Shown: positions 1 through 64,000 of the stretch, in pieces
Layout of the letters: the number at the start of each line of letters is the position of its first letter
How positions within the stretch are numbered: the first letter of the stretch is position 1
Source of the DNA: Astropecten irregularis
Lineage: Eukaryota > Echinodermata > Asteroidea > Paxillosida > Astropectinidae
Direction: 5' to 3'
Length of the DNA stretch: 64,000 bases
NCBI GenBank assembly: GCA_963971285.1
Contig: OZ020249.1
Span: 10,528,256-10,592,255, forward strand
Notes under the pieces: model-generated
What the model was told of the DNA's origin: nothing
The model's input: only the letters and a program-made list of their open reading frames with translations
Databases searched by the model: none
Made by a program: the position numbers and the translations under genes

Positions 1-172
1 AAAAATATTTACGGTCGTCGGTTTACTAATTGCAGGATAAATACACCATTTCAGGCGGAAACATTTTAACGGCATGTTTCTACCAGCATCATCTTCATAC
101 CCTGTAAGTTTATAGGTAAATCTGTGAACATTCCTGTTTTGGTTTCCTACCAAAGTATGATACTACCTTTAA
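1..172 (-). repeat. TTAA MITE family R1, copy 1 (cut by window edge)
   Basis: The right terminus reads ACCAAAGTATGATACTACCTTTAA, the complement of the family's standard left end. The sequence matches the left half of the complete copy at 495-868 in reverse orientation. The other end lies outside the window. Confidence 0.75.
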
Positions 173-494
173 AGTGATTGAATTATAAACATCTGTTGTT
201 AAAGTGTAATGCTGTACACGTATTGCCATGGCGATGAATTTAATCCAGCTGGTATTATTCATAAGTCCAGCGTATATTATGTGCGCATAAATCATACACG
301 TGTTTATCATATTAATTTTCACTTTTTTATAAAGATGAATAAATAGGGATGGGTAAATTTTCATGTGATGCACAGAGGAACCAACATTAACATTTGGCAA
401 ATTGGGAAATTTCAGTCATGCGCATGGACTCTTTTGCGAATAGCCCATCTAAATGAATCTTTTCAGGACACACTTTTTTGCATATTTTGCACAT

Positions 495-868
495 TTAAAG
501 GTAGTATCATACTTTGGTAAGAGACCAAAACAAAAATTTTCACAGATTTACCTTTAACTTTCAGGGTATGAAGATGGTGCTGGTAGAAACCTACCTTTAA
601 AATTTTTCCGCCTGAAACACTGTATTTATCCAGAAATCAGTAAAACAATGACCGAAAATCTTTTTGATCAGATTTCAAAAGATCAAAAATATTAAGAGAA
701 AAGACTTAAGAAATACTGTTGAGCACTGTTTTTCACTTTTTTCTCAAAAAGTGGGCACCGTATGGGACTGAAATTTTCAAAGATGACTGTGACTGTATGT
801 GTCTTGATATTTTTGCCCATAAAATCTGTATTTCTTTGATAAAACCCAAAGTATGATATTACCTTTAA
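495..868 (+). repeat. TTAA MITE family R1, complete reference copy
   Basis: A 374-bp non-coding element bounded by TTAA, with inverted termini TTAAAGGTAGTATCATACTT and AAGTATGATATTACCTTTAA. A GATC-TTTTAAA-GATC-like palindrome sits near the middle of this and related copies. TTAA ends suggest piggyBac-type mobilisation, but no transposase is present. At least sixteen related copies are scattered through this window. Confidence 0.8.
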
Positions 869-1735
869 GAGGTTGCCAAAAGAAACATCTTTAATTTACA
901 AAACTTCCTTCCACAAAGTTTCCACACTCTTATTTTCATTTTCCCCCAAGAAAATTGTTTGAAATTATTCGTTTTTTATTATATTCGAAAGCCACAAACA
1001 AACAACGTATGATTGATGTGTTAAAATTTCCCTTCACCAAAATAATTTCATTGAATTGAAAAACAAAAAATATGCAAATGAATGTCATTCCCAGGCAGTG
1101 CACATCAACGTACAATGTATGTTGAATGTTCCTTGTTAAAAAATCTGGCAGTGAAAATGTGAAAAAAAATATGATAAAATCTTGGTAATTGTACATTTTT
1201 ATAATTGTTTGAAACATTAATTGAAATACATATAGTGTACAGTATTCGTATGTATGTTAACAAGGCGTTTTCCATTACTGGCCCAAGGAGGCCTTCATTT
1301 TCATAAAAATGCGGAGAGCTGACGATAGCTCTCTTGAAATCATCATCGAGAATTGAGGAGAGTGATTTGCTCTCGCTAACTCAAGTTTGAGCTGCAAATC
1401 CAACTCTTTAAATTAACATAGGGCCTACTCATACGAGTGAATAAAGAGAGCAGTTTGCACTTGCTGAACAAATGTGTCCGGGGTCGGAAAAAAAGAACAT
1501 GCTTTTAAAAGTCCTGTTGCAAATGTTTGTATTCTTCGCAAAGGGTAAATATCGGCTGGAAAATTAATGTGATGTTTTTGAAAAAAGGCAGCTCTCCTTA
1601 AATTGTTAAGGCGCTTCTTTTTTCACTCTCCTTGGAAAACATTAAGGAGAGCGGAGGAGAGTGATCACTCTCACTCTCTTTAAAAATCAAGGCCTGACTA
1701 AGGCTTGCCTTAGAACACAATTGTATATATAAACT
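869..1735. other. Non-coding spacer, possible degenerate inverted-repeat element
   Basis: No exon is recognised. Roughly 1290-1695 has diverged inverted ends (AGGCCTTCATTTT against AAAATCAAGGCCT) and purine/pyrimidine-rich blocks of GAGAG/CTCTC, so it is probably an old MITE. The next convertase exon was sought here on the minus strand and not found. Confidence 0.35.
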
Positions 1736-2121
1736 AAGGCTGCAGTTTGTATCCGGTTAACCGGTTAACCGACCGTTCAAAAGGGTACCCGGGTACATTT
1801 TCCCAGTTAGGTTAATCGAAAAGTATCTTTTTAATGGCCTCTTCTTTTTAGACCCTTCTAGAGTTCACAAAGAAAAAAGTCAATGATCTTTTGAAAATTG
1901 GACCAGCAGGCGTATGCAAAGCAAAGGCCAGACATTTTGCTATATGTCTCCCACTGCCAAATGTTGTGACAAAAGAATGTTGTCAACCAAGTTCCTGAAA
2001 GACCCAAACTTACTATTTCTTTGTTTTTCTTTGTTTTCTTTGTTATAAGGGTAATCGTAACCGTAACCGAAAAACAGACGGGTAACCGGTTACAAAATTA
2101 TTCGTAAACTTACAGCCCTAA
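1736..2121 (+). mobile_element. hAT-like MITE family R2, copy 1
   Basis: Termini AGGCTGCAGTTT and AAACTTACAGCCCT are imperfect inverted repeats. The element is flanked on both sides by ATATAAACT, giving an 8- to 9-bp target duplication as expected for hAT elements. It contains a GGTTAACCGG / CCGGTTAC palindromic zone at each end and no coding sequence. Two other copies occur at 15035-15426 and 19303-19685. Confidence 0.65.
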
Positions 2122-2262
2122 TATAAACTGGAAATTATTTTTTTTATCTTTGTGATTTTTGTTTTGGTCCCAAAATGTACGACAAAAAATGATTTCATAC
2201 CCCAAAATATGCAATATCTATGTCCTTTTAAAACGTCTTAAAGTCACCACTCTCGGACTCAC

Positions 2263-2371
2263 CATCATCAACTATGCTCACCACCACCCCCTTTCCCATG
2301 ATGCCCAGTTTCCAGGCTGGTGCAAGGTTCATGTCCACTCCGGGCGTTGCTTTGTTCTGTCCGTTATTGTG
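2263..2371 (-). CDS. Convertase exon 4 (start of catalytic domain)
   Basis: A 109-bp exon with acceptor TTGTTCCGCAG and donor GATG|GTGAGT (phase 1). It encodes a segment with GQNKATPGVDMN, LAPAWKLGIMGKG and VSIVDDG, the canonical entry into the subtilisin-like catalytic domain. It follows exon 3 in phase 0, giving the typical QQWYL-HNNGQ junction. Confidence 0.85.
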
Positions 2372-5300
2372 CTGCGGAACAATGAGACGAGAGTTCGATC
2401 AAACTGGATACGTCAAATGCACAATTCAAAGTGATATCACAGGAAATCCTCCTTAGAATAACCTAGGCACCTCAGATAATACCTTCTTAAAGATGGAGAA
2501 TAACGATTTGTGAAAAAATGAAACAAATACAAATCCTTGTTTATAAGACATATAAGAACCTTCTCATAATATTCAATGGGGCTGTTGTTTTTTCATTATT
2601 CAGTAATATTGGAAATAAAATTTGATAGTAATTGTCAATTCTTGGGACTATTTACCCAAACTGGCCGTGGGTGGCGCTATTTAAATTCATGTCAATGTGT
2701 GACGTAGTAGAGGGGATACGGTCCACGAACGAATCCCCTCGGTGCGCGGGAGTTGTATGGGATTTCCAATGAGTTTTGTGTAAATGTGGTTTTTGTATGC
2801 TAAAACTGTCCGAATCACTGCCCGAATGATCATTAATATCCGATTGGTACATTGATTCTTCATCGATGCTGTATTCCTACCAAGGACGGTCGCCATATGT
2901 ATCATTTTCAACAAATTTTACTTTCGAAATGATTGGAGTGCATGTATTGCTTGTGGGAATGTAATATGCAACACACTGTGTATAAATATTCATAAGGAAA
3001 GCAAATCCCCTCTCCTACGTCAACAACTTGAGGAAAAGATGAATATTCATGATATGTAAATGAACCAAGAACGGGCAAAGTCGAGAGAAAATTTATCATT
3101 CTTGGCGAATGTGGAACGGTAAAACGTGCCTTAAAATTCACATCAAGAAACTTCAAAAAGTGAGGGTTTATTATATGTTTACCTTAATTGGAGCTAGGTG
3201 AACAAAATTTTACGTGAACATCTTATTTTTCGAAATCGTTGGAGCCCAGCTTTAAAGGTAATACAGTATCATACTTTGGTTTTTTGTCAAAGAAATGCAG
3301 ATTCATGGGCAGAGGGGTAATTAATATCAATGAAGATACAAATCTGTGAAATTTGTAGCCTCATACGGTGCCCACTCTTTGAGAAAGCAGTGAAAAAGGC
3401 CCATGTTTAGAAATCTTTTCACCGGTATTTTTTACCTTTTAAAGATCAAAATGATTGTTTTTGGTCATTGGTTTTATACTAATTTCTGGATAAATGCAGC
3501 ATTTCAGGCAAACAAATGTTAAAGGCATGTTTCTACCATCACCATCTTTATACCCTGTACATGTAAGTTATAGATAAATCTGTGAACATTTCTGTCAGTC
3601 TGTTTCAGTATGCTACTAAAGTACTAGAATCCACTAAAATCCAACAGTTTGCAGTGCCCCTATATGGCACAATCTTTTTACCCTTGCCTTTTTGTATTAA
3701 ACTTTGGGAAGGGATCTTCCTAAAACAATTAAAACCCATTCCAAACCAGAAACTATAGATTTACTAAACTCCACAGGGATTTTAAAACCCAAACACTTCG
3801 CAGAAAAGAAAATTATCTCAATTGCAAGACAAACGTCACAAAAAACTCATTAAACTCTTTCTACATTAACATCAGAAGTCCCACTACGATCAATTTTCAT
3901 AGAAAATTTTGAAAATTTTGAATGACCCATCAGCATCAAAACGATTGTATTTCAAATGCAAAATGACCAAAGAACTAAAAGAATACAAAAATGCATTGGT
4001 GGAGATAACAATTAGGAAACAAACTCACCAGGTACCACTGCTGAGGGAACTTTGGGTCGTTGAATGGCGGGACGTAGTCGTCTCCTGTTGCATCTTGGGA
4101 AACGGCCTGTGCGTCGCGCTTGTCGTGGTAGTGAGTCTCCTGCTGTTGTACCCACGATACCTTGAGAACAGCAGAAAACAAAGGTTTATCATACAGGGAA
4201 CGAAACTGACAGAGGGCAGCGTTCCACTTGCGCAAACATACGCGAACATGCTCGCGAGGTTTGCATTACGCTTGGTTTTTAATGTGTAATGCACACAAAA
4301 CAAACGGCGAACATGTTGCATACATTACGTCCATCTTTCATTCAAAATAGTTAGCCAACTTAAGCAAACACCTCCTCTACACCGTTGGCTACATGTATGT
4401 TTGGCGAATGTTGTGCTCATGTTTGGCAAACAGCGCATTCCGGTTTGAAAAAAGTGGCGCATATAGTGCACCGTACGCATAGGTTTGCCGGAGTGGAACG
4501 TTTCCCGGGTTGGGACAAGCCACTAAAAAGGGAAAAGTCTGGCCAGGCCTGTGCTTTGCCTGGGCTCTTAAGCTATAACTATAATCCCTGGCACTGAACA
4601 TTTAACTTCAAGCCAATGGCTGCTTTGTCCTGGATCATACATGTAGTTGGCATAATTGAGTCTGCATTGATCTCGGACAGTATCCAAAAGCCAGGCTTCA
4701 AAGATTTTAAGCAGCTTAAATATTAAAATTCAGACAATTTCATGCCTGAAGGCCTGGGCCTGGCCAGGTTTTTAATGGCTGGAGTCCGCTGGACCTGACC
4801 AGTATAAAAGTTTTCAAAAACAAAAACAACAAAAAACCTTGGCAGTATACAAACTATAGGCCTAATACTGCTGAATAAAAACGGTGGTCTTCCCAACATC
4901 ATTCAGTATGTCTTTAAAACCTCCCTTTCTTTTAAAAACAGTTAAATTAGTAGGCCTTAAAGGTTCATTAGGCTTACAGGATTGGAAACATGTATCCAAA
5001 CAGAAATGTTCACAGATTTACAGGTACGTACATGTACATGTATAACTTTCAGGGTACGAAGATGGTACTACATGTAGTAGAAACATGTACAGTGTACCGT
5101 TAAAATATTTCCGCCCAAAATGGTGTATTTATCCCAAAATTTGTCAAACAAACACCGAAAAACAGTTTTGATCTTGGGTAAGATCGAAACCATTCTTTAT
5201 GTTTCATAAGAAAAATTGAGCTTTTTTCTTGTGACTCAGATGTCCGATTGAGCTCAAACTTTCACAGGTTTATTATTTCATGTACATGCTGGATTAGACA

Positions 5301-8300
5301 AAGTGTGAGTGCTTTTCAGTGACCTTTACCAATCATGTATTATACCTTTAAACTCCCATGGATGAAATTACATGTTTATAGTCAAAATACCAATTTACAT
5401 TGTACTTGTAAGTCACGTAAGTGAATACTGTAACAGTATACTGTACCAAGGTCTTCGTAATACAAATCCACACATGTCCACACACCCAGACAGGGCACGA
5501 ATTTCGTAAAAAAAGGCTCTGGACAGTAGGTCTAGTAACTGAAGCATTTTACTAGACCTGAACTTTTTTCACTAGACCTGTGACATTCATGTTCATAGGA
5601 AAACCGTAATTGTATGCAATATTTTGTCAAAAATCATCAATTACATGTAAGGAACCATTTTATTTGTGCGAGGAAAACAAAATCACTAGACAGCCGGACT
5701 AGTGGAGTATACACACTTTAGACCGACACTGAAATCACGTACTAGACTGGGAACTCTGTCTAGTGAATATTTCGAGCCTAGCTGACAGATAGTTGTAATG
5801 TATTATTGTACAGCAACTATTTGCTTATTATTTATAAAATACATGTTTCTCCCACTACCAGCAGAATATATGCAGCTTACAGGATCAGTGCTTATAAATA
5901 CGCGACCTCGGAATAAGTACACTTGACTACACACAAGTACAGTGTGGCACAAGACCAGCCCCCTGTCAATAATCACCACTCACTGTATACTGGCGTGGCT
6001 GGTAGCCATTTTTTAGCATACTGTAATTGGGCGATAACTACATCATTCAATGCATGACATACAACTTATGGATTTTCTAAAACTACCAGCAGAATTTGGA
6101 GAGGGAATAAATTAATAATGCCAGCAAAATGGCACAAAGCTTCCACTTTAATACATTAAGATGAAGTGAAACATGTGATTTGGGAGTAAACTTGAAGTTA
6201 CATGTACATGTAAATAGGCCTACACATGCAGAAATCAGTTTGGCCTACATTCCATGGAAATACAGCAATATCAGATTATGTATACCGAGGATGGGACCTT
6301 AGGGAGACTTTCCCATAGGGTCGTGCACAAACTTTACTTTTTTACATAAACATCCTCCAAACCAATGAACTTCAAATTTACATGTTATGTTCATACTGAG
6401 AGCATTCCATGTCTTCCATTAAAATTTAAACAAAAATATGTCTTTATACCTTCAGGGGACATCGAAATGTCTCCATAATGTCCACTTTTAGATACTAATG
6501 TGTCTCCCTAATACCCCATTTGTAACTGATGTTCACAAAAAATTATAACTGCTATATATGGACTGCCCCTGGCAGTCCATATGTCCAGCTGTGGCCTAGT
6601 AGGTCTGGTGTGTTGTACATGTACAGAGTATATTGTAGTAAATCTACAGATAATTTAAGCATTCATAGCAGGGGCCAATTTCATAAAACTGTTAACCACA
6701 ACAATTTGCTAAGCATGACATTTCTGTGTTAATAAAAAACAGGGTTAACAACCAAATGTCCACGTGTTGTGTATCACTATTGATTGTTTTTTGGCTGTTG
6801 TTCGCTGACCATGAATATCAAATGGAATTTTCAATGGTGGTTTGTTTTATTGGGCGAGACATCTTTGTGCTAAGCAAATGTTTGTGCTTAACAGTTTTAT
6901 GAAACTGCCCCCAGATCGAACTTTTCCTTTCAAACTCCGATAGCCCAAATTTAGGATTTTTGGAACAGAATTTTCCCTTTCAAGTGTAAGACTGAACATG
7001 GACAAGTTTAGGAAAACAGGGCTTGAAATATCAACTAGACCATGGACCGAGTCTAGTGATTTCAGTGTCGGTCTAGTAAAGTGTGTACTGTGCATGTACG
7101 GTACTTGTCCAGCTGTCTAGTGAGTTTGTTTTCCTTGCACAGTGAGCAGCACATTAAAATGGTGCCTTAAATTTATGACATTTGACACAATATTGCATGC
7201 AATTACGGTTTTCATATGTACATGAATGCCATAGGTCTAGTGAAAAAAGTTCAGACCTGTCTAGTATAAAAACGCTTCAATTAGACCCGCTGTCCAGTGC
7301 TTTTTTTCTTCACAAAATTTGAGCGCTTGAAAGTGATGTGTAATCTTAAAAGATTACACATCACCACAATGGGGGCGTTCAGACACAGTACTAAAAGTGG
7401 TCTATCTTCGGTTTAAACTGAAAAGGGTCTACCTACCTGTGTCTGAACGGTCTACTGTGCTAAAATTGGTCTATCTTCGAAAACTAAAATGGTCTAGACT
7501 ACGTAGTCCGGTCTACAAATGTGCCTTTACATACATGTATCTGAACAGTCTATCTCAACCACATCCGGTTTAGAGTGACCAACTGACCTTGAGCGAGTGC
7601 GTAACCCACTGGTGTTTTATGTCACTACTTGTGAATTAAGGGAAGTTCAGTTTCAGAGTTAAGCAACGTGGGTGACCTCTAAACACCAGAGATAGACCCT
7701 TTTCAGTTTAACCCTGTGTAGTATGGATGCAAGGGGTTTGGGATGAAATGTTTGAACTCCGGAGTACTGCGTCTGAATATAGCCATTGTGATATTTGGAG
7801 TATTCGTTCCATTTAGAATACTTTCCAACTTAGGCCCAGGGCAACTTTTAAAACCCTTGGAAGAAACTTGAGGCTTACGTACCCTCTTGTCTTCCTCCAG
7901 GACACCGGTGATGTCCACTGCCTCTCTCCTGGACCTCAGGTGATGGTCTTCTTTCACGAAGCTGTACATCTTGTCCAGCGTCCCGATCTACAACAAAACC
8001 GCAGAGCAAAACGTGTACTGTAATTTCACACTTCATAATCGATTTTCCCTCAATTTTTCATCTCAGACTGATATATCAGTGGTCAATTTCACAAAGCACT
8101 ATTCACAGTAAATCCTAATAATACTGAATAAATCGTAAAGGTAATAATTATCATACTTTGGTTTTTTGTGAAAGAAATGCAGATTCAAGGGTCCAAATTA
8201 ACGGTCACCAGCTGGCCCGAGACCAGTGAAAATACGTCTGGGCCACCGATTACACCAAAAATGATAGCCCGGTGGGACAGTGGAAATAAGTTCCTAAAAA

Positions 8301-11300
8301 TATCACCGTATTTTCCATTGGGAGAAACCAGGCCCATTTTCACATAATTTACCTTGCTGGCCTGCAAAATTGTAGCATTTTGCGATCAGGGGTGGATTTG
8401 ACAAAATGGACAGAGGTAGTATCATACTTTGGTAGCGAAACAAAAATCGTCACAGATTTACCTATAGCTTACAGGCATGACAGGGTAATAAAGATGGTGA
8501 TGATAGAAACATACCGTTAACATTTGTCTACCTGAAATGCTGTATTTATCCAGAAAAGAGTAATACTACTTGACCAAAATGATTTTTGATCTTTTAAAGA
8601 TCAAAAATAAAAGAGAAAAGACTGAACAAATACTGTGACCGTTTTTCACTGTTTTCTCAAAAAAAATGGGTACAGTATGGGACTGAAAATTTCACAGATG
8701 ACTGTTACTGTATCTGTTTTGATATTTTTGCCAATGATTTTGTACATGATTGGTAAAGGTCAAAGGACAGCACTCACAAACAGGCCCGTGTGTTTTTTTT
8801 CCAGGCTGTCTTGAAAACGAGCACCAGTTTTCTAGATTCCTTCCTTTCACAAACAAGCCAACACTTTTGATCTCATGATGTTATCTGTATGGTCTAGTTT
8901 GTCATTTGTGGGTTGATATGGCCCAGCGGCCAAGGGCATCTATGCATGCTGGCCACTTGATCACGCTGTTAGTTACATCCTTTGCAATTCAGCACCCCCA
9001 GCTCAGCTGCGAGTATAGAGGGTGTGCAGTCACGTGATCAGGACGCCATTTTGGAAGGCAACGCTGTACACATGTGTATAATGCACGTACGTACAGTGTA
9101 TGTAATAAACCCACATGTGTTCGCGTACATGTAGCTTGCAAATCAACCGGACGCGTACGCGTACGAGTACGCAGACGAAGAAGTGCGTGCATAAATGATG
9201 CTGTCTGGTACGTACGCGTGCGCGCATACGCGACGTGCGTGCGTACGCGTGCCGTCCAAAATGGCCGATAAGCTGTCAAGTGACGTCACGTGCACGCTCT
9301 CTATTGGATGTTTGAGTGACTGTCATTTAATCTGGTTTTAACAATTTCTTTGTTTGTATTTTTTTTTTTACAAATTTGTCCCATTCTAAATAGGTAATTT
9401 TGGCTTTTGTCAAAGAAATTCAGATCCATGGGCAAAAATATAAAGGCAGATACATGTATAGTAACAGTCATTCGTGAAATTCCCAGTCCCATACATGGTG
9501 CCTGCTTTTTGAGAAAATCAGTGAAAAATGACTTTTCACCGTTATTTCATCATTCGAAGATCAAAATTCTTGTTGGTCATTGGTTTGACTCTTTTCTGGA
9601 TAAAAACAGCATTTCAGCATGTTCAGGCAGAACAATTTTAACGGTTTTTAAATCTACCGTCACCATCTTGATAACCTGTGGGGATTTCTGTTTCGATATG
9701 CTACCAAAGTATGATAGTACCTTTAAATTGCAGTTTTTCTGGAGCGCAATTAAGTATGTAAAATATCCCATAGACTTTGCACTGTCCTGTGGGTTTTGTC
9801 ATGTTTGTACAGGGAAGAAATGCAGAAAAAAAAGCCATATGTTGAGACAGACAACATCTGTACACATGTGTAGTTGACTAAAATCCATTGATAACAAAAA
9901 AACAAATTTAGTATCGGGAAAAAAAATATGCAAATGATGCCATATTTAGGAAACGTGTGCATCAGTGGCCACAGTTTGTGTTTGAGTGGGACGGCTACGG
10001 CTCATTTACATTTATAACACCATATGGTTAACTGTCATAAAATAAATTATGGGATATGGATAGCCATGCAGATGTGCAAGATTGGATTTCAGAATGCAAC
10101 TTTATACTGTAATGTACTCCAATGGAAAAGAAGACACTGTGTTGTACACCTTGTGTACATGTCATGCAAGTACATAGCTATTTCAATTGGTTGATATTTA
10201 GCAATATTTAGAAAGCTCTGATAGGCCTACTTAATTCGCACTGAAATGTGAAAATGTAGGATTTGTTTAGGAATTTGCCAACTGAACAGTAAAAACTGAA
10301 AATTTATAATAAAATTTCAATTTTAATTTGATGTTCCATTTCTCAACACATTTTGTCACAAAAGTTTTTGTCGACATAATACAAAGGCCAATTGTTGTTT
10401 TTAAAGGTTCAACTTGGTCAGAATCATTCTTAAACTACATGTACATATGTACATTTGCGCTGCCACATGAAGTTTGCCGACGTACAAAGGCCAAAATTTG
10501 TTGTTTTTAAAGGTTCAACTTGGCCAGCCTCATTCTTAAACTCATATGTATGTACAATGTACTAAGTTTGCAATGCAGCATTCATTACTGGACTTTGCAA
10601 AGCACTATGAGATACATGTATTTTGTTTGGAAACTTCTTTATTTTGTAGCTGGGGTATTTGGCAGGGGTGGATCGGGGGGGGGGGGGGGGCATATTCCAG
10701 CAAAACAAAGAAAGAAAGAGAGGAAAAAGCAATAAGAAGGGAGAAAGACTTAAAACAAGAAGAAATAAGAGGGAGAGTACAAATAAATCAGAGCTTTTTT
10801 CACCCAAAAATGCATCCCTCACTATTGAATTGGCGCATTAATTATTTCCACGCCAGGACGCCCCCCCTTTTTTTTTTTGAAAATCCTGGATCCGCCCATG
10901 TTGGAGGTGTTTTGCCTGTTTTTGTTTGTTTGTTTGTTTTCGGAGATGAGCCTACATATTTAAAGGCATTGCATACGTTTGGTAATGACTCTGAAAATTT
11001 ATGGCAATAAAAACTTACTTGTTGAGAAGTACAGCTGCTTTGGATAGTATAATGCATATTGAGAAACGTTCAATATTTTGTGATTGACAATAACTTTGAT
11101 ATTGTGGCCCTCTGTGAATCCTGGATCAAAGCTGAAGATACAACTGTCATCAGAAACATAACGCCAAAGGGCTATTCATTTCTGCATGTACCAAGACCTG
11201 GCTCAAAACGAGGGGGAGGTGTTGCTCTCCTTTACAAGTCAGGATTGAATGTTCATATATGTGACACCAATCCAAATTCTACATCATTTGAGACACTGAA

Positions 11301-14300
11301 TGTTAACATTGCTAGTGGATCAAAATCACTCTCCTTGGTTATTGTATACCGCCCACAACCCAAATCGACAGGATGTTCCTTCAATGTTTTCATGGAGGAA
11401 TTCTCTCAACTCGTGGATCATCAGTTGTTGAAATCAGCACCTGTTGTGATAACCGGTGACTTCAATATTCATATTGATTCCGCATTGGATACCTGCACAC
11501 AATCCTTTATGACTTTCCTGACAGCTAGTGGACTTCAGCAACATGTGAATGTTCCCACACATCGACAGGGCCATACATTAGATTTATTTATAACTCGTAA
11601 ATCAGACTGTCCCATTTTTACTGCTCTCAGAGTCATCGATGGGATAAGTGATCACAGTGCACTTACGTGTAAACTTCTGCTTAGAAAGCCACCAGTTGCT
11701 ACTAAGTCCATCACAACACGGAACTTACGAGGCATCAATTTCGATTCATTCTGCTCCAATGTTGCCAATGCTAACTTCGGTTCGTTGATAGGCTGCGATG
11801 TTAACGATCTCACAGAACACTACACAAGTGTGCTTAGTGAATTACTTGACAAACACGCTCCAGCAAAGACACGGATTGTCAAAGTGCGTCCAAACACTCC
11901 ATGGTATACCCCTGCAATCCATGAGGAGAAACAGAAGCGCAGGCGATTGGAACATCAATGGAGACGAACTCATCTAGAAATCGATCGTCAGCGCTATACT
12001 CACCAGAAACAGAGAGTAAAAGCTTTTATTCAAAAAGCAAAATGTAAATATTACAGTGATCTGTTGGTAGAGCATGCAAAAGATCAAAAACGTATTTTTC
12101 AAATAGCGAATGATCTTCTTCATCGACGCCAAGTGTCTCCCCTACCAGATGCTACGTCTGATGTAGACCTTGCTAATCAGTTCTGCACTTTTTTCACAAA
12201 CAAAATAATGACAATTCGTGACGGTTTCAGGATTGTGGATGATTGGTCACATGAAGAACCTACCACAGCACTTCATCATTTATCTTCTTTTGCACCAGCA
12301 ACTGATGACGAAGTTCTCACCATCATACGCAACTCTCCGACGACATCATGTCAGCTTGATCCGATCCCTACCTCAATACTTAAGAAATGTACAAACGTAA
12401 TAGTGCCTGTCATAACTAGAATAGTCAACACCTCATTAGAATCTGGCATTTTTCCGGACACCCAGAAAATTGCACACATTCGTCCTCTCATTAAGAAGGA
12501 GAATCTGGATCGCAATGAATTTAAGAACTATAGACCAGTTTCCAATCTGACATTTCTCAGCAAAACCATAGAACGCGTGGTTCTGGCACGGCTGGTCCCT
12601 TTTTTACAAGAGAATAACCTGTGTGAGGAGTACCAGTCTGCCTACCGTGCTTTTCATAGCACAGAGACCACACTTCTAAAAGTACAGAACGATGTGCTTC
12701 ACGCCATGGATAAGGGAGAGATAGTGTTGCTGGTTCTGCTTGACCTTTCAGCGGCGTTTGACACCGTGGATCACCATATGCTACTTCATCGTCTTGAGAA
12801 TAGAATTGGTATCCATGGAGTGGCTCTGGACTGGTTCAAGTCATACCTAGCTGGACGATCACAAGCAGTCTGCATTGATAAAGACATTTCCGAGGCAGCT
12901 GCGATGGACTATGGACTACCGCAAGGTTCCTGTCTTGGACCTGGACTTTTCCCAATTTATACTTCACCACTTGGGGACATCATTCGTCGGTATAAATTGA
13001 GTTATCACTTATATGCCGACGACACACAGATTTTTGTTCAAGTTAAACCTATACAGGCAGACGTTGGCTCAGCGCTTCAAAGAGTCGAGGACTGCATTGA
13101 CGATATTGGAGCTTGGATGAATCGAAATTACCTCAAGTTGAATAATGCAAAAACCGAATTCATCATTTTAGGATCCAATCAGCAAATCAGGAAGGTAACT
13201 ATTGATCATGTCAGAGTTGGTGACGCTCACATTCAGCCTTCCACTCAGGTTCGCAATCTGGGAGTGATGTTTGACTCAACTATGAAAATGGATAGCCAGG
13301 TGACAGCAATATCGAAGTCTGCTTTCATGTCAATAAGGAATATTGGCAGAATACGGGATCACCTCACAAGGGAAGCCGCAGAAACCATCGTCCATGCATT
13401 CATCACATCTAAGATAGACTCATGTAACTCACTTTTATACGGAATTAACAATGTACATCTCTCTCGTCTCCAACGGATACAGAATATTGCAGCAAGGATG
13501 ATAACCTTCACCAAGAAAGTAGATCACATCTCACCTGTGCTTGCCGACTTGCACTGGCTCCCAATTCAACAACGGATAAAATACAAACTGTGCCTCATCA
13601 TCTTCAAGATCCTACATGGTGACGCTCCAGCCTACTTAAGTGATCTTGTCCAGTTCTACTCCCCGGGGCATCGGGGATTACGATCTTCGCAACAAAAACT
13701 CCTTCTGGAAAAAATGGCAAAACATCGATGGGGGGAGAGAAGCTTTCAAATCGCTGCACCAAAGCTTTGGAACTCACTACCAGAAACTGTGAAACTTTCA
13801 GATTCACTTGGCATATTTAAGAACAGTTTAAAGTCATACCTGCATAGAGAAGCATTTGGTTGATTTCATCTGTGTGTGTTGTTGGATGATGCTTTCTTGA
13901 TTTGTTTATTTTTGTTTGATATACATGTACATGTATTGGCATTGCATCTCGGGGGTGGAATCAGCCAGGTGCTTCTTTATTATTTATTGTTTATGATTGG
14001 TTTTCTTTTAGTTGCACAGCAGTACAGTGCCATGAGCGCCGCTTGCGGCGGATACCGGCGCTATATAAATTTCCATTATTATTATTATTATTATTATTAA
14101 TTCGAAGTACCGCGGTCATGGAAAAATATGTCACTTTTTATCTCCAAAAATTATGAATCTGAGAAGCGTTATGGCCGTAACGCTTCTCAGCTATTGACTT
14201 ACTGTTCTCTGGCGTGAAATAACTGCTCTAGTTTGTCGCCAAAATCTCAAAAACGCTACCACCTTTTGAATTGAAACTTTCACAGGTTAGTTTTATGGTA

Positions 14301-17300
14301 TAAACAATTATATTGGTTTGAAACAAACATTAGGCTCAAATTACCAAACGTATGCAATCCCTTTAACACATCAAATTTGTTAGCATTTTTGTCAAAGTTC
14401 AGATTCAATGCACTTTCAAAGGGGAATAGCACATACATGTAATTTCTGTTTCTGTTAATACGTTATTTGTAAAGTTGGAACTTTTGAGAAAAGATTCGAT
14501 CATAATAGAATTTATGAAAGAACTTCAACATGATGTTTAATATCAATCATTAGTTTAACCATGCAGCCACATGCATGTACTTGGCAGAGGAAAATGAACT
14601 TAGATTTATTTTATAAAAAAAATTTACACAACATCTTCAATATCAATCATTAGGTAATATCATACTTTGCTTCTTGTCAAAGAAATGTCAGAGTCATGGG
14701 CAGAAATATCAAGGAAGATACAGTAACAGTCATCTGTGAAAATTTCAGTCCCATTAGAGGCCCACTTTTTGAGAAAATTATGGTTAAAAACAGCCACAGT
14801 ATTTCTGAAGTCTTTTCTCTTTTATTTTTGATCTTTTAAAACATCAAACATAATTTTGGTCACTGGTTTTACTCTTTCCTGGATAAAATAAATACAGCAT
14901 TTCAGGCAGAACACTTGTAATGGTACATGCATATGTTTCTACCTGGATCACCATCTTTATACACATGTACCCTGTAAGCTACTGTAGGCCTATAGGTAAA
15001 TCTGTGATGATCTCTGTTTTTGGAAACTTCAAATAGGGCTGTAAGTTTACAAATAATTTTGTAACCGGTTACCCGTCTGTTTTTCGGTTACGGTTACGAT
15101 TACCCTTATAACAAAGAAAACTAAAACAAAGAAATAGTAAGTTTGGGTCTTTTAGGATCTTGGTTGACAACATTACATTTGTCACAACATTTGGCAGTGG
15201 TAGACATAGCAAAATGTCTGGCCTTTGCTTTGCATTTAAGCCTGCTGGTCCAATTTTCAAAAGATCATCTTGACATTTTTTCTTTGTGAACTCTAGAAGT
15301 GTCTGTGTTTCAAAAAGAAGAGGCCATTAAAAAGATACTTTTCGATTAACCTAACTGGGAAAATGTACCCGGGTACCCTTTTGAACGGTCGGTTAACTGG
15401 TTAACCGGATACACACTGCAGCCTTATTGGGAAGATATACCAAAGTACTATACTACATTTAATGTATGTTCAGTCTACTCTTCATGGTCTATGTCCTTTC
15501 ATTGTTAGGCTAGACAGTATTAACCTGACATAATACACACACGTCTTGGCGTTGCCATGTGCACATGTACTTAAAAGTCCTAGTCCACCAAGGCTGAGAG
15601 ACCATTCTCAAATATTCCCTTTTGTTGCATGATGTTTGTCTGATGTGGGCTGGGCTGCGACAGCAAATACTAAGCTGACTGGAGGACATTTTTTTACAGG
15701 ATTAAAAAATGAGGATGTGAATTCATCAGAATTTGAGGCTTATACCCCTTTCATCACACTAGCGAGATTTTCACCGGGTGTACCAGGGTGCACCCGGTGA
15801 ATTCCTCAGTGTGAAAGGGAGTTCAGATGGACCACCGGTAAATCAGCGGTAAATTTTTCGGAAAATTTTACCCACCAACCTTCCTGGGTAAAATTCGGTG
15901 GTCCACCGTTGGAAGCACAGTGTGAAAGGTCGTCGCGGTGAAACACCCGGTAAAATAACATTAATACACCGTTGTGTGTAATGGGAAGAGCTAAACCATA
16001 CATGTTGCCGTCGAAAAAAAGTCAAGAGAAAAATATGTACCGAATAGTAATTATGGATATCTTGGTTACGCTTAAATGCAATGTTTTACTTAAGCACAGA
16101 CAAAATGGATAAACTGGATCGTGCTCTTAAAAGCTTATAAGAAGCTTTTCATGAAGCTTTTCGAATTTCATGATCAATATGATTTATGTCAGTCCAAACA
16201 TTTTGAATGGTAAACGATGGGACATTAATTTTACAATCATTCATTAAGAAGATGGTGGGTAGTTACTGTTAGTGTGTGAATTCCTCATGTCATTGATGGC
16301 AATGCCCAAATAATGCCAAATTCACAGGGAAACATTCTTGCTATGAAAGGACGATATTTGAATCTTCACTGGTTGGATCCAATGGTGAATCCAACAGTGG
16401 TCCACCCTTGGAAGCAGTGTGAAAGGGGTATTACATGTGCATATTGAAACCACTTCTAGTTAGTTTTGGTTTTGGAGTTAAATTTCCAATAAATTCAGAC
16501 TTACTTAATGAAGGTGTAATACATGATGTGGTAAACTTTATAGGTGACAGTGCTGCACTCACACTTTGTCTGATCCAGCATACATGAAATGATAAGCCTG
16601 ATGAAAAATTTGAGCTCAATCGGACATCTGAGTCACGAGAAAATAGCAAAAACCTGACTTCTTTTTTCTTATACACACACTGTTAAACATATAGAACATG
16701 GTTGAATTACCTCAAGATCAAAACTGTTCGGGTGTTGGTTTGACTAATTTCTGGATAAATACACCATTTCATGCGGAACAATTAAACGGTATGTTTCTAC
16801 CACCACCACCTTCATACCCTGTAAGTTATACGTAAATCTGTGAGCATTTCTGTTTTGGTTTCTTACCAAAGTATGATGCTACATGTACCTTTAACACCCG
16901 ATTCACAAACCCTCTGGGACTGAATTGAAGAATGTGTTTTCTTAGTAAATACTTCGGAACCTGGTTTTCAACTTACCTTTTCAAAGTTTTGTCAAAGTGA
17001 AAGTGGTAAATTGTCAGATTAATTAAGAAAGTTAACATGGATTATTTTATTCTGTTTATTTTCCGTGTTTGGAAAGTTTCTAAGCAGGGTTGTTCGATAT
17101 AAATCAATGGAAAAAAATATAAAAAATCGCTCAAAAAAATCAATCATGATTTTTTTCAATTTGTCAATTTTTCTATGTTCACTTTTCAAGGACTTCAAAT
17201 TCAGTCAGTTTCCCTTGTGGTTATTTGATGATTATATTAATTAAAAAGCTGTATCCTCTTTGAGTGATCCCCATGTACCGTTTCCAGGTTGCAGCATTGC

Positions 17301-18344
17301 TACGTGTATCATTGAAACGATCCCTGGGGTATGGCGGTGTGTGCGTGGTTTCATGGCTTCTGACTGCCAAACGAACAAAGATAATTGACTATTGGGGTCA
17401 CCACCAATGTAGAGCTGGATAACTCTGTACAGTATTCAGGAGGTCGCCGGTTCGAATCCCGCTCCAGTCAATTTTTCTTTGTTCACTTTTCAATGATTTT
17501 TTCCATTATTTCTTGATTTTTTTTTTTACGAAAAACAGAATATATCTTACTGAAAGAAGACTTGCATTAACTTTTGGCTAAATTTTTGCACTATATAACA
17601 GGGTGTCTTAAAACAGTTTAAATGTTGTGTTTTTACAATTAGTTTTTACTGTACAAAATATGCATGCACGTATACACACATGTATTTGTATGTCTGTATG
17701 TGTACAGCATTATCTATACAATGAATGCATTAGAATGTAAACACATTTATAATGTATACATGTACACATTCAAATGTAACTGCACAGAATTAACTTTTGT
17801 TTAGTGTACATCACTACATCTGGCAGCATTTATGGGGTTTTTAAAGCAAAGTGTTATGATAGTAAGATGTTAATTTATGTAAAATCAATTAAGAATTTAA
17901 TTTAGATTAAAAAAAATAGATTTAAAAAAAAAAATCTGATTTAAATCAAATAAATCAGATTTTTTTTTTTTTTAATAAAAATCATGCTTTGTATCAACCC
18001 TGTTTCTAAGTACTGTATAACATTTAATGCAAGTCATATAAATACTGGTAAAATAATGAACAGAAAATGATTGGAGCTAGGAGGGCCTGACGCGTTTCGA
18101 TCCTAGCAGGATCTTTCTCAAAGGCTAGCCTTTGTTTGAAATAATTTACACACACCTGTCTGATGAACTTGAAGCCATACTCCTTAGCCACATCCCTAGC
18201 CGTTCTCTCTCCGCCACGGACCTCCACTGCCCACTCATTGTGGAACTGTCGTTCATTCTCGCTGTAGCCTTGTTCGTCTGATGCGTGACTGGCTCCTAGC
18301 AGAAGTGCCAGCCCCAACAGGATCAAACAGGCATGAGACATCAT
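2263..18344 (-). CDS. Proprotein convertase, PC1/3- or furin-like (N-terminal four exons, incomplete)
   Basis: Four phase-compatible exons encode a secretory-pathway subtilisin-like convertase, which cleaves prohormones and proproteins after basic residues: 18344-18156, 7987-7883, 4160-4029 and 2371-2263. They give a signal peptide (hydrophobic ACLILLGLALLLG), the S8 prodomain starting FHNEWAVEVRGGE, a prodomain RSRRE site, the primary autocleavage site HDKR, the linker FNDPKFPQQWYL and the start of the catalytic domain through VSIVDDG, whose first Asp is the catalytic-triad Asp. All donors are GT and all acceptors AG. The prodomain RSRR and the spacing resemble PC1/3 most, but furin or another paralogue is possible. 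The His and Ser of the triad lie beyond the left edge. Introns are up to about 10 kb and filled with transposons. Confidence 0.85.
2372..4028 (-). other. Convertase intron 3
   Basis: Non-coding by inspection. It holds an R1 MITE copy (about 3252-3625, reverse orientation). Short ORFs in 2650-3160 on the minus strand resemble no protein family and lack consensus splice borders. Confidence 0.6.
3252..3625 (-). repeat. TTAA MITE family R1, copy 3
   Basis: Begins TTAAAGGTAATACAGTATCA, then TACTTTGG and the internal module containing AAAGAAATGCAG and GTGCCCACT. The far terminus is eroded, so its end is approximate. Confidence 0.65.
4029..4160 (-). CDS. Convertase exon 3 (prodomain cleavage site and linker)
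   Basis: A 132-bp, 44-codon exon in phase 0 at both ends, with acceptor TTCTCAAG and donor TACCTG|GTGAGT. It encodes VSWVQQQETHYHDKRDAQ, then a short acidic linker and FNDPKFPQQWYL. HDKR followed by D is the expected primary autoproteolysis site between prodomain and mature enzyme. FNDP and QQWYL are near-invariant in convertases. Confidence 0.9.
4957..5351 (+). repeat. TTAA MITE family R1/R1b hybrid
   Basis: The left part matches the R1 module (AACAGAAATGTTCACAGATT, GATGGT, GTAGAAACAT). The right part is a different module shared with 16507-16894, 18381-18600 and 36585-36873 (CTCAGATGTCCGATTGAGCT, CTGGATTAGACAAAGTGTGA). It ends ATACCTTTAA. Confidence 0.6.
5497..5778 (+). repeat. CTAGACC-rich interspersed repeat, copy 1
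   Basis: Characterised by repeated GGTCTAGT / ACTAGACC motifs. An inverted, homologous copy lies at about 7018-7320, sharing the order of the motifs and a central AATTACGGTTTTC-type block. Both ends carry GGGC..GAAAT-like termini. Probably a MITE; no target duplication was resolved. Confidence 0.5.
6672..6911. mobile_element. Harbinger-like palindromic MITE R3, copy 1
   Basis: A 240-bp element with long inverted arms beginning GGGCCAATTTCATAAAACTG and containing TTTGCTAAGCATGACATTTC, flanked by CAG on both sides. A 3-bp CAG duplication is typical of ISL2EU/Harbinger-type elements. A second copy at 30798-31036 confirms the borders. Confidence 0.7.
7018..7320 (-). repeat. CTAGACC-rich interspersed repeat, copy 2
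   Basis: Reverse-orientation homologue of 5497-5778, with GGTCTAGTGAAAAAAGTTCA and CTGTCTAGTGAGTTTGTTTT. Ends are approximate. Confidence 0.5.
7333..7364. repeat. Perfect 15-bp-arm hairpin
   Basis: GTGATGTGTAATCTT, a 2-nt AA loop, then its exact reverse complement. It lies at the junction between the CTAGACC repeat and another repeat, so it may be a MITE terminus pair or a remnant of one. Confidence 0.7.
7883..7987 (-). CDS. Convertase exon 2 (second half of prodomain)
   Basis: A 105-bp, 35-codon exon, phase 0 at both ends, with acceptor TTTTGTTGTAG and donor AAGAGG|GTACGT. It encodes IGTLDKMYSFVKEDHHLRSR followed by a segment ending LEEDKR. Joined to exon 3 it gives DKR-VSWVQQQ, the canonical end of the convertase prodomain. 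The internal RSRR matches the position of the secondary prodomain cleavage site. Confidence 0.88.
8193..8411. repeat. Interspersed repeat R4 between R1 fragments
   Basis: Contains GATTACACCAAAAATGATAG and GGTGGGACAGTGGAAATAAG. A homologous, more diverged copy is at about 22145-22290 inside the Mutator-like element. It separates a partial R1 terminus (8137-8192) from a fuller R1 copy, so it may be nested in R1. Confidence 0.4.
8412..8755 (+). repeat. TTAA MITE family R1, copy 5
   Basis: Starts AGGTAGTATCATACTTTGGT and follows the reference copy through GTATGGGACTG and GATATTTTTGCC. The right end switches to ATGATTGGTAAAGGTCA, the alternative R1b terminus. Confidence 0.65.
9016..9305. mobile_element. 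CpG-rich inverted-repeat element
   Basis: The arms GTCACGTGATCA...GCCATTTTGG and CCAAAATGGCC...GTGACGTCACGTGC are inverted relative to each other around a core dense in TACGCGTACG-type CpG repeats. GCCATTTTGG is the consensus core of YY1 sites, and GTGACGTCAC plus CACGTG are CRE- and E-box-like. No coding sequence. The CpG density contrasts sharply with the surrounding AT-rich DNA. Confidence 0.5.
9390..9727 (-). repeat. TTAA MITE family R1, copy 6
   Basis: Reverse orientation. Begins near AGGTAATTTTGGCTTTTGTC and ends CTACCAAAGTATGATAGTAC followed by CTTTAA. Confidence 0.65.
9728..10959. other. Intronic sequence without recognised gene
   Basis: Contains a local direct repeat of TTGTTTTTAAAGGTTCAACTTGG (about 10396 and 10500), a poly-G run at about 10676-10690 and an A/G-rich tract to about 10790. 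The rest is unremarkable AT-rich DNA. Confidence 0.5.
11059..13863 (+). CDS. CR1/L2-group non-LTR retrotransposon ORF2 (endonuclease-reverse transcriptase), 5'-truncated
   Basis: A 934-codon uninterrupted frame encodes the self-mobilising polyprotein of a non-LTR retrotransposon. An AP-like endonuclease occupies roughly residues 1-220: CESWI, RGGGVALLYK, VITGDFNIH and GISDHSALT. A reverse transcriptase follows, with LLDLSAAFDTVDH, GLPQGSCLGP and the catalytic YADD at 13012-13023. The C-terminal part holds WLPIQQRIKYKL and PKLWNSLPETVK, typical of CR1/L2/Crack-type elements. The open frame begins with TTG, not ATG, and the extreme N-terminal endonuclease motif is missing, so this copy is 5'-truncated and probably immobile despite its intact frame. 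The lack of stops or frameshifts indicates recent insertion. It sits in sense opposite to the host convertase gene. Confidence 0.9.
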   Translation: MRNVQYFVIDNNFDIVALCESWIKAEDTTVIRNITPKGYSFLHVPRPGSKRGGGVALLYKSGLNVHICDTNPNSTSFETLNVNIASGSKSLSLVIVYRPQPKSTGCSFNVFMEEFSQLVDHQLLKSAPVVITGDFNIHIDSALDTCTQSFMTFLTASGLQQHVNVPTHRQGHTLDLFITRKSDCPIFTALRVIDGISDHSALTCKLLLRKPPVATKSITTRNLRGINFDSFCSNVANANFGSLIGCDVNDLTEHYTSVLSELLDKHAPAKTRIVKVRPNTPWYTPAIHEEKQKRRRLEHQWRRTHLEIDRQRYTHQKQRVKAFIQKAKCKYYSDLLVEHAKDQKRIFQIANDLLHRRQVSPLPDATSDVDLANQFCTFFTNKIMTIRDGFRIVDDWSHEEPTTALHHLSSFAPATDDEVLTIIRNSPTTSCQLDPIPTSILKKCTNVIVPVITRIVNTSLESGIFPDTQKIAHIRPLIKKENLDRNEFKNYRPVSNLTFLSKTIERVVLARLVPFLQENNLCEEYQSAYRAFHSTETTLLKVQNDVLHAMDKGEIVLLVLLDLSAAFDTVDHHMLLHRLENRIGIHGVALDWFKSYLAGRSQAVCIDKDISEAAAMDYGLPQGSCLGPGLFPIYTSPLGDIIRRYKLSYHLYADDTQIFVQVKPIQADVGSALQRVEDCIDDIGAWMNRNYLKLNNAKTEFIILGSNQQIRKVTIDHVRVGDAHIQPSTQVRNLGVMFDSTMKMDSQVTAISKSAFMSIRNIGRIRDHLTREAAETIVHAFITSKIDSCNSLLYGINNVHLSRLQRIQNIAARMITFTKKVDHISPVLADLHWLPIQQRIKYKLCLIIFKILHGDAPAYLSDLVQFYSPGHRGLRSSQQKLLLEKMAKHRWGERSFQIAAPKLWNSLPETVKLSDSLGIFKNSLKSYLHREAFG
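13864..14100 (+). mobile_element. CR1/L2 retrotransposon 3' UTR with stem-loop and ATT tail
   Basis: The 3' end carries a GC-rich stem GCGCCGCTTGCGGCGG followed by ATACCGGCGCTATATAAAT and then an (ATT)n tract of about 25 bp. A conserved 3' hairpin plus short microsatellite tail, not poly-A, is the standard end of CR1/L2-group elements and is used for template recognition. Confidence 0.8.
14652..15465 (-). repeat. TTAA MITE family R1, copy 7, interrupted by a hAT-like MITE
   Basis: R1 sequence from AGGTAATATCATACTTTGCT to about 15034 resumes after 15426 with GATATACCAAAGTACTATAC and ends ATTTAA. The intervening 392 bp is R2 copy 2, so R2 inserted into R1. Confidence 0.7.
15035..15426 (-). mobile_element. 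hAT-like MITE family R2, copy 2 (nested in R1)
   Basis: Begins AGGGCTGTAAGTTTACAAAT and ends CACACTGCAGCCTT; reverse orientation relative to 1736-2121. No clean target duplication remains at this copy. Confidence 0.7.
15743..16430. mobile_element. TTA-flanked Harbinger-like non-autonomous element
   Basis: Termini TACCCCTTTCATCACAC and GTGTGAAAGGGGTA are inverted repeats, and TTA flanks both sides (15740-15742 and 16431-16433). TTA duplications fit PIF/Harbinger. Internal CCGGTG/CACCGG and GGTCCACC motifs recur in both orientations. No transposase reading frame. Confidence 0.7.
16507..16894 (-). repeat. TTAA MITE family R1/R1b hybrid
   Basis: Left end AAGGTGTAATACATGATG with the R1b module (TTTGTCTGATCCAGCATACA, ATGAAATGATAAGCCTGATG). 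Right part is the R1 module, ending ACCAAAGTATGATGCT and CTTTAA. Confidence 0.65.
17085..18002. mobile_element. hAT-like element with perfect 8-bp target duplication
   Basis: A 918-bp element with termini CAGGGTTGTTCGATAT and TTGTATCAACCCTG, flanked by TTTCTAAG on both sides (17077-17084, 18003-18010). An 8-bp duplication with CAGGGTTG ends is a hAT hallmark. Both inner ends are rich in AAATCGATTT-like A/T runs. The interior carries a tRNA-related SINE segment at 17242-17500. No transposase frame. Confidence 0.78.
17242..17500 (+). repeat. tRNA-related SINE-like repeat S1, copy 1
   Basis: Contains a B-box-like GGTTCGAATCCCGCTCC preceded by TAGAGCTGGATAACTC. A reverse homologue at 29393-29964 preserves a clearer A-box (TAGCTCAGTTGCTAGAG). 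The upstream ~150 bp is not tRNA-like but is shared between the copies. It is not a functional tRNA gene: there is no closing acceptor stem. Confidence 0.55.
18085..18125 (-). other. Stem-loop followed by GAAAC (hammerhead-like half motif)
   Basis: On the minus strand GATCCT-GCT-AGGATC is followed by GAAACGCGTCAGG. A homologous stretch with matching flank (CAGGCYCTCCTARCTCCAA) occurs at 27050-27090 on the plus strand, so this is an interspersed repeat. The CUGANGA half of a hammerhead core is absent here. Confidence 0.4.
18156..18344 (-). CDS. Convertase exon 1 (signal peptide and first half of prodomain)
   Basis: A 63-codon exon opening with two consecutive ATGs; the first is taken as the start. 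It encodes a hydrophobic signal peptide, then QFHNEWAVEVRGGERTA and EYGFKFIRQ, ending at CAG|GTGTGT in phase 0. The break just before the IG of GQIG-like sequence is a conserved intron position in convertases. No upstream coding exon is needed. Confidence 0.85.
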
Positions 18345-18380
18345 ACCTTATCCCTGGAATACACAAACAAACAAACACAT

Positions 18381-18600
18381 GAAAGGTATAATACATGATT
18401 GGTAAATTGACACAGTTAACAGCACTCACACTTTGTCTGATCCAGCATGTCCATGTACATGAATTATGATAAACCTGTGAAAATTTGAGCTCAATCGGAC
18501 ATCTGACATGTCTGAGTAACAAAAATGGATAAAAACACCATTTCAGGCGAATTTTTTCAATTAATGGTACAGTATGTTTCTACCAAAGATAGTACATGTA
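18381..18600 (-). repeat. R1b-type MITE fragment just upstream of the convertase start
   Basis: Starts AAGGTATAATACATGATTGG and contains TTTGTCTGATCCAGCATG and CTCAATCGGACATCTGA. It lies within 40 bp upstream of the convertase ATG, so it occupies the likely promoter or 5' UTR. Confidence 0.6.
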
Positions 18601-18644
18601 TATAATGTATAGCGCCTTTGCGGCGTAAGATAGCCTACTCAACC

Positions 18645-19024
18645 TAAGGTGACCAGACGTCCCCGATTTCCGGGGACAGTCCCCGATTTGACAGTGCTGT
18701 CCCCGATGAAAAATTGTCCCCGAAAATGTTCCCGATTTGACAAAATGCCCCCGAAAATTCAAATTGTCATAAATAAAAACAAACTGAACACAAATGCTGT
18801 GCTGAAGAAGATTCATTCTTCAGAGAAGTATGCGAAGACAACCGCCTAAGACATGTACATGTAAGTATGTAACCCACTCATGTCAACTGGACAAGATGGC
18901 AATAGATACCACCATTTTGCATGTAGGCACCATCTGGATTCAATTTTTTTTTTCAAAATTACACCCCTCCCCCAAGACACGGATCACTGTCCCCGGATCA
19001 TCTCAACAAAATATGGTCACCTTA
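18645..19024. mobile_element. hAT-like MITE with GGTGACC termini
   Basis: Termini TAAGGTGACCAGACGTCCCC and ATATGGTCACCTTA are inverted. Flanks ACTCAACC and ACTCATCC form an 8-bp duplication with one mismatch. Repeated GTCCCCGATTT motifs occupy the left third. Confidence 0.65.
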
Positions 19025-19302
19025 ACTCATCCCCAAAAAAGGGAGTATCATTCGGCCGCCATTTTAGTAAGCAACAGAGCTAACAGAGTCAAGTTCAACT
19101 GTTGTATAAAGACGAAAGGTTCACCCAGATAATTTTTATTTAATCATTATTAAGGCCTATTATTATCATATGATTGTTTTCTGCCATGCATGTTTGTCCT
19201 GTGTCTCTTCGTATGTAACATTTAAAAAGAAATTTAAATATTGTGTATTACTTCTATAGCTATTACATTATGTAAATGTTCATCCTCATTTCTCATATAT
19301 AT

Positions 19303-19685
19303 AGGCTGCAGTTTATATCCGGTTAACCGACCGTTCAAAAGGGTACCCGGGTACATTTTCCCAGTTAGGTTAATCGAAAAGTATCTTTTTAATGGCCTCT
19401 TCTTTTTTAAACATAGACACTTCTAGTTACTTTCACAAAGAAAAAAGTCAATGATCTTTTTAAAGTTGGACCAGCAGGCTTATGCAAAGCAAAGGCCAGA
19501 CATTTTGCTATGTCTCCCACTGCCAAATGTTGTGACAAAAGAATGTTGTCAACCAAGTTCCTGAAAGACCCAAACTTACTATTTCTTTGTTTTTCTTTGT
19601 TTTCTTTGTTATAAGGGTAATCGTAACCGTAACCGAAAAACAGACGGGTAACCGGTTACAAAATTATTCGTAAACTTACAGCCCT
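19303..19685 (+). mobile_element. hAT-like MITE family R2, copy 3
   Basis: Same orientation as copy 1, from AGGCTGCAGTTTATATCCGG to AAACTTACAGCCCT. Very similar to copy 1 across its length. Target duplication not clear. Confidence 0.7.
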
Positions 19686-20064
19686 ATATGTTAGAACACA
19701 AGCTCTGCTTCTTATCTTGAGGACCTCCTCCACTTATTGTTAGTTAATTCCCCCATTTATAAGTAATTTACAATTGTTTTATTTTATACACTGAATTGAC
19801 TTGCATGAGTGGAAATAAAATGAACTAAACTGAACTGAACTGATGATTATTTATTCAGCCTGAATCACACAATAACGGTAACAAAGATGTAACATTTCCT
19901 AGATGGTTTCCTCTCTGACATTGGGTCTGGGCACTAGACTAACCAGACCAGACAAAATGGCCTTACGCGATCAGACGGGCTATTTTCAAGTTTGCTAAAA
20001 GCGCTTTAAAAGAAAATTGCATTTTTACACTGAAATGTTGCACACATTTCTTCAATCTAGGCTT
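19686..20064. other. Spacer with possible retrotransposon tail
   Basis: Around 19800-19845 the sequence GGAAATAAAATGAACTAAAC is followed by repeated GAACT units, resembling the 3' tail of a non-LTR element. No coding homology is visible. Confidence 0.25.
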
Positions 20065-20342
20065 TTAAAGGTTGTATCATACATTGGTTTTTGTCAAAGA
20101 AATACAGATTCATGGGCAAAGATATCAAAAACGATAGAGTAATTTAGTCATCTGTGAAAATTTCAGTCCCATACGTTGCTCACTTTTTGAGAAAGTAGTG
20201 AAAAACGGCCACAGTATTTCTTAAGTGTTTTCTCTTTTAACGGTATGTTTCTACCACCACCATCTTCATACCCTATAAGTTATACGTAAATCTGTGAAGA
20301 TTTCTGTTTTGGTGTATTACCAAAGTATGATACTACCTTTAA
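20065..20342 (-). repeat. TTAA MITE family R1, internally deleted copy
   Basis: TTAA at both ends; only 278 bp. The centre carrying the GATC palindrome is missing: the right module (TTTTCTCTTTTAACGGTATG) joins directly to the left module. Confidence 0.7.
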
Positions 20343-20555
20343 GAGCTAAAATATTCAATGTGTTTTGGGGATCCCTTCTTATCACAATCCACGCAATAAC
20401 TTTCCAAAGACTGCAAAGTATCTGGATCTTAACTTAGTATGTTGCCAGCATCAATAGATCAAAATCAAGTGTCATACATACATAAATGTACATGAATTGA
20501 TATTCCACCTATCCACAGGCAAATTATTCATCAACAACAAAGAAGTAAGGGCCGG

Positions 20556-21424
20556 GGGTTAGTGTCTTTTACGCCACCCATATTATTTTCAGTATTTTAT
20601 TTAGCTTCTTCTGTTCCAAAATGAGATTTGTTAGCAAATTTATCCATGGGTCCTGTAAACCCTAAAATGAACATATATTTCGGCAATATTTCAGTGAAAA
20701 AAAGAGAGAAGTTTCTTACCCAAATAAATACTGAAATAATATGGGTGGCGTAAAGAACACTAATGCGGAATGCCAAAACTTGTAAGACACAAACATGTCC
20801 CAATAATAATATAAATGCAGGGTAAGGGTTTACAAGCAGGTCCGATACCTATAAAGGGAATAAAAACAACTTAATAGTTTCTACTGTTCCAAAATGATAC
20901 TTTTTACTTTCAGCAAATGTTCCTGAGTCCTTAAATCCCCAGATAGAAGAATTTTGTGCAACATTTCCGAGTAAAAATATATTTTTCTTACCTGTTTGTT
21001 GCAAACTTCAAAACAGCCCTTCGGCCATTTTGTCTGGTCTGGCTAGTCAAGTTTAGTCTGGTACCTACCACCAACGTATTGAAAGTCCACACAATAAGAG
21101 CAGACACTAGACCATATTTTCGTCTGCGCGTCTGCGGCCGTTATGTGCGTTCATTACCGTTTTTACCCCATAATTTCCCTCAAAAATCAAAGCCCTGCCC
21201 TCTTTCCACAACTTTAACCTTGTTAATAATAATATTGTTGAAGAGGACACCATGAACGTATATTTAGTTAAGTTTCTTTATAAAAAGTTGTTTTTATTCC
21301 CTTTATAGGTATCGGACCTCCTTGTAAACCCTTACCATGAATATTTGCTTTAAGTAACAAGTCTCATTTTGGAACAGTAGTGAGCTAAATAAATACTTTG
21401 GGTGGCGTAAAAGACACTAACCCC
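20556..21424. mobile_element. Compound inverted-repeat element with GGGTGGCGTAAAAGACACTAA arms
   Basis: Left GGGTTAGTGTCTTTTACGCC and right GGCGTAAAAGACACTAACCC are inverted, with homology continuing inward for about 100 bp. A third arm copy in inverted orientation lies at about 20735-20765. A second inverted pair, GGTCCGATACCTATAAAGGG (about 20841) and its complement (about 21300), lies inside. GATATTCCACYTRTCCACAGGCA occurs on both outer sides (about 20500 and 21425), suggesting duplicated flanking DNA. Classification uncertain. Confidence 0.5.
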
Positions 21425-21457
21425 GATATTCCACTTGTCCACAGGCAGGACAAAGAA

Positions 21458-23532
21458 TAGTTGCGATGATCGTAACCCTAGGTCTGACATGGGGACTGGG
21501 ACCTTAGGGTTACGAAGAAGTTCATTCAAACATTGGAGAAAAACTTTTTGGCCAACTCCTGAAGTACGTTTCCACTTAGTTTTCCACTTTCCAAAATCCA
21601 AACACAAAATCTGACTACATGGATCTGATCGGTACTTATCAATGAGTCATATAAAATCACTTAGAATATCGAAAGATTATTTTATGCAGAAAAAATGACC
21701 CAAAACTTACCGAAGGTGTCGAGATTCCCTCCGTTTGCCCTCAGTCGGCCATTTTGAATAGTGCGCAGTGTGCCATCTCGACCAAATCACGTCACGTGAA
21801 ATGCCGTTTTGGCTGTTCCACCTTTCAAACTCAACCTCGCAGCCCTATGGAGGGTGTTCCCAGAATAACACGTGCGCTGTGCATTGTGATGTACCGTGTA
21901 CGTGTACGTGTACACGCATATCGCATACAGTATGGAGGAGGTTTTTTTTTAAGTCCGCATTGTTTGTCCATGTCAAGTTGCTTCTGATACCTGAAGGAAA
22001 TTGCTAAGATTTTCAAATGATTTCCTTCATGAATGGTCCCACAAACAGACAAAATGTTAGCAAGTCACAAACTCGGCGCCGACCCAATCGATCCATGATC
22101 AAACAGAAATAAAAAGGTCGTCCACCTCATCACAGATCGCGCAGTGGTCGGAATTAACAGTGGACTGAAAAATATATCCGGTTATCAATTACACCAAAAA
22201 TGCTCATACCCGGTAGGACAGTGAGGATATATTCCTAAAAAATATAACCGGAATATTCCATCGGAAAACCACCATTTCACCAAATCTGTACCGAGCCGGC
22301 CGGCTGTGGGCCACCGTCCGTATACGGTAACGAACCCGGCCGCGATCCAAAAAGGTAGCGACCGAGCGCAACATACATTTCAAGCCCACGGCGAAACTCT
22401 GTACCGAGCCGGCCGGCCGTGAGCCGCCGTCCGTAACGGTGGAACGAACCCGGCCGCGATCCAAAAACTGAGGTATAGGCCTTCCGACCGCGCGCAAGCC
22501 CACGGCACGTGTAATGTACTTATTGAGACTTTCGCTGGTGCACGTACACAATGTACGTTAACTACGTTTGCTTTGAAACTGTGGCTATTACGCACGCGGA
22601 TACCAGGCTGTATTTCTCTGCGGTGTGGGCAATGTTTCTACGTCTTTGATTTTATAATGCGATCGTCGGTCGGTTTCGGAAGGATTTCACGATATTTTTT
22701 TTTAGATTAAGTATAATTATGAAAAGAGTGTTTCTACTTGGCCAATAATTGAACAAAATAACTGAGTGAAATTTAAGTTAGATTTATAAGCTGATCAGCC
22801 TGCGATTTACGGTACTTTGGAAGGACGGTCGATCAGAATATTTTTATTTAGATGTCGGAAAAAAAATCACGCCATACGTTTTTCTTCACCTGTCATATCA
22901 GAAGAGCGGCGGAAAATAAACTTAATTCGTCAGTTTCGGCACACGTATTGGGTGTTTTGACAAGGGTCTGGTCAATTCAATAACCTGTGATTTATTTAAC
23001 CCAATACACCGAAGCATGTGCGGCGCGCGGCGGCCGTTGGACACGCTCACACCATGTAGCTAGCTCCATGCTCAGTTGCTCACACACTGTATGCGATATG
23101 CAGTGTATAGCACTGTACAGCGCACGTGATTCGAGCCCTCCATAGGGCTGCGAGTTTGAGTTTGAAAGGTGGAACAGCCAAAACGGCATTTCGCATGACG
23201 TGATTTGGTCGAGATGGCACACTGTGCACTATTCAAAATGGCCGATTGACGGCGAACGGAGGGAATCTCGACACCTTCGGTAAGTTTTGGGTCATTTTTT
23301 CTGAATATAATGATCTTTCGATATTCAAAGTGGTTTTATATGACTCATTGATAAGTACCAATCAGATCCATGTAGTCAGATTTTGTGTTTGGATTTTGGA
23401 AAGTGGAAAACTAAGTGGAAACGTACTTCAGGAGTTGGCCAAAAAGTTTTTCTCCAATGTTTGAATGAACTTCTTCGTAACCCTAAGGTCTCTGTCCCCA
23501 TGTCAGACCTAGGGTTACGATCATCGCAACTA
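21458..23532. mobile_element. Mutator-like element with ~450-bp TIRs and perfect 9-bp target duplication
   Basis: Ends TAGTTGCGATGATCGTAACC and its exact complement GGTTACGATCATCGCAACTA. The arms (about 21458-21945 and 23080-23532) are inverted and highly similar over ~450 bp. GACAAAGAA occurs directly outside each end (21449-21457 and 23533-23541), a perfect 9-bp duplication. Long TIRs plus a 9-bp TSD are diagnostic of MULE-type elements. The ~1.1-kb interior is GC-rich, holds a tandem duplication of ~112 bp (GTACCGAGCCGGCCGG units at about 22288 and 22401) and an R4 repeat fragment, but no transposase. It is therefore non-autonomous. Confidence 0.8.
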
Positions 23533-23541
23533 GACAAAGAA

Positions 23542-24782
23542 GTACTAAGACACAAACATACATGTCCCAATATGCAGTTTATCATAAAGTTTTGTCAAGG
23601 CTTACCTACCTCCACTAACCGATGCACAGCGACACACCACTATGAACACAAAAGAAGGATTTACCAAGAGCCGAGGCAGTGAAGTTTCAGCGGTGACCTG
23701 CAGAACACTCAGCCAGCAAATTTAACCTACACACGGTCGGTCTATAGGCACTAGCAACCCACCACACACGGCCCAAAAACGAACTTCGACCAGTCGACCC
23801 TACCCCCAAATCCTCCTGTAATTCTGCCCGATCACAGCATGTTTTTCGCCTGGAATGTCAGTAGTCCAAATAAGTGATGAAGCGGTGATGTTTGACCCTC
23901 AATACCGGCGGTGATCGCTGTCTTTTTTGACGACAGGAGCGGGATAATTCTTGCCAATTCTTGGAGCTAAAAAAAAAAGAAGAGTTGGCTGAAGTTCAAC
24001 ACGGATCCGCTTGAGTAAACAAGGAAGTAACTTTGAGTTGTTGATAGGGGGCGCTGTTTATTATTTATTTTCAGAAATTCGCATTGGGATGACAGATCCA
24101 GACGTGCAGATATTTTTCGTTTTACTGCCATGGTTTGTACTCAAATTTATAGCTCCATGGTTGTAGCATGGAGGTAGTCGTGGCCGTAATTCCTTTCTGA
24201 GCTTTGCACATTTTTGTTTTCAAGGCTGGGTGAGTATACGAATACGATTGAATTTTATAATCGGGCTCCGATCCGGCGTACGTGACACTGTATGTTTATT
24301 TTAGCCAGTTCATGTCGGTTGTTTCTGCATGTAAAACGGGGCTATTGTCACGTGTTTCCCCCTTGCGCTTTCAGTTTCAGCACACTCTTGCAATGTTGCA
24401 TGCTTGACTTGGATCAGCCTGGGAATAGGGCTCCGCGTTCTTGACGTCACATTAACTTGTTCGGACAAACAAGTCGCACGTGGCCCCATTTACGTACACG
24501 TATTCAACGCTGTGATGTTTGTCCGAACATCTGAGTAACTATAGCTGTCGATAACAAAGGGCTTATTCTATAAATAGCTGGAGCGAGCGCGGAGTTGGGA
24601 GATAGTTGTGATTTTTAGGTTCCACTCGGACTTGATCTAACCATATTCCGGCTTCTATCATGTTCTACCCCAGTAGCTGTCATCAGTAGGACGCTGCAGC
24701 TCCGCGGTGGAGTCTGAGCGAGTGCCGTAATGCCGGCCCCAACCTCGTCCTCGGTCTTGTGGTTAAACTCACTCTGCCAGCC
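23542..24782 (+). promoter_or_regulatory. GC/CpG-enriched upstream region of the aminotransferase gene
   Basis: Relative to its surroundings, about 24180-24850 is rich in CpG and non-repetitive, with GACGTCAC (about 24443), CACGTG-like and GC-box-like stretches, directly ahead of a start codon in good context at 24783. This is consistent with a promoter and 5' UTR, by position and composition only. 23542-24180 shows nothing recognisable. Confidence 0.35.
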
Positions 24783-24852
24783 ATGGCCATCAGACCAGCA
24801 TCAGTCAACTCCGATGTATTCCCACTTGTGCCGTTCGCCTGCTTGTACATTG
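24783..24852 (+). CDS. Candidate first coding exon of the aminotransferase gene
   Basis: ATG in excellent context (GCCAGCCATGG) opens a 23-codon frame that ends at a strong donor ATTG|GTGAGT in phase 1. Two in-frame acceptors precede the main exon in matching phase (exon starts at 25650 or 25680), with no stop in the joined frame. The peptide (MAIRPASVNSDVFPLVPFAC) has no known domain. Without transcript evidence this remains a prediction; translation could equally start at the ATG at 25685. Confidence 0.4.
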
Positions 24853-24909
24853 GTGAGTTTTGGCATCTAGGGATTTTCTTACCGAGCTACAAGATGACTG
24901 TTAAGCCAC

Positions 24910-25090
24910 TAGTGGAATACCACTATAACGAACACACCGAAATGCACAGAAATTGTGCGTTACAGTGCTCGTTCGTTATAGTGAACAATATTCAGCATGC
25001 CTATACACATAAAAATTGGGAGCCAAGGATGGTGTTCGGTATAGCCAAATGTTCGGTATAGCGATGTTCGTTATAGTGGCGTTCCACTAT
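24910..25090. mobile_element. TA-flanked palindromic MITE
   Basis: Arms GTGGAATACCACTATAACGA and TCGTTATAGTGGCGTTCCAC are inverted with one mismatch, flanked by TA. TA flanks suggest Tc1/mariner-type mobilisation. It lies in the first intron of the aminotransferase model. Confidence 0.55.
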
Positions 25091-25649
25091 ACATGTAGTT
25101 GCGAGGAGGTTTGTGCCGACATGAAAAACGGGAGTTTATGATCATGTCCATGTCGCTGTATAAGAGCAAGGGCTACGATCATTGCAACTACATTTCCGCC
25201 ATGTGTGACAGACCAAGGGTTATGATCTTTGGGTCACCATATCAGAGGGTTACAATCATTGGTCCATGTCACAACGACAGACCAAGGGTTAAGATCATCG
25301 CAACTAAGTTCCATGATTCCGTTATTGAATCATCTTCCTCTTTCCTAGGTACAAACCTGGACCTGGTACAAACATACTGTTAAAATGTTTTTGCCTGAAA
25401 AGTTTATCCAGAAATGAGGAAAACTAATGACCGAAAACAGTTTACAGTTACCTCACAATTTTTTTTCGCAAACAGTTGTTTGCTGTTTTGTTCAATTAAG
25501 TTGAAAATTTCACAGGAATTCATGTTTTTATTTCATGACAGATCAAATTATGAACAAACACAGAGCTCTGTTTTATCAACTATTACTTTACCAAAGTATG
25601 ATAGTACCCTTAATATGACCTTTTGTTTGTTTTCATGACGATTAATAAG
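25091..25649 (+). other. Intron 1 remainder with AGACCAAGGGTTA repeats and degenerate R1
   Basis: 25140-25330 repeats a GACAGACCAAGGGTTAYGATC motif three or four times, resembling the terminal sequence of the Mutator-like element. 25350-25613 is an eroded R1 MITE ending CTTTACCAAAGTATGATAGT. Confidence 0.45.
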
Positions 25650-25684
25650 TCCTACCATCATTCCCGTTGAAATCATCAGCTACC

Positions 25685-28600
25685 ATGATCTCAGACTTTC
25701 ATGAATCTCAGACTTTTAAAATCGTCACCAGCTCAGATACACGTTATACATGTGCTAAGTTTGACCACCAGTGTTGGTCAGCATGTAACCCCAGTGCTAA
25801 TGTCAACAATCCCATCCTTGACCTTGGCCGTTTGTCATTATCACCAAATCACTTGCGTTTTTTTTCCTCCCGAGATGCCACATGGAGGGACATTCTGTCT
25901 TCCATTCTGTACCTCCTGCAATCAGACAAACAGCGAGATCAAATCATGGCCGAAATAAGTCGCATCTGGAACTCCCACCATCTTGCTGGCTGCCTCTCCG
26001 ACCATCTCATCCTCCCATGCCTCTCAGTTCGCTCAGGCTTTGATCTTTACCTCAGCCTGAAGCAGTACCCTCCAGGGTCAGAAATCCTCATGACAGCCGT
26101 CAACATCCCTCAGATGATGCAGGTGGCCGAGCATCACAGTCTCAGTGTCATTCCCTTGGACATCAGCACCGACACTCTTGCTCCCAAGATTGAATGCTTG
26201 GAGGCTCTCATCGGGAGTAACACGGTGGCTGTGGTTATCGCTCACATCTACGGCCGCTGGTCCAACTTGGACCACATCATTGCCGTCTGTCTGAAACACA
26301 AACTTGCCATACTGGAAGACTGCGCAGAGGTCTTCTGCGGATTCAAGAGACTTGGCCACCCGGAAGCCGACCTGTCCTTCTTCAGTTTTGGCACCATCAA
26401 GCCCAGCACGGCCTTTGGAGGAGCTGTCGTCCGAGTCAAAGATCCCAAAGTGTTCTGCCAGATGCAGGAACTTCAGGCTAGGTACCCGATGCAAAGCCGG
26501 CTCGCTTATGCCCAGAAAGTCCAGACATCCTTCCTGGGAATGCTGGCACTGAACTCTCCGACAGCTATGCAATTATTTCTTCCAGTACTTCAGAGGATCG
26601 GGTTTGATCACAAGGAGGCAGTGGTGTCCTTGCTGAGAGGCTTCCCATCCAATTTTATCAGCGGAATGAGACAGCAGCCATCAACAGCCTTGCTAAAGAT
26701 GATGCTAAGGAGGCAAGTACTGTACATGTCTGTAAATATCCATTCTTTGAAATATAAAATCTCATCATTCTTGTCGACTTCTTCCTTTTGAAGAAGGAAC
26801 CATCTGCCTCCATGTCCGATTCTGAGTCCGAGTCCGAGTCCGAGTCCGAGTCCGAGTCCGAGTCTGAGTCCGAGTCTGAGTCCAAGTATCTGCACACAAT
26901 TGAAGTTCAAAATGAGTCTGTTGGCTTCTTTTTCATCGAGATAATTTACAGTTGGCCCCTTTTCTATTACCCTCTTAAACATCCATTTCTGTGTGTTTCT
27001 TTCGCTTGCATGTTCTTGTTCTCTCATTAATTAACCTTTGAGTATGTTGAGAAAGATCCTGCTAGGATCAAAACTCAGGCTCTCCTAACTCCAAGCATTT
27101 GATATATTTTAGGTCATTGTGGCTGATGAGCAGTTTGCAGCAGTTAATTAGGCTACGTGTACATGTAGGCCTATTAGGGCGCCCCTTTTTATTACTGTGG
27201 TTCTCAATTCCGACTGACCCATATTTTGGGCTTCGACCGAAAAAAAAAAAATTTGTCGCCGACCCTGTTCACAATGATATAATATAAATTTTAAAAAAAA
27301 TTATAATTAATTCCCAGAATTTCTGGAGAAACGTTTTGCCAATAGGCCTAAATTTTAAAACTTTCTATCACAGAAATAATAGAAAAAAATATTCCAACAA
27401 AATTACAGTGAATACAATTAACATTTTTCATCATTTTCTTTAGGTTTTTGTGTTTTCATCATTTGTGTATTCATTTTTTTTTTTTTTTCGACAGACCGAC
27501 CCTCCCTCAAGATGAAAAAGAAATGAGAACCGCAGTAATAAAAAAGGGTGCCCTTACCCTTAAAAAAAATGTTTACGATTGTCAAATGTGAAGCTGGACA
27601 AAGAGATCCTTGCCAAGTTAACATTCTGAGCAATTTAGAGATTAGTTCTTATTCAGTTATTGGCATTTTTCAGAACTTTATTGCTTTTGAAATAGTATGT
27701 ATTGAGCTAAAAATTTCATATTTTTAGGAAATATTTGGAAACATATCTTTCAACTGCTAGACAAAAAGGAATTCAGTATTCCATCATTTCACTGTCAAAC
27801 ATTTTGTGGCACTGTCTAAAATCCTCATTGATAGGTTCCAGAGTTTCAACGAGGCAGACTTCCAAGAAGGCACCCGAAAAGGCTACTTTGTCAGCAAACG
27901 TCTTCCATCGAGCGTGGAGGTCATCGGGCTAGATGTCGACCAAAGAAACTACTGGCTCTTCCCAATAGTTGTGGTGAGTGTGCTCTTTTTGCCCGGCAGT
28001 TTACTCTTATGGATTGCTTTGGGCTCACCGTTGGCTTTGCCACATCATCCCATTATAAGTCAATTTTAATAAACAGGCAATGCTAGAGGCAACCAAACCA
28101 ACTACAGTGTACACTGAATGCTAAAGGAAAAGACATTTTGTTTCCTGCCGTTTTTGTCTCAATTGTTGTGGTGAGAGGCTTTTTTTGCAAGGGGATTGCC
28201 CTGTGGATCACCTAAGACATTCTAGGCAACTTGTAGCATGCTTGGAGCATCGGGCAAGCCCAGGACCAGAGGCCATGGTTGGAATGTGGTATTGAAAAAC
28301 CTACTGAAAAACACCCTGGATCAAAAGTAGCGCTAAAAGCATGAGTTAGAAGGTACATGTAATGCAGCAGACTAGAGGTTGCCACAACCATTGTACCTTT
28401 AAATTACTTCTTCACACCTGTCTAACTATCTATTCCTCTTCCCTCATTTCAGAGTGACCCGGCGAGAGCACTGAAGGAGCTGAACAAGCGTGGCATAGAC
28501 GCTTACCGGGGAGCCACCCAGCTGACCTGCCTGGAGCCGCATCCCCGCCCATGGCCATCTGGCTCCGCCCACACCAGCCCCACCCAAGCAAGTGCTGCCA

Positions 28601-28998
28601 ATACCAACCCCACCCATGCTTACCCTGCCCACTTTGACCCCACCCACACTGGCACCACCTACACTGGCCCCACCCATGTCGCCCACACCCATGTCGCCCA
28701 CACCCATGCTGACCCCACCCATGTTGACCACACCCATGCTGACCACACCCATGTCGACCCCACCCATCCGGATGACAACCAACCCAACTATCCTCATGAG
28801 GCACGACATCTGATTGATCATGTGATCTACCTGCCCGTTCACAAACGGGTGCCCTACAGATGTCTGGAACAAATCTGCTCCGTAGTCAAAACAGTCATGG
28901 AGCAAATGCCATTCCATCCACATGAAAAATTATTTCAAACTAGCACAAAGACGACCATTTTAGAAAATGGACGAGTCAAAATGTTTAGTAAATTGTAG
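25685..28998 (+). CDS. DegT/DnrJ/EryC1/StrS-family PLP-dependent aminotransferase
   Basis: Exons 25685-26712, 27835-27973 and 28453-28998 join in frame to 570 codons. The family transfers an amino group to a keto-sugar in bacterial sugar biosynthesis; the animal substrate is unknown to me. Visible features are a PLP-phosphate loop-like RSGFDLYLSL, the pyridine-binding Asp in ILEDCAEVFCGF (about residue 212), and the Schiff-base Lys in SFGTIKPSTAFGG (about 239). The C-terminal segments NYWLFPIVV, LNKRGIDAYRGATQL and VIYLPVHKRVP are family-like. Intron 1 has a GC donor (GAG|GCAAGT) and rejoins as MMLRR-FQSFNEADF; intron 2 is GT-AG. An ~80-residue Thr/His/Pro-rich stretch from a minisatellite interrupts the C-terminal region. 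The start is uncertain; an upstream exon at 24783 may precede it. Confidence 0.85.
26808..26886. repeat. GAGTCC hexamer microsatellite
   Basis: About ten copies of GAGTCC/GAGTCT within aminotransferase intron 1 (GC-AG). Divisible by three, so it opens Ser-Glu or Ser-Asp frames on both strands, which are not genes. Confidence 0.9.
27050..27090 (+). other. Stem-loop repeat with GATCCT-GCT-AGGATC
   Basis: Plus-strand homologue of 18085-18125, here followed by AAAACTCAGG, not GAAACG. Shares TTGAGAAAGATCCTGCTAGG and a CTCCTAACTCCAA flank. Confidence 0.4.
27177..27553. mobile_element. TTA-flanked Harbinger-like MITE
   Basis: Termini GGGCGCCCCTTTTTATTACT and AGTAATAAAAAAGGGTGCCC are inverted, with TTA on each side (27174-27176, 27554-27556). 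Long A and T runs lie inside both arms. In an aminotransferase intron. Confidence 0.65.
28560..28775 (+). repeat. In-frame CCCACCCATGCTGAC-type minisatellite in the last aminotransferase exon
   Basis: Degenerate 12- to 15-bp units read as Thr-His-(Ala/Val)-(Asp/His) in frame. Both strands stay open here, producing spurious ORFs. It separates TCLEPHPRPWPSG from PNYPHEARHLIDHVIYLPVH, which are contiguous parts of the enzyme fold in relatives. Confidence 0.75.
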
Positions 28999-29057
28999 GA
29001 TAGCATTTAGTAACGCATTCATTAGGGTAGTGGTTTTTTTTTTCATATTTCAAATGA

Positions 29058-29125
29058 AAAACAAAGAAAACTTACTTCATCAGCTGGACTTGAACCTGTA
29101 TCCGCCATGTTGCAGTACTAAGTGC
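29058..29125 (-). repeat. SINE S1 fragment in the aminotransferase 3' UTR
   Basis: On the minus strand ACAGGTTCAAGTCCAGC is B-box-like and is followed by GTTTTCTTTGTT, as in the S1 copies at 17242 and 29393. Confidence 0.4.
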
Positions 29126-29253
29126 CCTCTCTTCTGGCAGTGCACCTACAGTCATAATGATGAACAATACTTCATAAAATTAAGTCTTGTTTTATAAAGT
29201 TCAAAGCAAACTTCTGCTTGAAGCCACTGAAATATTATGGATACATCCACTTT

Positions 29254-29259
29254 AATAAA
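29254..29259 (+). terminator. Candidate polyadenylation signal AATAAA of the aminotransferase gene
   Basis: AATAAA about 255 bp after the stop codon at 28996-28998, ahead of the SINE cluster. First canonical hexamer downstream; not otherwise tested. Confidence 0.4.
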
Positions 29260-29392
29260 AACAAATCTTACCAAAAACACTAATAAATGCGAAGAAACTA
29301 ATTATATCAAGCAAGATTTTGTTTGTGATTGGGTACAGGCCATGGAACAGTACTCATACACTACATTATTCCAACACTGAAATAAATAATCG

Positions 29393-29964
29393 AAAGGTGA
29401 ACAAAGAAAACTGACCGGAGCGGAATTCGAAATTGCAACCTCCAGAATACTGAAGGCCAAGCCTATTGACACTCTAGCAACTGAGCTATTATTATTATTA
29501 TTATTATTTATTTCTGGTAATGACACCAAGGATTCCTCAAAAGTGACCAAGGCACTGTAGCTCGCAAGCCTGATGAAACCTGTCATGGAAAGATGATGAG
29601 AAGAAGATACAGTTTTAGAGGTGGGAGGAAAACCCCAGAGTTATATTCTGGGTAAAACCCACGGAATCAGGCAGGGACTGAAAACCCAATCCACTTGTGA
29701 ACCGAGCCGGACTTGCACCCGGTCCACAGAGGTGAAAGGCGAGGAAAGAACCGCTACGCCAACCTGACTCGCTATCTAGTCCTATGTTGGCAGTGATGTC
29801 CCTAATAGTCAATTATCTTTGTTTGTTTGGCAGTCAGAAGCCATGACACAACTCACATACTGCTATACAGTATCCCAATGATCATTGAAGATGGTTGCAG
29901 CATTAGCAATGCTGCAACCTGAGAAACAGTACATGGGGGGATCACTCAAAGAGGATGCAGCTTT
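29393..29964 (-). repeat. SINE S1, copy 2, interrupted by a second SINE
   Basis: Minus-strand tRNA-like part (TAGCTCAGTTGCTAGAG, then TTCGAATTCCGCTCC) at 29393-29487 and the non-tRNA part (CAGTCAGAAGCCATG, CACTCAAAGAGGATGCAGC in plus) at 29773-29964. The two parts are collinear with 17242-17500 once the inserted 29487-29772 is removed. Confidence 0.6.
29487..29772 (-). repeat. tRNA-derived SINE S2 with (ATT)n tail, nested in S1
   Basis: Read on the minus strand it begins GCGAGTCAGGTTGGCGTAGC with an A-box and has GGGTGCAAGTCCGGCTCGG as a B-box ~60 bp later, then a unique body and an (AAT)n tail. A microsatellite tail like that of CR1/L2 elements suggests mobilisation by such an element. Confidence 0.65.
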
Positions 29965-30452
29965 TTAAAGATAGTATCATACTTTGGTAAGAAACCAAAA
30001 CAGTAATGTTCACAGATTTACCTACAACTTTAATACAGGGTATGAAGATGGTGGTGGTAGAAACATACCGTTAAAAATTGTTTCACCTGAAATGGTGTAT
30101 TTATCCAGAAATTAGTAAAACAACTACCGAAAATCTTTTCACCTTAATTGGTTTTGATCTTTTAAAGATCAAAATTGTGTTTGGTCATTGGTTTCACTCT
30201 TTTCTTGACCAATACAGCATTTTAGGAAGAAAAACTTGAACGATATGTTTTCACCATCACCACCTTTCGATGTAATTTATAGGTAAATCTGTGAAGGTTT
30301 CTGTTTTGGTATGCTACCAAAGTATGATAGTATGAACTAGTATGATAGTAGCCTACCTTTATTCCTAAGTTGAACTAGTATGATAGTACCTATTAGCCGT
30401 AAACTAGTATGTTAGTACCTTTAAGCCGTGAACTAGTACGATAGTACCTTTA
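29965..30452 (+). repeat. TTAA MITE family R1 with tandemly reiterated terminus
   Basis: A full R1 copy starting TTAAAGATAGTATCATACTT; its right end CAAAGTATGATAGTA is followed by four degenerate direct copies of GAACTAGTATGATAGTACCT up to about 30452. Confidence 0.65.
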
Positions 30453-30797
30453 TGTATACATGCGCAATTTCAATTCTGAAATAGAAATGACGATCTGAAA
30501 TAATGCAATACATGTACTATCACACAAGTGTGATATTTTTGTATTTGTGTGTTTGATTCTTTTTAAAGGAATTGGTGTCAGTGTTGTTTTAAAACAGTGT
30601 GTATTTTTGTGCCTCAGATCCTTTGAAGAAAGGAAAATTCATGTTCAAGTGAGATAGATATTATATTTTGTACTTGTAGTTAGTATACGATCGATGGTGT
30701 TTTATTTTATATTGAGTGGGTATGAGTTGTGTATTAAGTTCAACAGTTGTCTGGTTCCCAGAGTCAAGTGTATGTTAAATGCATATGCATGCACCAG

Positions 30798-31036
30798 GGG
30801 CCAATTTCACGGCGCTGCTAAGCACAAAAATTTGCTAAGCATGACATTTCAGTCTTCATAAAAACAGGGTTAACAACCAAATATCCATGTGATGTGTATC
30901 ACTTGTGATTGCTCTTTGGCTGTTGTTTACTGACCATGAATATCAAATGGAATTTTTGACTGTGGCTTGTTTTATTGGGCAAGACATTTTTGTGCTAAGC
31001 AAATTTTTGTGCTTAGCAGCGCCGTGAAATTGAGCC
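30798..31036. mobile_element. Harbinger-like palindromic MITE R3, copy 2 (polymorphic between duplicates)
   Basis: GGGCCAATTTCACGGCGCTG ... CAGCGCCGTGAAATTGAGCC with arms of ~45 bp, nearly perfect. CAG duplicated at 30795-30797 and 31037-31039. The duplicate block B has a single CAG at 44290-44292 and no element: a direct empty site, so the insertion postdates the duplication. Confidence 0.85.
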
Positions 31037-31852
31037 CAGATCCTTGGTTTTCTTGCCAGACTATCAACAACTCACAGGAAACAATTGAATTGTATAACAA
31101 AGTGGAAAAATTACTTTATTAAGTTAATGCATGGTCCTCTCTTGCCATTGTCACCGACATTGACACTTGCAATCTGACGTCACTGTCATTGTCACTGCCA
31201 GTGACATTGACACTAACACCCTATTATTTATTCTAGCCATTCCTAGCCTATTCTAGTCACTGTTGCTGTTGTCACCAGATCATTGACACTGTCATTGCCA
31301 TTGCACAAGTTCATAAACAGCATTAGAGTGACACCAGGGGTGCATAAAAGAAATATGCCGAATGTCATACATGTAACCTTGCTGTATAATGCACAAGACA
31401 ACAGTTAGTAATTATAAAATGTCGCCCTCTACAGGTTGTGCAAAGAGCAAATGGGTAAACCTTTTATTTGAAAAAGAACTTGCATAATAATAATTAGGGA
31501 GCCTATACTATTGCAATCAAACATTTGTTTATATGGCGATTTTCATAATTATAATTAATTGCTTTTGAATTTATGAACATCTCTTTAAAATAGTTCTTTA
31601 TTGCCTAAGCATTCAATAAAATTAAGCCACCCCAGAGAGGAAGTACTAGTAATACACATTGCATAATCAGCTTTTCCTGACTGTCCGTTTGTAAGGTTTC
31701 GTGAAATAAATCTCCAAAAGTAAATATTATTTTAAATATTATTCATTGATAATGCAGTCAAAATTTGCAAATAAAAAGATAAAATGGCCTGTTGTCTCAA
31801 GTAACTTAATGGAATCTGTCCTTTATTCTTGTGGAAAGTGAACCAAGCATTC

Positions 31853-32026
31853 TTTAGACTTAACTCAAGTCGGATTTCTCTCTTGCATCGCTTACTATCA
31901 GTGAGCTGCTTGTCTAGTCTGCAGCTGCCTCGTGTCTATTTCGTGGGATCGCAAAACAGAGTTGATTGGCAAGTGAGGGCGCCCAATAACCAGTACAAAA
32001 AATCCGACTTGAGTCAAGTCTAAAAA
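31853..32026. repeat. MITE-like inverted repeat with AGACTTAACTCAAGTCGGATT arms
   Basis: TAGACTTAACTCAAGTCGG and CCGACTTGAGTCAAGTCTA bound ~170 bp; the same element is present at about 45090-45260 in block B, so it predates the duplication. Confidence 0.6.
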
Positions 32027-32537
32027 TTCTTCCGCAAAAGTGAACTTTGCCACCATTACTGGGAGCCAAAAACTGGTTGGGAATTAAAAACAAGCATGGA
32101 TTTAATGGATATTATATGACAGTTTTATTGATGGTGGAACTCAACCCCCAGTCAGTGGCTACATGCGAGGAGAACCCACACAGGTACTGTTTGGATTAGA
32201 ACCAGGGACCTCAGAAGTGAAAGGTAAGACGATAAATTAGGCCTATACAACATTATTATAATGTTTATAATGTTGTAACTTGTATTTGTAATGCCGGTTT
32301 ACTCCTACACATTGACACCCTGTGTTCTACAAAAATAAATTTCCATTCCAAAACTACTTTCTACAACTGAGCAACCGCCCTTTCCTGTACTAAAATGTTC
32401 TAGTTTCTGGAATTTCGAATGTTGCCTTTACTGCGAAAACGAGTTAATCTAACCGGCATATTAATTATTGTAGCCAATGTTTACGGTGCTTGTGCGCCGT
32501 TAACTGTCAGTTTAGTGCTAGCGTGTAAAGAGCGTAG

Positions 32538-32872
32538 TTTGCATACCGAAGCAGAAATCTTCACAGATTTGCCTATAACTTACAGGATAAAAAGATGGTG
32601 ATAGTAGAAACATACTGTTAAAATATTTCTGCCCGAAATGCTGTATTTATCCAGAAAAGAGTAAAATCAGTGACCAAAAGTATTTTTGATCTTTTAAAGA
32701 TCAAAAATAAAAGAGAAAAAACTTAAGAAATACTGTGGCTGTTTTTCTTTGTTTTCTCTAAAAGTGGGCACCGTATGGGACTGTAATCTTCACAGATGAC
32801 TGTTTCTGTATCTTTTTTGATATTTTTGCCCTTGCATTTGTAAGTTTCTTTGACAAGAACCAAAAAAATGAT
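32538..32872 (+). repeat. TTAA MITE family R1 in block A
   Basis: Matches R1 from CATACCGAAGCAGAAATC onward; left terminus replaced. The paralogous copy is at 45779-46106. Confidence 0.65.
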
Positions 32873-33057
32873 ATTCAGCCACTGAGATAAATTTCACAAT
32901 CAACTTTGGTGTATACTGTTATATTGTCTGCTTTTTGCTTTTGCAAAACTCATGATTTGAACATACATTTCTGTACAACCACTGTTGTGTTACATTAACA
33001 CATTAACCCTGCAAACTATGTATTAGCTGAATGACCGTACATGTACATCCCATCCAT

Positions 33058-33357
33058 TAGGCCGGGAAAAAAATGGCTGTGTTGCCCTCAGCGACTAAAT
33101 GCCGAAACTTTGGGTCGGGATTTTGTTTTTCTCCGAGTCCTCAAAGTATCCCCATTTTTGACAGAAAATGTAAGATTTAGCAGTAAAAAAGCGTGTCTCC
33201 TCAAAACGACCCAAGACCCAAGCCCTGGTGACCATACATCCTATTCTTAAATCTTTGAAAGTCGGCCCAAAAAAAGAAAAAAAAAACGACAGACCGACCG
33301 ACCCAAAATTTTAATTTTTCCACTTGAGGGCAACACAACAATGTTTTTTTTCCGGCC
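33058..33357. mobile_element. MITE with AGGCCGG termini in block A
   Basis: TTAGGCCGGGAAAAAAATGG and CATTGTTTTTTTTCCGGCCT with adjoining GTGTTGCCCTCA / TGAGGGCAACACA form the inverted ends, with CATT on both sides. Duplicate copy at 46308-46612. Confidence 0.55.
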
Positions 33358-33983
33358 TCATTCCATTATATCAAGCACAATTTTAAAATGGTTATAAAAA
33401 CATATTATACAAATTATTTTGGTTATAATTATGGTTTTGCTTTGCAATGATCATGTCCCAGATTCTGGGATTCATCACCCGTCTGGGGTCTGGATAAATA
33501 CTTCTGGTAATAATACCGCAGTCTACTAAAATGACTGCTTTGGCTACTTTACTCAAAGAATTAAATAAGTTCTATAAAAGATAATTGTAAGCAATGATTT
33601 AAGTCAGATGCAGGAAAGTGCATTTCCTGCAAACTAATAAGCTTCCTGGCAAGTACATGGTCTCTATAGGTGAAATAAGGTCATTATGTTATTAGCCACT
33701 AATTCCTCGAATCTGTGTTTCTGGTACATTGTGCATAATTTTACAATGGTGTAATGTGCTTCCAATTTAATATCTGGATCCGCAAATCTTAATATCTTCT
33801 GCCTGTATATTCTTTGACGCAGTACAAGTGTAATGTACAGTATTCAAATTTATTAAAATAAATTATTCTGGGTACATTGTATAACATTTCATGTCATTTT
33901 TCTTCGGAATTAGTAAATGTTGTTTCCGCCGTTAGTACTGTGTTCTGTAAAGGACACTGTCCTTTTTCCTCGTGTAGATAAAT

Positions 33984-34190
33984 ACACGTACGGGTTTACA
34001 CTTCGAAAAAAGCGCATGCGTGATAGTGCCTCGTTTTGAAGTCGCGATTAAAACTGCCGAAGTGTAAACCCGTGTATTGTCTTCGACAATGGACGGGTTT
34101 ACACTTCGAAAAGTGCGCATGCGTGGAAGTACCTCGTTTTGAAGTTGCGATCAAAATCTAAGATGGCCGCCATGGTGTAAACCCGTGTAT
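33984..34190. repeat. Two tandem ~100-bp palindromic MITEs (ACGGGTTTACAC ends)
   Basis: ACGGGTTTACACTTCGAA ... GTGTAAACCCGT occurs twice back to back, with CGCATGCGTG and CCTCGTTTTGAAGT internal motifs in each. Same arrangement at 47234-47440 in block B. Confidence 0.6.
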
Positions 34191-34573
34191 TATCCTCAGT
34201 TGTATAATATACGCTTTTCAGCTTGTAGGCCTATAGGGCCTATAATTATGGATCACGGATATTGTATAAAAAAATTTGGACTCCCAATACCCACATTGTC
34301 ACTGAAACCACAAGTTTCCATCTTGGAGGGCCAAATACAAAGGTAATACAAAGACGTGCTCACCATTGTTAGTTAAATCCGTCTGCCAACAATAGTTATC
34401 GCATTGTATCTGGCACGGTAAGATGGCCGCTAATGGCTTCAGTTGATACAAAAGCGTTGCAAGTCCAGATTTTTTGTCGTCCGTGATATGGATGCACAAA
34501 GGATCCAGTAAGATGTTTCAAGGATATGTGATCTGGTATGGATCCTGTTGGATCTTTGGAGTTTCACATGTGG

Positions 34574-35713
34574 TCAGTGTCTGACATGGTTTGTCTTTGG
34601 GCGAGGTTGTGTAGCACATAATGCCAGGCTGACTATGAAGAAGACTGCAGCGAGAAGCCACCCTGTTAAGGTAACCGGCAAGGTGATGACACAAGCACTG
34701 TTCATCTCCTCAGTGTCTTCGACAACATCACCGTTGTCGATTGGAGATTTGTCGGTCGGTGGTCGATCGGTCGATGTTGCGCCTGATTCTGTGGATGGGT
34801 GTGTGTCCTTGGAGTCATCAAACTTGTGGATTGGAGATTTGTCGGTCGGTAGTCGATCGGTCGATGTTGCGCCTGATTCTGTGGATGGATATGTGTCCTT
34901 GGGATCATCAAACTTGTGGATTGCAGATTTGTCGGTCGGTGGTTGATCGATGTATGCTGCGGCTGACTCTATCGGTGGATTTGTCGACTTAACTGCATGT
35001 GTGGTGCTGACTGATGGTGTCTTATCAGGACGGACCAGCAATAAGGCACTTTGCCTCTGCCTTGTTAATGAGACTGACCCTCGGACCACCTCGCACGCCA
35101 CTCGGCTGCCGTTGTTTTCCATGTGTAGCTGCTCAAAGATGAGCCTCTTGTTCTTGTTCTTGAACTGAATGTTTCCGGATGCCTTTATTTCCGCCCAGTT
35201 GCCACTTGTAAACATGAACCAAGCGTGTGAGTTTTCTCTGGACTGTTGGTCGTATGAACAGCTGAAGGCAGCTTTATCACCTTGGGAGCTCCTCAGAGTC
35301 GATGGTTGGACGACCGTGTTGATCGGATCAACAACACTGAGTGCTCCCACTTGAGAGAATTCAGTCCGAGGAGAATCAGTGGGAACAAGAGAATAGACAC
35401 TGCAGTGGTAGTCACCAGCATCATTTTGATCCACGTCTGGAATGAGTAAAGTCCACTCTGGACCTTGTGATGAAATTCCATATGTACGCTCGTTCAGCGG
35501 GCTCTGACTCCAACAATTAGAAATGAAAAGCATCCGCTCGTATATCCAGTGAAGGCGACGTTCGTCTTCATTCCTCCCACACACGGTAACATTGACCGTG
35601 CAGCTCAGCGTCACATTATCGCCTACTACAGCCAGGGTATCCTTGGGGCCCGCAGTGAAGAACCCCTCTCCACAAACCGATGCAGCAATCAAAATGACAC
35701 CAAACACGAACAT
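34574..35713 (-). CDS. Ig receptor gene 1: two-Ig-domain type I membrane protein, intronless
   Basis: A 379-residue single-exon frame from ATG 35713. Signal peptide about 1-15 (FVFGVILIAASVCG); Ig domain 1 about 20-125 (LSCTV ... W ... DAGDYHCSVY, ending VGALSVVD); Ig domain 2 about 130-235 (AFSCSYDQQ ... W ... RVACEVV); Ser/Thr/Pro-rich stalk with two 30-residue repeats; transmembrane helix about 341-366; 11-residue cytoplasmic tail. It is likely a cell-surface recognition molecule; the ligand is unknown. A 1-nt indel relative to gene 3 shifts the last residues, so the tail is PRPKTNHVRH here. Flanks are almost identical to gene 3 but Ig1 differs strongly. No intron is needed, which is unusual for Ig proteins. 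I do not recognise a named orthologue. Confidence 0.75.
   Translation of the reverse strand: MFVFGVILIAASVCGEGFFTAGPKDTLAVVGDNVTLSCTVNVTVCGRNEDERRLHWIYERMLFISNCWSQSPLNERTYGISSQGPEWTLLIPDVDQNDAGDYHCSVYSLVPTDSPRTEFSQVGALSVVDPINTVVQPSTLRSSQGDKAAFSCSYDQQSRENSHAWFMFTSGNWAEIKASGNIQFKNKNKRLIFEQLHMENNGSRVACEVVRGSVSLTRQRQSALLLVRPDKTPSVSTTHAVKSTNPPIESAAAYIDQPPTDKSAIHKFDDPKDTYPSTESGATSTDRLPTDKSPIHKFDDSKDTHPSTESGATSTDRPPTDKSPIDNGDVVEDTEEMNSACVITLPVTLTGWLLAAVFFIVSLALCATQPRPKTNHVRH
34739..34918 (-). repeat. Stalk minisatellite, two 90-bp units (gene 1)
   Basis: Each unit encodes HKFDD(P/S)KDT(H/Y)PSTES followed by GATSTDR(L/P)PTDKSPI. Homologous to the 16-unit array in gene 3. Confidence 0.9.
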
Positions 35714-35821
35714 TGCGGCAGTTTTCCCTCGGAAAACAGTACAATTAAATCACAAATTGTTTGGTCAAACAACTTGTGACTGACCCAAATTAGGAGCAGT
35801 TCGTGAGCTTGTGATCCGACG

Positions 35822-35827
35822 TTTATA
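35822..35827 (-). promoter_or_regulatory. Candidate TATA box of Ig gene 1
   Basis: TATAAA on the minus strand about 109 bp before the start codon. The same hexamer sits 108 bp before the start of gene 3 (50322-50327); gene 2 has a degraded version. Position-based inference. Confidence 0.4.
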
Positions 35828-36584
35828 GATTTGAAAACGTTTGAGAAAGCAGATTGTAATTTCCGAAGCATAGACACTGACTCTAGGTTTGAGCGCCTGG
35901 TGGATTTGAAATAGTGAATAGTTCACTTGTGAGCTAGCAAGCAAACCCTATTGTGCTTGTACGTGGACTGATCACCCTTGCCAATAAATTTGGCAAGAAC
36001 CAAGTAGTCATTGCATTGGGATATATTAATAGGCGGTCTTGGCACGGGCCTCCCTTTGCCTGGCAAATAGTCTCCTCTAGTTGTTACATGGTGTTTCTTT
36101 TTCATGACTCTTTCTTCCTTATAAAACGGAATAAACAGATCAATGGGAAGACATGAAGCAACATTCAGTACGTTTATCGTCGCCCAATCGCAGTTATTTG
36201 GCATGCAAACGCGGAAAATGTGTTAAAATTGAATGCACAATTGTTTCTCTGGTCTACATGTAGACTCGATTCCAAGTGGGACTTTGTCCTTGCTTGTTTA
36301 ACTCCGTATTGATTTGACTTGTTATTGGATTTTATACACCAGGAAAAAGTGAATTTCATACATTATCCGGTCTAGATGTAGACTTGATTCTGAGTGGGAC
36401 TTTTGCCCTTGTCAGTCTTTATACGTGTATATAGCTCCGTATTAATGTGACGTGTTAATAAACAACAATCGACAACAAACAATAACAAAAAGAAAACAGA
36501 AAACAAAAACAAACAACGAACAACAAACAGCAAATGACGAACGACAAGCGACAAGTGACAAACAACAACAACGACATTTCAGAC

Positions 36585-36873
36585 TTAAAGGTCAATACAT
36601 GATTGGTAAACGTCACAGCACTGATACTTTGTCTGATCAAACATGTACATGAAATAATAAACCTGTGAAAATTTGAGCTCAATCGGACATCTGAGTCACG
36701 AGGCAATAGCGAAAACCCGACTAAATTTTTCTTATAATACTTGAAGAATGGTTTTGATCTTACCCCAAGATCGAAACTGTTTTCAGTCTTTGTTTTACTA
36801 ATTTCTGGATAAATACAGCATTTCAGGTGGAAATGTTTTAACGGTATGTTTCTACCAGCATCTTCATACCTTG
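36585..36873 (-). repeat. TTAA MITE family R1/R1b hybrid
   Basis: TTAAAGGTCAATACATGATT, the TTTGTCTGATCAAACATG module and CTCAATCGGACATCTGAG, then the R1 module to TTTCTACCAGCATCTTCATACC. Confidence 0.6.
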
Positions 36874-38163
36874 AGTGAAAGGGGATAACGAAAACAACTT
36901 AAGTGAGGGTGTCCTTTATGTTTGTTCCAAAAATCGTTCGGACGAACTATCTTTGGAAAAGACAGTAAATCTTGATTTTCTTGAAAAAAAAAACCCAGCA
37001 TCTGATGAACCAAAATTTCCCATGGTGACTGTTTGCACTGTTTACGAACTGTTGAGTCCATTTTCTGTCTCAAACTCAATAATTTGTTTTGGAGGCCTTG
37101 CAAATCCTATATGCTCCTATTAAAGACACCTGAAGTTTTCATTTGGGGGTCAGGGGTTTTTATAATGGTATAATTCAGCCCTCGCACCGAAATGCACGCT
37201 TTCAGGAGCACTCTACGACTCTCATACACGTATCTGGGTCTGTCCACACTAATGAATACATTTGATAACTTTCACGGGGTGTAACGTGGGAGGTGGATTT
37301 AAAATAAGTTTTTATGCTAAATTTTGTTTCCTAAACATTCCTGTATTCATTCGAAGTTAACTGAAAAAAATGAATAGGCTGATTCACTGGATAAGTAGGA
37401 AATCACAAGGGCATCTTTAAAGGGCGGCTGCAGTGCTTTTTTCAGTCAGGTTATTTTATTGCCTTCATACAGAGAATATACTGACAGATAATGAATGGCA
37501 AGTCTTATTTTGGTTTCAAACCAGCATTTGGTTTTCCTTTGAATGCCTTTGTAAAACGGGGGATTTTCACGCACACTCATGTAGGGAACCAACAGCAAAA
37601 ATATAATGAAAAAACATAAGAAATGAAGAGGCAAACTTGACCTACAGAAATGGTTTGGTAAAAAAAATAACACCACCAGTTGAGTGAAAGGAACATATTT
37701 GGCAAAATAAAACCATTGAGGAGGAAAAGGTCTGTCAGAAAACCTATAAAACAACTGCAACTTTTTGTGCACAAATCAATTGGGTTACTGCTCTCAGTTC
37801 CCCAGATGACATCACAGTTTTGCTCATGAATATGGAAATGCTAATTAGCATACAAACCAAAAAACCTGTTTTTAACCCTGAATCAGTGTGAGGAAGTGGG
37901 TAAAATTACAATCCCCATGTACAGTTTTTTTATTGGCACATGTTCAAGCCATAATATTCCCATTGCAGAGACCCTTTAAATGAATGATAACGTTTGTTAC
38001 ATGGACAAACATTCTTGTATTGTACAGGTATATTCTTGTCAGAATTCAATGCAGACTTGTTCCATATATATTACTTTAATGATGTGCAAATGTCATCTTT
38101 AAAAATTAAAGCATCGTATGTGTTATTTATGAAGTAAGGATGTATCTTGAATATCCATAACAT

Positions 38164-38194
38164 GGACAGACATTTTGGGACAAAATGTCTGTCC
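38164..38194. repeat. Perfect hairpin, 14-bp arms
   Basis: GGACAGACATTTTG, loop GGA, then the exact complement. TAACAAACGT motifs flank it at about 37990, 38203 and 38385. Possibly a MITE remnant. Confidence 0.6.
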
Positions 38195-39487
38195 CCGTAA
38201 CAAACGTGAAATCTTGAAGATGTAGACACTGTTGTTCAAAAAATACCTAGACAGGCTAGAGGTAATAAACTATAATTGCCCAGTAGCCATCCCACAATGG
38301 AAAGCTTTGCATTTAAGGAACAAAATTTGGGATGATTAATTATTTTCATTACTAAATGCCAGCACTTAATGATGAAATGTCCGTGTTACAAACGTTACAT
38401 GCTTGAAGATGATCCTCTGTACTATCTTGAGTGCTTCGAAATCTATCAAACTTTTTGGCCGGCCAAGTTCTTACAAGAATAATGGGATGTAGTTAAAGAG
38501 AAAACATGGCAAATTACTTGATGTATCAACTCCTGTGCTTGGTTCCCCTCCAAAAGTCACACAAATGTATGCATTAGTATGGACAGACCCATCTACAAGT
38601 TTGTTATCAGAAAAGTACTATGACACATGGATTTTATACACCAGGAAGTCAATTACATGCATACAATATCTGCATTATGTTATTCAAGCCTGCATATTGG
38701 ACAACTATAGACTCTGCATACAATAATGGAGGAAGATGGTTCAATGTCAGTGTCAAATAATTACTTCCGGTTCTAAAAGTACATAGTAAAGGGTTGATGT
38801 TTAAAAACGCGGTCATACGCGGCTAGTCAAACACAATGACCATCTCTACTGTCACAGGTACCCACTACCTCATAGGTGCATGGAAGCCATTTCTATGAGC
38901 TAGGTGCCATGCTTAAGGACACAAGCAGCCTGATTCCCGTGGCTGGACTTAAAATCCCAATCTGGGGAGTTGTCACCATAAGACATTGAGTTTGACCCAC
39001 CAGAGCATAATGACCTTTGCACTTCACAGCTTTTGCTAATAGTGAAATATTTTCTTGAGTACATAGGACCTATGCCTACATCTGTAACTATACATTAATC
39101 GGACTTTATCCATTTGACATCTTACCAACCCAGTATGTGGGATGTTTCAGGACCACATTTTTGCCCCAATTTATTCGGACGTGTTCCATTTCCTACGAAG
39201 TTTTCCTCAGTATATTTCGTATGCTGCAGCAGCGGGCAGCAAACTATATGCAAAAGTCAGTACATTTCTAATAATACTAGTTCTACTATACAGCATCATA
39301 GTAGAACATATTCCTTACAATGTTTCCATTTACAATATCTGTCATTATCTAAAATTCTTCAAGCATTGATGTACACTCTCATATCATATTATGTATTAAA
39401 CTGGGCCACTTTCATTTATTTTACATTAAGTATTGTAGTTCAACTTTCTGAGTAATAACATTATAATGGTCATAACATTGTGGTATC

Positions 39488-39518
39488 CTGATGATGACTA
39501 GAGCAGGCTAGTCGAAAC
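39488..39518 (+). ncRNA. Hammerhead-like ribozyme core (candidate)
   Basis: CTGATGA (39488-39494), one extra T, then stem GACTAG / CTAGTC with loop AGCAGG, then GAAAC. This is the order of conserved boxes in a hammerhead. The unpaired T between CTGATGA and stem II and the lack of an evident cleavage-site strand argue against an active fold. Penelope-like retroelements are known to carry such motifs. Confidence 0.35.
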
Positions 39519-40400
39519 GTTGAGACCTTATGAGATGTGCAAACGATATAGTACTTAAGTACAAACGATTCTTACATGGCGTTTCCGCAAACCAATTCAC
39601 ATACCAATTGTCACCATGCAAAACCTCAAATCTTTCTTAACATATTGGTTATACTATACATACTTACGTAAAAACATGTATTGCGATAATAATTACGCTT
39701 TTAACGTCATAAATGTATCCATTGTCATTCCAAAGTGCTCAATTTGTATACCACCTATAGATAAAACTTTAGAAAAACGAGTAAATTGCTAGTAATTCAT
39801 CCCTTCGTTTGTATCTTAATGAGTCACGACAAAATTCTGGCTAAATACTTCCGGTTAATACGTCTGTTACTGCGATGTTTACTGTCCTCACAAAATGATA
39901 TTATTTCAAAAGTAAACGAAAGCAATGATTTATAAAGTCAGACTCAGGAAATTGAAAATTATATAACAAAACCTCTATGTGTCAAATAACACATTGTGAG
40001 TGCTTCCTGAAATTAAGCTCACTGGCAACTGGTCTCTTATAGGTGAAATAAGGTCATTATCTTAGACCACTAACTCCTTCGTGTTTCTGGTAAATTCTGC
40101 TTTTACATGAGTCAATGATGCAGTTTAATTACCTGTGTTTTTTTATTTAATGTCTGGATCCGCCACTGATAAATCGACTCTTCTGCTTATTCTCTGATGC
40201 AGTACAAATTCAGTGTTGCAGAAATGAGCTGCTATTTTATCTAGGTACATGTTATAACATTTCATGTCATTTCTGTGTGTGTATAGTATTAGGTGTGTCC
40301 ACTGTTAGTACGGTGTTCTGTAAAGGACACTTCGGCCTTGCTTGTCCTAGAGATACCCACCGTTCTACGCTTCTTCGGCTTGGATTCACACGAGACAAAG

Positions 40401-41438
40401 TTAGATTTTCGTTTCATAGATGTGATCTGATATGGAATCTCGGTCATGCTGTTGGATCTTTGGTGTTTCACGTTGTTGGTGGGTGTCTGATTTAGCTCGT
40501 CTTTTGACGAGGATATAAAGGATCAACGTCAGGCTGAGTATGAAGAAGACTCCAGCTAGAGTCCATCCTGGTACGATGACCACGAAGTTATTAGACTCTT
40601 CGGCAATGTTATCCTTGTCAATTGGAGATTTGTCGGTGGTAGAATGATCGGGAAATTCTGCGTCTGAGACTGACGGTAGATGTGTGGAAACTGCATGTGT
40701 GGTGCTGACTTGTGTCTTATTAGGACGGACCAGCAATAAGCCACTTTGCCTCTGCCTTGTTAATGAGACTGACCCTCGGACCACCTCGCACGCCACTTGG
40801 CTGCCGTTGTATTCCATCCGTAGCTGCTCAAAGATGAGCCTTTTTTTTTTCTTGTTCTTGAACTGAATGTTTTCAGAGGCCTGTATTTCTCTCCACCTGC
40901 CTCTTGTAAACATGAACCAATCGTGTGAGTTCTCTGTCGACTGCTGGTCGTATGAACAGCTGAAGACAGCTTGACCACCTTGGGGTCTCCTTAAAGCCAA
41001 TGGTTGGACAACCGTGTTGATCGGCTCAACAACACTGAGTGTTCCCACTCCAGAGTCATCACTGTAATGTGTATCAGAAGAAACAAATGAATAGATATAG
41101 CATCCATAATCTCCAGCAGCATTTTGATCCACGTTTGGTATTTGCAAAATCCACTCTGGACCCTGTGATGAAACTTCATATTGATAATTATAACGCATTC
41201 GCATGTAACAATGCGTAATTGGAGATGATACTGTTTGGACTGGTCTTACTGGACTTGGTCGATGTTTCCAGTAAATCAATCGAGAGGGACTGGTCTCCCC
41301 GCACACCGTGACTTTGACCGTGCAGCTCAGTGTCACATCATCGCCTACTACAGCCAGGGTATCCTCGGGACCAGCCTTGAAGAACCCCTCTCCACAAACC
41401 GATACCGCACCAATCAATATAACACCAAACACCAACAT
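40401..41438 (-). CDS. Ig receptor gene 2: diverged paralogue with longer cytoplasmic tail
   Basis: 345 residues from the ATG at 41438, which matches the start of genes 1 and 3; the frame is open further upstream. Signal peptide (LVFGVILIGAVSVCG), Ig domain 1 (LSCTV ... GDYGCYIYS, ending GVGTLSVVE), Ig domain 2 (VFSCSYDQQ ... VACEVV), a short stalk with at most one degenerate repeat unit, transmembrane helix about 285-311, and a basic KRR anchor with a 34-residue tail ending HIYETKI. That tyrosine is not a consensus ITIM. Ig2 and the signal peptide are closely conserved with genes 1 and 3, while the middle of Ig1 is very different and longer. Likely the least modified copy of the intracellular end. 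Function unknown. Confidence 0.75.
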   Translation of the reverse strand: MLVFGVILIGAVSVCGEGFFKAGPEDTLAVVGDDVTLSCTVKVTVCGETSPSRLIYWKHRPSPVRPVQTVSSPITHCYMRMRYNYQYEVSSQGPEWILQIPNVDQNAAGDYGCYIYSFVSSDTHYSDDSGVGTLSVVEPINTVVQPLALRRPQGGQAVFSCSYDQQSTENSHDWFMFTRGRWREIQASENIQFKNKKKKRLIFEQLRMEYNGSQVACEVVRGSVSLTRQRQSGLLLVRPNKTQVSTTHAVSTHLPSVSDAEFPDHSTTDKSPIDKDNIAEESNNFVVIVPGWTLAGVFFILSLTLILYILVKRRAKSDTHQQRETPKIQQHDRDSISDHIYETKI

Positions 41439-44243
41439 TTCAGGAAAGATAGCACAGTTTAAAAAAAGTGCATTTGATAAAAAAAAACGATTGTCATTCA
41501 CTCACACAATTGAGCATAGCTCATGTTCCTGTTATGTTCGATGTTTTTCTTCCAAAGTTGATAGATTTCAAACTTGTGGGGAAGCAGTTGGCATTTTCCA
41601 AAGCATTGACACTGCAGTTATTCAATGGTTAACCCTATGAGGCTAAATTGTGTGTTTGTGTGCTAGCAATCAGTCTCAAATAGACGTGGACGTGGAAAAA
41701 TCACTCTTTGCAGTTTGACAATATCGTCTGTTTCGGACTCTTGGTTTTTTGAAACTTCCTTCCCTTTTGGCCATAATTTTGGAGTCATCGAGCATTATCT
41801 CGAAAAGTGATAATCACATAAAACTGGGCATGTTCCTTGTAAGTAGATGCTACTTCCGGGTCCATAACAGTTGGACACTATGGGCAACGCACGAAGCTAC
41901 GAGCTTTCTGTTGTATTGTTCTCCGCAATTTAAACTTGAATTTTGCCCCACATGATGATGTTTCTTGTTTCTACATTTTGACCTATCACTTTGACCGATG
42001 TACTGCCATTGATTTTGCACGTAAAAGGAATGGGCCTACTTCGGTATCACAAGCCGATTTTTAGAGTGTAGATGTGAGTGTTTTTTTGGCAGTTCAAGAT
42101 TGTCTAGAAAGTTTGCACCGTGTCTCTCCGATGGTATAGGAGTGTCTTTGAAGCAGAAGGGTATAGGCTGTTCCACAGTGCAGGATCAGAGACGCACAAT
42201 GGCCTATTTACGTGGTCGTCCTTGGGGTAAAGGTTGATGTAACAGTGTAAGAGGTTGTCGAACGAGGACCGCAGATTGTCAGTTGTGTGTACGAGGTTGA
42301 ACGAGCTCTTGTAGGTATAACAGTGCGAGCCCGTACTCTGATTAGAATGAGAATTCAGTGTTTATCCACTGCAGATTATCCACTGTAAGAGGCGAAGTCA
42401 TTTAATAAACCCTGGCTGATTGTCGGCCTATGGGATTTCGTGTACAAAATATTACCACTGACTGTCCCACAATGCAGTTCTCATATGCTTTAAACGTTCA
42501 CTTCCGGTCTATCTACCGATGGGTCTCTGGGATTATGGGCACCATGTATGAGCAACTGACAATCCCACAATACATTTCTCATATTTCATCACTGCACATT
42601 TCCGGTCTATCCGCGAAAGGGTCTATGAAGAGAATGCGTGACTGAAAATATGTCCCGGATGAAAAAATGGTCTCCGTTTCCCAGACCCTTGTCTGTTTAT
42701 ATTGTAAATGTCAATTTGTTTTACCCGGTTTCCTTCCTTATAAAACGGAAAGACAAAGCAATTAAAATGAGGAACCAATGCTTGATTTTATCAGCCTTCC
42801 ATTAAGCTTATTGGCAGCCAAAACAAGGGACATGCAGGAATCTAGACACATGTAAACCCCAACCAGTTGCCAGTAGGCTTGTAAATATAATATCGCTAGA
42901 ATCACTGTACAATGTACTGAATCCTCTACTGCTTGAACTGAAAGAAGAAGGGGGAATTAACGTTTAATATATTCGCTCATTACAATTGAGCAAATGGTGC
43001 ATTTTCCCTTTGTATTTCCGACTAACTCTACTACAGCATCCATATATAATGCGTCGTTCATTATGTTGTTACAATCTTAAAGATTCTGCACGAATTCGAT
43101 TGATATATGTAATTTATTACATAAAATCATTTATCAAAACCAGGAACTGCATCATGATAGCTGGACTTCTTGGTTTAACAGTAAACAGCCGCATATAAAC
43201 ACATGCTACTCTTCATAATCAGCAGATATATATTCATCTTCATTTCCGTCTAATTCTACCACAACGTCCTTATGTAATGCGCCGGTTTTTTTTATTTTAT
43301 GTCAAAGTTGTCATTATATTATTGTAATCAAGTATTGCACAACATTATTCATTACATTAAACTGAAGCGGGACATCCTGCTTAAACAGTATGCATCCCCA
43401 TACATGTATTACCGCATGTATTAAACTGTAAAATAACAAAATCAGTTTTAACCATTCGATTCAAATTCACTTCACGTTTGCCAAACTTGTCTCTCTCTAC
43501 TAAATCCATGCACTTCCGCAATATGACAACAATTAAACAAACTTTACATTTGTTTCTATCCTTAAATGCGGCTACCGAGTGAATAATATTTTTAGATAAG
43601 TTCTTTTATGTATAGTTTCCATTTAACATGATTGCATGATTATTGAAAAATTTAATATACAGAGAATTCTTGAACATTAATATACCTCAGTATATCGGTC
43701 TAGTGGGGGCGCTGTGGTGAATGCCTTTTTGAGGTATAAGTCACAAAAGCATCCCATGAAAAGGCATTAATGAAGTAATTTTACAAACTCACCAAATTAG
43801 GATCAATTTAATTATTCTTTTCTCCTTGGATGTTAAACATTGCTGTGACAATTTGCCATTTTAAGCCATACGCCAATGCTGTGTGCAACACCAAAGATGA
43901 CATCATTAGAACGCCTCCACGAGGCCCAAAATAATTATGGTCTATTACATAATATAGCATATTAGCATATTACATATCCAAACATGGTCCCAACTTCAAT
44001 CCACGTGCAAAAGTTACATGTCAGGTTAATGACAGACCAAACGATAGTGGTCACGAGCACCCATGCACCTAAACTCCACCCATATGTGTTTGGTATCTTG
44101 TTTCAAGAGGAATAATGTTACAACAGTCCCTTTATAAAAAAAGAGATGGGACAAAGGGAGTCCAAACATTCAAATCAAGACATCCTTTTCCGCCGCGTCA
44201 TGAAAATCTCACTCATGAAAAAATTTTGAACTTGGCATCTCTG
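41439..44243. other. Spacer between Ig gene 2 and block B
   Basis: 41440-41650 is homologous to the 5' flank of genes 1 and 3. About 42085-42340 reads on the minus strand as a decayed retrotransposon C-terminus (CVSDPALWNSL-like). 42440-42620 is a two-copy tandem repeat around CCCACAATRCA and TTCCGGTCTATC. The rest is AT-rich with no recognised feature. Confidence 0.4.
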
Positions 44244-45778
44244 TGTCTGGTTCCCAGAGTCAAGGGTATGTTAATGCATATGCATGCACCAGATCCTTGG
44301 TTTTCTTGCCAGACTATCAACAACTCACAGGAAACAATTGAATTGTATAACAAAAAGTGGAAAAATTACTTTATATAAGTTAACGCATGGTCCTCTCTTG
44401 CCATTGTCACCGACATTGACACTTGCAATCTGACGTCACTGTCATTGTCACTGCCATTGACATTGACACTAACACCCTATTATTGATTCTAGCTATTTCT
44501 AGCCTATTCTAGTCACTTGTCACCAGATCATTGACACTGTCATTGCCATTGCACAAGTTCATAAACAGCATTAGAGTGACACCAGGGGTGCAAAATTATG
44601 CCAAATGTAATACATGTAACCTTGCTGTACAATGCACAAGACAACAGTTAGTAATTATAAAATGTCGCCCTCTACAGGTTGTGCAAAGAGCAAATGGGTA
44701 AACCTTTTATTTGAAAAAGAACTTGCACAATAATTAGGGAGCCTATACTATTGCAATGAAACATTTGTTTATATGGCGATTTTCATAATTATAATTAATT
44801 GCTTTTGAATTTATGAACATCTCTTTAAAATAGTTCTTTATTGCCTAAGCATTCAATAAAATTAAGCCACCCCAGAGAGGAAGTACTGGTAATACACATT
44901 GCATAATCAGCTTTTCCTGACTGTCCGTTTGTAAGGTTTCGTGAAATAAATCTCCAAAAGTAAATATTATTTTAAATATTATTCATTGGAATGCAGTCCA
45001 AATTTGCAAATAAAAAGATAAATGGCCTGTTGTCTCAAGTAACTTCATGGAATCCGTCCTTTATTCATGTGGAAAGTGAACCAAGCATTCTTCAGACTTA
45101 ACTCAAGTCGGATTTTGCTCTCGCGTCGCTTACTATCAGTGAGCTGCTTGTCTAGTCTGCAGCTGCCTCGTGTCTATTTCGTGGGATCGCAAAACAGAGT
45201 TGATTGGCAAGTGAGGGCGCCCAATAACCAGTACAAAAAATCCGACTTGAGTCAAGTCTAAAAATTCTTCGGCAAAAGTGAACTTTGCCACCATTACTGG
45301 GAGCCAAAAACTTGTTGGGAATTCAAAAACAAGCATGGATTTAATGGATATTATATGACAGTTTTATTGATGGTGGAACTCAACCCCCAGTGGCTGCATA
45401 CGAGGAGAACCCACCCAGGTACTGTGAGCCTGTGTTTGGATTAGAACCAGGGACCTCAGAAGTGAAAGGTAAGACGATAAATTATACAACATTATTATAA
45501 TGTTTATAATGTTGTAATTTGTATTTGTAATGCCGGTTTACTCCTACACATTGACACCCTGTGTTCTACAAAAATAAATTTCCATTCCAAAACTACTTTC
45601 TACAACTGAGCAACCGCCCTTTCCTGTACTAAAATGTTCTAGTTTCTGGAATTTCGAATGTTGCCTTTACTGCGAAAACGAGTTAATCTAACCGGCATAT
45701 TAATTATTGTAGCCAATGTTTACGGTGCTTGTGCGCCGTTAACTGTCAGTTTAGTGCTAGCGTGTAAAGAGCGTAGTT

Positions 45779-46106
45779 TGCATACCGAAGCAGAAATCTT
45801 CACAGATTTGCCTATAACTTACATGATGTAAAGATGGTGACAGTAGAAACATACTGTTAAAATATTTCTGCCTGAAATGCTGTATTTACCCAGAAGAGAG
45901 TAAAACCAGTGACCAGAAGTATTTTAAAGATCAATAATAAAAGAGAAAAGACTTAAGAAATACTGTGGCTGTTTTTCTTTGTTTTCTCAAAAAGTGGGCA
46001 CCGTATGGGACTGTAATCTTCACAGATGACTGTTACTGTATCTTTTTTGATATTTTTGCCCTTGCATCTGTAAGTTTCTTTGACAAGAACCAAAAAATGA
46101 TATTAA
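45779..46106 (+). repeat. TTAA MITE family R1 in block B
   Basis: Duplicate of 32538-32872; small deletions at the GATC palindrome distinguish it. Confidence 0.65.
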
Positions 46107-47811
46107 GGCACTGAGATAAATTTCACAATCAACTTTGGTGTGTACTGTTATTGTCTGCTTTTTGCTTTTGCAAAACTCATGATTTGAACATTTCTGTGCT
46201 TTATACAAACAACCACTGTTGTGTTATTGATAATGTGAGTAATATCTGTAAAATTAACCCTGCAAACTATGTATTATAATAGCTGAATGACCGTACATGT
46301 ACATCCCATTAGGCCGGGGAAAAAATTATTGTGTTGCCCTCAGCGACTAAATGCCAAAACTTTGGGTCGGGATTTTTTTTTCTCCGAGTCCTAAAGTATC
46401 CCCATTTTTGACAGAAAATGTAAGATTTAGCAGTAAAAAAGCGTGTCTCCTCAAAACGACCCAAGACCCAAGCCCTGGTGACCATACATCCTATTCTTAA
46501 ATCTTTGAAAGTCGGCCCAAAAAAAGAAAAAAAAAACGACAGACCGACCGACCCAAAATTTTAATTTTTCCACTTGAGGGCAACACAACAATGTTTTTTT
46601 TCCGGCCTCATTCCATTATATCAAGCACAATTTTAAAATGGTTATAAAAACATATTATACAAATTATTTTGGTTATAATTATGGTTTTGCTTTGCAATGA
46701 TCATGTCCCAGATTCTGGGATTCATCACCCGTCTGGGGTCTGGATAAATACTTCTGGTAATAATACCGCAGTCTACTAAAATGACTGCTTTGGCTACTTT
46801 ACTCAAAGAATTAAATAAGTTCTATAAAAGATAATTGTAAGCAATGATTTAAGTCAGATGCAGGAAAGTGCATTTCCTGCAAACTAATAAGCTTCCTGGC
46901 AAGTACATGGTCTCTATAGGTGAAATAAGGTCATTATGTTATTAGCCACTAATTCCTCGAATCTGTGTTTCTGGTACATTGTGCATAATTTTACAATGGT
47001 GTAATGTGCTTCCAATTTAATATCTGGATCCGCAAATCTTAATATCTTCTGCCTGTATATTCTTTGACGCAGTACAAGTGTAATGTACAGTATTCAAATT
47101 TATTAAAATAAATTATTCTGGGTACATTGTATAACATTTCATGTCATTTTTCTTCGGTATTAGTAAATGTTGTTTCCGCCGTTAGTACTGTGTTCTGTAA
47201 AGGACACTGTCCTTTTTCCTCGTGTAGATAAATACACGTACGGGTTTACACTTCGAAAAAAGCGCATGCGTGATAGTGCCTCGTTTTGAAGTCGCGATTA
47301 AAACTGCCGAAGTGTAAACCCGTGTATTGTCTTCGACAATGGACGGGTTTACACTTCGAAAAGTGCGCATGCGTGGCAGTACCTCGTTTTGAAGTTGCGA
47401 TCAAAATCTAAGATGGCAGCCATGGTGTAAACCCGTGTATTATCCTCAGTTGTATAATAAACGCTTTTCAGCTTGTAGGCCTATAGGGCCTATAATTATG
47501 GATCACGGATATCGTATAAAAAAATTTGGACTCCCAATACCCACATTGTCACTGAAACCACAAGTTTCCATCTTGGAGGGCCAAATACAAAGGTAATACA
47601 AAGACGTGCTCACCATTGTTAGTTAAATCCGTCTGCCAACAATAGTTATCGCATTGTATCTGGCACGGTAAGATGGCCGCTAATGGCTTCAGTTGATACA
47701 AAAGCGTTGCAAGTCCAGATTTTTTGTCGTCCGTGATATGGATGCACAAATGATCCAGTTTGATGTTTCAAGGATGTGATCTGGTATGGATCCTGTTGGA
47801 TCTTTGGAGTT

Positions 47812-50214
47812 TCACATGTGGTCAGTGTCTGACATGGTTTGTCTTTGGGCGAAGTTGTGTAGCACAGATGCCAGGCTGACTATGAAGAAGACTGCAGCGA
47901 GAAGCCACCCTGTTAAGGTAACCGGCAAGGTGATGACACAAGCACTGTTCATCTCCTCAGTGTCTTCGACAACATCACCGTTGTCGATTGGAGATTTGTC
48001 GGTCGGTGGTCGATCGGTCGATGTTGCGCCTGATTCTGTGGATGGGTGTGTGTCCTTGGAGTCATCAAACTTGTGGATTGGAGATTTGTCGGTCGGTAGT
48101 CGATCGGTCGATGTTGCGCCTGATTCTGTGGATGGATATGTGTCCTTGGGATCATCAAACATGTGGATTGGAGATTTGTCGGTCGGTGGTCGATCGGTCG
48201 ATGTTGCGCCTGATTCTGTGGATGGGTGTGTGTCCTTGGAGTCATCAAACTTGTGGATTGAAGATTTGTCGGTCGGTAGTCGATCGGTGGATGTTGCGTC
48301 TGATTCTGTGGGTGGATGTGTGTCCCTGGGATCATCAAACTTGTGAATTGGAGATTTGTCAGTCGGTGGTCGATCTGTCGATGTTGCGCCTGATTCTGTG
48401 GATGGGTGTGTGTCCTTGGAGTCATCAAACTTGTGGATTGAAGATTTGTCGGTCGGTAGTCGATCGGTCGATGTTGCGCCTGATTCTGTGGATGGATATG
48501 TGTCCTCTGGATCATCAAACATGTGGATTGGAGATTTGTCGGTCGGTGGTCGATCGGTCGATGTTGCGCCTGATTCTGTGCATGGGTGAGTGTCCTTGGA
48601 GTCATCAAACTTGTGGATTGAAGATTTGTCGGTCGGTAGTCGATCGGTGGATGTTGCGTCTGATTCTGTGGGTGGATGTGTGTCCCTGGGATCATCAAAC
48701 TTGTGAATTGGAGATTTGTCAGTCGGTGGTCGATCTGTCGATGTTGCGCCTGATTCTGTGGATGGGTGTGTGTCCTTGGAGTCATCAAACTTGTGGATTG
48801 AAGATTTGTCGGTCGGTATTCGATCGGTGGATGTTGCGTCTGATTCTGTGGATGGATATGTGTCCTTGGGATCATCAAACATGTGGATTGGAGATTTGTC
48901 GGTCGGTGGTCGATCGGTCGATGTTGCGCCTGATTCTGTGGATGGGTGTGTGTCCTTGGAGTCATCAAACTTGTGGATTGAAGATTTGTCGGTCGGTAGT
49001 CGATCGGTGGATGTTGCGTCTGATTCTGTGGGTGGATGTGTGTCCCTGGGATCATCAAACTTGTGAATTGGAGATTTGTCAGTCGGTGGTCGATCTGTCG
49101 ATGTTGCGCCTGATTCTGTGGATGGGTGTGTGTCCTTGGAGTCATCAAACTTGTGGATTGAAGATTTGTCGGTCGGTAGTCGATCGGTGGATGTTGCGTC
49201 TGATTCTGTGGATGGATATGTGTCCTTGGGATCATCAAACTTGTGGATTGGAGGTTTGTCGGTCGGTAGTCGATCGGTGGATGTTGCGTCTGATTCTGTG
49301 GATGGATATGTGTCCTTGGGATCATCAAACTTGTGGATTGGAGGTTTGTCTGTCGGTAGTCGATCTGTGGATGTTGCGCCTGATTCTGTGGATGGATGTG
49401 TGTCCTTGGGATCATCAAACTTGTGGATTGCAGATTTGTCGGTCGGTGGTTGATCGATGTATGCTGCGGCTGACTCTATCGGTGGATTTGTCGACTTAAC
49501 TGCATGTGTGGTGCTGACTGATGGTGTCTTATCAGGACGGACCAGCAATAAGGCACTTTGCCTCTGCCTTGTTAATGAAACCGACCCTCGGACCACCTCG
49601 CACGCCACTCGGCTGCCGTTGTTTTCCATGTGTAGCTGCTCAAAGATGAGCCTCTTGTTCTTGTTCTTGAACTGAATGTTTCCGGATGCCTTTATTTCCG
49701 ACCAGTTGCCACTTGTAAACATGAACCAAGCGTGTGAGTTCTCTGTCGACTGTTGGTCGTATGAACAGCTGAAGGCAGCTTTATCACCTTGGAGTCTCCT
49801 CAGAGTCGATGGTTGGACGACCGTGTTGATCGGATCAACAACACTGAGTGCTCCCACTTGAGAGAATTCAGTCCGAGGAGAATCAGTGGGGACATATGAG
49901 AAGATAGAGCACTTGTAGTCTCCAGTATCATTTTGATCCACGTGTGGTATGTGTAAAGACCACTCTGGACCGTGTGATGAAATTTCATATGTACGCTTTT
50001 GAAGTGAGCTTTTACAATAAGAAATGAATTGCCCCCGTTCGTATATCCAGTAAAGCGGACGATTGTCTTCGCTCCTCCCGCACACCGTGACTTTGACCGT
50101 GCAGCTCAGTGTCACATTATCGCCTACTACAGCCAGGGTATCCTTGGGGCCCGCTGTGAAGAACCCCTCTCCACAAACCGATGCAGCAATCAAAATGACA
50201 CCAAACGCGAACAT
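47812..50214 (-). CDS. Ig receptor gene 3: expanded-stalk paralogue
   Basis: 800 residues from the ATG at 50214, equivalent to that of gene 1; the frame is open 14 codons further upstream. Same layout as gene 1: signal peptide, two Ig domains, stalk, transmembrane helix (about 757-781) and a short tail ending MSDTDHM. The stalk holds 16 units of 30 residues, so this ectodomain could stand much further from the membrane. Thr/Ser/Pro content suggests O-glycosylation. Ig2 differs from gene 1 at only a few positions, whereas Ig1 differs at about 23 of 93 residues plus a 2-residue gap. The tail ends early relative to gene 2 because of a frame change. No introns are apparent. Confidence 0.75.
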   Translation of the reverse strand: MFAFGVILIAASVCGEGFFTAGPKDTLAVVGDNVTLSCTVKVTVCGRSEDNRPLYWIYERGQFISYCKSSLQKRTYEISSHGPEWSLHIPHVDQNDTGDYKCSIFSYVPTDSPRTEFSQVGALSVVDPINTVVQPSTLRRLQGDKAAFSCSYDQQSTENSHAWFMFTSGNWSEIKASGNIQFKNKNKRLIFEQLHMENNGSRVACEVVRGSVSLTRQRQSALLLVRPDKTPSVSTTHAVKSTNPPIESAAAYIDQPPTDKSAIHKFDDPKDTHPSTESGATSTDRLPTDKPPIHKFDDPKDTYPSTESDATSTDRLPTDKPPIHKFDDPKDTYPSTESDATSTDRLPTDKSSIHKFDDSKDTHPSTESGATSTDRPPTDKSPIHKFDDPRDTHPPTESDATSTDRLPTDKSSIHKFDDSKDTHPSTESGATSTDRPPTDKSPIHMFDDPKDTYPSTESDATSTDRIPTDKSSIHKFDDSKDTHPSTESGATSTDRPPTDKSPIHKFDDPRDTHPPTESDATSTDRLPTDKSSIHKFDDSKDTHPCTESGATSTDRPPTDKSPIHMFDDPEDTYPSTESGATSTDRLPTDKSSIHKFDDSKDTHPSTESGATSTDRPPTDKSPIHKFDDPRDTHPPTESDATSTDRLPTDKSSIHKFDDSKDTHPSTESGATSTDRPPTDKSPIHMFDDPKDTYPSTESGATSTDRLPTDKSPIHKFDDSKDTHPSTESGATSTDRPPTDKSPIDNGDVVEDTEEMNSACVITLPVTLTGWLLAAVFFIVSLASVLHNFAQRQTMSDTDHM
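47986..49425 (-). repeat. Stalk minisatellite, sixteen 90-bp units with 360-bp higher-order period
   Basis: Exactly 1,440 bp with no frame-breaking indel. Units alternate between DSKDTHPSTES..RPP and a variable type (PRDTHPP.., PKDTYPS..). Units 5-8, 9-12 and 13-16, counted from the N-terminal side, repeat the same four-unit order, so the last rounds copied 360-bp blocks. Period divisible by three keeps five or more reading frames open, giving large spurious ORFs on both strands. Confidence 0.95.
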
Positions 50215-50321
50215 TGCGTCAGTTTTCCCTCGGAAAACAGTACAATTAAAACACAAATTGTTTGGTCAAACAATTGTGACTGACCCAAATTAGGAGCAGT
50301 TCGTGAGCTTGTGATCCAACG

Positions 50322-50327
50322 TTTATA
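50322..50327 (-). promoter_or_regulatory. Candidate TATA box of Ig gene 3
   Basis: TATAAA about 108 bp before the start codon, in the same position as in gene 1. Confidence 0.4.
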
Positions 50328-52218
50328 GATTTGAAAACGTTTGAGAAAGCAGATTGTAATTTCCGAAGCATAGACACCGACTGTAGGTTTGAGCGCCTGG
50401 TTAGATTGAAATAGTGAATAGTTCACTTGTGAGCTTGCAAGCAAACCCTATTGTGCTTGTACGTGGACTGATCACCCTTGCCAATATATTTGGCAAGAAC
50501 CAAGTAGTCATTGCATTGGGATATATTAATAGGCGGTCTTGGCACGGGCCTCCCTTTGCCTGGCAAAAAGTCTCCTCTAGTTGTTACATGGTGTTTCTTT
50601 TTCCTGACTCTTTCTTCCTTATAAAACGGAATAAACGGATCAATGGGAAGACATGAAGCAACATTCAGTACGTTTATCGTCGCCCAATCGCAGTTATTTG
50701 GCATGCAAACGCGGAAAATGTGTTAAAATTGAATGCACAATTGTTTCTCTGGTCTACATGTAGACTCGATTCCAAGTGGGACTTTGTCCTTGTTTGTTTA
50801 ACTCCGTATTGATTTGACTTGTTATTAGATTTTATACACCAGGAAAAAGTGAATTACATGCATTATTTTATTCAAATCTGCATATTGGACAACTATAGAC
50901 TATATATGCATACAATAATGGAGGAAGTTGGTTCAAATGTCAGTGTCAATTACTTCCGGTTCCATTTAAGTTAAACTATTTTGAACAATCTGCCACCGTA
51001 CACTGAGTTTCCTCCTCAAGAATAGATTTTCTCTTTGTTTTCTTCTATTTCTGAATGTTCTTACTGCTTTCAAATATCTAAATATTATATTATCGGTGCT
51101 ATGTGGAAATGTGGCGAAATTGTACTGAATGATACAATCAATCAATAACAAATAATCAATAGCCAATTGATTATTTCTTTAAGCCTTTTTAAGATTAAAA
51201 TATTCTCAAATGTGTGGCATTGTATGTATAAGAATTCAAAAATCCTAATTCCATTGCATTACCAAGGGAAACCTGGATGAACTTGATTGCATATTGGCCA
51301 TCGGACAAATTGTCATTCCCGTATTATAACAATTCCCTGAAATAACAAAGTAAAGGGTTGCTGTTTAAGTACGCGGGGGCTAATCAAACACATGACCATC
51401 TCTACTGGTACCCACTTACTCCAGGCGTATGCAAGGCATTTGTATAATTAAGAGGGTCCAGCTCCATTGTTCAATTGTTATTTGTTTAACCTAGGTGATT
51501 TAAAAAGATCTGTCGCAACCTTATTTTGTAAAGTCTGTCCCTAAACCATTATATGATCTTGCAGATAACAATGCATTGTCCTCGGAAAAGTATGTTACAA
51601 ATATTACAAAACATATTTGTGTTAAAGGGTTCCTGTGGTGCTTTTTTCAATCATGTTATTTTATTGCCTCCATGCAGAGAATATACTGACAGATACTGAA
51701 TGGCAAGTCTTATTTTGGTTTCAAAGCAACATTTGGTTTTCGTTTTTGAATGGCTTTACAAAATGGAGGATTTTGATGCATACTCGAACCAACAGCCAAA
51801 ATATAACGAAACAAAAAAAAATTTGAAAAGGCAAACTTCACAAACAGAACTGGTTTGGCAAAAGTTACACGTATAATATCGGATTTTGTGTTCAAACACC
51901 GATAAATACAAGCATGTCTTAATATTATGCAAAAATGACATGTCCACAATCGTGGCTGACATAACTGCAATAAGCACTAAAATGGAGTGCGAGAATAAAT
52001 ACTAAACTCAAAACAAAACAAATAACACAAACCATATAATTATGGTATAGTGGGACAGCTGAGACTAATACAGTTCATCTTCATCACATTTTAATCTGAG
52101 CACTAAAACCCTACAGTACATTCATACGTTTAACCGTGGCTATGAAACAGAGTTGAAACCGTTGAACCGATTAGTTGTAAAAATGAATAACAAAATGAAC
52201 ATTTCTTAAAAGTTAGCT

Positions 52219-52563
52219 TCAAGGTTGTATCACATTTTGGTAGCATACCGAAACAGAAATACTCACAGATTTGCCTCTAAATAACAGGGTACACTGTATA
52301 AAGAAGGTGATGGTAGAAACACACCGTTAACATATTTCGGGCAGAAATGTTTTCATCCATAAAAGAGTACAACCAATGACCAAAATAATTTTGGATCTTT
52401 TAAGGATCAAAACTAAATAATGTGGCCGTTTTTCACTGCTTTCTCAAAGAGTGGGCAGCGTATGGGACTGAAATTTTCACAGATGACTGTCACAGTATCT
52501 TCCTTGATATGTTTGCCCATGAATCTGTATTTCTTTGATAAAAACCAAAGTATGATATTACCT
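52219..52563 (+). repeat. TTAA MITE family R1
   Basis: From AAGGTTGTATCACATTTTGG to CCAAAGTATGATATTACC, same orientation as the reference copy. Confidence 0.65.
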
Positions 52564-53195
52564 AAAGGTAATCCTTGGAATAATCAATTTGGAAATAACC
52601 TCACTAACAAACTGCAATATTCCCTGTAAAGATGTCCAAATAAAGTATCAGAAATATGGAACTCAAAGGATTGGTTCACTTACCAAATGTAGCAGCATAA
52701 ATTGGCTGACTGGCCACTATAGATAGGCTGGTTGTTCACTACAAGAACTTACTATATAAGGTCATAAGACGTTCACTACAAGAACTCCTAAAGTCATAAG
52801 GTGTTCTCACTACATGTACATGAACTCAATACTATGCTGGCATGTACAGTGTACACATGGATGGCGTTCACTGTATGAACACAACAGGGCAAGTGCCCAC
52901 AACAATAGCACTGCCACACTACAGTGTGCACTCAAGCATACAAGTAGAGAATGCATACATATGCATTTACTCTTGCATACATTTTAGTCTTTACATAACA
53001 TGGAGTTCTTCATTATAATTTCATATTCAGATATTAATTTTAACTAATAATTCGTAATGTTAAGATTTTAGAGATTATACAACGAGAAAAAAAATCAATT
53101 TTGAGTAAATTCAGATGATAGACTAGACTACAAAACTAATTCTAATAATTGTGATAATTTCAAGGAACTTAGTATAAATCGCACAGCTTTGCCAC

Positions 53196-53361
53196 GAATA
53201 GCGCTCCGCACTAATGACGTCACAAAATCCCCGGATGTCAGACAAACATTGGCTCAAACACGTAGTGTGCGTGCACGCGTGCATCAACGCACGTGTGCAT
53301 GGTTGCAATGTTTGCCTGAGATCCGGTGCTATTTTTAGCGCAAGTGCGGAGTGCTATTAGT
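53196..53361. mobile_element. Palindromic MITE with AATAGCRCTCCGCAC ends
   Basis: GAATAGCGCTCCGCAC and GTGCGGAGTGCTATT are inverted, and inner GATGTCAGACAAACATTG mirrors CAATGTTTGCCTGAGATC. The core contains GTGCGTGCACGCGTGC. Confidence 0.6.
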
Positions 53362-54857
53362 TCCATGCAAACATGCTGCGAAATGCATACAGAAACCATT
53401 TTCAGTCTTGAAAATCAATGTTGAGAAATCATCCTCATGTCATCAACAATGTTATGTGTAACATAAATTTCAACTTCCTTAATAATTAACACTGCAAAAC
53501 AGGTTTTACACATTCTTAAATTAAAAAAAAAAATCACAGCAATGTCAAATTTTCAAATTGAAGGAACAATATTCTTGTTGCTATAGTTAACATGGTACAT
53601 ACAAAATAAAGAGAATAGACAATCATCACTCAAAAGGAATTAATTAAAGCATTTACATGTACTTCAACATTAGGAAAGTGCATAATACAGCATCAAGATT
53701 ATACATGACTTATGGCAACAATAATGTATCAAAGTGGTATATGTTAGAAATAATACAGGAAAGTTATCAGCAAGTGTGGATGATAGGAGCATAACTTGTA
53801 TCATAATGAGTGTTCACTGGGTCATTGCTGGTTGTTTAATATCCAGCCAACTTCACGTATGTACATGTGACTTGCTGTAACCACTAAAATAGTCTTCGGT
53901 CTAGTCTATTTAATATTATAAAGGTAAGCAAATTCGACATGTTTAAATAATGTCACACCCTTATACATGTTCATTGTGACACCTTGAATCTATAATAAAG
54001 AGAAAGGCACAAACAATCCATTGACATTTAATTAATTAAACAAAAATCAATCAAATCAAATCAGACGATAACATAAGGTAAAATCAATATAAAAGCAAAA
54101 CAAAACTTTCTGTCAAAAAAAGGACACTCAAACAAAAAGTTCAAATCATTTCTATAAAAGAAACTCATTTCCTTTACATATCAAACGAATAAGATTTTCG
54201 TCAAGTCGCAAGTATTTCTTGAAATAATATTAATGCTTATCTCGCGATTTGTGATTAATACATTGATCAACATATCTACATGTTGATGTTTGCCAAATGA
54301 TTTTATGCTGTCTGCCAATGAACAACAGACATGGGTCATCTTTGATAGCATTTGCTCATTCTGGTCACATCTTTTGTATATTTTCTTAATGATATTAATT
54401 TTTCAGCAACTGAAAATCCAAGCATCAACATGAACAGTATATACATTAATAAGGAGATGTTCCAAAAAATTCCGGTATGAGATTTATGAATAGGAATATC
54501 AAACTTAACATGAAATGTGAAAAGAATTATAATTTGATGGAACTGTGTAAATCACACGGCTTTCCCGAGAAGATCGTTGTTATCTTACTGCGAACGTGCG
54601 ACACACATAAAAAATGATTTGCTACAAATTAAGCTCTTAGTGAAAAATCATGTGCTCTGTCAGTCTGCGAATAATTGCCTGATAATATCCATAATATCTG
54701 GTCATATTTCACCACGCTTCACAATCCACAGGAAGCGTGATCCGGGTCTTAACCTGCCCGTCCTATCAGACATTTTCATTTGTTCATGAGTAGCTATACA
54801 TGTACTATAATGTCATTACTATACACATCAGCCTTATATACAATATAACATGCAGTA

Positions 54858-55872
54858 TACAGGGTGTCCCAGAAAAAACGAAACCGAAATTTGTCAGTGT
54901 TTAATCCTATTTTAATTTCACTTTTGAATAATAAATGACACATATCTGGAAAGCTTATTTCCTCAGCTTTAATTTGAAACCATTCATACGAGCCATACTT
55001 CACGCATGAGTAAGTAAAGACAATATGAAGCAAGGTTATCAAAAAGTAATTTGTACAACGATATTTGTATTTTAAAGACTCAATCACATTTCTAGAAAGT
55101 ACATTTCCTGGCCTTTCAAATGATGCCTCAGTCAAGAAAAATGAGCAAGGGATGACAGAGATATCTGCCTTTAAATATGGATTGAATTTTCATTGTTTTT
55201 TTTTTTTTCAAATCCTTTTTTACACTTGACCGATTTTTCCCATGAAAGGATGCGGAGATAAAATAAACTTGTTATAACTTATCACACAATCTTGATTAAT
55301 AAATGATACATCTGGAAAGCTTAGTTCCCCCTCCTCAATTACATACCTCTCAGGAGATTCATACTTCACGCATGTGTGAATAAAAGGAATAGAAAAGAAA
55401 GACTTAGTGAATAAATCCGAGCTAGAAAGAAGGAAGGGGAGGATGGCAGGGTTTTCAACACACGTTCGTAATGGACATAATGGATCCGCATCCATTCATG
55501 CAAAAAATCGGTCAGGTATAAACGAAGGATTTGAAAAACACGAATTTTCAATCCATTTTAAAGGCAGATATCTCTGTGATCCCCTGCTTATTTGTCTTGA
55601 CTGAGGCATCATTTGAAAGGCCAGGAAATGTAGTTTCAAGAAATGTGATTATAAAAAAAAAAAAAACTAAAAATATCGTTGTGCAAATCACTTTTTGATA
55701 GCCTTGCTTCATATTGTCTTTACTCACTCATGCGTGCCGTATGGATCATATGAATGGTACCAAATGAAAGCTGAGGAAATAAGCTTTCCAGATATGTATC
55801 ATTTTTTTATCAAAAAAGAAATTAAAATAGGACTAAACACTGACGAATCTCGGTTTCGTTTTTTTTTTTTTC
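54858..55872. mobile_element. Large inverted-repeat element, ~330-bp arms
   Basis: Arms about 54870-55190 and 55545-55872 are inverted homologues (GGAAAGCTTATTTCCTCAGC / GCTGAGGAAATAAGCTTTCC; TGATGCCTCAGTCAAGA / TCTTGACTGAGGCATCA). A third, diverged module (55255-55400) repeats the left arm directly. The left end CAGGGTGTCCCAGAAAAAAC resembles transposon termini; the right terminus is lost in a T run. No coding sequence. Confidence 0.55.
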
Positions 55873-56474
55873 TGAAAAAATAATACAAAATAAAGAATGA
55901 AAACAGAAATATTTACTCGACGGTAATCTTTGGGTTTTACACGTGTATGGTGATCTTGTGTGACATAATGAAAAACAAAATAGAAAAAGGTAGATTCACA
56001 AAGTTTCAATTTCTGTAAAAGATAAGCTTATAGATTTCGAAATAATTTGTTGCGTTTTTATATTAGACATAGTGATACAGATCGTTGCATACAACATAAG
56101 ACATTACAAAAATATACAGCTTTAAATTGATATCAAACCATTCTGTGTAATTAAGGTCTTATACAAAATAATAATAAGGTTCGTGCTAACTATTTACATT
56201 TTGATGTCTTTCAAACTCGTGAATAAATATCAAGTAAAACTTCAATACCGAAAGACGATTTGGTACACAGTCATTTATAAACCGCCGACATTCAAATTTA
56301 CATATTCATGGAAAAGTGACGTCATTCAAGCAATTTTCAAGTCTCCTGCAGGCGGCATTTGGAAATAACTGCAAGCCAGCAGTTGGTACCCGATGTGAAC
56401 AAGAGGGCGCTGTTAATATTCCAACCACAGTGCTTTATTCGCTTGCTGACTGTGAATGGATTTGACAAACATGA

Positions 56475-56631
56475 TGAACGGTCACCGTTTTTCAGTTTTA
56501 TCAAAACGTAGGCACTTTATGGGAGTGAAAAGTTCACAGATGAGTGTAACTGTATCTTTCTTGATATTTTTGACCTTGAATATGAATTTCTATGAGAAAA
56601 ACCAACGTGTAAACTGTAAAACTACCTTTAA
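56475..56631 (+). repeat. TTAA MITE family R1, right half only
   Basis: Starts in the TTTTTCAGTTTTATCAAAAC module and ends AACTACCTTTAA. Confidence 0.55.
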
Positions 56632-56737
56632 TTGTAGAGTTTCCTCTTTTTGTTAAGATTTCTGTGTACATTTTCATTTATTTTTTTATTTTTACTGCTC
56701 TGTCCTTAAATGAAAAGAAGCTTAGCGTGCTTCGAGG

Positions 56738-57619
56738 TCAATCCTGTTTCGCCGAGTACCAGCTCATTGAGGTCCTTATAAATGACACCTCCGATATTAA
56801 ATCTTGATAAATCAACAACTTGCAGGGATGAAGCCTAGTTCTTGAAAGGATTTTACCAGCAGACGAGAAGACTGCCTGTTCACTTTTCTGCAGAGCTGAC
56901 GGTGAAAGAATCGTATCTGGCGGTCCAGTACATTCATACCGGAGATATTCCGGGCTCCAATTCCAAACAATCTTCCATGTTTGGTAGTTCCATGATACTA
57001 CATGTAGCTTTCTATGACGAGCATGCATTTTGCAGAGATTCCCGGAAGACTACAATACAAGTACCTCAACACCAGATGTAGACACCGAGTCCGCTAAACC
57101 CTTGACAATGACCGAAATGTCGAAGCGTCGACGGTGGTTAATGCAAAGAGTGTCCGATGGGAAGACAGACACATTTCTCAGTGACTTCATCTGACAGATC
57201 TTCTTGGCAAGGTAAGCCTGTCCTACTGTTCCCTCAGTGATAACTTTCTCGAAAGAACCGAGACAAAATTCTTTATCCTTCTGCACGGCCCGGAGTTTAC
57301 TACCCTCTCCTATGACAGAATTGCGAGCATTCTCAATGACTTTGTCATGTTTAAAAAAGGTAGTCTCAAACACCAACTTCTGACCAGGAGGGGTGCAGGC
57401 CCTTCAGTGCTACCTCACTCAGATCTAGCTGTACCAGCGCCTTCGGTAAACCCAAGAAGAGTTTTCGAAAAAGCCCGTGAGCGAGTCGGGCAGTTTGACA
57501 AGGGAAGGCACGTGACAGACAACGTCACTGATATTCGAGGAAGTTGATGCAGAAAGGCATCCTTCATCAGGATTTAAATATGCCACACAAATCTGTTTGT
57601 TTCTCAATTTTGAAAACAA
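56738..57619 (-). pseudogene. NLR pseudogene, internally deleted and frameshifted
   Basis: Minus-strand pieces match the intact NLR at 59116-63288 in collinear order. KLPDSLTGFFEN corresponds to the post-NACHT winged-helix region. A stretch with MVFETTFFKHDKVIENA and SKLRAVQK follows, then QMKSLRNVSVFPS and the VKGLADSVSTSGVEVLVL segment, and finally SSAGKILSRTRL. The pieces lie in different frames with stops between them, and most of the tandem LRR region is deleted. Nucleotide similarity is plain (CTTCTGCACGGCCCGGAGTT is shared). A decayed tandem paralogue. Confidence 0.8.
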
Positions 57620-57848
57620 ACTATATATTCATGAGAAAATGGTGTAATTAAGGCAACAAATTGTGACACCCTGATTTGTGTACTTTCTTTGTTAAAAAAG
57701 CCTTGCAGTGTTTTTCCATTGATTAATTCAATTGTAAAACTTTCTCATTGTTCTTTTTACCAATCCGTCTATAAATAAAATAGCGTTCCGTCACGTGGCT
57801 CGTCATCTTGCTGTCGGTCGCGGAGCGGCAAAAACGGCCTTCATGAAA

Positions 57849-58832
57849 CTACTTGACAGCAGCTCTCCACTCGTTTTTCTGCCGAGCCAGGAGGGCTAAC
57901 CGCTTTGGTTCTAGGTTCCGTTGTTTCATGTTCCTCTTAATAGTGTCTTTGAAGCGCAGGCGTGGGCGTCCTCTTGTCCTTGTGCCTTCGCATAGCTGAG
58001 AGTAGAGAATCTGTTTTGGCAGTTGACGGGATTCTAGCCTGAGTACGTGTCCTGTCCATCTCAGATTCTTTCTGATTAGGAATGTCTCCATTGAGGGCAA
58101 GCCAGCCCGGTCAAGGACTTCCACGTTTGTGATCTTGTCATGCCACTTAATGTTCATTATCTTCCTCAACTGTCTCATCATGAGGGCGTGAAGTTTCTTC
58201 ACCTGGCTCCTGTAGGCAGTTCATGTCTCGGCACCGTAGAGGAGTGTTGATATCACGATCGCTCTGTAGACGCTGCACTTTGTCCTGATTGGCACATGAT
58301 GGTTATTCCAGAGACGGTCCCGTAGTCAACCGAAAGCCGAGCTTGCCTTTGACATTCTCTTATGCAGTTCGGCTTCCAGTCGGACATCTTTGGAGATTGT
58401 GCTACCGAGATAAGTGAAGTCGTGTGCTGAGGATAGCACTGTATCATCAATTTTGATTGGGACTTCTGTTACTGATGTATCCGAACTTGGTTGGTAGAGA
58501 ACTTCTGTCTTTTTGATGTTGATCTTCAACCAAAACTTGTTAGATGCTAAGGAGATTGCATCTATGATTGCTTGGATGTCAGTTGACGAGTGGGCTACTA
58601 GGGCGCTGTCATCAGCATACAGAAGTTCTCTGACCAGATTTCTGGTGGTCTTTGTTTTGGCTCGGAAGTGTGATATATTGAAGATGTCTGCATCCGTTCT
58701 AGACTGGATGTAGACACCTTTATCCAGGTCTCTAAAAGCTTCCTCCAGCATTGCGGATAGGAACAGAGGGAAAAGTGTTGGTGGTGGTGGCGGCGGCGGT
58801 GGTGTTGGTGGTGGTGGTGGTGGTGTATACAT
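57849..58832 (-). pseudogene. 5'-truncated non-LTR retrotransposon reverse transcriptase fragment
   Basis: Minus strand. An RT segment with AMLEEAFRDLDKGVYIQSRT, the catalytic-box equivalent LLYADDSALVAHS, and INIKKTEVLYQP, then thumb/C-terminal MRQLRKIMNIKWHDKITN, RWTGHVLRLESRQLPKQI and RTRGRPRLRFKDTIKRN. The two halves are in different frames, and near 58225 an ET-stop-TAYRS suggests a Trp codon turned to TGA. Clade not determined; this C-terminal type is common in marine invertebrate elements. The 5' junction abuts a GGT/GGC microsatellite. Confidence 0.75.
58778..58829. repeat. GGT/GGC trinucleotide microsatellite
   Basis: About 17 units of GGTGGT, GGCGGC and variants at the truncated 5' end of the retrotransposon fragment. 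Confidence 0.85.
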
Positions 58833-58862
58833 AAAAAAAAAAATGCACTACCTTTATAGCCA

Positions 58863-58868
58863 TTTATT
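58863..58868 (-). terminator. Candidate polyadenylation signal of the NLR gene
   Basis: AATAAA on the minus strand about 250 bp beyond the NLR stop codon at 59116. Position only. Confidence 0.3.
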
Positions 58869-59115
58869 TTTAGGGCATGCCCATTAGATCTGCACAGGTA
58901 ACAATTTGGTCATTATTTGTAATGAAGACTGTTACTGTTGGTCTCGGGAGAAAGTATTTAAGTAGCCTTTAAGACGGCCCGCTAGATGGGGCCATTATAT
59001 AACAATCATTTGTGCAGGTGAATACCCCCTGACATGGCAGCCTCCATTAGGGTCTTGTCGGACTGCTGTATAATATACTATGACCATATCTTGAATGAGA
59101 ATGTATGTACACGAA

Positions 59116-62100
59116 CTATGGTCGGTCAACGTTAGGCCTAAGCCAGTGTGTATTGTCCTTAGCATGAGACTGGATTCCTGGTTTATCTCCCAGCATCCGG
59201 GAGAGGTATTCCATACCTTGGTATCCAACGTCGTCGTTACTTGTGATGTTCAACACCTGTAGCTGATGACAATCTTTGAGTGCCTCAGCGAGTTTGACAG
59301 CATCAGAGTTGGTGAGGCCCATGAACTCCATGTTTACTTCCTTCAAGGTGTGTATTCCACTCAGGAGCTCGATTAACCGGGACGTGTGCTTGCCAAGGTA
59401 GTTTCCACTGATGTCTAAGAACTCTAACGAACACTCGGTCTTTCTGACTAGGACTTTCTCCGGCGGAGGATCGTTGAGATTACACTGCGCTGCCAATTCT
59501 AAAGCCTCTTTTGGAGGCTTGCCTTTCACACACCAAGGGAGCTTCAAAACTCGCAGTGAGGATGACGAAAGTGACCACTGTATGACATCAAGTAAAGCCT
59601 CTGGCGATAATAGATTGTTGCAAAGATTCAAGGCCTGCAAATTGACCAAGGATGGAAGCACATCCCTGAGGAGAAGCATGATGTGCGCCGAGGTCAAGCC
59701 TAATCGGGTAAGTACTAGCTCCTCAAGATCCTTCAGCTGCGACAGAGGTTCCGTTATCTCCGTAATGACATGGCCGATGTCATGTCCTGATAAAAGAACA
59801 CCTTGCAAATGCGGAGCCTTCGAAAGAATTTTACCAGTAGACGAGAGGAATGTCTCCGTACAACCTTGACAAATCTTCAAAAACCTCAGCTGCTGGTCGG
59901 ATCCACGGAACTTGCCACCATGGCATTCATCCCTGAGAGATCCATCCATCGTCATCATTGTGTCATCACCCTCGGGCGGAATACGGTTATTCCGCGATAC
60001 AAGTACCTGAAGACTAGTTGTGGATGCCGAGTCGCATAAACCCTTGACAATGGCAGGACAGTTGAACAGTTCCCTATAAATGGCTTTTGGACCGATAGAC
60101 AATTTTTGCAGTGATTTCATCAGACGGATCGCCGATAATAGTTGAGCCTGTTTTTCGTTTTCTTCTGCGAAGCCTGGCTCAAGACTCAAATCCAATTCAG
60201 AAACATCCACGACATTGCTCAGGAAGGAGACGACAACGGGTAAGTTCTTCACAGGAACACCATCAATAACCAGTTTGTCAAGTGACTTCATCGGACGTAT
60301 CGCATCGACAAGTTGAGCCTGGTCTGTTTCTACATTCTCAAGACTCAAATGCAAATCAGAAACATACATTGCATTGCCCAGGAGGGAGGCGACAGCTGGC
60401 AAGATCTTCACAGTAACACCATCGATAGCCAATTTTTGCAGGGACGTCATCGGACGGATCATCTCAACAAGTTGAGCCTGGTCTATGTTTTCTTTCCAGA
60501 AGGTTTGCCGAAGAATCAAATTCAAATCAGAAACATTCACGGCATTTTTCAGGATTGAGCTGACAATGGGCCAGTCCTTCACAGTAAAAAAACCGATAGC
60601 CAATTTTTCCAGTGACGTCATCGGACGGATCACGTCAGCAAGTTGAGCCAGGTCTGGTTTTTTTTCCAGGATGAATTCCAGAACATCCAAATTCAAATCA
60701 GTAACATTCACGGCATTTTCCAGGATGGAGATGACAAGGGGCCAGTCCACCAGGGCAACATGCTTGATAACCAATTTCTGCATTGACTTCATGGGACGGA
60801 TCACCTTAACAAGTTGAGTCTGGTTTGTTTTTCCTTTCGTGGGGACATGCATAAGACGCAAATTCAAATCAGAAATATTCACGGCATTGCCCAGGATGGA
60901 GATGACAAGGGGCCAGTCCTTCACAGAAAAATCATAGATAACCAATTTCTGCAACGACTTCATCTGAGGAATCACCTCAGCAAGTTGAGCCTGGTCGTTT
61001 TTTTCTTCCGCGACGCTTTGCCGAAGACTCAAACTCAAATCAGAAACATTCACGGCATTGCCCAGGATGGAGGTGACAAGGGGCCAGTCCTTCGTAGTAA
61101 CATCATCGATAGCCAGTTTCTGCAGTGACGTCATCGGAGGGATCACCTTAGCAAGTTGAGCCTGGTCGGTTTTTTCTTCCGCGACGCTTTGCCGAAGACT
61201 CAAACTCAAATCAGAAACATTCACGGCATTGCCCAGGATGGAGGTGACAACGGGCCAGTCCTTCACAGTAACACCACGAAGACGTAATCTCTTCACCACG
61301 GTCAGAAGTGACTCTGTTTTTTCTCGGCAACTGGTGGAAGACTTACAGGCACAATCGATCAGATATTTGAAAGCTGAGTTCAAGAAATCAGAAGATTCAA
61401 AGTTGAAATAAAACCAATGATCAAGCAATGGCTTAGCGATGGTGCACAGTTCTTCAGATCCGGCTTCCAGATGCATCAGAAGAAACTGGGAAAATTTCTT
61501 CCGATCATTGGCTAGACTTTTCAATAGCATTCTCGCTGCTTCCACACTTGCTCCAGAACAGAAACGCAGCAAGTATTCAAGGCTGTATACATTTTCTTTT
61601 TCTATTTGAGTGCGGTATTGAGCGAACACACTTTTATCAGAGTCGGCCAGGCTGGCCAAATGGAAACCAGCAAATGCTTCCTGGAAGGTTTTATGAATGA
61701 AAGTAACCTTCTGCACGGCCCGGAGTTTACTTCGTACCCTCTCCCGGGACAGGATACCAATTTTGCAAGCATTCTCAATTGCGCTGTCATTACCAAAATC
61801 AGTACGCTCAAACACTAACTTCTGCCCTGGAAGCAGCAGACCCTCCAGTGCTACCTTACCCACATCTTTCACCAGGTCATTCCTAATTTTCTTCCAATAC
61901 ATTTCTTCGTCATAGCTACCAGGTTGTTCTGATTTCTCGAGGTGGCGATTAATGATGAAGAAAACAGCTTTCTCGAAGAATCCAGTGAGCGTGTCGGGCA
62001 GTTTGCGATCGTCTGACCAGATGAGGCACATGACCAACAACATCAATGGTAGTTGAGCCAGTTCATAATGAACTTTACTGCGTCTTAAGAATTGATACAG

Positions 62101-63288
62101 CTGCTGAGAAACTTCATCACCCTCTGCTTGGAAAAAGCTTTTAATGTACTTCATAATTGCTTCATCCGAGAAACCTTTGGATTTCACATGGGTGAACCGA
62201 GGGTTCAGCCCGCTCAACGTGTGGACCATGTGGGGCCGTGTTGTCACAATAAGGGTGCAATCACGGAGAATTCTCCTTCTGATGACATCGATGATATTGC
62301 CAACGGTTGGCAGCTGAGAACCTAATTCATCCACACCGTCCAATATCATGAGGACATCGTGACCGTGTGTCTTCAAGTAATCTTCGAGACCTTTACGACT
62401 TACCGGTATGTCTTTCGGAAGGATCTGGTCGAAAATTGCTTCAGCCAGATCGGAAGTGCTCTCAAGTTCTCGCAGATTTAGGGCGACCAACAGTCGAAAT
62501 TTTGACAGTGGTGATTCAGGATCCTGTAGTGACCAGTCGTACGCCATCTTCGATGCAATGGTGGTTTTACCGCTTCCTGCTACTCCACTAAGTATGATGT
62601 CCCTGACTTGTTGGTGGTCTTTACGCTGAAGCTGCAATATATCCTCATAGGAGTGTATCTCACGCTGAAGCACTGCTGCACCCTTTCTCTCGTTCTTCTC
62701 GAGTGTAAGATCAACGAACATATCCTTCATCCAGCTGTAATCTGTTTTGAGCCAAGGAATTAAAGGCAGTTGACCCATTGTGTCCTTGTAGTATCGGATA
62801 CACTCTTTGTGACAGACATCCAAGTTGAAGTGCTCTCCACGGCCAGCAGTTTCTGTTTGATCAAGACAATCAATCACAACATTCATTTCAAGAAAACCAA
62901 CAATCGATTCCATAATTACAGTCTCAATCGACTGAGCTATTAAAAGAGCCAGTGATGATTCTGGAAGTGATGTTTATTGGGTATGTTATACATGATTTGG
63001 TTAGATACGGTTACCTTTGAGAATGGACGACAGATCATTCCTGTCGGAGCTCTCCAGAGCATCACAGAGAGTGCGTATAACATCGCCATCTTTATCCTGC
63101 CGCTGCCGCCATTTCACCAGCATCTGGAAGATCACCTCCTCCGTTCTGTATTTACTATAGTCCCTCTCAATCTGATTAAGCTCAGATTGAGACGTGAAAC
63201 CCAAGAAGGTGGCCAACGTCCTCCATTCATCATCACCAATCTCTTTGGAGATACTCCTCAGTATCTTGTCATCTACTGATGATTGCAT
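59116..63288 (-). CDS. Death-NACHT-LRR (NLR) innate immune receptor
   Basis: Two exons, 63288-63015 and 62936-59116, give 1,364 residues. The 78-bp intron (AAAG|GTAACC ... TTTTAATAG|CT) joins in phase 1. Exon 1 encodes a Death domain (DDEWRTLATFLGF, SELNQIERDY, VIFQMLVKWRQR), a homotypic adaptor module. Exon 2 has a NACHT ATPase with Walker A GVAGSGKTT (about 209-217), Walker B LMILDGVDEL (about 287-296), sensor TTRP, a helical region ending in LTGFFEKAVFFIINRHLEKS, then eight tandem ~57-residue LRR units and a C-terminal run of classical LRRs (LQALNLCNNLLS, LEFLDISGNYLG, LQVLNITSN). Such proteins are predicted cytosolic sensors that oligomerise on ATP binding. The ATG at 63288 is the first in frame. 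No disabling mutation is seen. Confidence 0.9.
60085..61310 (-). repeat. Eight tandem LRR units (~171 bp each) within the NLR gene
   Basis: Each unit reads (M)xSLQKLxIxxVxVKDWPxVxS, then ILGNAVNVSDLxLxL and a variable block ending QAQLxxVIRP. The two units at 61020-61300 share nearly all bases, while the others are more diverged, consistent with a recent internal duplication or conversion. Confidence 0.85.
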
Positions 63289-63756
63289 TGTAGGTATTAC
63301 AATTTGTACCACAATTTAGAGCTACCACAACATTGGCGATATGCCTCGCATTGAAACGGGACGTTGCTTTATCTGTTGGGGAAAAACGGAGAAAACAAAA
63401 GGTCAGTCATGTTATTTATATGGCTATTACCTGGAGCAAATCAAGGTCAAATATTTGTATATTATTTTCCCTCTTTTACCGGCCCTCGGCCTCGAGAATA
63501 AAAGATTGAAAGAAACCAAAAAAGGTTGTTTTTAAATATAATTCACTTATCTTATAAATGATTTATAATACAATATTATCATAATTCATGGACAAGGAAC
63601 GAAAGTAACCTTCCCTGGATTTGAAATCGCATACATAACAAAAGAGAGTTGAGGAGATGCAGTTGAACGAAAGAAGGCAAGTAAACAACAATGGAAAGTT
63701 TGTTGAACAATTAACGGTACGTGATAAATCTATGGTGTCCTAAGCCTGCCATTGGG
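63289..63756. other. NLR upstream region
   Basis: Likely promoter and 5' UTR of the NLR, by position. No TATA box at a plausible distance, no other gene and no repeat family recognised. Confidence 0.35.
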
Positions 63757-63903
63757 CATCTCGCATCTCACATCTCGCATTACGAATCTCGCGTTACGTT
63801 TTCAATCTCGCATCTCCTGTCTCGCATGTCGCATGTCGCATATCGTATCTCGTATCTCGTATCTTGCATCTTGCATCTCGCATCTCCCCTCTCCCCTCTC
63901 CCC

Positions 63904-63991
<88 letters not shown>

Positions 63992-64000
63992 AATGTCTCA
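63757..64000. repeat. CATCTCG heptamer satellite, running off the right edge
   Basis: Near-perfect tandem 7-bp units (GCATCTC) from about 63906 to the window end, with degenerate units (GTATCTC, GCATGTC, CCCTCTC) before that. Extent beyond the window unknown. Confidence 0.95.

Follow-up and report, generated by a model that had tools for sequence, protein, structure and literature searches.

How can two receptor genes that lie in almost identical blocks of DNA differ strongly in one part of their first immunoglobulin (Ig) domain? The locus lies in a window of 64 kb, the whole stretch of starfish DNA that was analysed, and the original prediction had offered diversifying selection or donor-driven gene conversion as an answer. 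The source is very probably Astropecten irregularis; in the mitochondrial contig, ND1- and ND2-like frames on the minus strand, named by eye, and a tRNA-Thr at 1049 agree with the gene order of starfish. To our knowledge, receptors of the Ig type that carry inhibitory motifs have rarely been described in echinoderms. A family with an Ig1 patch exchanged between otherwise near-identical genes would be a tangible candidate, open to sequencing, for how starfish diversify recognition, and the test of synonymous divergence (dS) separates two explanations that are often confused at such loci. The immunity of echinoderms relies on large germline gene families according to a recent review (PMC13428168), and adult sea stars are reported to react to allogeneic cells (PMC9763293), no receptor being named in the excerpt of that report. 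Judged mostly from titles and the openings of abstracts, no paper was recognised as describing this starfish family.

The duplicated locus

Three single-ORF receptor genes were located on the minus strand, to which all gene coordinates in the window refer. Gene 1 (34574..35713) is an ORF for 379 aa with signal peptide, Ig1, Ig2, stalk and transmembrane (TM) segment, the signal peptide and TM being assigned by eye. Gene 2 (40401..41438) encodes 345 aa with the C-terminus DHIYETKI. Gene 3 (47812..50214) encodes 800 aa, counted from the ATG, with a long repeat stalk and a short tail; its probable start codon is the ATG at 50214, the listed ORF beginning at a TTG upstream. Gene 1 is inside block A (31058..36350) and gene 3 inside block B (44311..50850), both given without strand. 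The blocks were delimited by alignment to each other in 100-bp steps, block B also by a blastn self-comparison, and both ends were sharp. Mismatches amounted to 0-5 % in most steps and to 5.5-7 % in a few. Over 33111-34110 the blocks were separated by one mismatch and two gapped columns, thus the near identity claimed for the intergenic DNA was confirmed. As judged from this alignment, genes 1 and 3 are products of a recent tandem duplication.

An assembly artefact, either two haplotypes placed side by side or a chimera, would mimic such a duplication. The assembly report lists 87 corrected haplotypic duplications and an incomplete phasing (PMC11480709), and 200 N in total are present within the stretch of the cluster at 11.05 Mb. 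The same report, however, states a QV of 56.8, the DNA beyond both blocks is unlike, and another gene sits between them. A simple chimera is disfavoured because the 64-kb window has no N runs and no other assembled gene has a sequence identical to either patch. We consider an artefact very unlikely.

Genes 1 and 3 had been described as otherwise near-identical, which held for Ig2 and the flanks of Ig1, but not for the number of stalk repeats and the last residues of the tail. The stalk of gene 1 contains 2.8 copies of a 90-bp repeat (34734..34984; 30 aa, rich in Ser/Thr/Pro), whereas that of gene 3 has 16.8 such copies and a higher-order period of 180 bp (47981..49491). In each gene a remnant of the short tail of the family was present in another frame. 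Pairwise alignment of stalk, TM and tail gave a dS of 0.17 and a nonsynonymous divergence (dN) of 0.14, both inflated in part by the unequal repeat numbers and shifted frames. Scans of the 64-kb window for tRNA genes and Rfam families yielded no matches.

The divergent patch of Ig1

The divergent CDR1/CDR2-like patch, from the BC loop to the F strand, occupies 35387..35593 in gene 1 and 49894..50094 in gene 3; the loops were named by aligning the sequences with V domains of antibody light chains and by the canonical Cys/Trp positions. Within the patch (residues 41-109) the two genes were unlike at 22 of 67 residues and had a gap of two codons. Differences were found at one of 40 residues before the patch, at none of 21 directly after it (residues 110-130) and at four of 99 in Ig2 (35027..35323 in gene 1, 49534..49830 in gene 3). 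A divergence of about a quarter had been claimed for 35375-35600, slightly below the observed 22 of 74 residues plus gap; the near-identical flanks and the handful of differences in Ig2 were found as predicted. The FG (CDR3-like) loop, 35324..35386 in gene 1 and 49831..49893 in gene 3, is identical on the protein level and lies outside the putatively exchanged patch. On the DNA level, 33 of 177 sites differed in alignment codons 46-122 versus 23 of 489 elsewhere in the ectodomain (Fisher, p = 1e-7). Gene 2 has indeed a third, longer version of Ig1 (patch at 41106..41315, coordinates counted from the translation). It forms a separate patch type in the tree, common to the family members D, E and I; letters denote relatives of genes 1-3.

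Synonymous and nonsynonymous divergence

Between genes 1 and 3, the patch (alignment codons 46-122) had a dS of 0.397 and a dN of 0.172. Outside the patch, dS was 0.068 in codons 1-45 and 0.069 in Ig2. The dN/dS ratio of the patch was 0.43-0.46, synonymous changes being concentrated there as well. Pointwise diversifying selection was rejected for this pair, since dS was raised along with dN, and with it the first of the two predicted causes. A raised dS combined with a dN/dS below 1 indicates variants that were imported or are old, rather than rapid point mutation.

Across the family, codon models favoured a class with omega ~3 in Ig1 (2dlnL: Ig1 46.7, patch 18.6, Ig2 7.9). These models were calculated with our own script, not PAML, the topology and relative branch lengths being taken unchanged from a nucleotide tree, and the diverged relative K (C12:11033221) was excluded from them as from every codon, tree and recombination count. 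When each of seven segments received its own tree, codons 76-100 stayed significant (p = 6e-4) and the other six did not; values below 0.05 were thus obtained for one of five segments in Ig1 and none of two in Ig2. The patch model gave p = 1e-5 without genes 1, F and J; the type-II rows alone gave p = 0.024. Recombination and uncertain gaps inflate codon models of positive selection. Because the signal weakened with segment-wise trees, these models suggest a modest positive selection in Ig1 across the family. As cause of the divergence between the duplicates, pointwise diversifying selection after the duplication could draw on the family models, in particular on codons 76-100 and the result without genes 1, F and J, but it is at odds with the parallel rise of synonymous changes in the pair and with the lack of significance in six of the seven segments; we regard it as highly improbable.

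Relatives of the patches

Each of the two patches was closer to a gene 0.47-0.75 Mb away than to its own duplicate. In a genome-wide DNA search the best non-self match of the gene 1 patch was F (C12:9814499) with 93 % over 200 bases (294 bits), gene 3 reaching 81 % (242 bits). For the gene 3 patch it was H (C12:11043734) with 85 % (256 bits), gene 1 reaching 80 % (242 bits). In the patch tree (codons 42-122) gene 1 grouped with F (support 99/99) and a grouping of genes 1 and 3 was rejected (p = 0.0025). The tree of the Ig2 side (codons 136-255) united genes 1 and 3 (100/100) and rejected gene 1 with F (p = 1e-8), as did the FG tree (codons 123-150; 100/97, p = 5e-4), which overlaps the former by 15 codons. 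The pair of genes 1 and 3 was the sole grouping named before the trees were seen. Among 41 differing ungapped sites of the two duplicates in codons 46-129, F was matched by gene 1 at 30 and by gene 3 at seven; among 15 differing sites before and after the patch, by gene 1 at four and by gene 3 at nine (inside versus outside, Fisher p = 0.0016). In the PHI test, none of 2000 permutations was as low as observed, and in 53 of 55 pairs the proportion of synonymous differences (pS) was higher in the patch than in Ig2. The run-length test for gene 1 and F gave p = 0.0025 as one of 55 pairs and was not significant after Bonferroni correction.

The difference between genes 1 and 3 extends to alignment column 130, the likeness to F stops near column 122. 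For gene 3 the evidence was less clear: a grouping with H was rejected in the patch tree (p = 0.028), and the likeness to H did not differ significantly between inside and outside of the patch (p = 0.52). Donor-driven conversion, the second of the predicted causes, is supported: the gene 1 patch has another nearest relative than the remainder of the gene, and the patch of gene 3 also has its best match at another locus, though less distinctly. Of what had been named to refute the prediction, a raised dS with a dN/dS below 1 was observed, but not an unrelated donor, the donor type being a member of this receptor family. An exact donor was absent from the assembly, the patches of gene 1 and F differing by a dS of 0.19; conversion may thus have drawn on an ancestral sequence, on an allele or on a gene since lost.

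Two further pairs seem to have a similar, less clean break. E and F grouped with 100/99 support in codons 136-255, yet this grouping was rejected in the patch (p = 2e-18). Upstream they have in common only 91 bases (87 %), and dS in codons 1-45 was 0.34, so in this pair the Ig2 side may be the exchanged part. I and J agree in 92 % of the upstream and 94 % of the downstream DNA, with a dS of 0.088 in stalk and tail. Their patches had a dS of 1.1 and were rejected as a group (p = 6e-6); they have also diverged in Ig2 (dS 0.21) and in the FG segment (dS 0.81), and on the Ig2 side the grouping was neither supported nor rejected (p = 0.20).

Does the patch simply mutate faster? Averaged over 55 pairs, pS was 0.54 in codons 46-75 and 0.45 in codons 76-100, and it reached 0.42 in the FG segment versus ~0.2 in Ig2, which a local mutation hotspot would produce. 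However, codons 101-122, within the patch, were not raised (0.24). A hotspot further predicts genes 1 and 3 as sisters on long branches, the very arrangement rejected by the patch tree, and it does not account for H and J, whose 39 bases in codons 84-98 all agree, compared with 53 of 66 and 63 of 72 in the adjoining stretches. An elevated local mutation rate is therefore extremely improbable as the cause.

A probable exchange between loci

Gene conversion between loci, affecting the CDR1/CDR2-like patch apart from the CDR3-like loop, probably explains these observations best. During or after the duplication, one copy would have received another family member's version of Ig1 between the BC loop and approximately the F strand. 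Gene 1 would be the likelier recipient, having gained an F-type patch, and the process a non-crossover conversion that touched neither the signal peptide nor the FG loop, Ig2 or the flanks. Similar exchanges seem to have taken place elsewhere in the family, so that the CDR1/CDR2-like patch of a receptor could differ in origin from its CDR3-like loop and from its tail. These starfish may thus exchange preformed patches among the receptor genes of their inherited DNA. The choice of patches that are retained may be due to selection, given the modest family-wide signal in Ig1; distinct patches may be favoured while the remainder is homogenised.

Two long-lived Ig1 alleles of one ancestral locus under balancing selection, placed side by side by unequal crossing-over between two haplotypes, would raise dS and dN of the patch just as well, dS then representing the allele age, and a donor identical to F would be unnecessary. 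In one haplotype of one animal, the source of our data, this process and conversion look alike. The hyper-polymorphic N-terminal V-domain region described for the amphioxus VCBP is a precedent (PMC2632668). Old alleles, however, leave the grouping of the gene 1 patch with a gene of another cluster unexplained, as well as the conflicting trees of E/F and I/J, and some exchange between loci would still be needed; we consider them an unlikely origin.

The receptor family and its tails

A search for further intronless members had been proposed, and it retrieved a family of 12 single-ORF genes and two disrupted copies (C12:1349829 and C12:1407585, used in the DNA neighbour scan only), all on one chromosome, with clusters between 9.80 and 11.06 Mb. 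The single ORFs run from signal peptide to tail; no intron was seen. V-set, Ig_3, ig and I-set models matched all 12 ectodomains (E up to 0.01), and C38, W56 and C104 were invariant, thus the canonical Cys pair and Trp of an Ig domain are present; C45 and C67 form an additional conserved pair of Cys. The best Ig stretches of genes 1-3 were all in Ig1; Ig2 is named from its Cys pattern and the alignment. A comparison with NCBIfam gave no match for five of five proteins.

A tandem ITIM/ITSM-like tail, LIYADL and TVYADI 22 residues apart, was present in three of 12 genes (A, D and G) in a motif count that ignores matches at the TM edge. K has its own motifs LEYEEI and TKYENV. Gene 2, E, I and J have a short conserved tail ending in DHIYETKI without ITIM-type motif, and such motifs were also absent from the tails of genes 1, 3 and H. 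An A/D/G-type tail sits out of frame behind H, and F has acquired a new C-terminal end with a chance-looking TSYQQV. Members with a common ectodomain hence occur with and without tails of the type [SIVL]xYxx[ILV], the sequence criterion for ITIM paired receptors. By this measure, the layout of the family is that of paired receptors with long, short and lost tails. The proteins may be surface recognition receptors of the paired type, the long-tailed members inhibiting via their two tyrosine motifs and the short-tailed or tail-less ones acting as activators, decoys or adaptor-dependent partners. A function in immunity or allorecognition would be plausible.

A wider reading would see a germline combinatorial recognition system, with patches, CDR3-like loops, stalk lengths and tails as cassettes reassorted by conversion between loci up to ~1 Mb apart. 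We regard it as rather doubtful. If true, each population could keep renewing its receptors, inhibitory and non-inhibitory, without somatic recombination; such a repertoire might serve allorecognition or pathogen recognition.

Comparison with known recognition systems

KIR, LILR, Siglec and the fish NITR are clusters with ITIM-bearing and ITIM-less versions of one ectodomain. They are multi-exon vertebrate genes; the starfish family resembles them in layout, and no orthology is claimed. Hydractinia Alr genes are clustered invertebrate Ig receptors with V-set-like domains, a likeness in clustering and domain type drawn by description, not by sequence. The amphioxus VCBP are, like the starfish genes, from an invertebrate deuterostome and have Ig V-type domains with variation concentrated in the first domain (PMC2632668). 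They are described there with a chitin-binding domain, introns and variation between haplotypes, in contrast to the starfish family, in which neither this domain nor an intron was seen; genes 1-3 lacked the chitin-binding Pfam domain (E up to 0.01) and have a stalk and an apparent TM segment instead. The ruminant CEACAM1 paralogs are reported as paired receptors whose N-terminal Ig domain binds the ligand and whose tails are of inhibitory or activating type; gene conversion between these paralogs was kept or excluded by region, through selection according to the authors (PMC7042247). The starfish family is alike in its paired-receptor layout, N-terminal Ig domain and, if our reading is correct, conversion between paralogs. 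In CEACAM, as described, conversion homogenises the ligand domains of paired receptors or leaves the mature protein of one paralog unaffected, whereas in the starfish pair flanks and Ig2 are alike and the Ig1 patch differs; moreover, CEACAM genes are multi-exon, the starfish genes single ORFs. In PDB searches, CEACAM chains appeared only among many Ig matches.

Duplicated receptor genes

On its minus strand, the window (C12:10528256-10592255, contig OZ020249.1) carries three single-ORF genes, gene 1 (34574-35713), gene 2 (40401-41438) and gene 3 (47812-50214), each encoding a signal peptide, two Ig domains, a stalk and a transmembrane segment; signal peptide, transmembrane segment and Ig2 were assigned by eye and alignment. 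Genes 1 and 3 lie in the sharp-edged blocks A (31058-36350) and B (44311-50850) of a tandem duplication. Their stalks are length-variable and rich in Ser, Thr and Pro (together 43-44 %). In the gene 3 stalk (47981-49491), a 90-bp unit is repeated in frame 16.8 times, with a higher-order period of 180 bp; the gene 1 stalk (34734-34984) has just 2.8 copies despite the near-identical surrounding block. About 200 block-internal bases (33990-34191) match a dispersed repeat at up to 98 %, on many contigs even among the matches listed, whose number is a lower bound.

A hyperdivergent Ig1 within this near-identical duplication had been predicted and was confirmed. Between genes 1 and 3, 22 of 67 residues differ at residues 41-109, in addition to a two-codon gap, compared with 1/40 before this patch (gene 1, 35387-35593; gene 3, 49894-50094; BC loop to F strand), 0/21 in the FG loop just after it and 4/99 in Ig2. 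On the DNA level, 33 of 177 sites differ in the patch versus 23 of 489 in the rest of the ectodomain (Fisher p 1e-7). Silent sites took part: dS was 0.40 and dN 0.17 in the patch (ratio 0.43), 0.43 and 0.20 in a slightly wider patch (ratio 0.46), and dS was 0.07 in both codons 1-45 and Ig2. In codons 123-150, where the divergent zone has its last eight columns, dS was 0.16 and dN 0.15. Since silent and replacement sites are both raised, the patch difference either predates the duplication or was imported. The original prediction had left diversifying selection and donor conversion as alternatives; pointwise selection was rejected for this pair, dS being raised along with dN, while the donor part gained from the relatives found elsewhere. 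An extra cysteine pair in the patch region (C45 and C67 in gene 1) is invariant in 12 of 12 aligned family members, including the diverged gene K, and likely forms a second disulfide.

Gene family and origin of the patches

In a protein search of the genome (475.7 Mb, 168 contigs), 25 matches had an E value of 1e-5 or better, every one on C12, in clusters at 1.33-1.41, 9.80-9.82, 10.56-10.58 (the window) and 11.03-11.05 Mb. The family comprises, besides two disrupted copies, 12 single-ORF genes (genes 1-3, A, D, E, F, G, H, I, J and the diverged K). Apart from itself, the gene 1 patch matched gene F (C12:9814499) best, at 93 % over 200 bases, with gene 3 behind at 81 %; the gene 3 patch matched gene H (C12:11043734) best, at 85 %, with gene 1 behind at 80 %. 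Among 41 ungapped differences between genes 1 and 3 in codons 46-129 of the family alignment, F agrees with gene 1 at 30 and with gene 3 at 7; at the 15 sites outside, the counts are 4 and 9 (Fisher p 0.0016). The corresponding contrast for gene 3 and H was not significant (p 0.52). Trees of codons 42-122 joined gene 1 with F (99/99) and rejected gene 1 + gene 3 (p 0.0025) and, weakly, gene 3 + H (p 0.028). Genes 1 and 3 were united in codons 123-150 (100/97; gene 1 + F rejected, p 5e-4) and in codons 136-255 (100/100; gene 1 + F rejected, p 1e-8). On these conflicting trees, the CDR1/CDR2-like patch and the CDR3-like FG loop of gene 1 are of different ancestries.

The simplest history would be that the block was duplicated and that an F-type donor then converted the patch of gene 1. 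At 93 % identity the donor was not the present-day F, and the difference between genes 1 and 3 extends slightly beyond the point where the likeness to F stops. A possible alternative is that old alleles were joined by unequal crossing-over.

The patch break seems to recur, less cleanly, in the pairs E/F and I/J. Over codons 136-255, E and F show 96 % identity and form a group (100/99), but they differ in patch type, and E + F was rejected in the patch (p 2e-18). Because their upstream match spans only 91 bases and dS in codons 1-45 is 0.34, the Ig2 side may be the exchanged part. I and J have similar flanks (upstream 92 % over 568 bases, downstream 94 % over 840 bases), with a dS of 0.088 in stalk and tail, 1.1 in the patch, 0.81 in the FG loop and 0.21 in Ig2. 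The I + J tree was rejected in the patch (p 6e-6); the Ig2 side spoke neither for nor against it (p 0.20). Over codons 84-98, H and J agree at 39 of 39 bases, compared with 53/66 and 63/72 in the neighbouring stretches. In the PHI test (186 informative sites), none of 2000 permutations was as low as the observed value. A run-length test is weaker evidence: p was 0.0025 for gene 1-F and 0.005 for H-J, uncorrected over 55 pairs, and the strongest pairs shared their runs in Ig2. For 53 of the 55 pairs, synonymous differences (pS) were more frequent in the patch than in Ig2.

Signs of selection across the family

Codon models for 11 genes, fitted with our own script and inflatable by gaps and recombination, favoured a class with omega above 1 in Ig1 (2dlnL 46.7) and the patch (18.6), with a slight gain in Ig2 (7.9; one site at the edge). 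With an own tree for each of seven segments, only codons 76-100 were significant (p 6e-4); codons 101-122 (p 0.08), the FG segment (0.27) and the Ig2 segments (0.84 and 0.35) were not. For the patch, p was 0.024 in the type II rows alone and 1e-5 without gene 1, F and J. These models lend modest support to diversifying selection at some patch positions on the family level.

Tail types

In A, D and G the tail is about 330 residues long and contains LIYADL and TVYADI at a spacing of 22 residues, a pair that we take to be ITIM/ITSM-like. Gene 2, E, I and J end in DHIYETKI, presumably a class I PDZ ligand, and K (C12:11033221) bears its own tail, in which the motifs are LEYEEI and TKYENV. Behind H the A/D/G tail lies out of frame, and in F unrelated sequence was seen by eye to have entered within the transmembrane segment; the tail thus seems to have been lost more than once. 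By eye, genes 1 and 3 retain, in a different frame, what is left of a DHIYETKI-type tail. With the long tail as query, 21 matches were obtained, every one on C12. ITIM and non-ITIM tails each occur with both patch types. The receptor layout resembles that of CEACAM, and because of this likeness and the tail types we infer paired inhibitory and non-inhibitory recognition by the family. Gene conversion between CEACAM1 and ITAM-like paralogs has been described (PMC7042247).

Related receptors and neighbouring genes

Searching from a relative on contig C14 returned 26 matches. Counting the query, 20 of these do not belong to the window family; they are located on C12 (3.75, 19.05-19.12 and 22.64 Mb), C14, C21 and C29, and each is an open frame. 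Six were read (L048-L053, the last partial), among them the single-ORF Ig receptors L048 (C12, 19.09 Mb) and L049 (C14, 2.53 Mb). They show three Ig domains by eye and, in most, tyrosine-bearing tails; ALYAMPDK in L053 resembles VLYAVPDK of the long tails. This larger single-ORF set appears to include the window family as a branch with two Ig domains. Near the receptor cluster, 59116-62913 encodes, in a single ORF, a NACHT protein (1265 aa) whose LRR matches fell short of the cut-offs, possibly a second immune-type gene. A 934-aa ORF (11059-13863) resembles by eye a LINE endonuclease/reverse transcriptase, and a 374-aa ORF (25667-26791) encodes a DegT/DnrJ/EryC1/StrS-type aminotransferase, to our knowledge unusual in animals.
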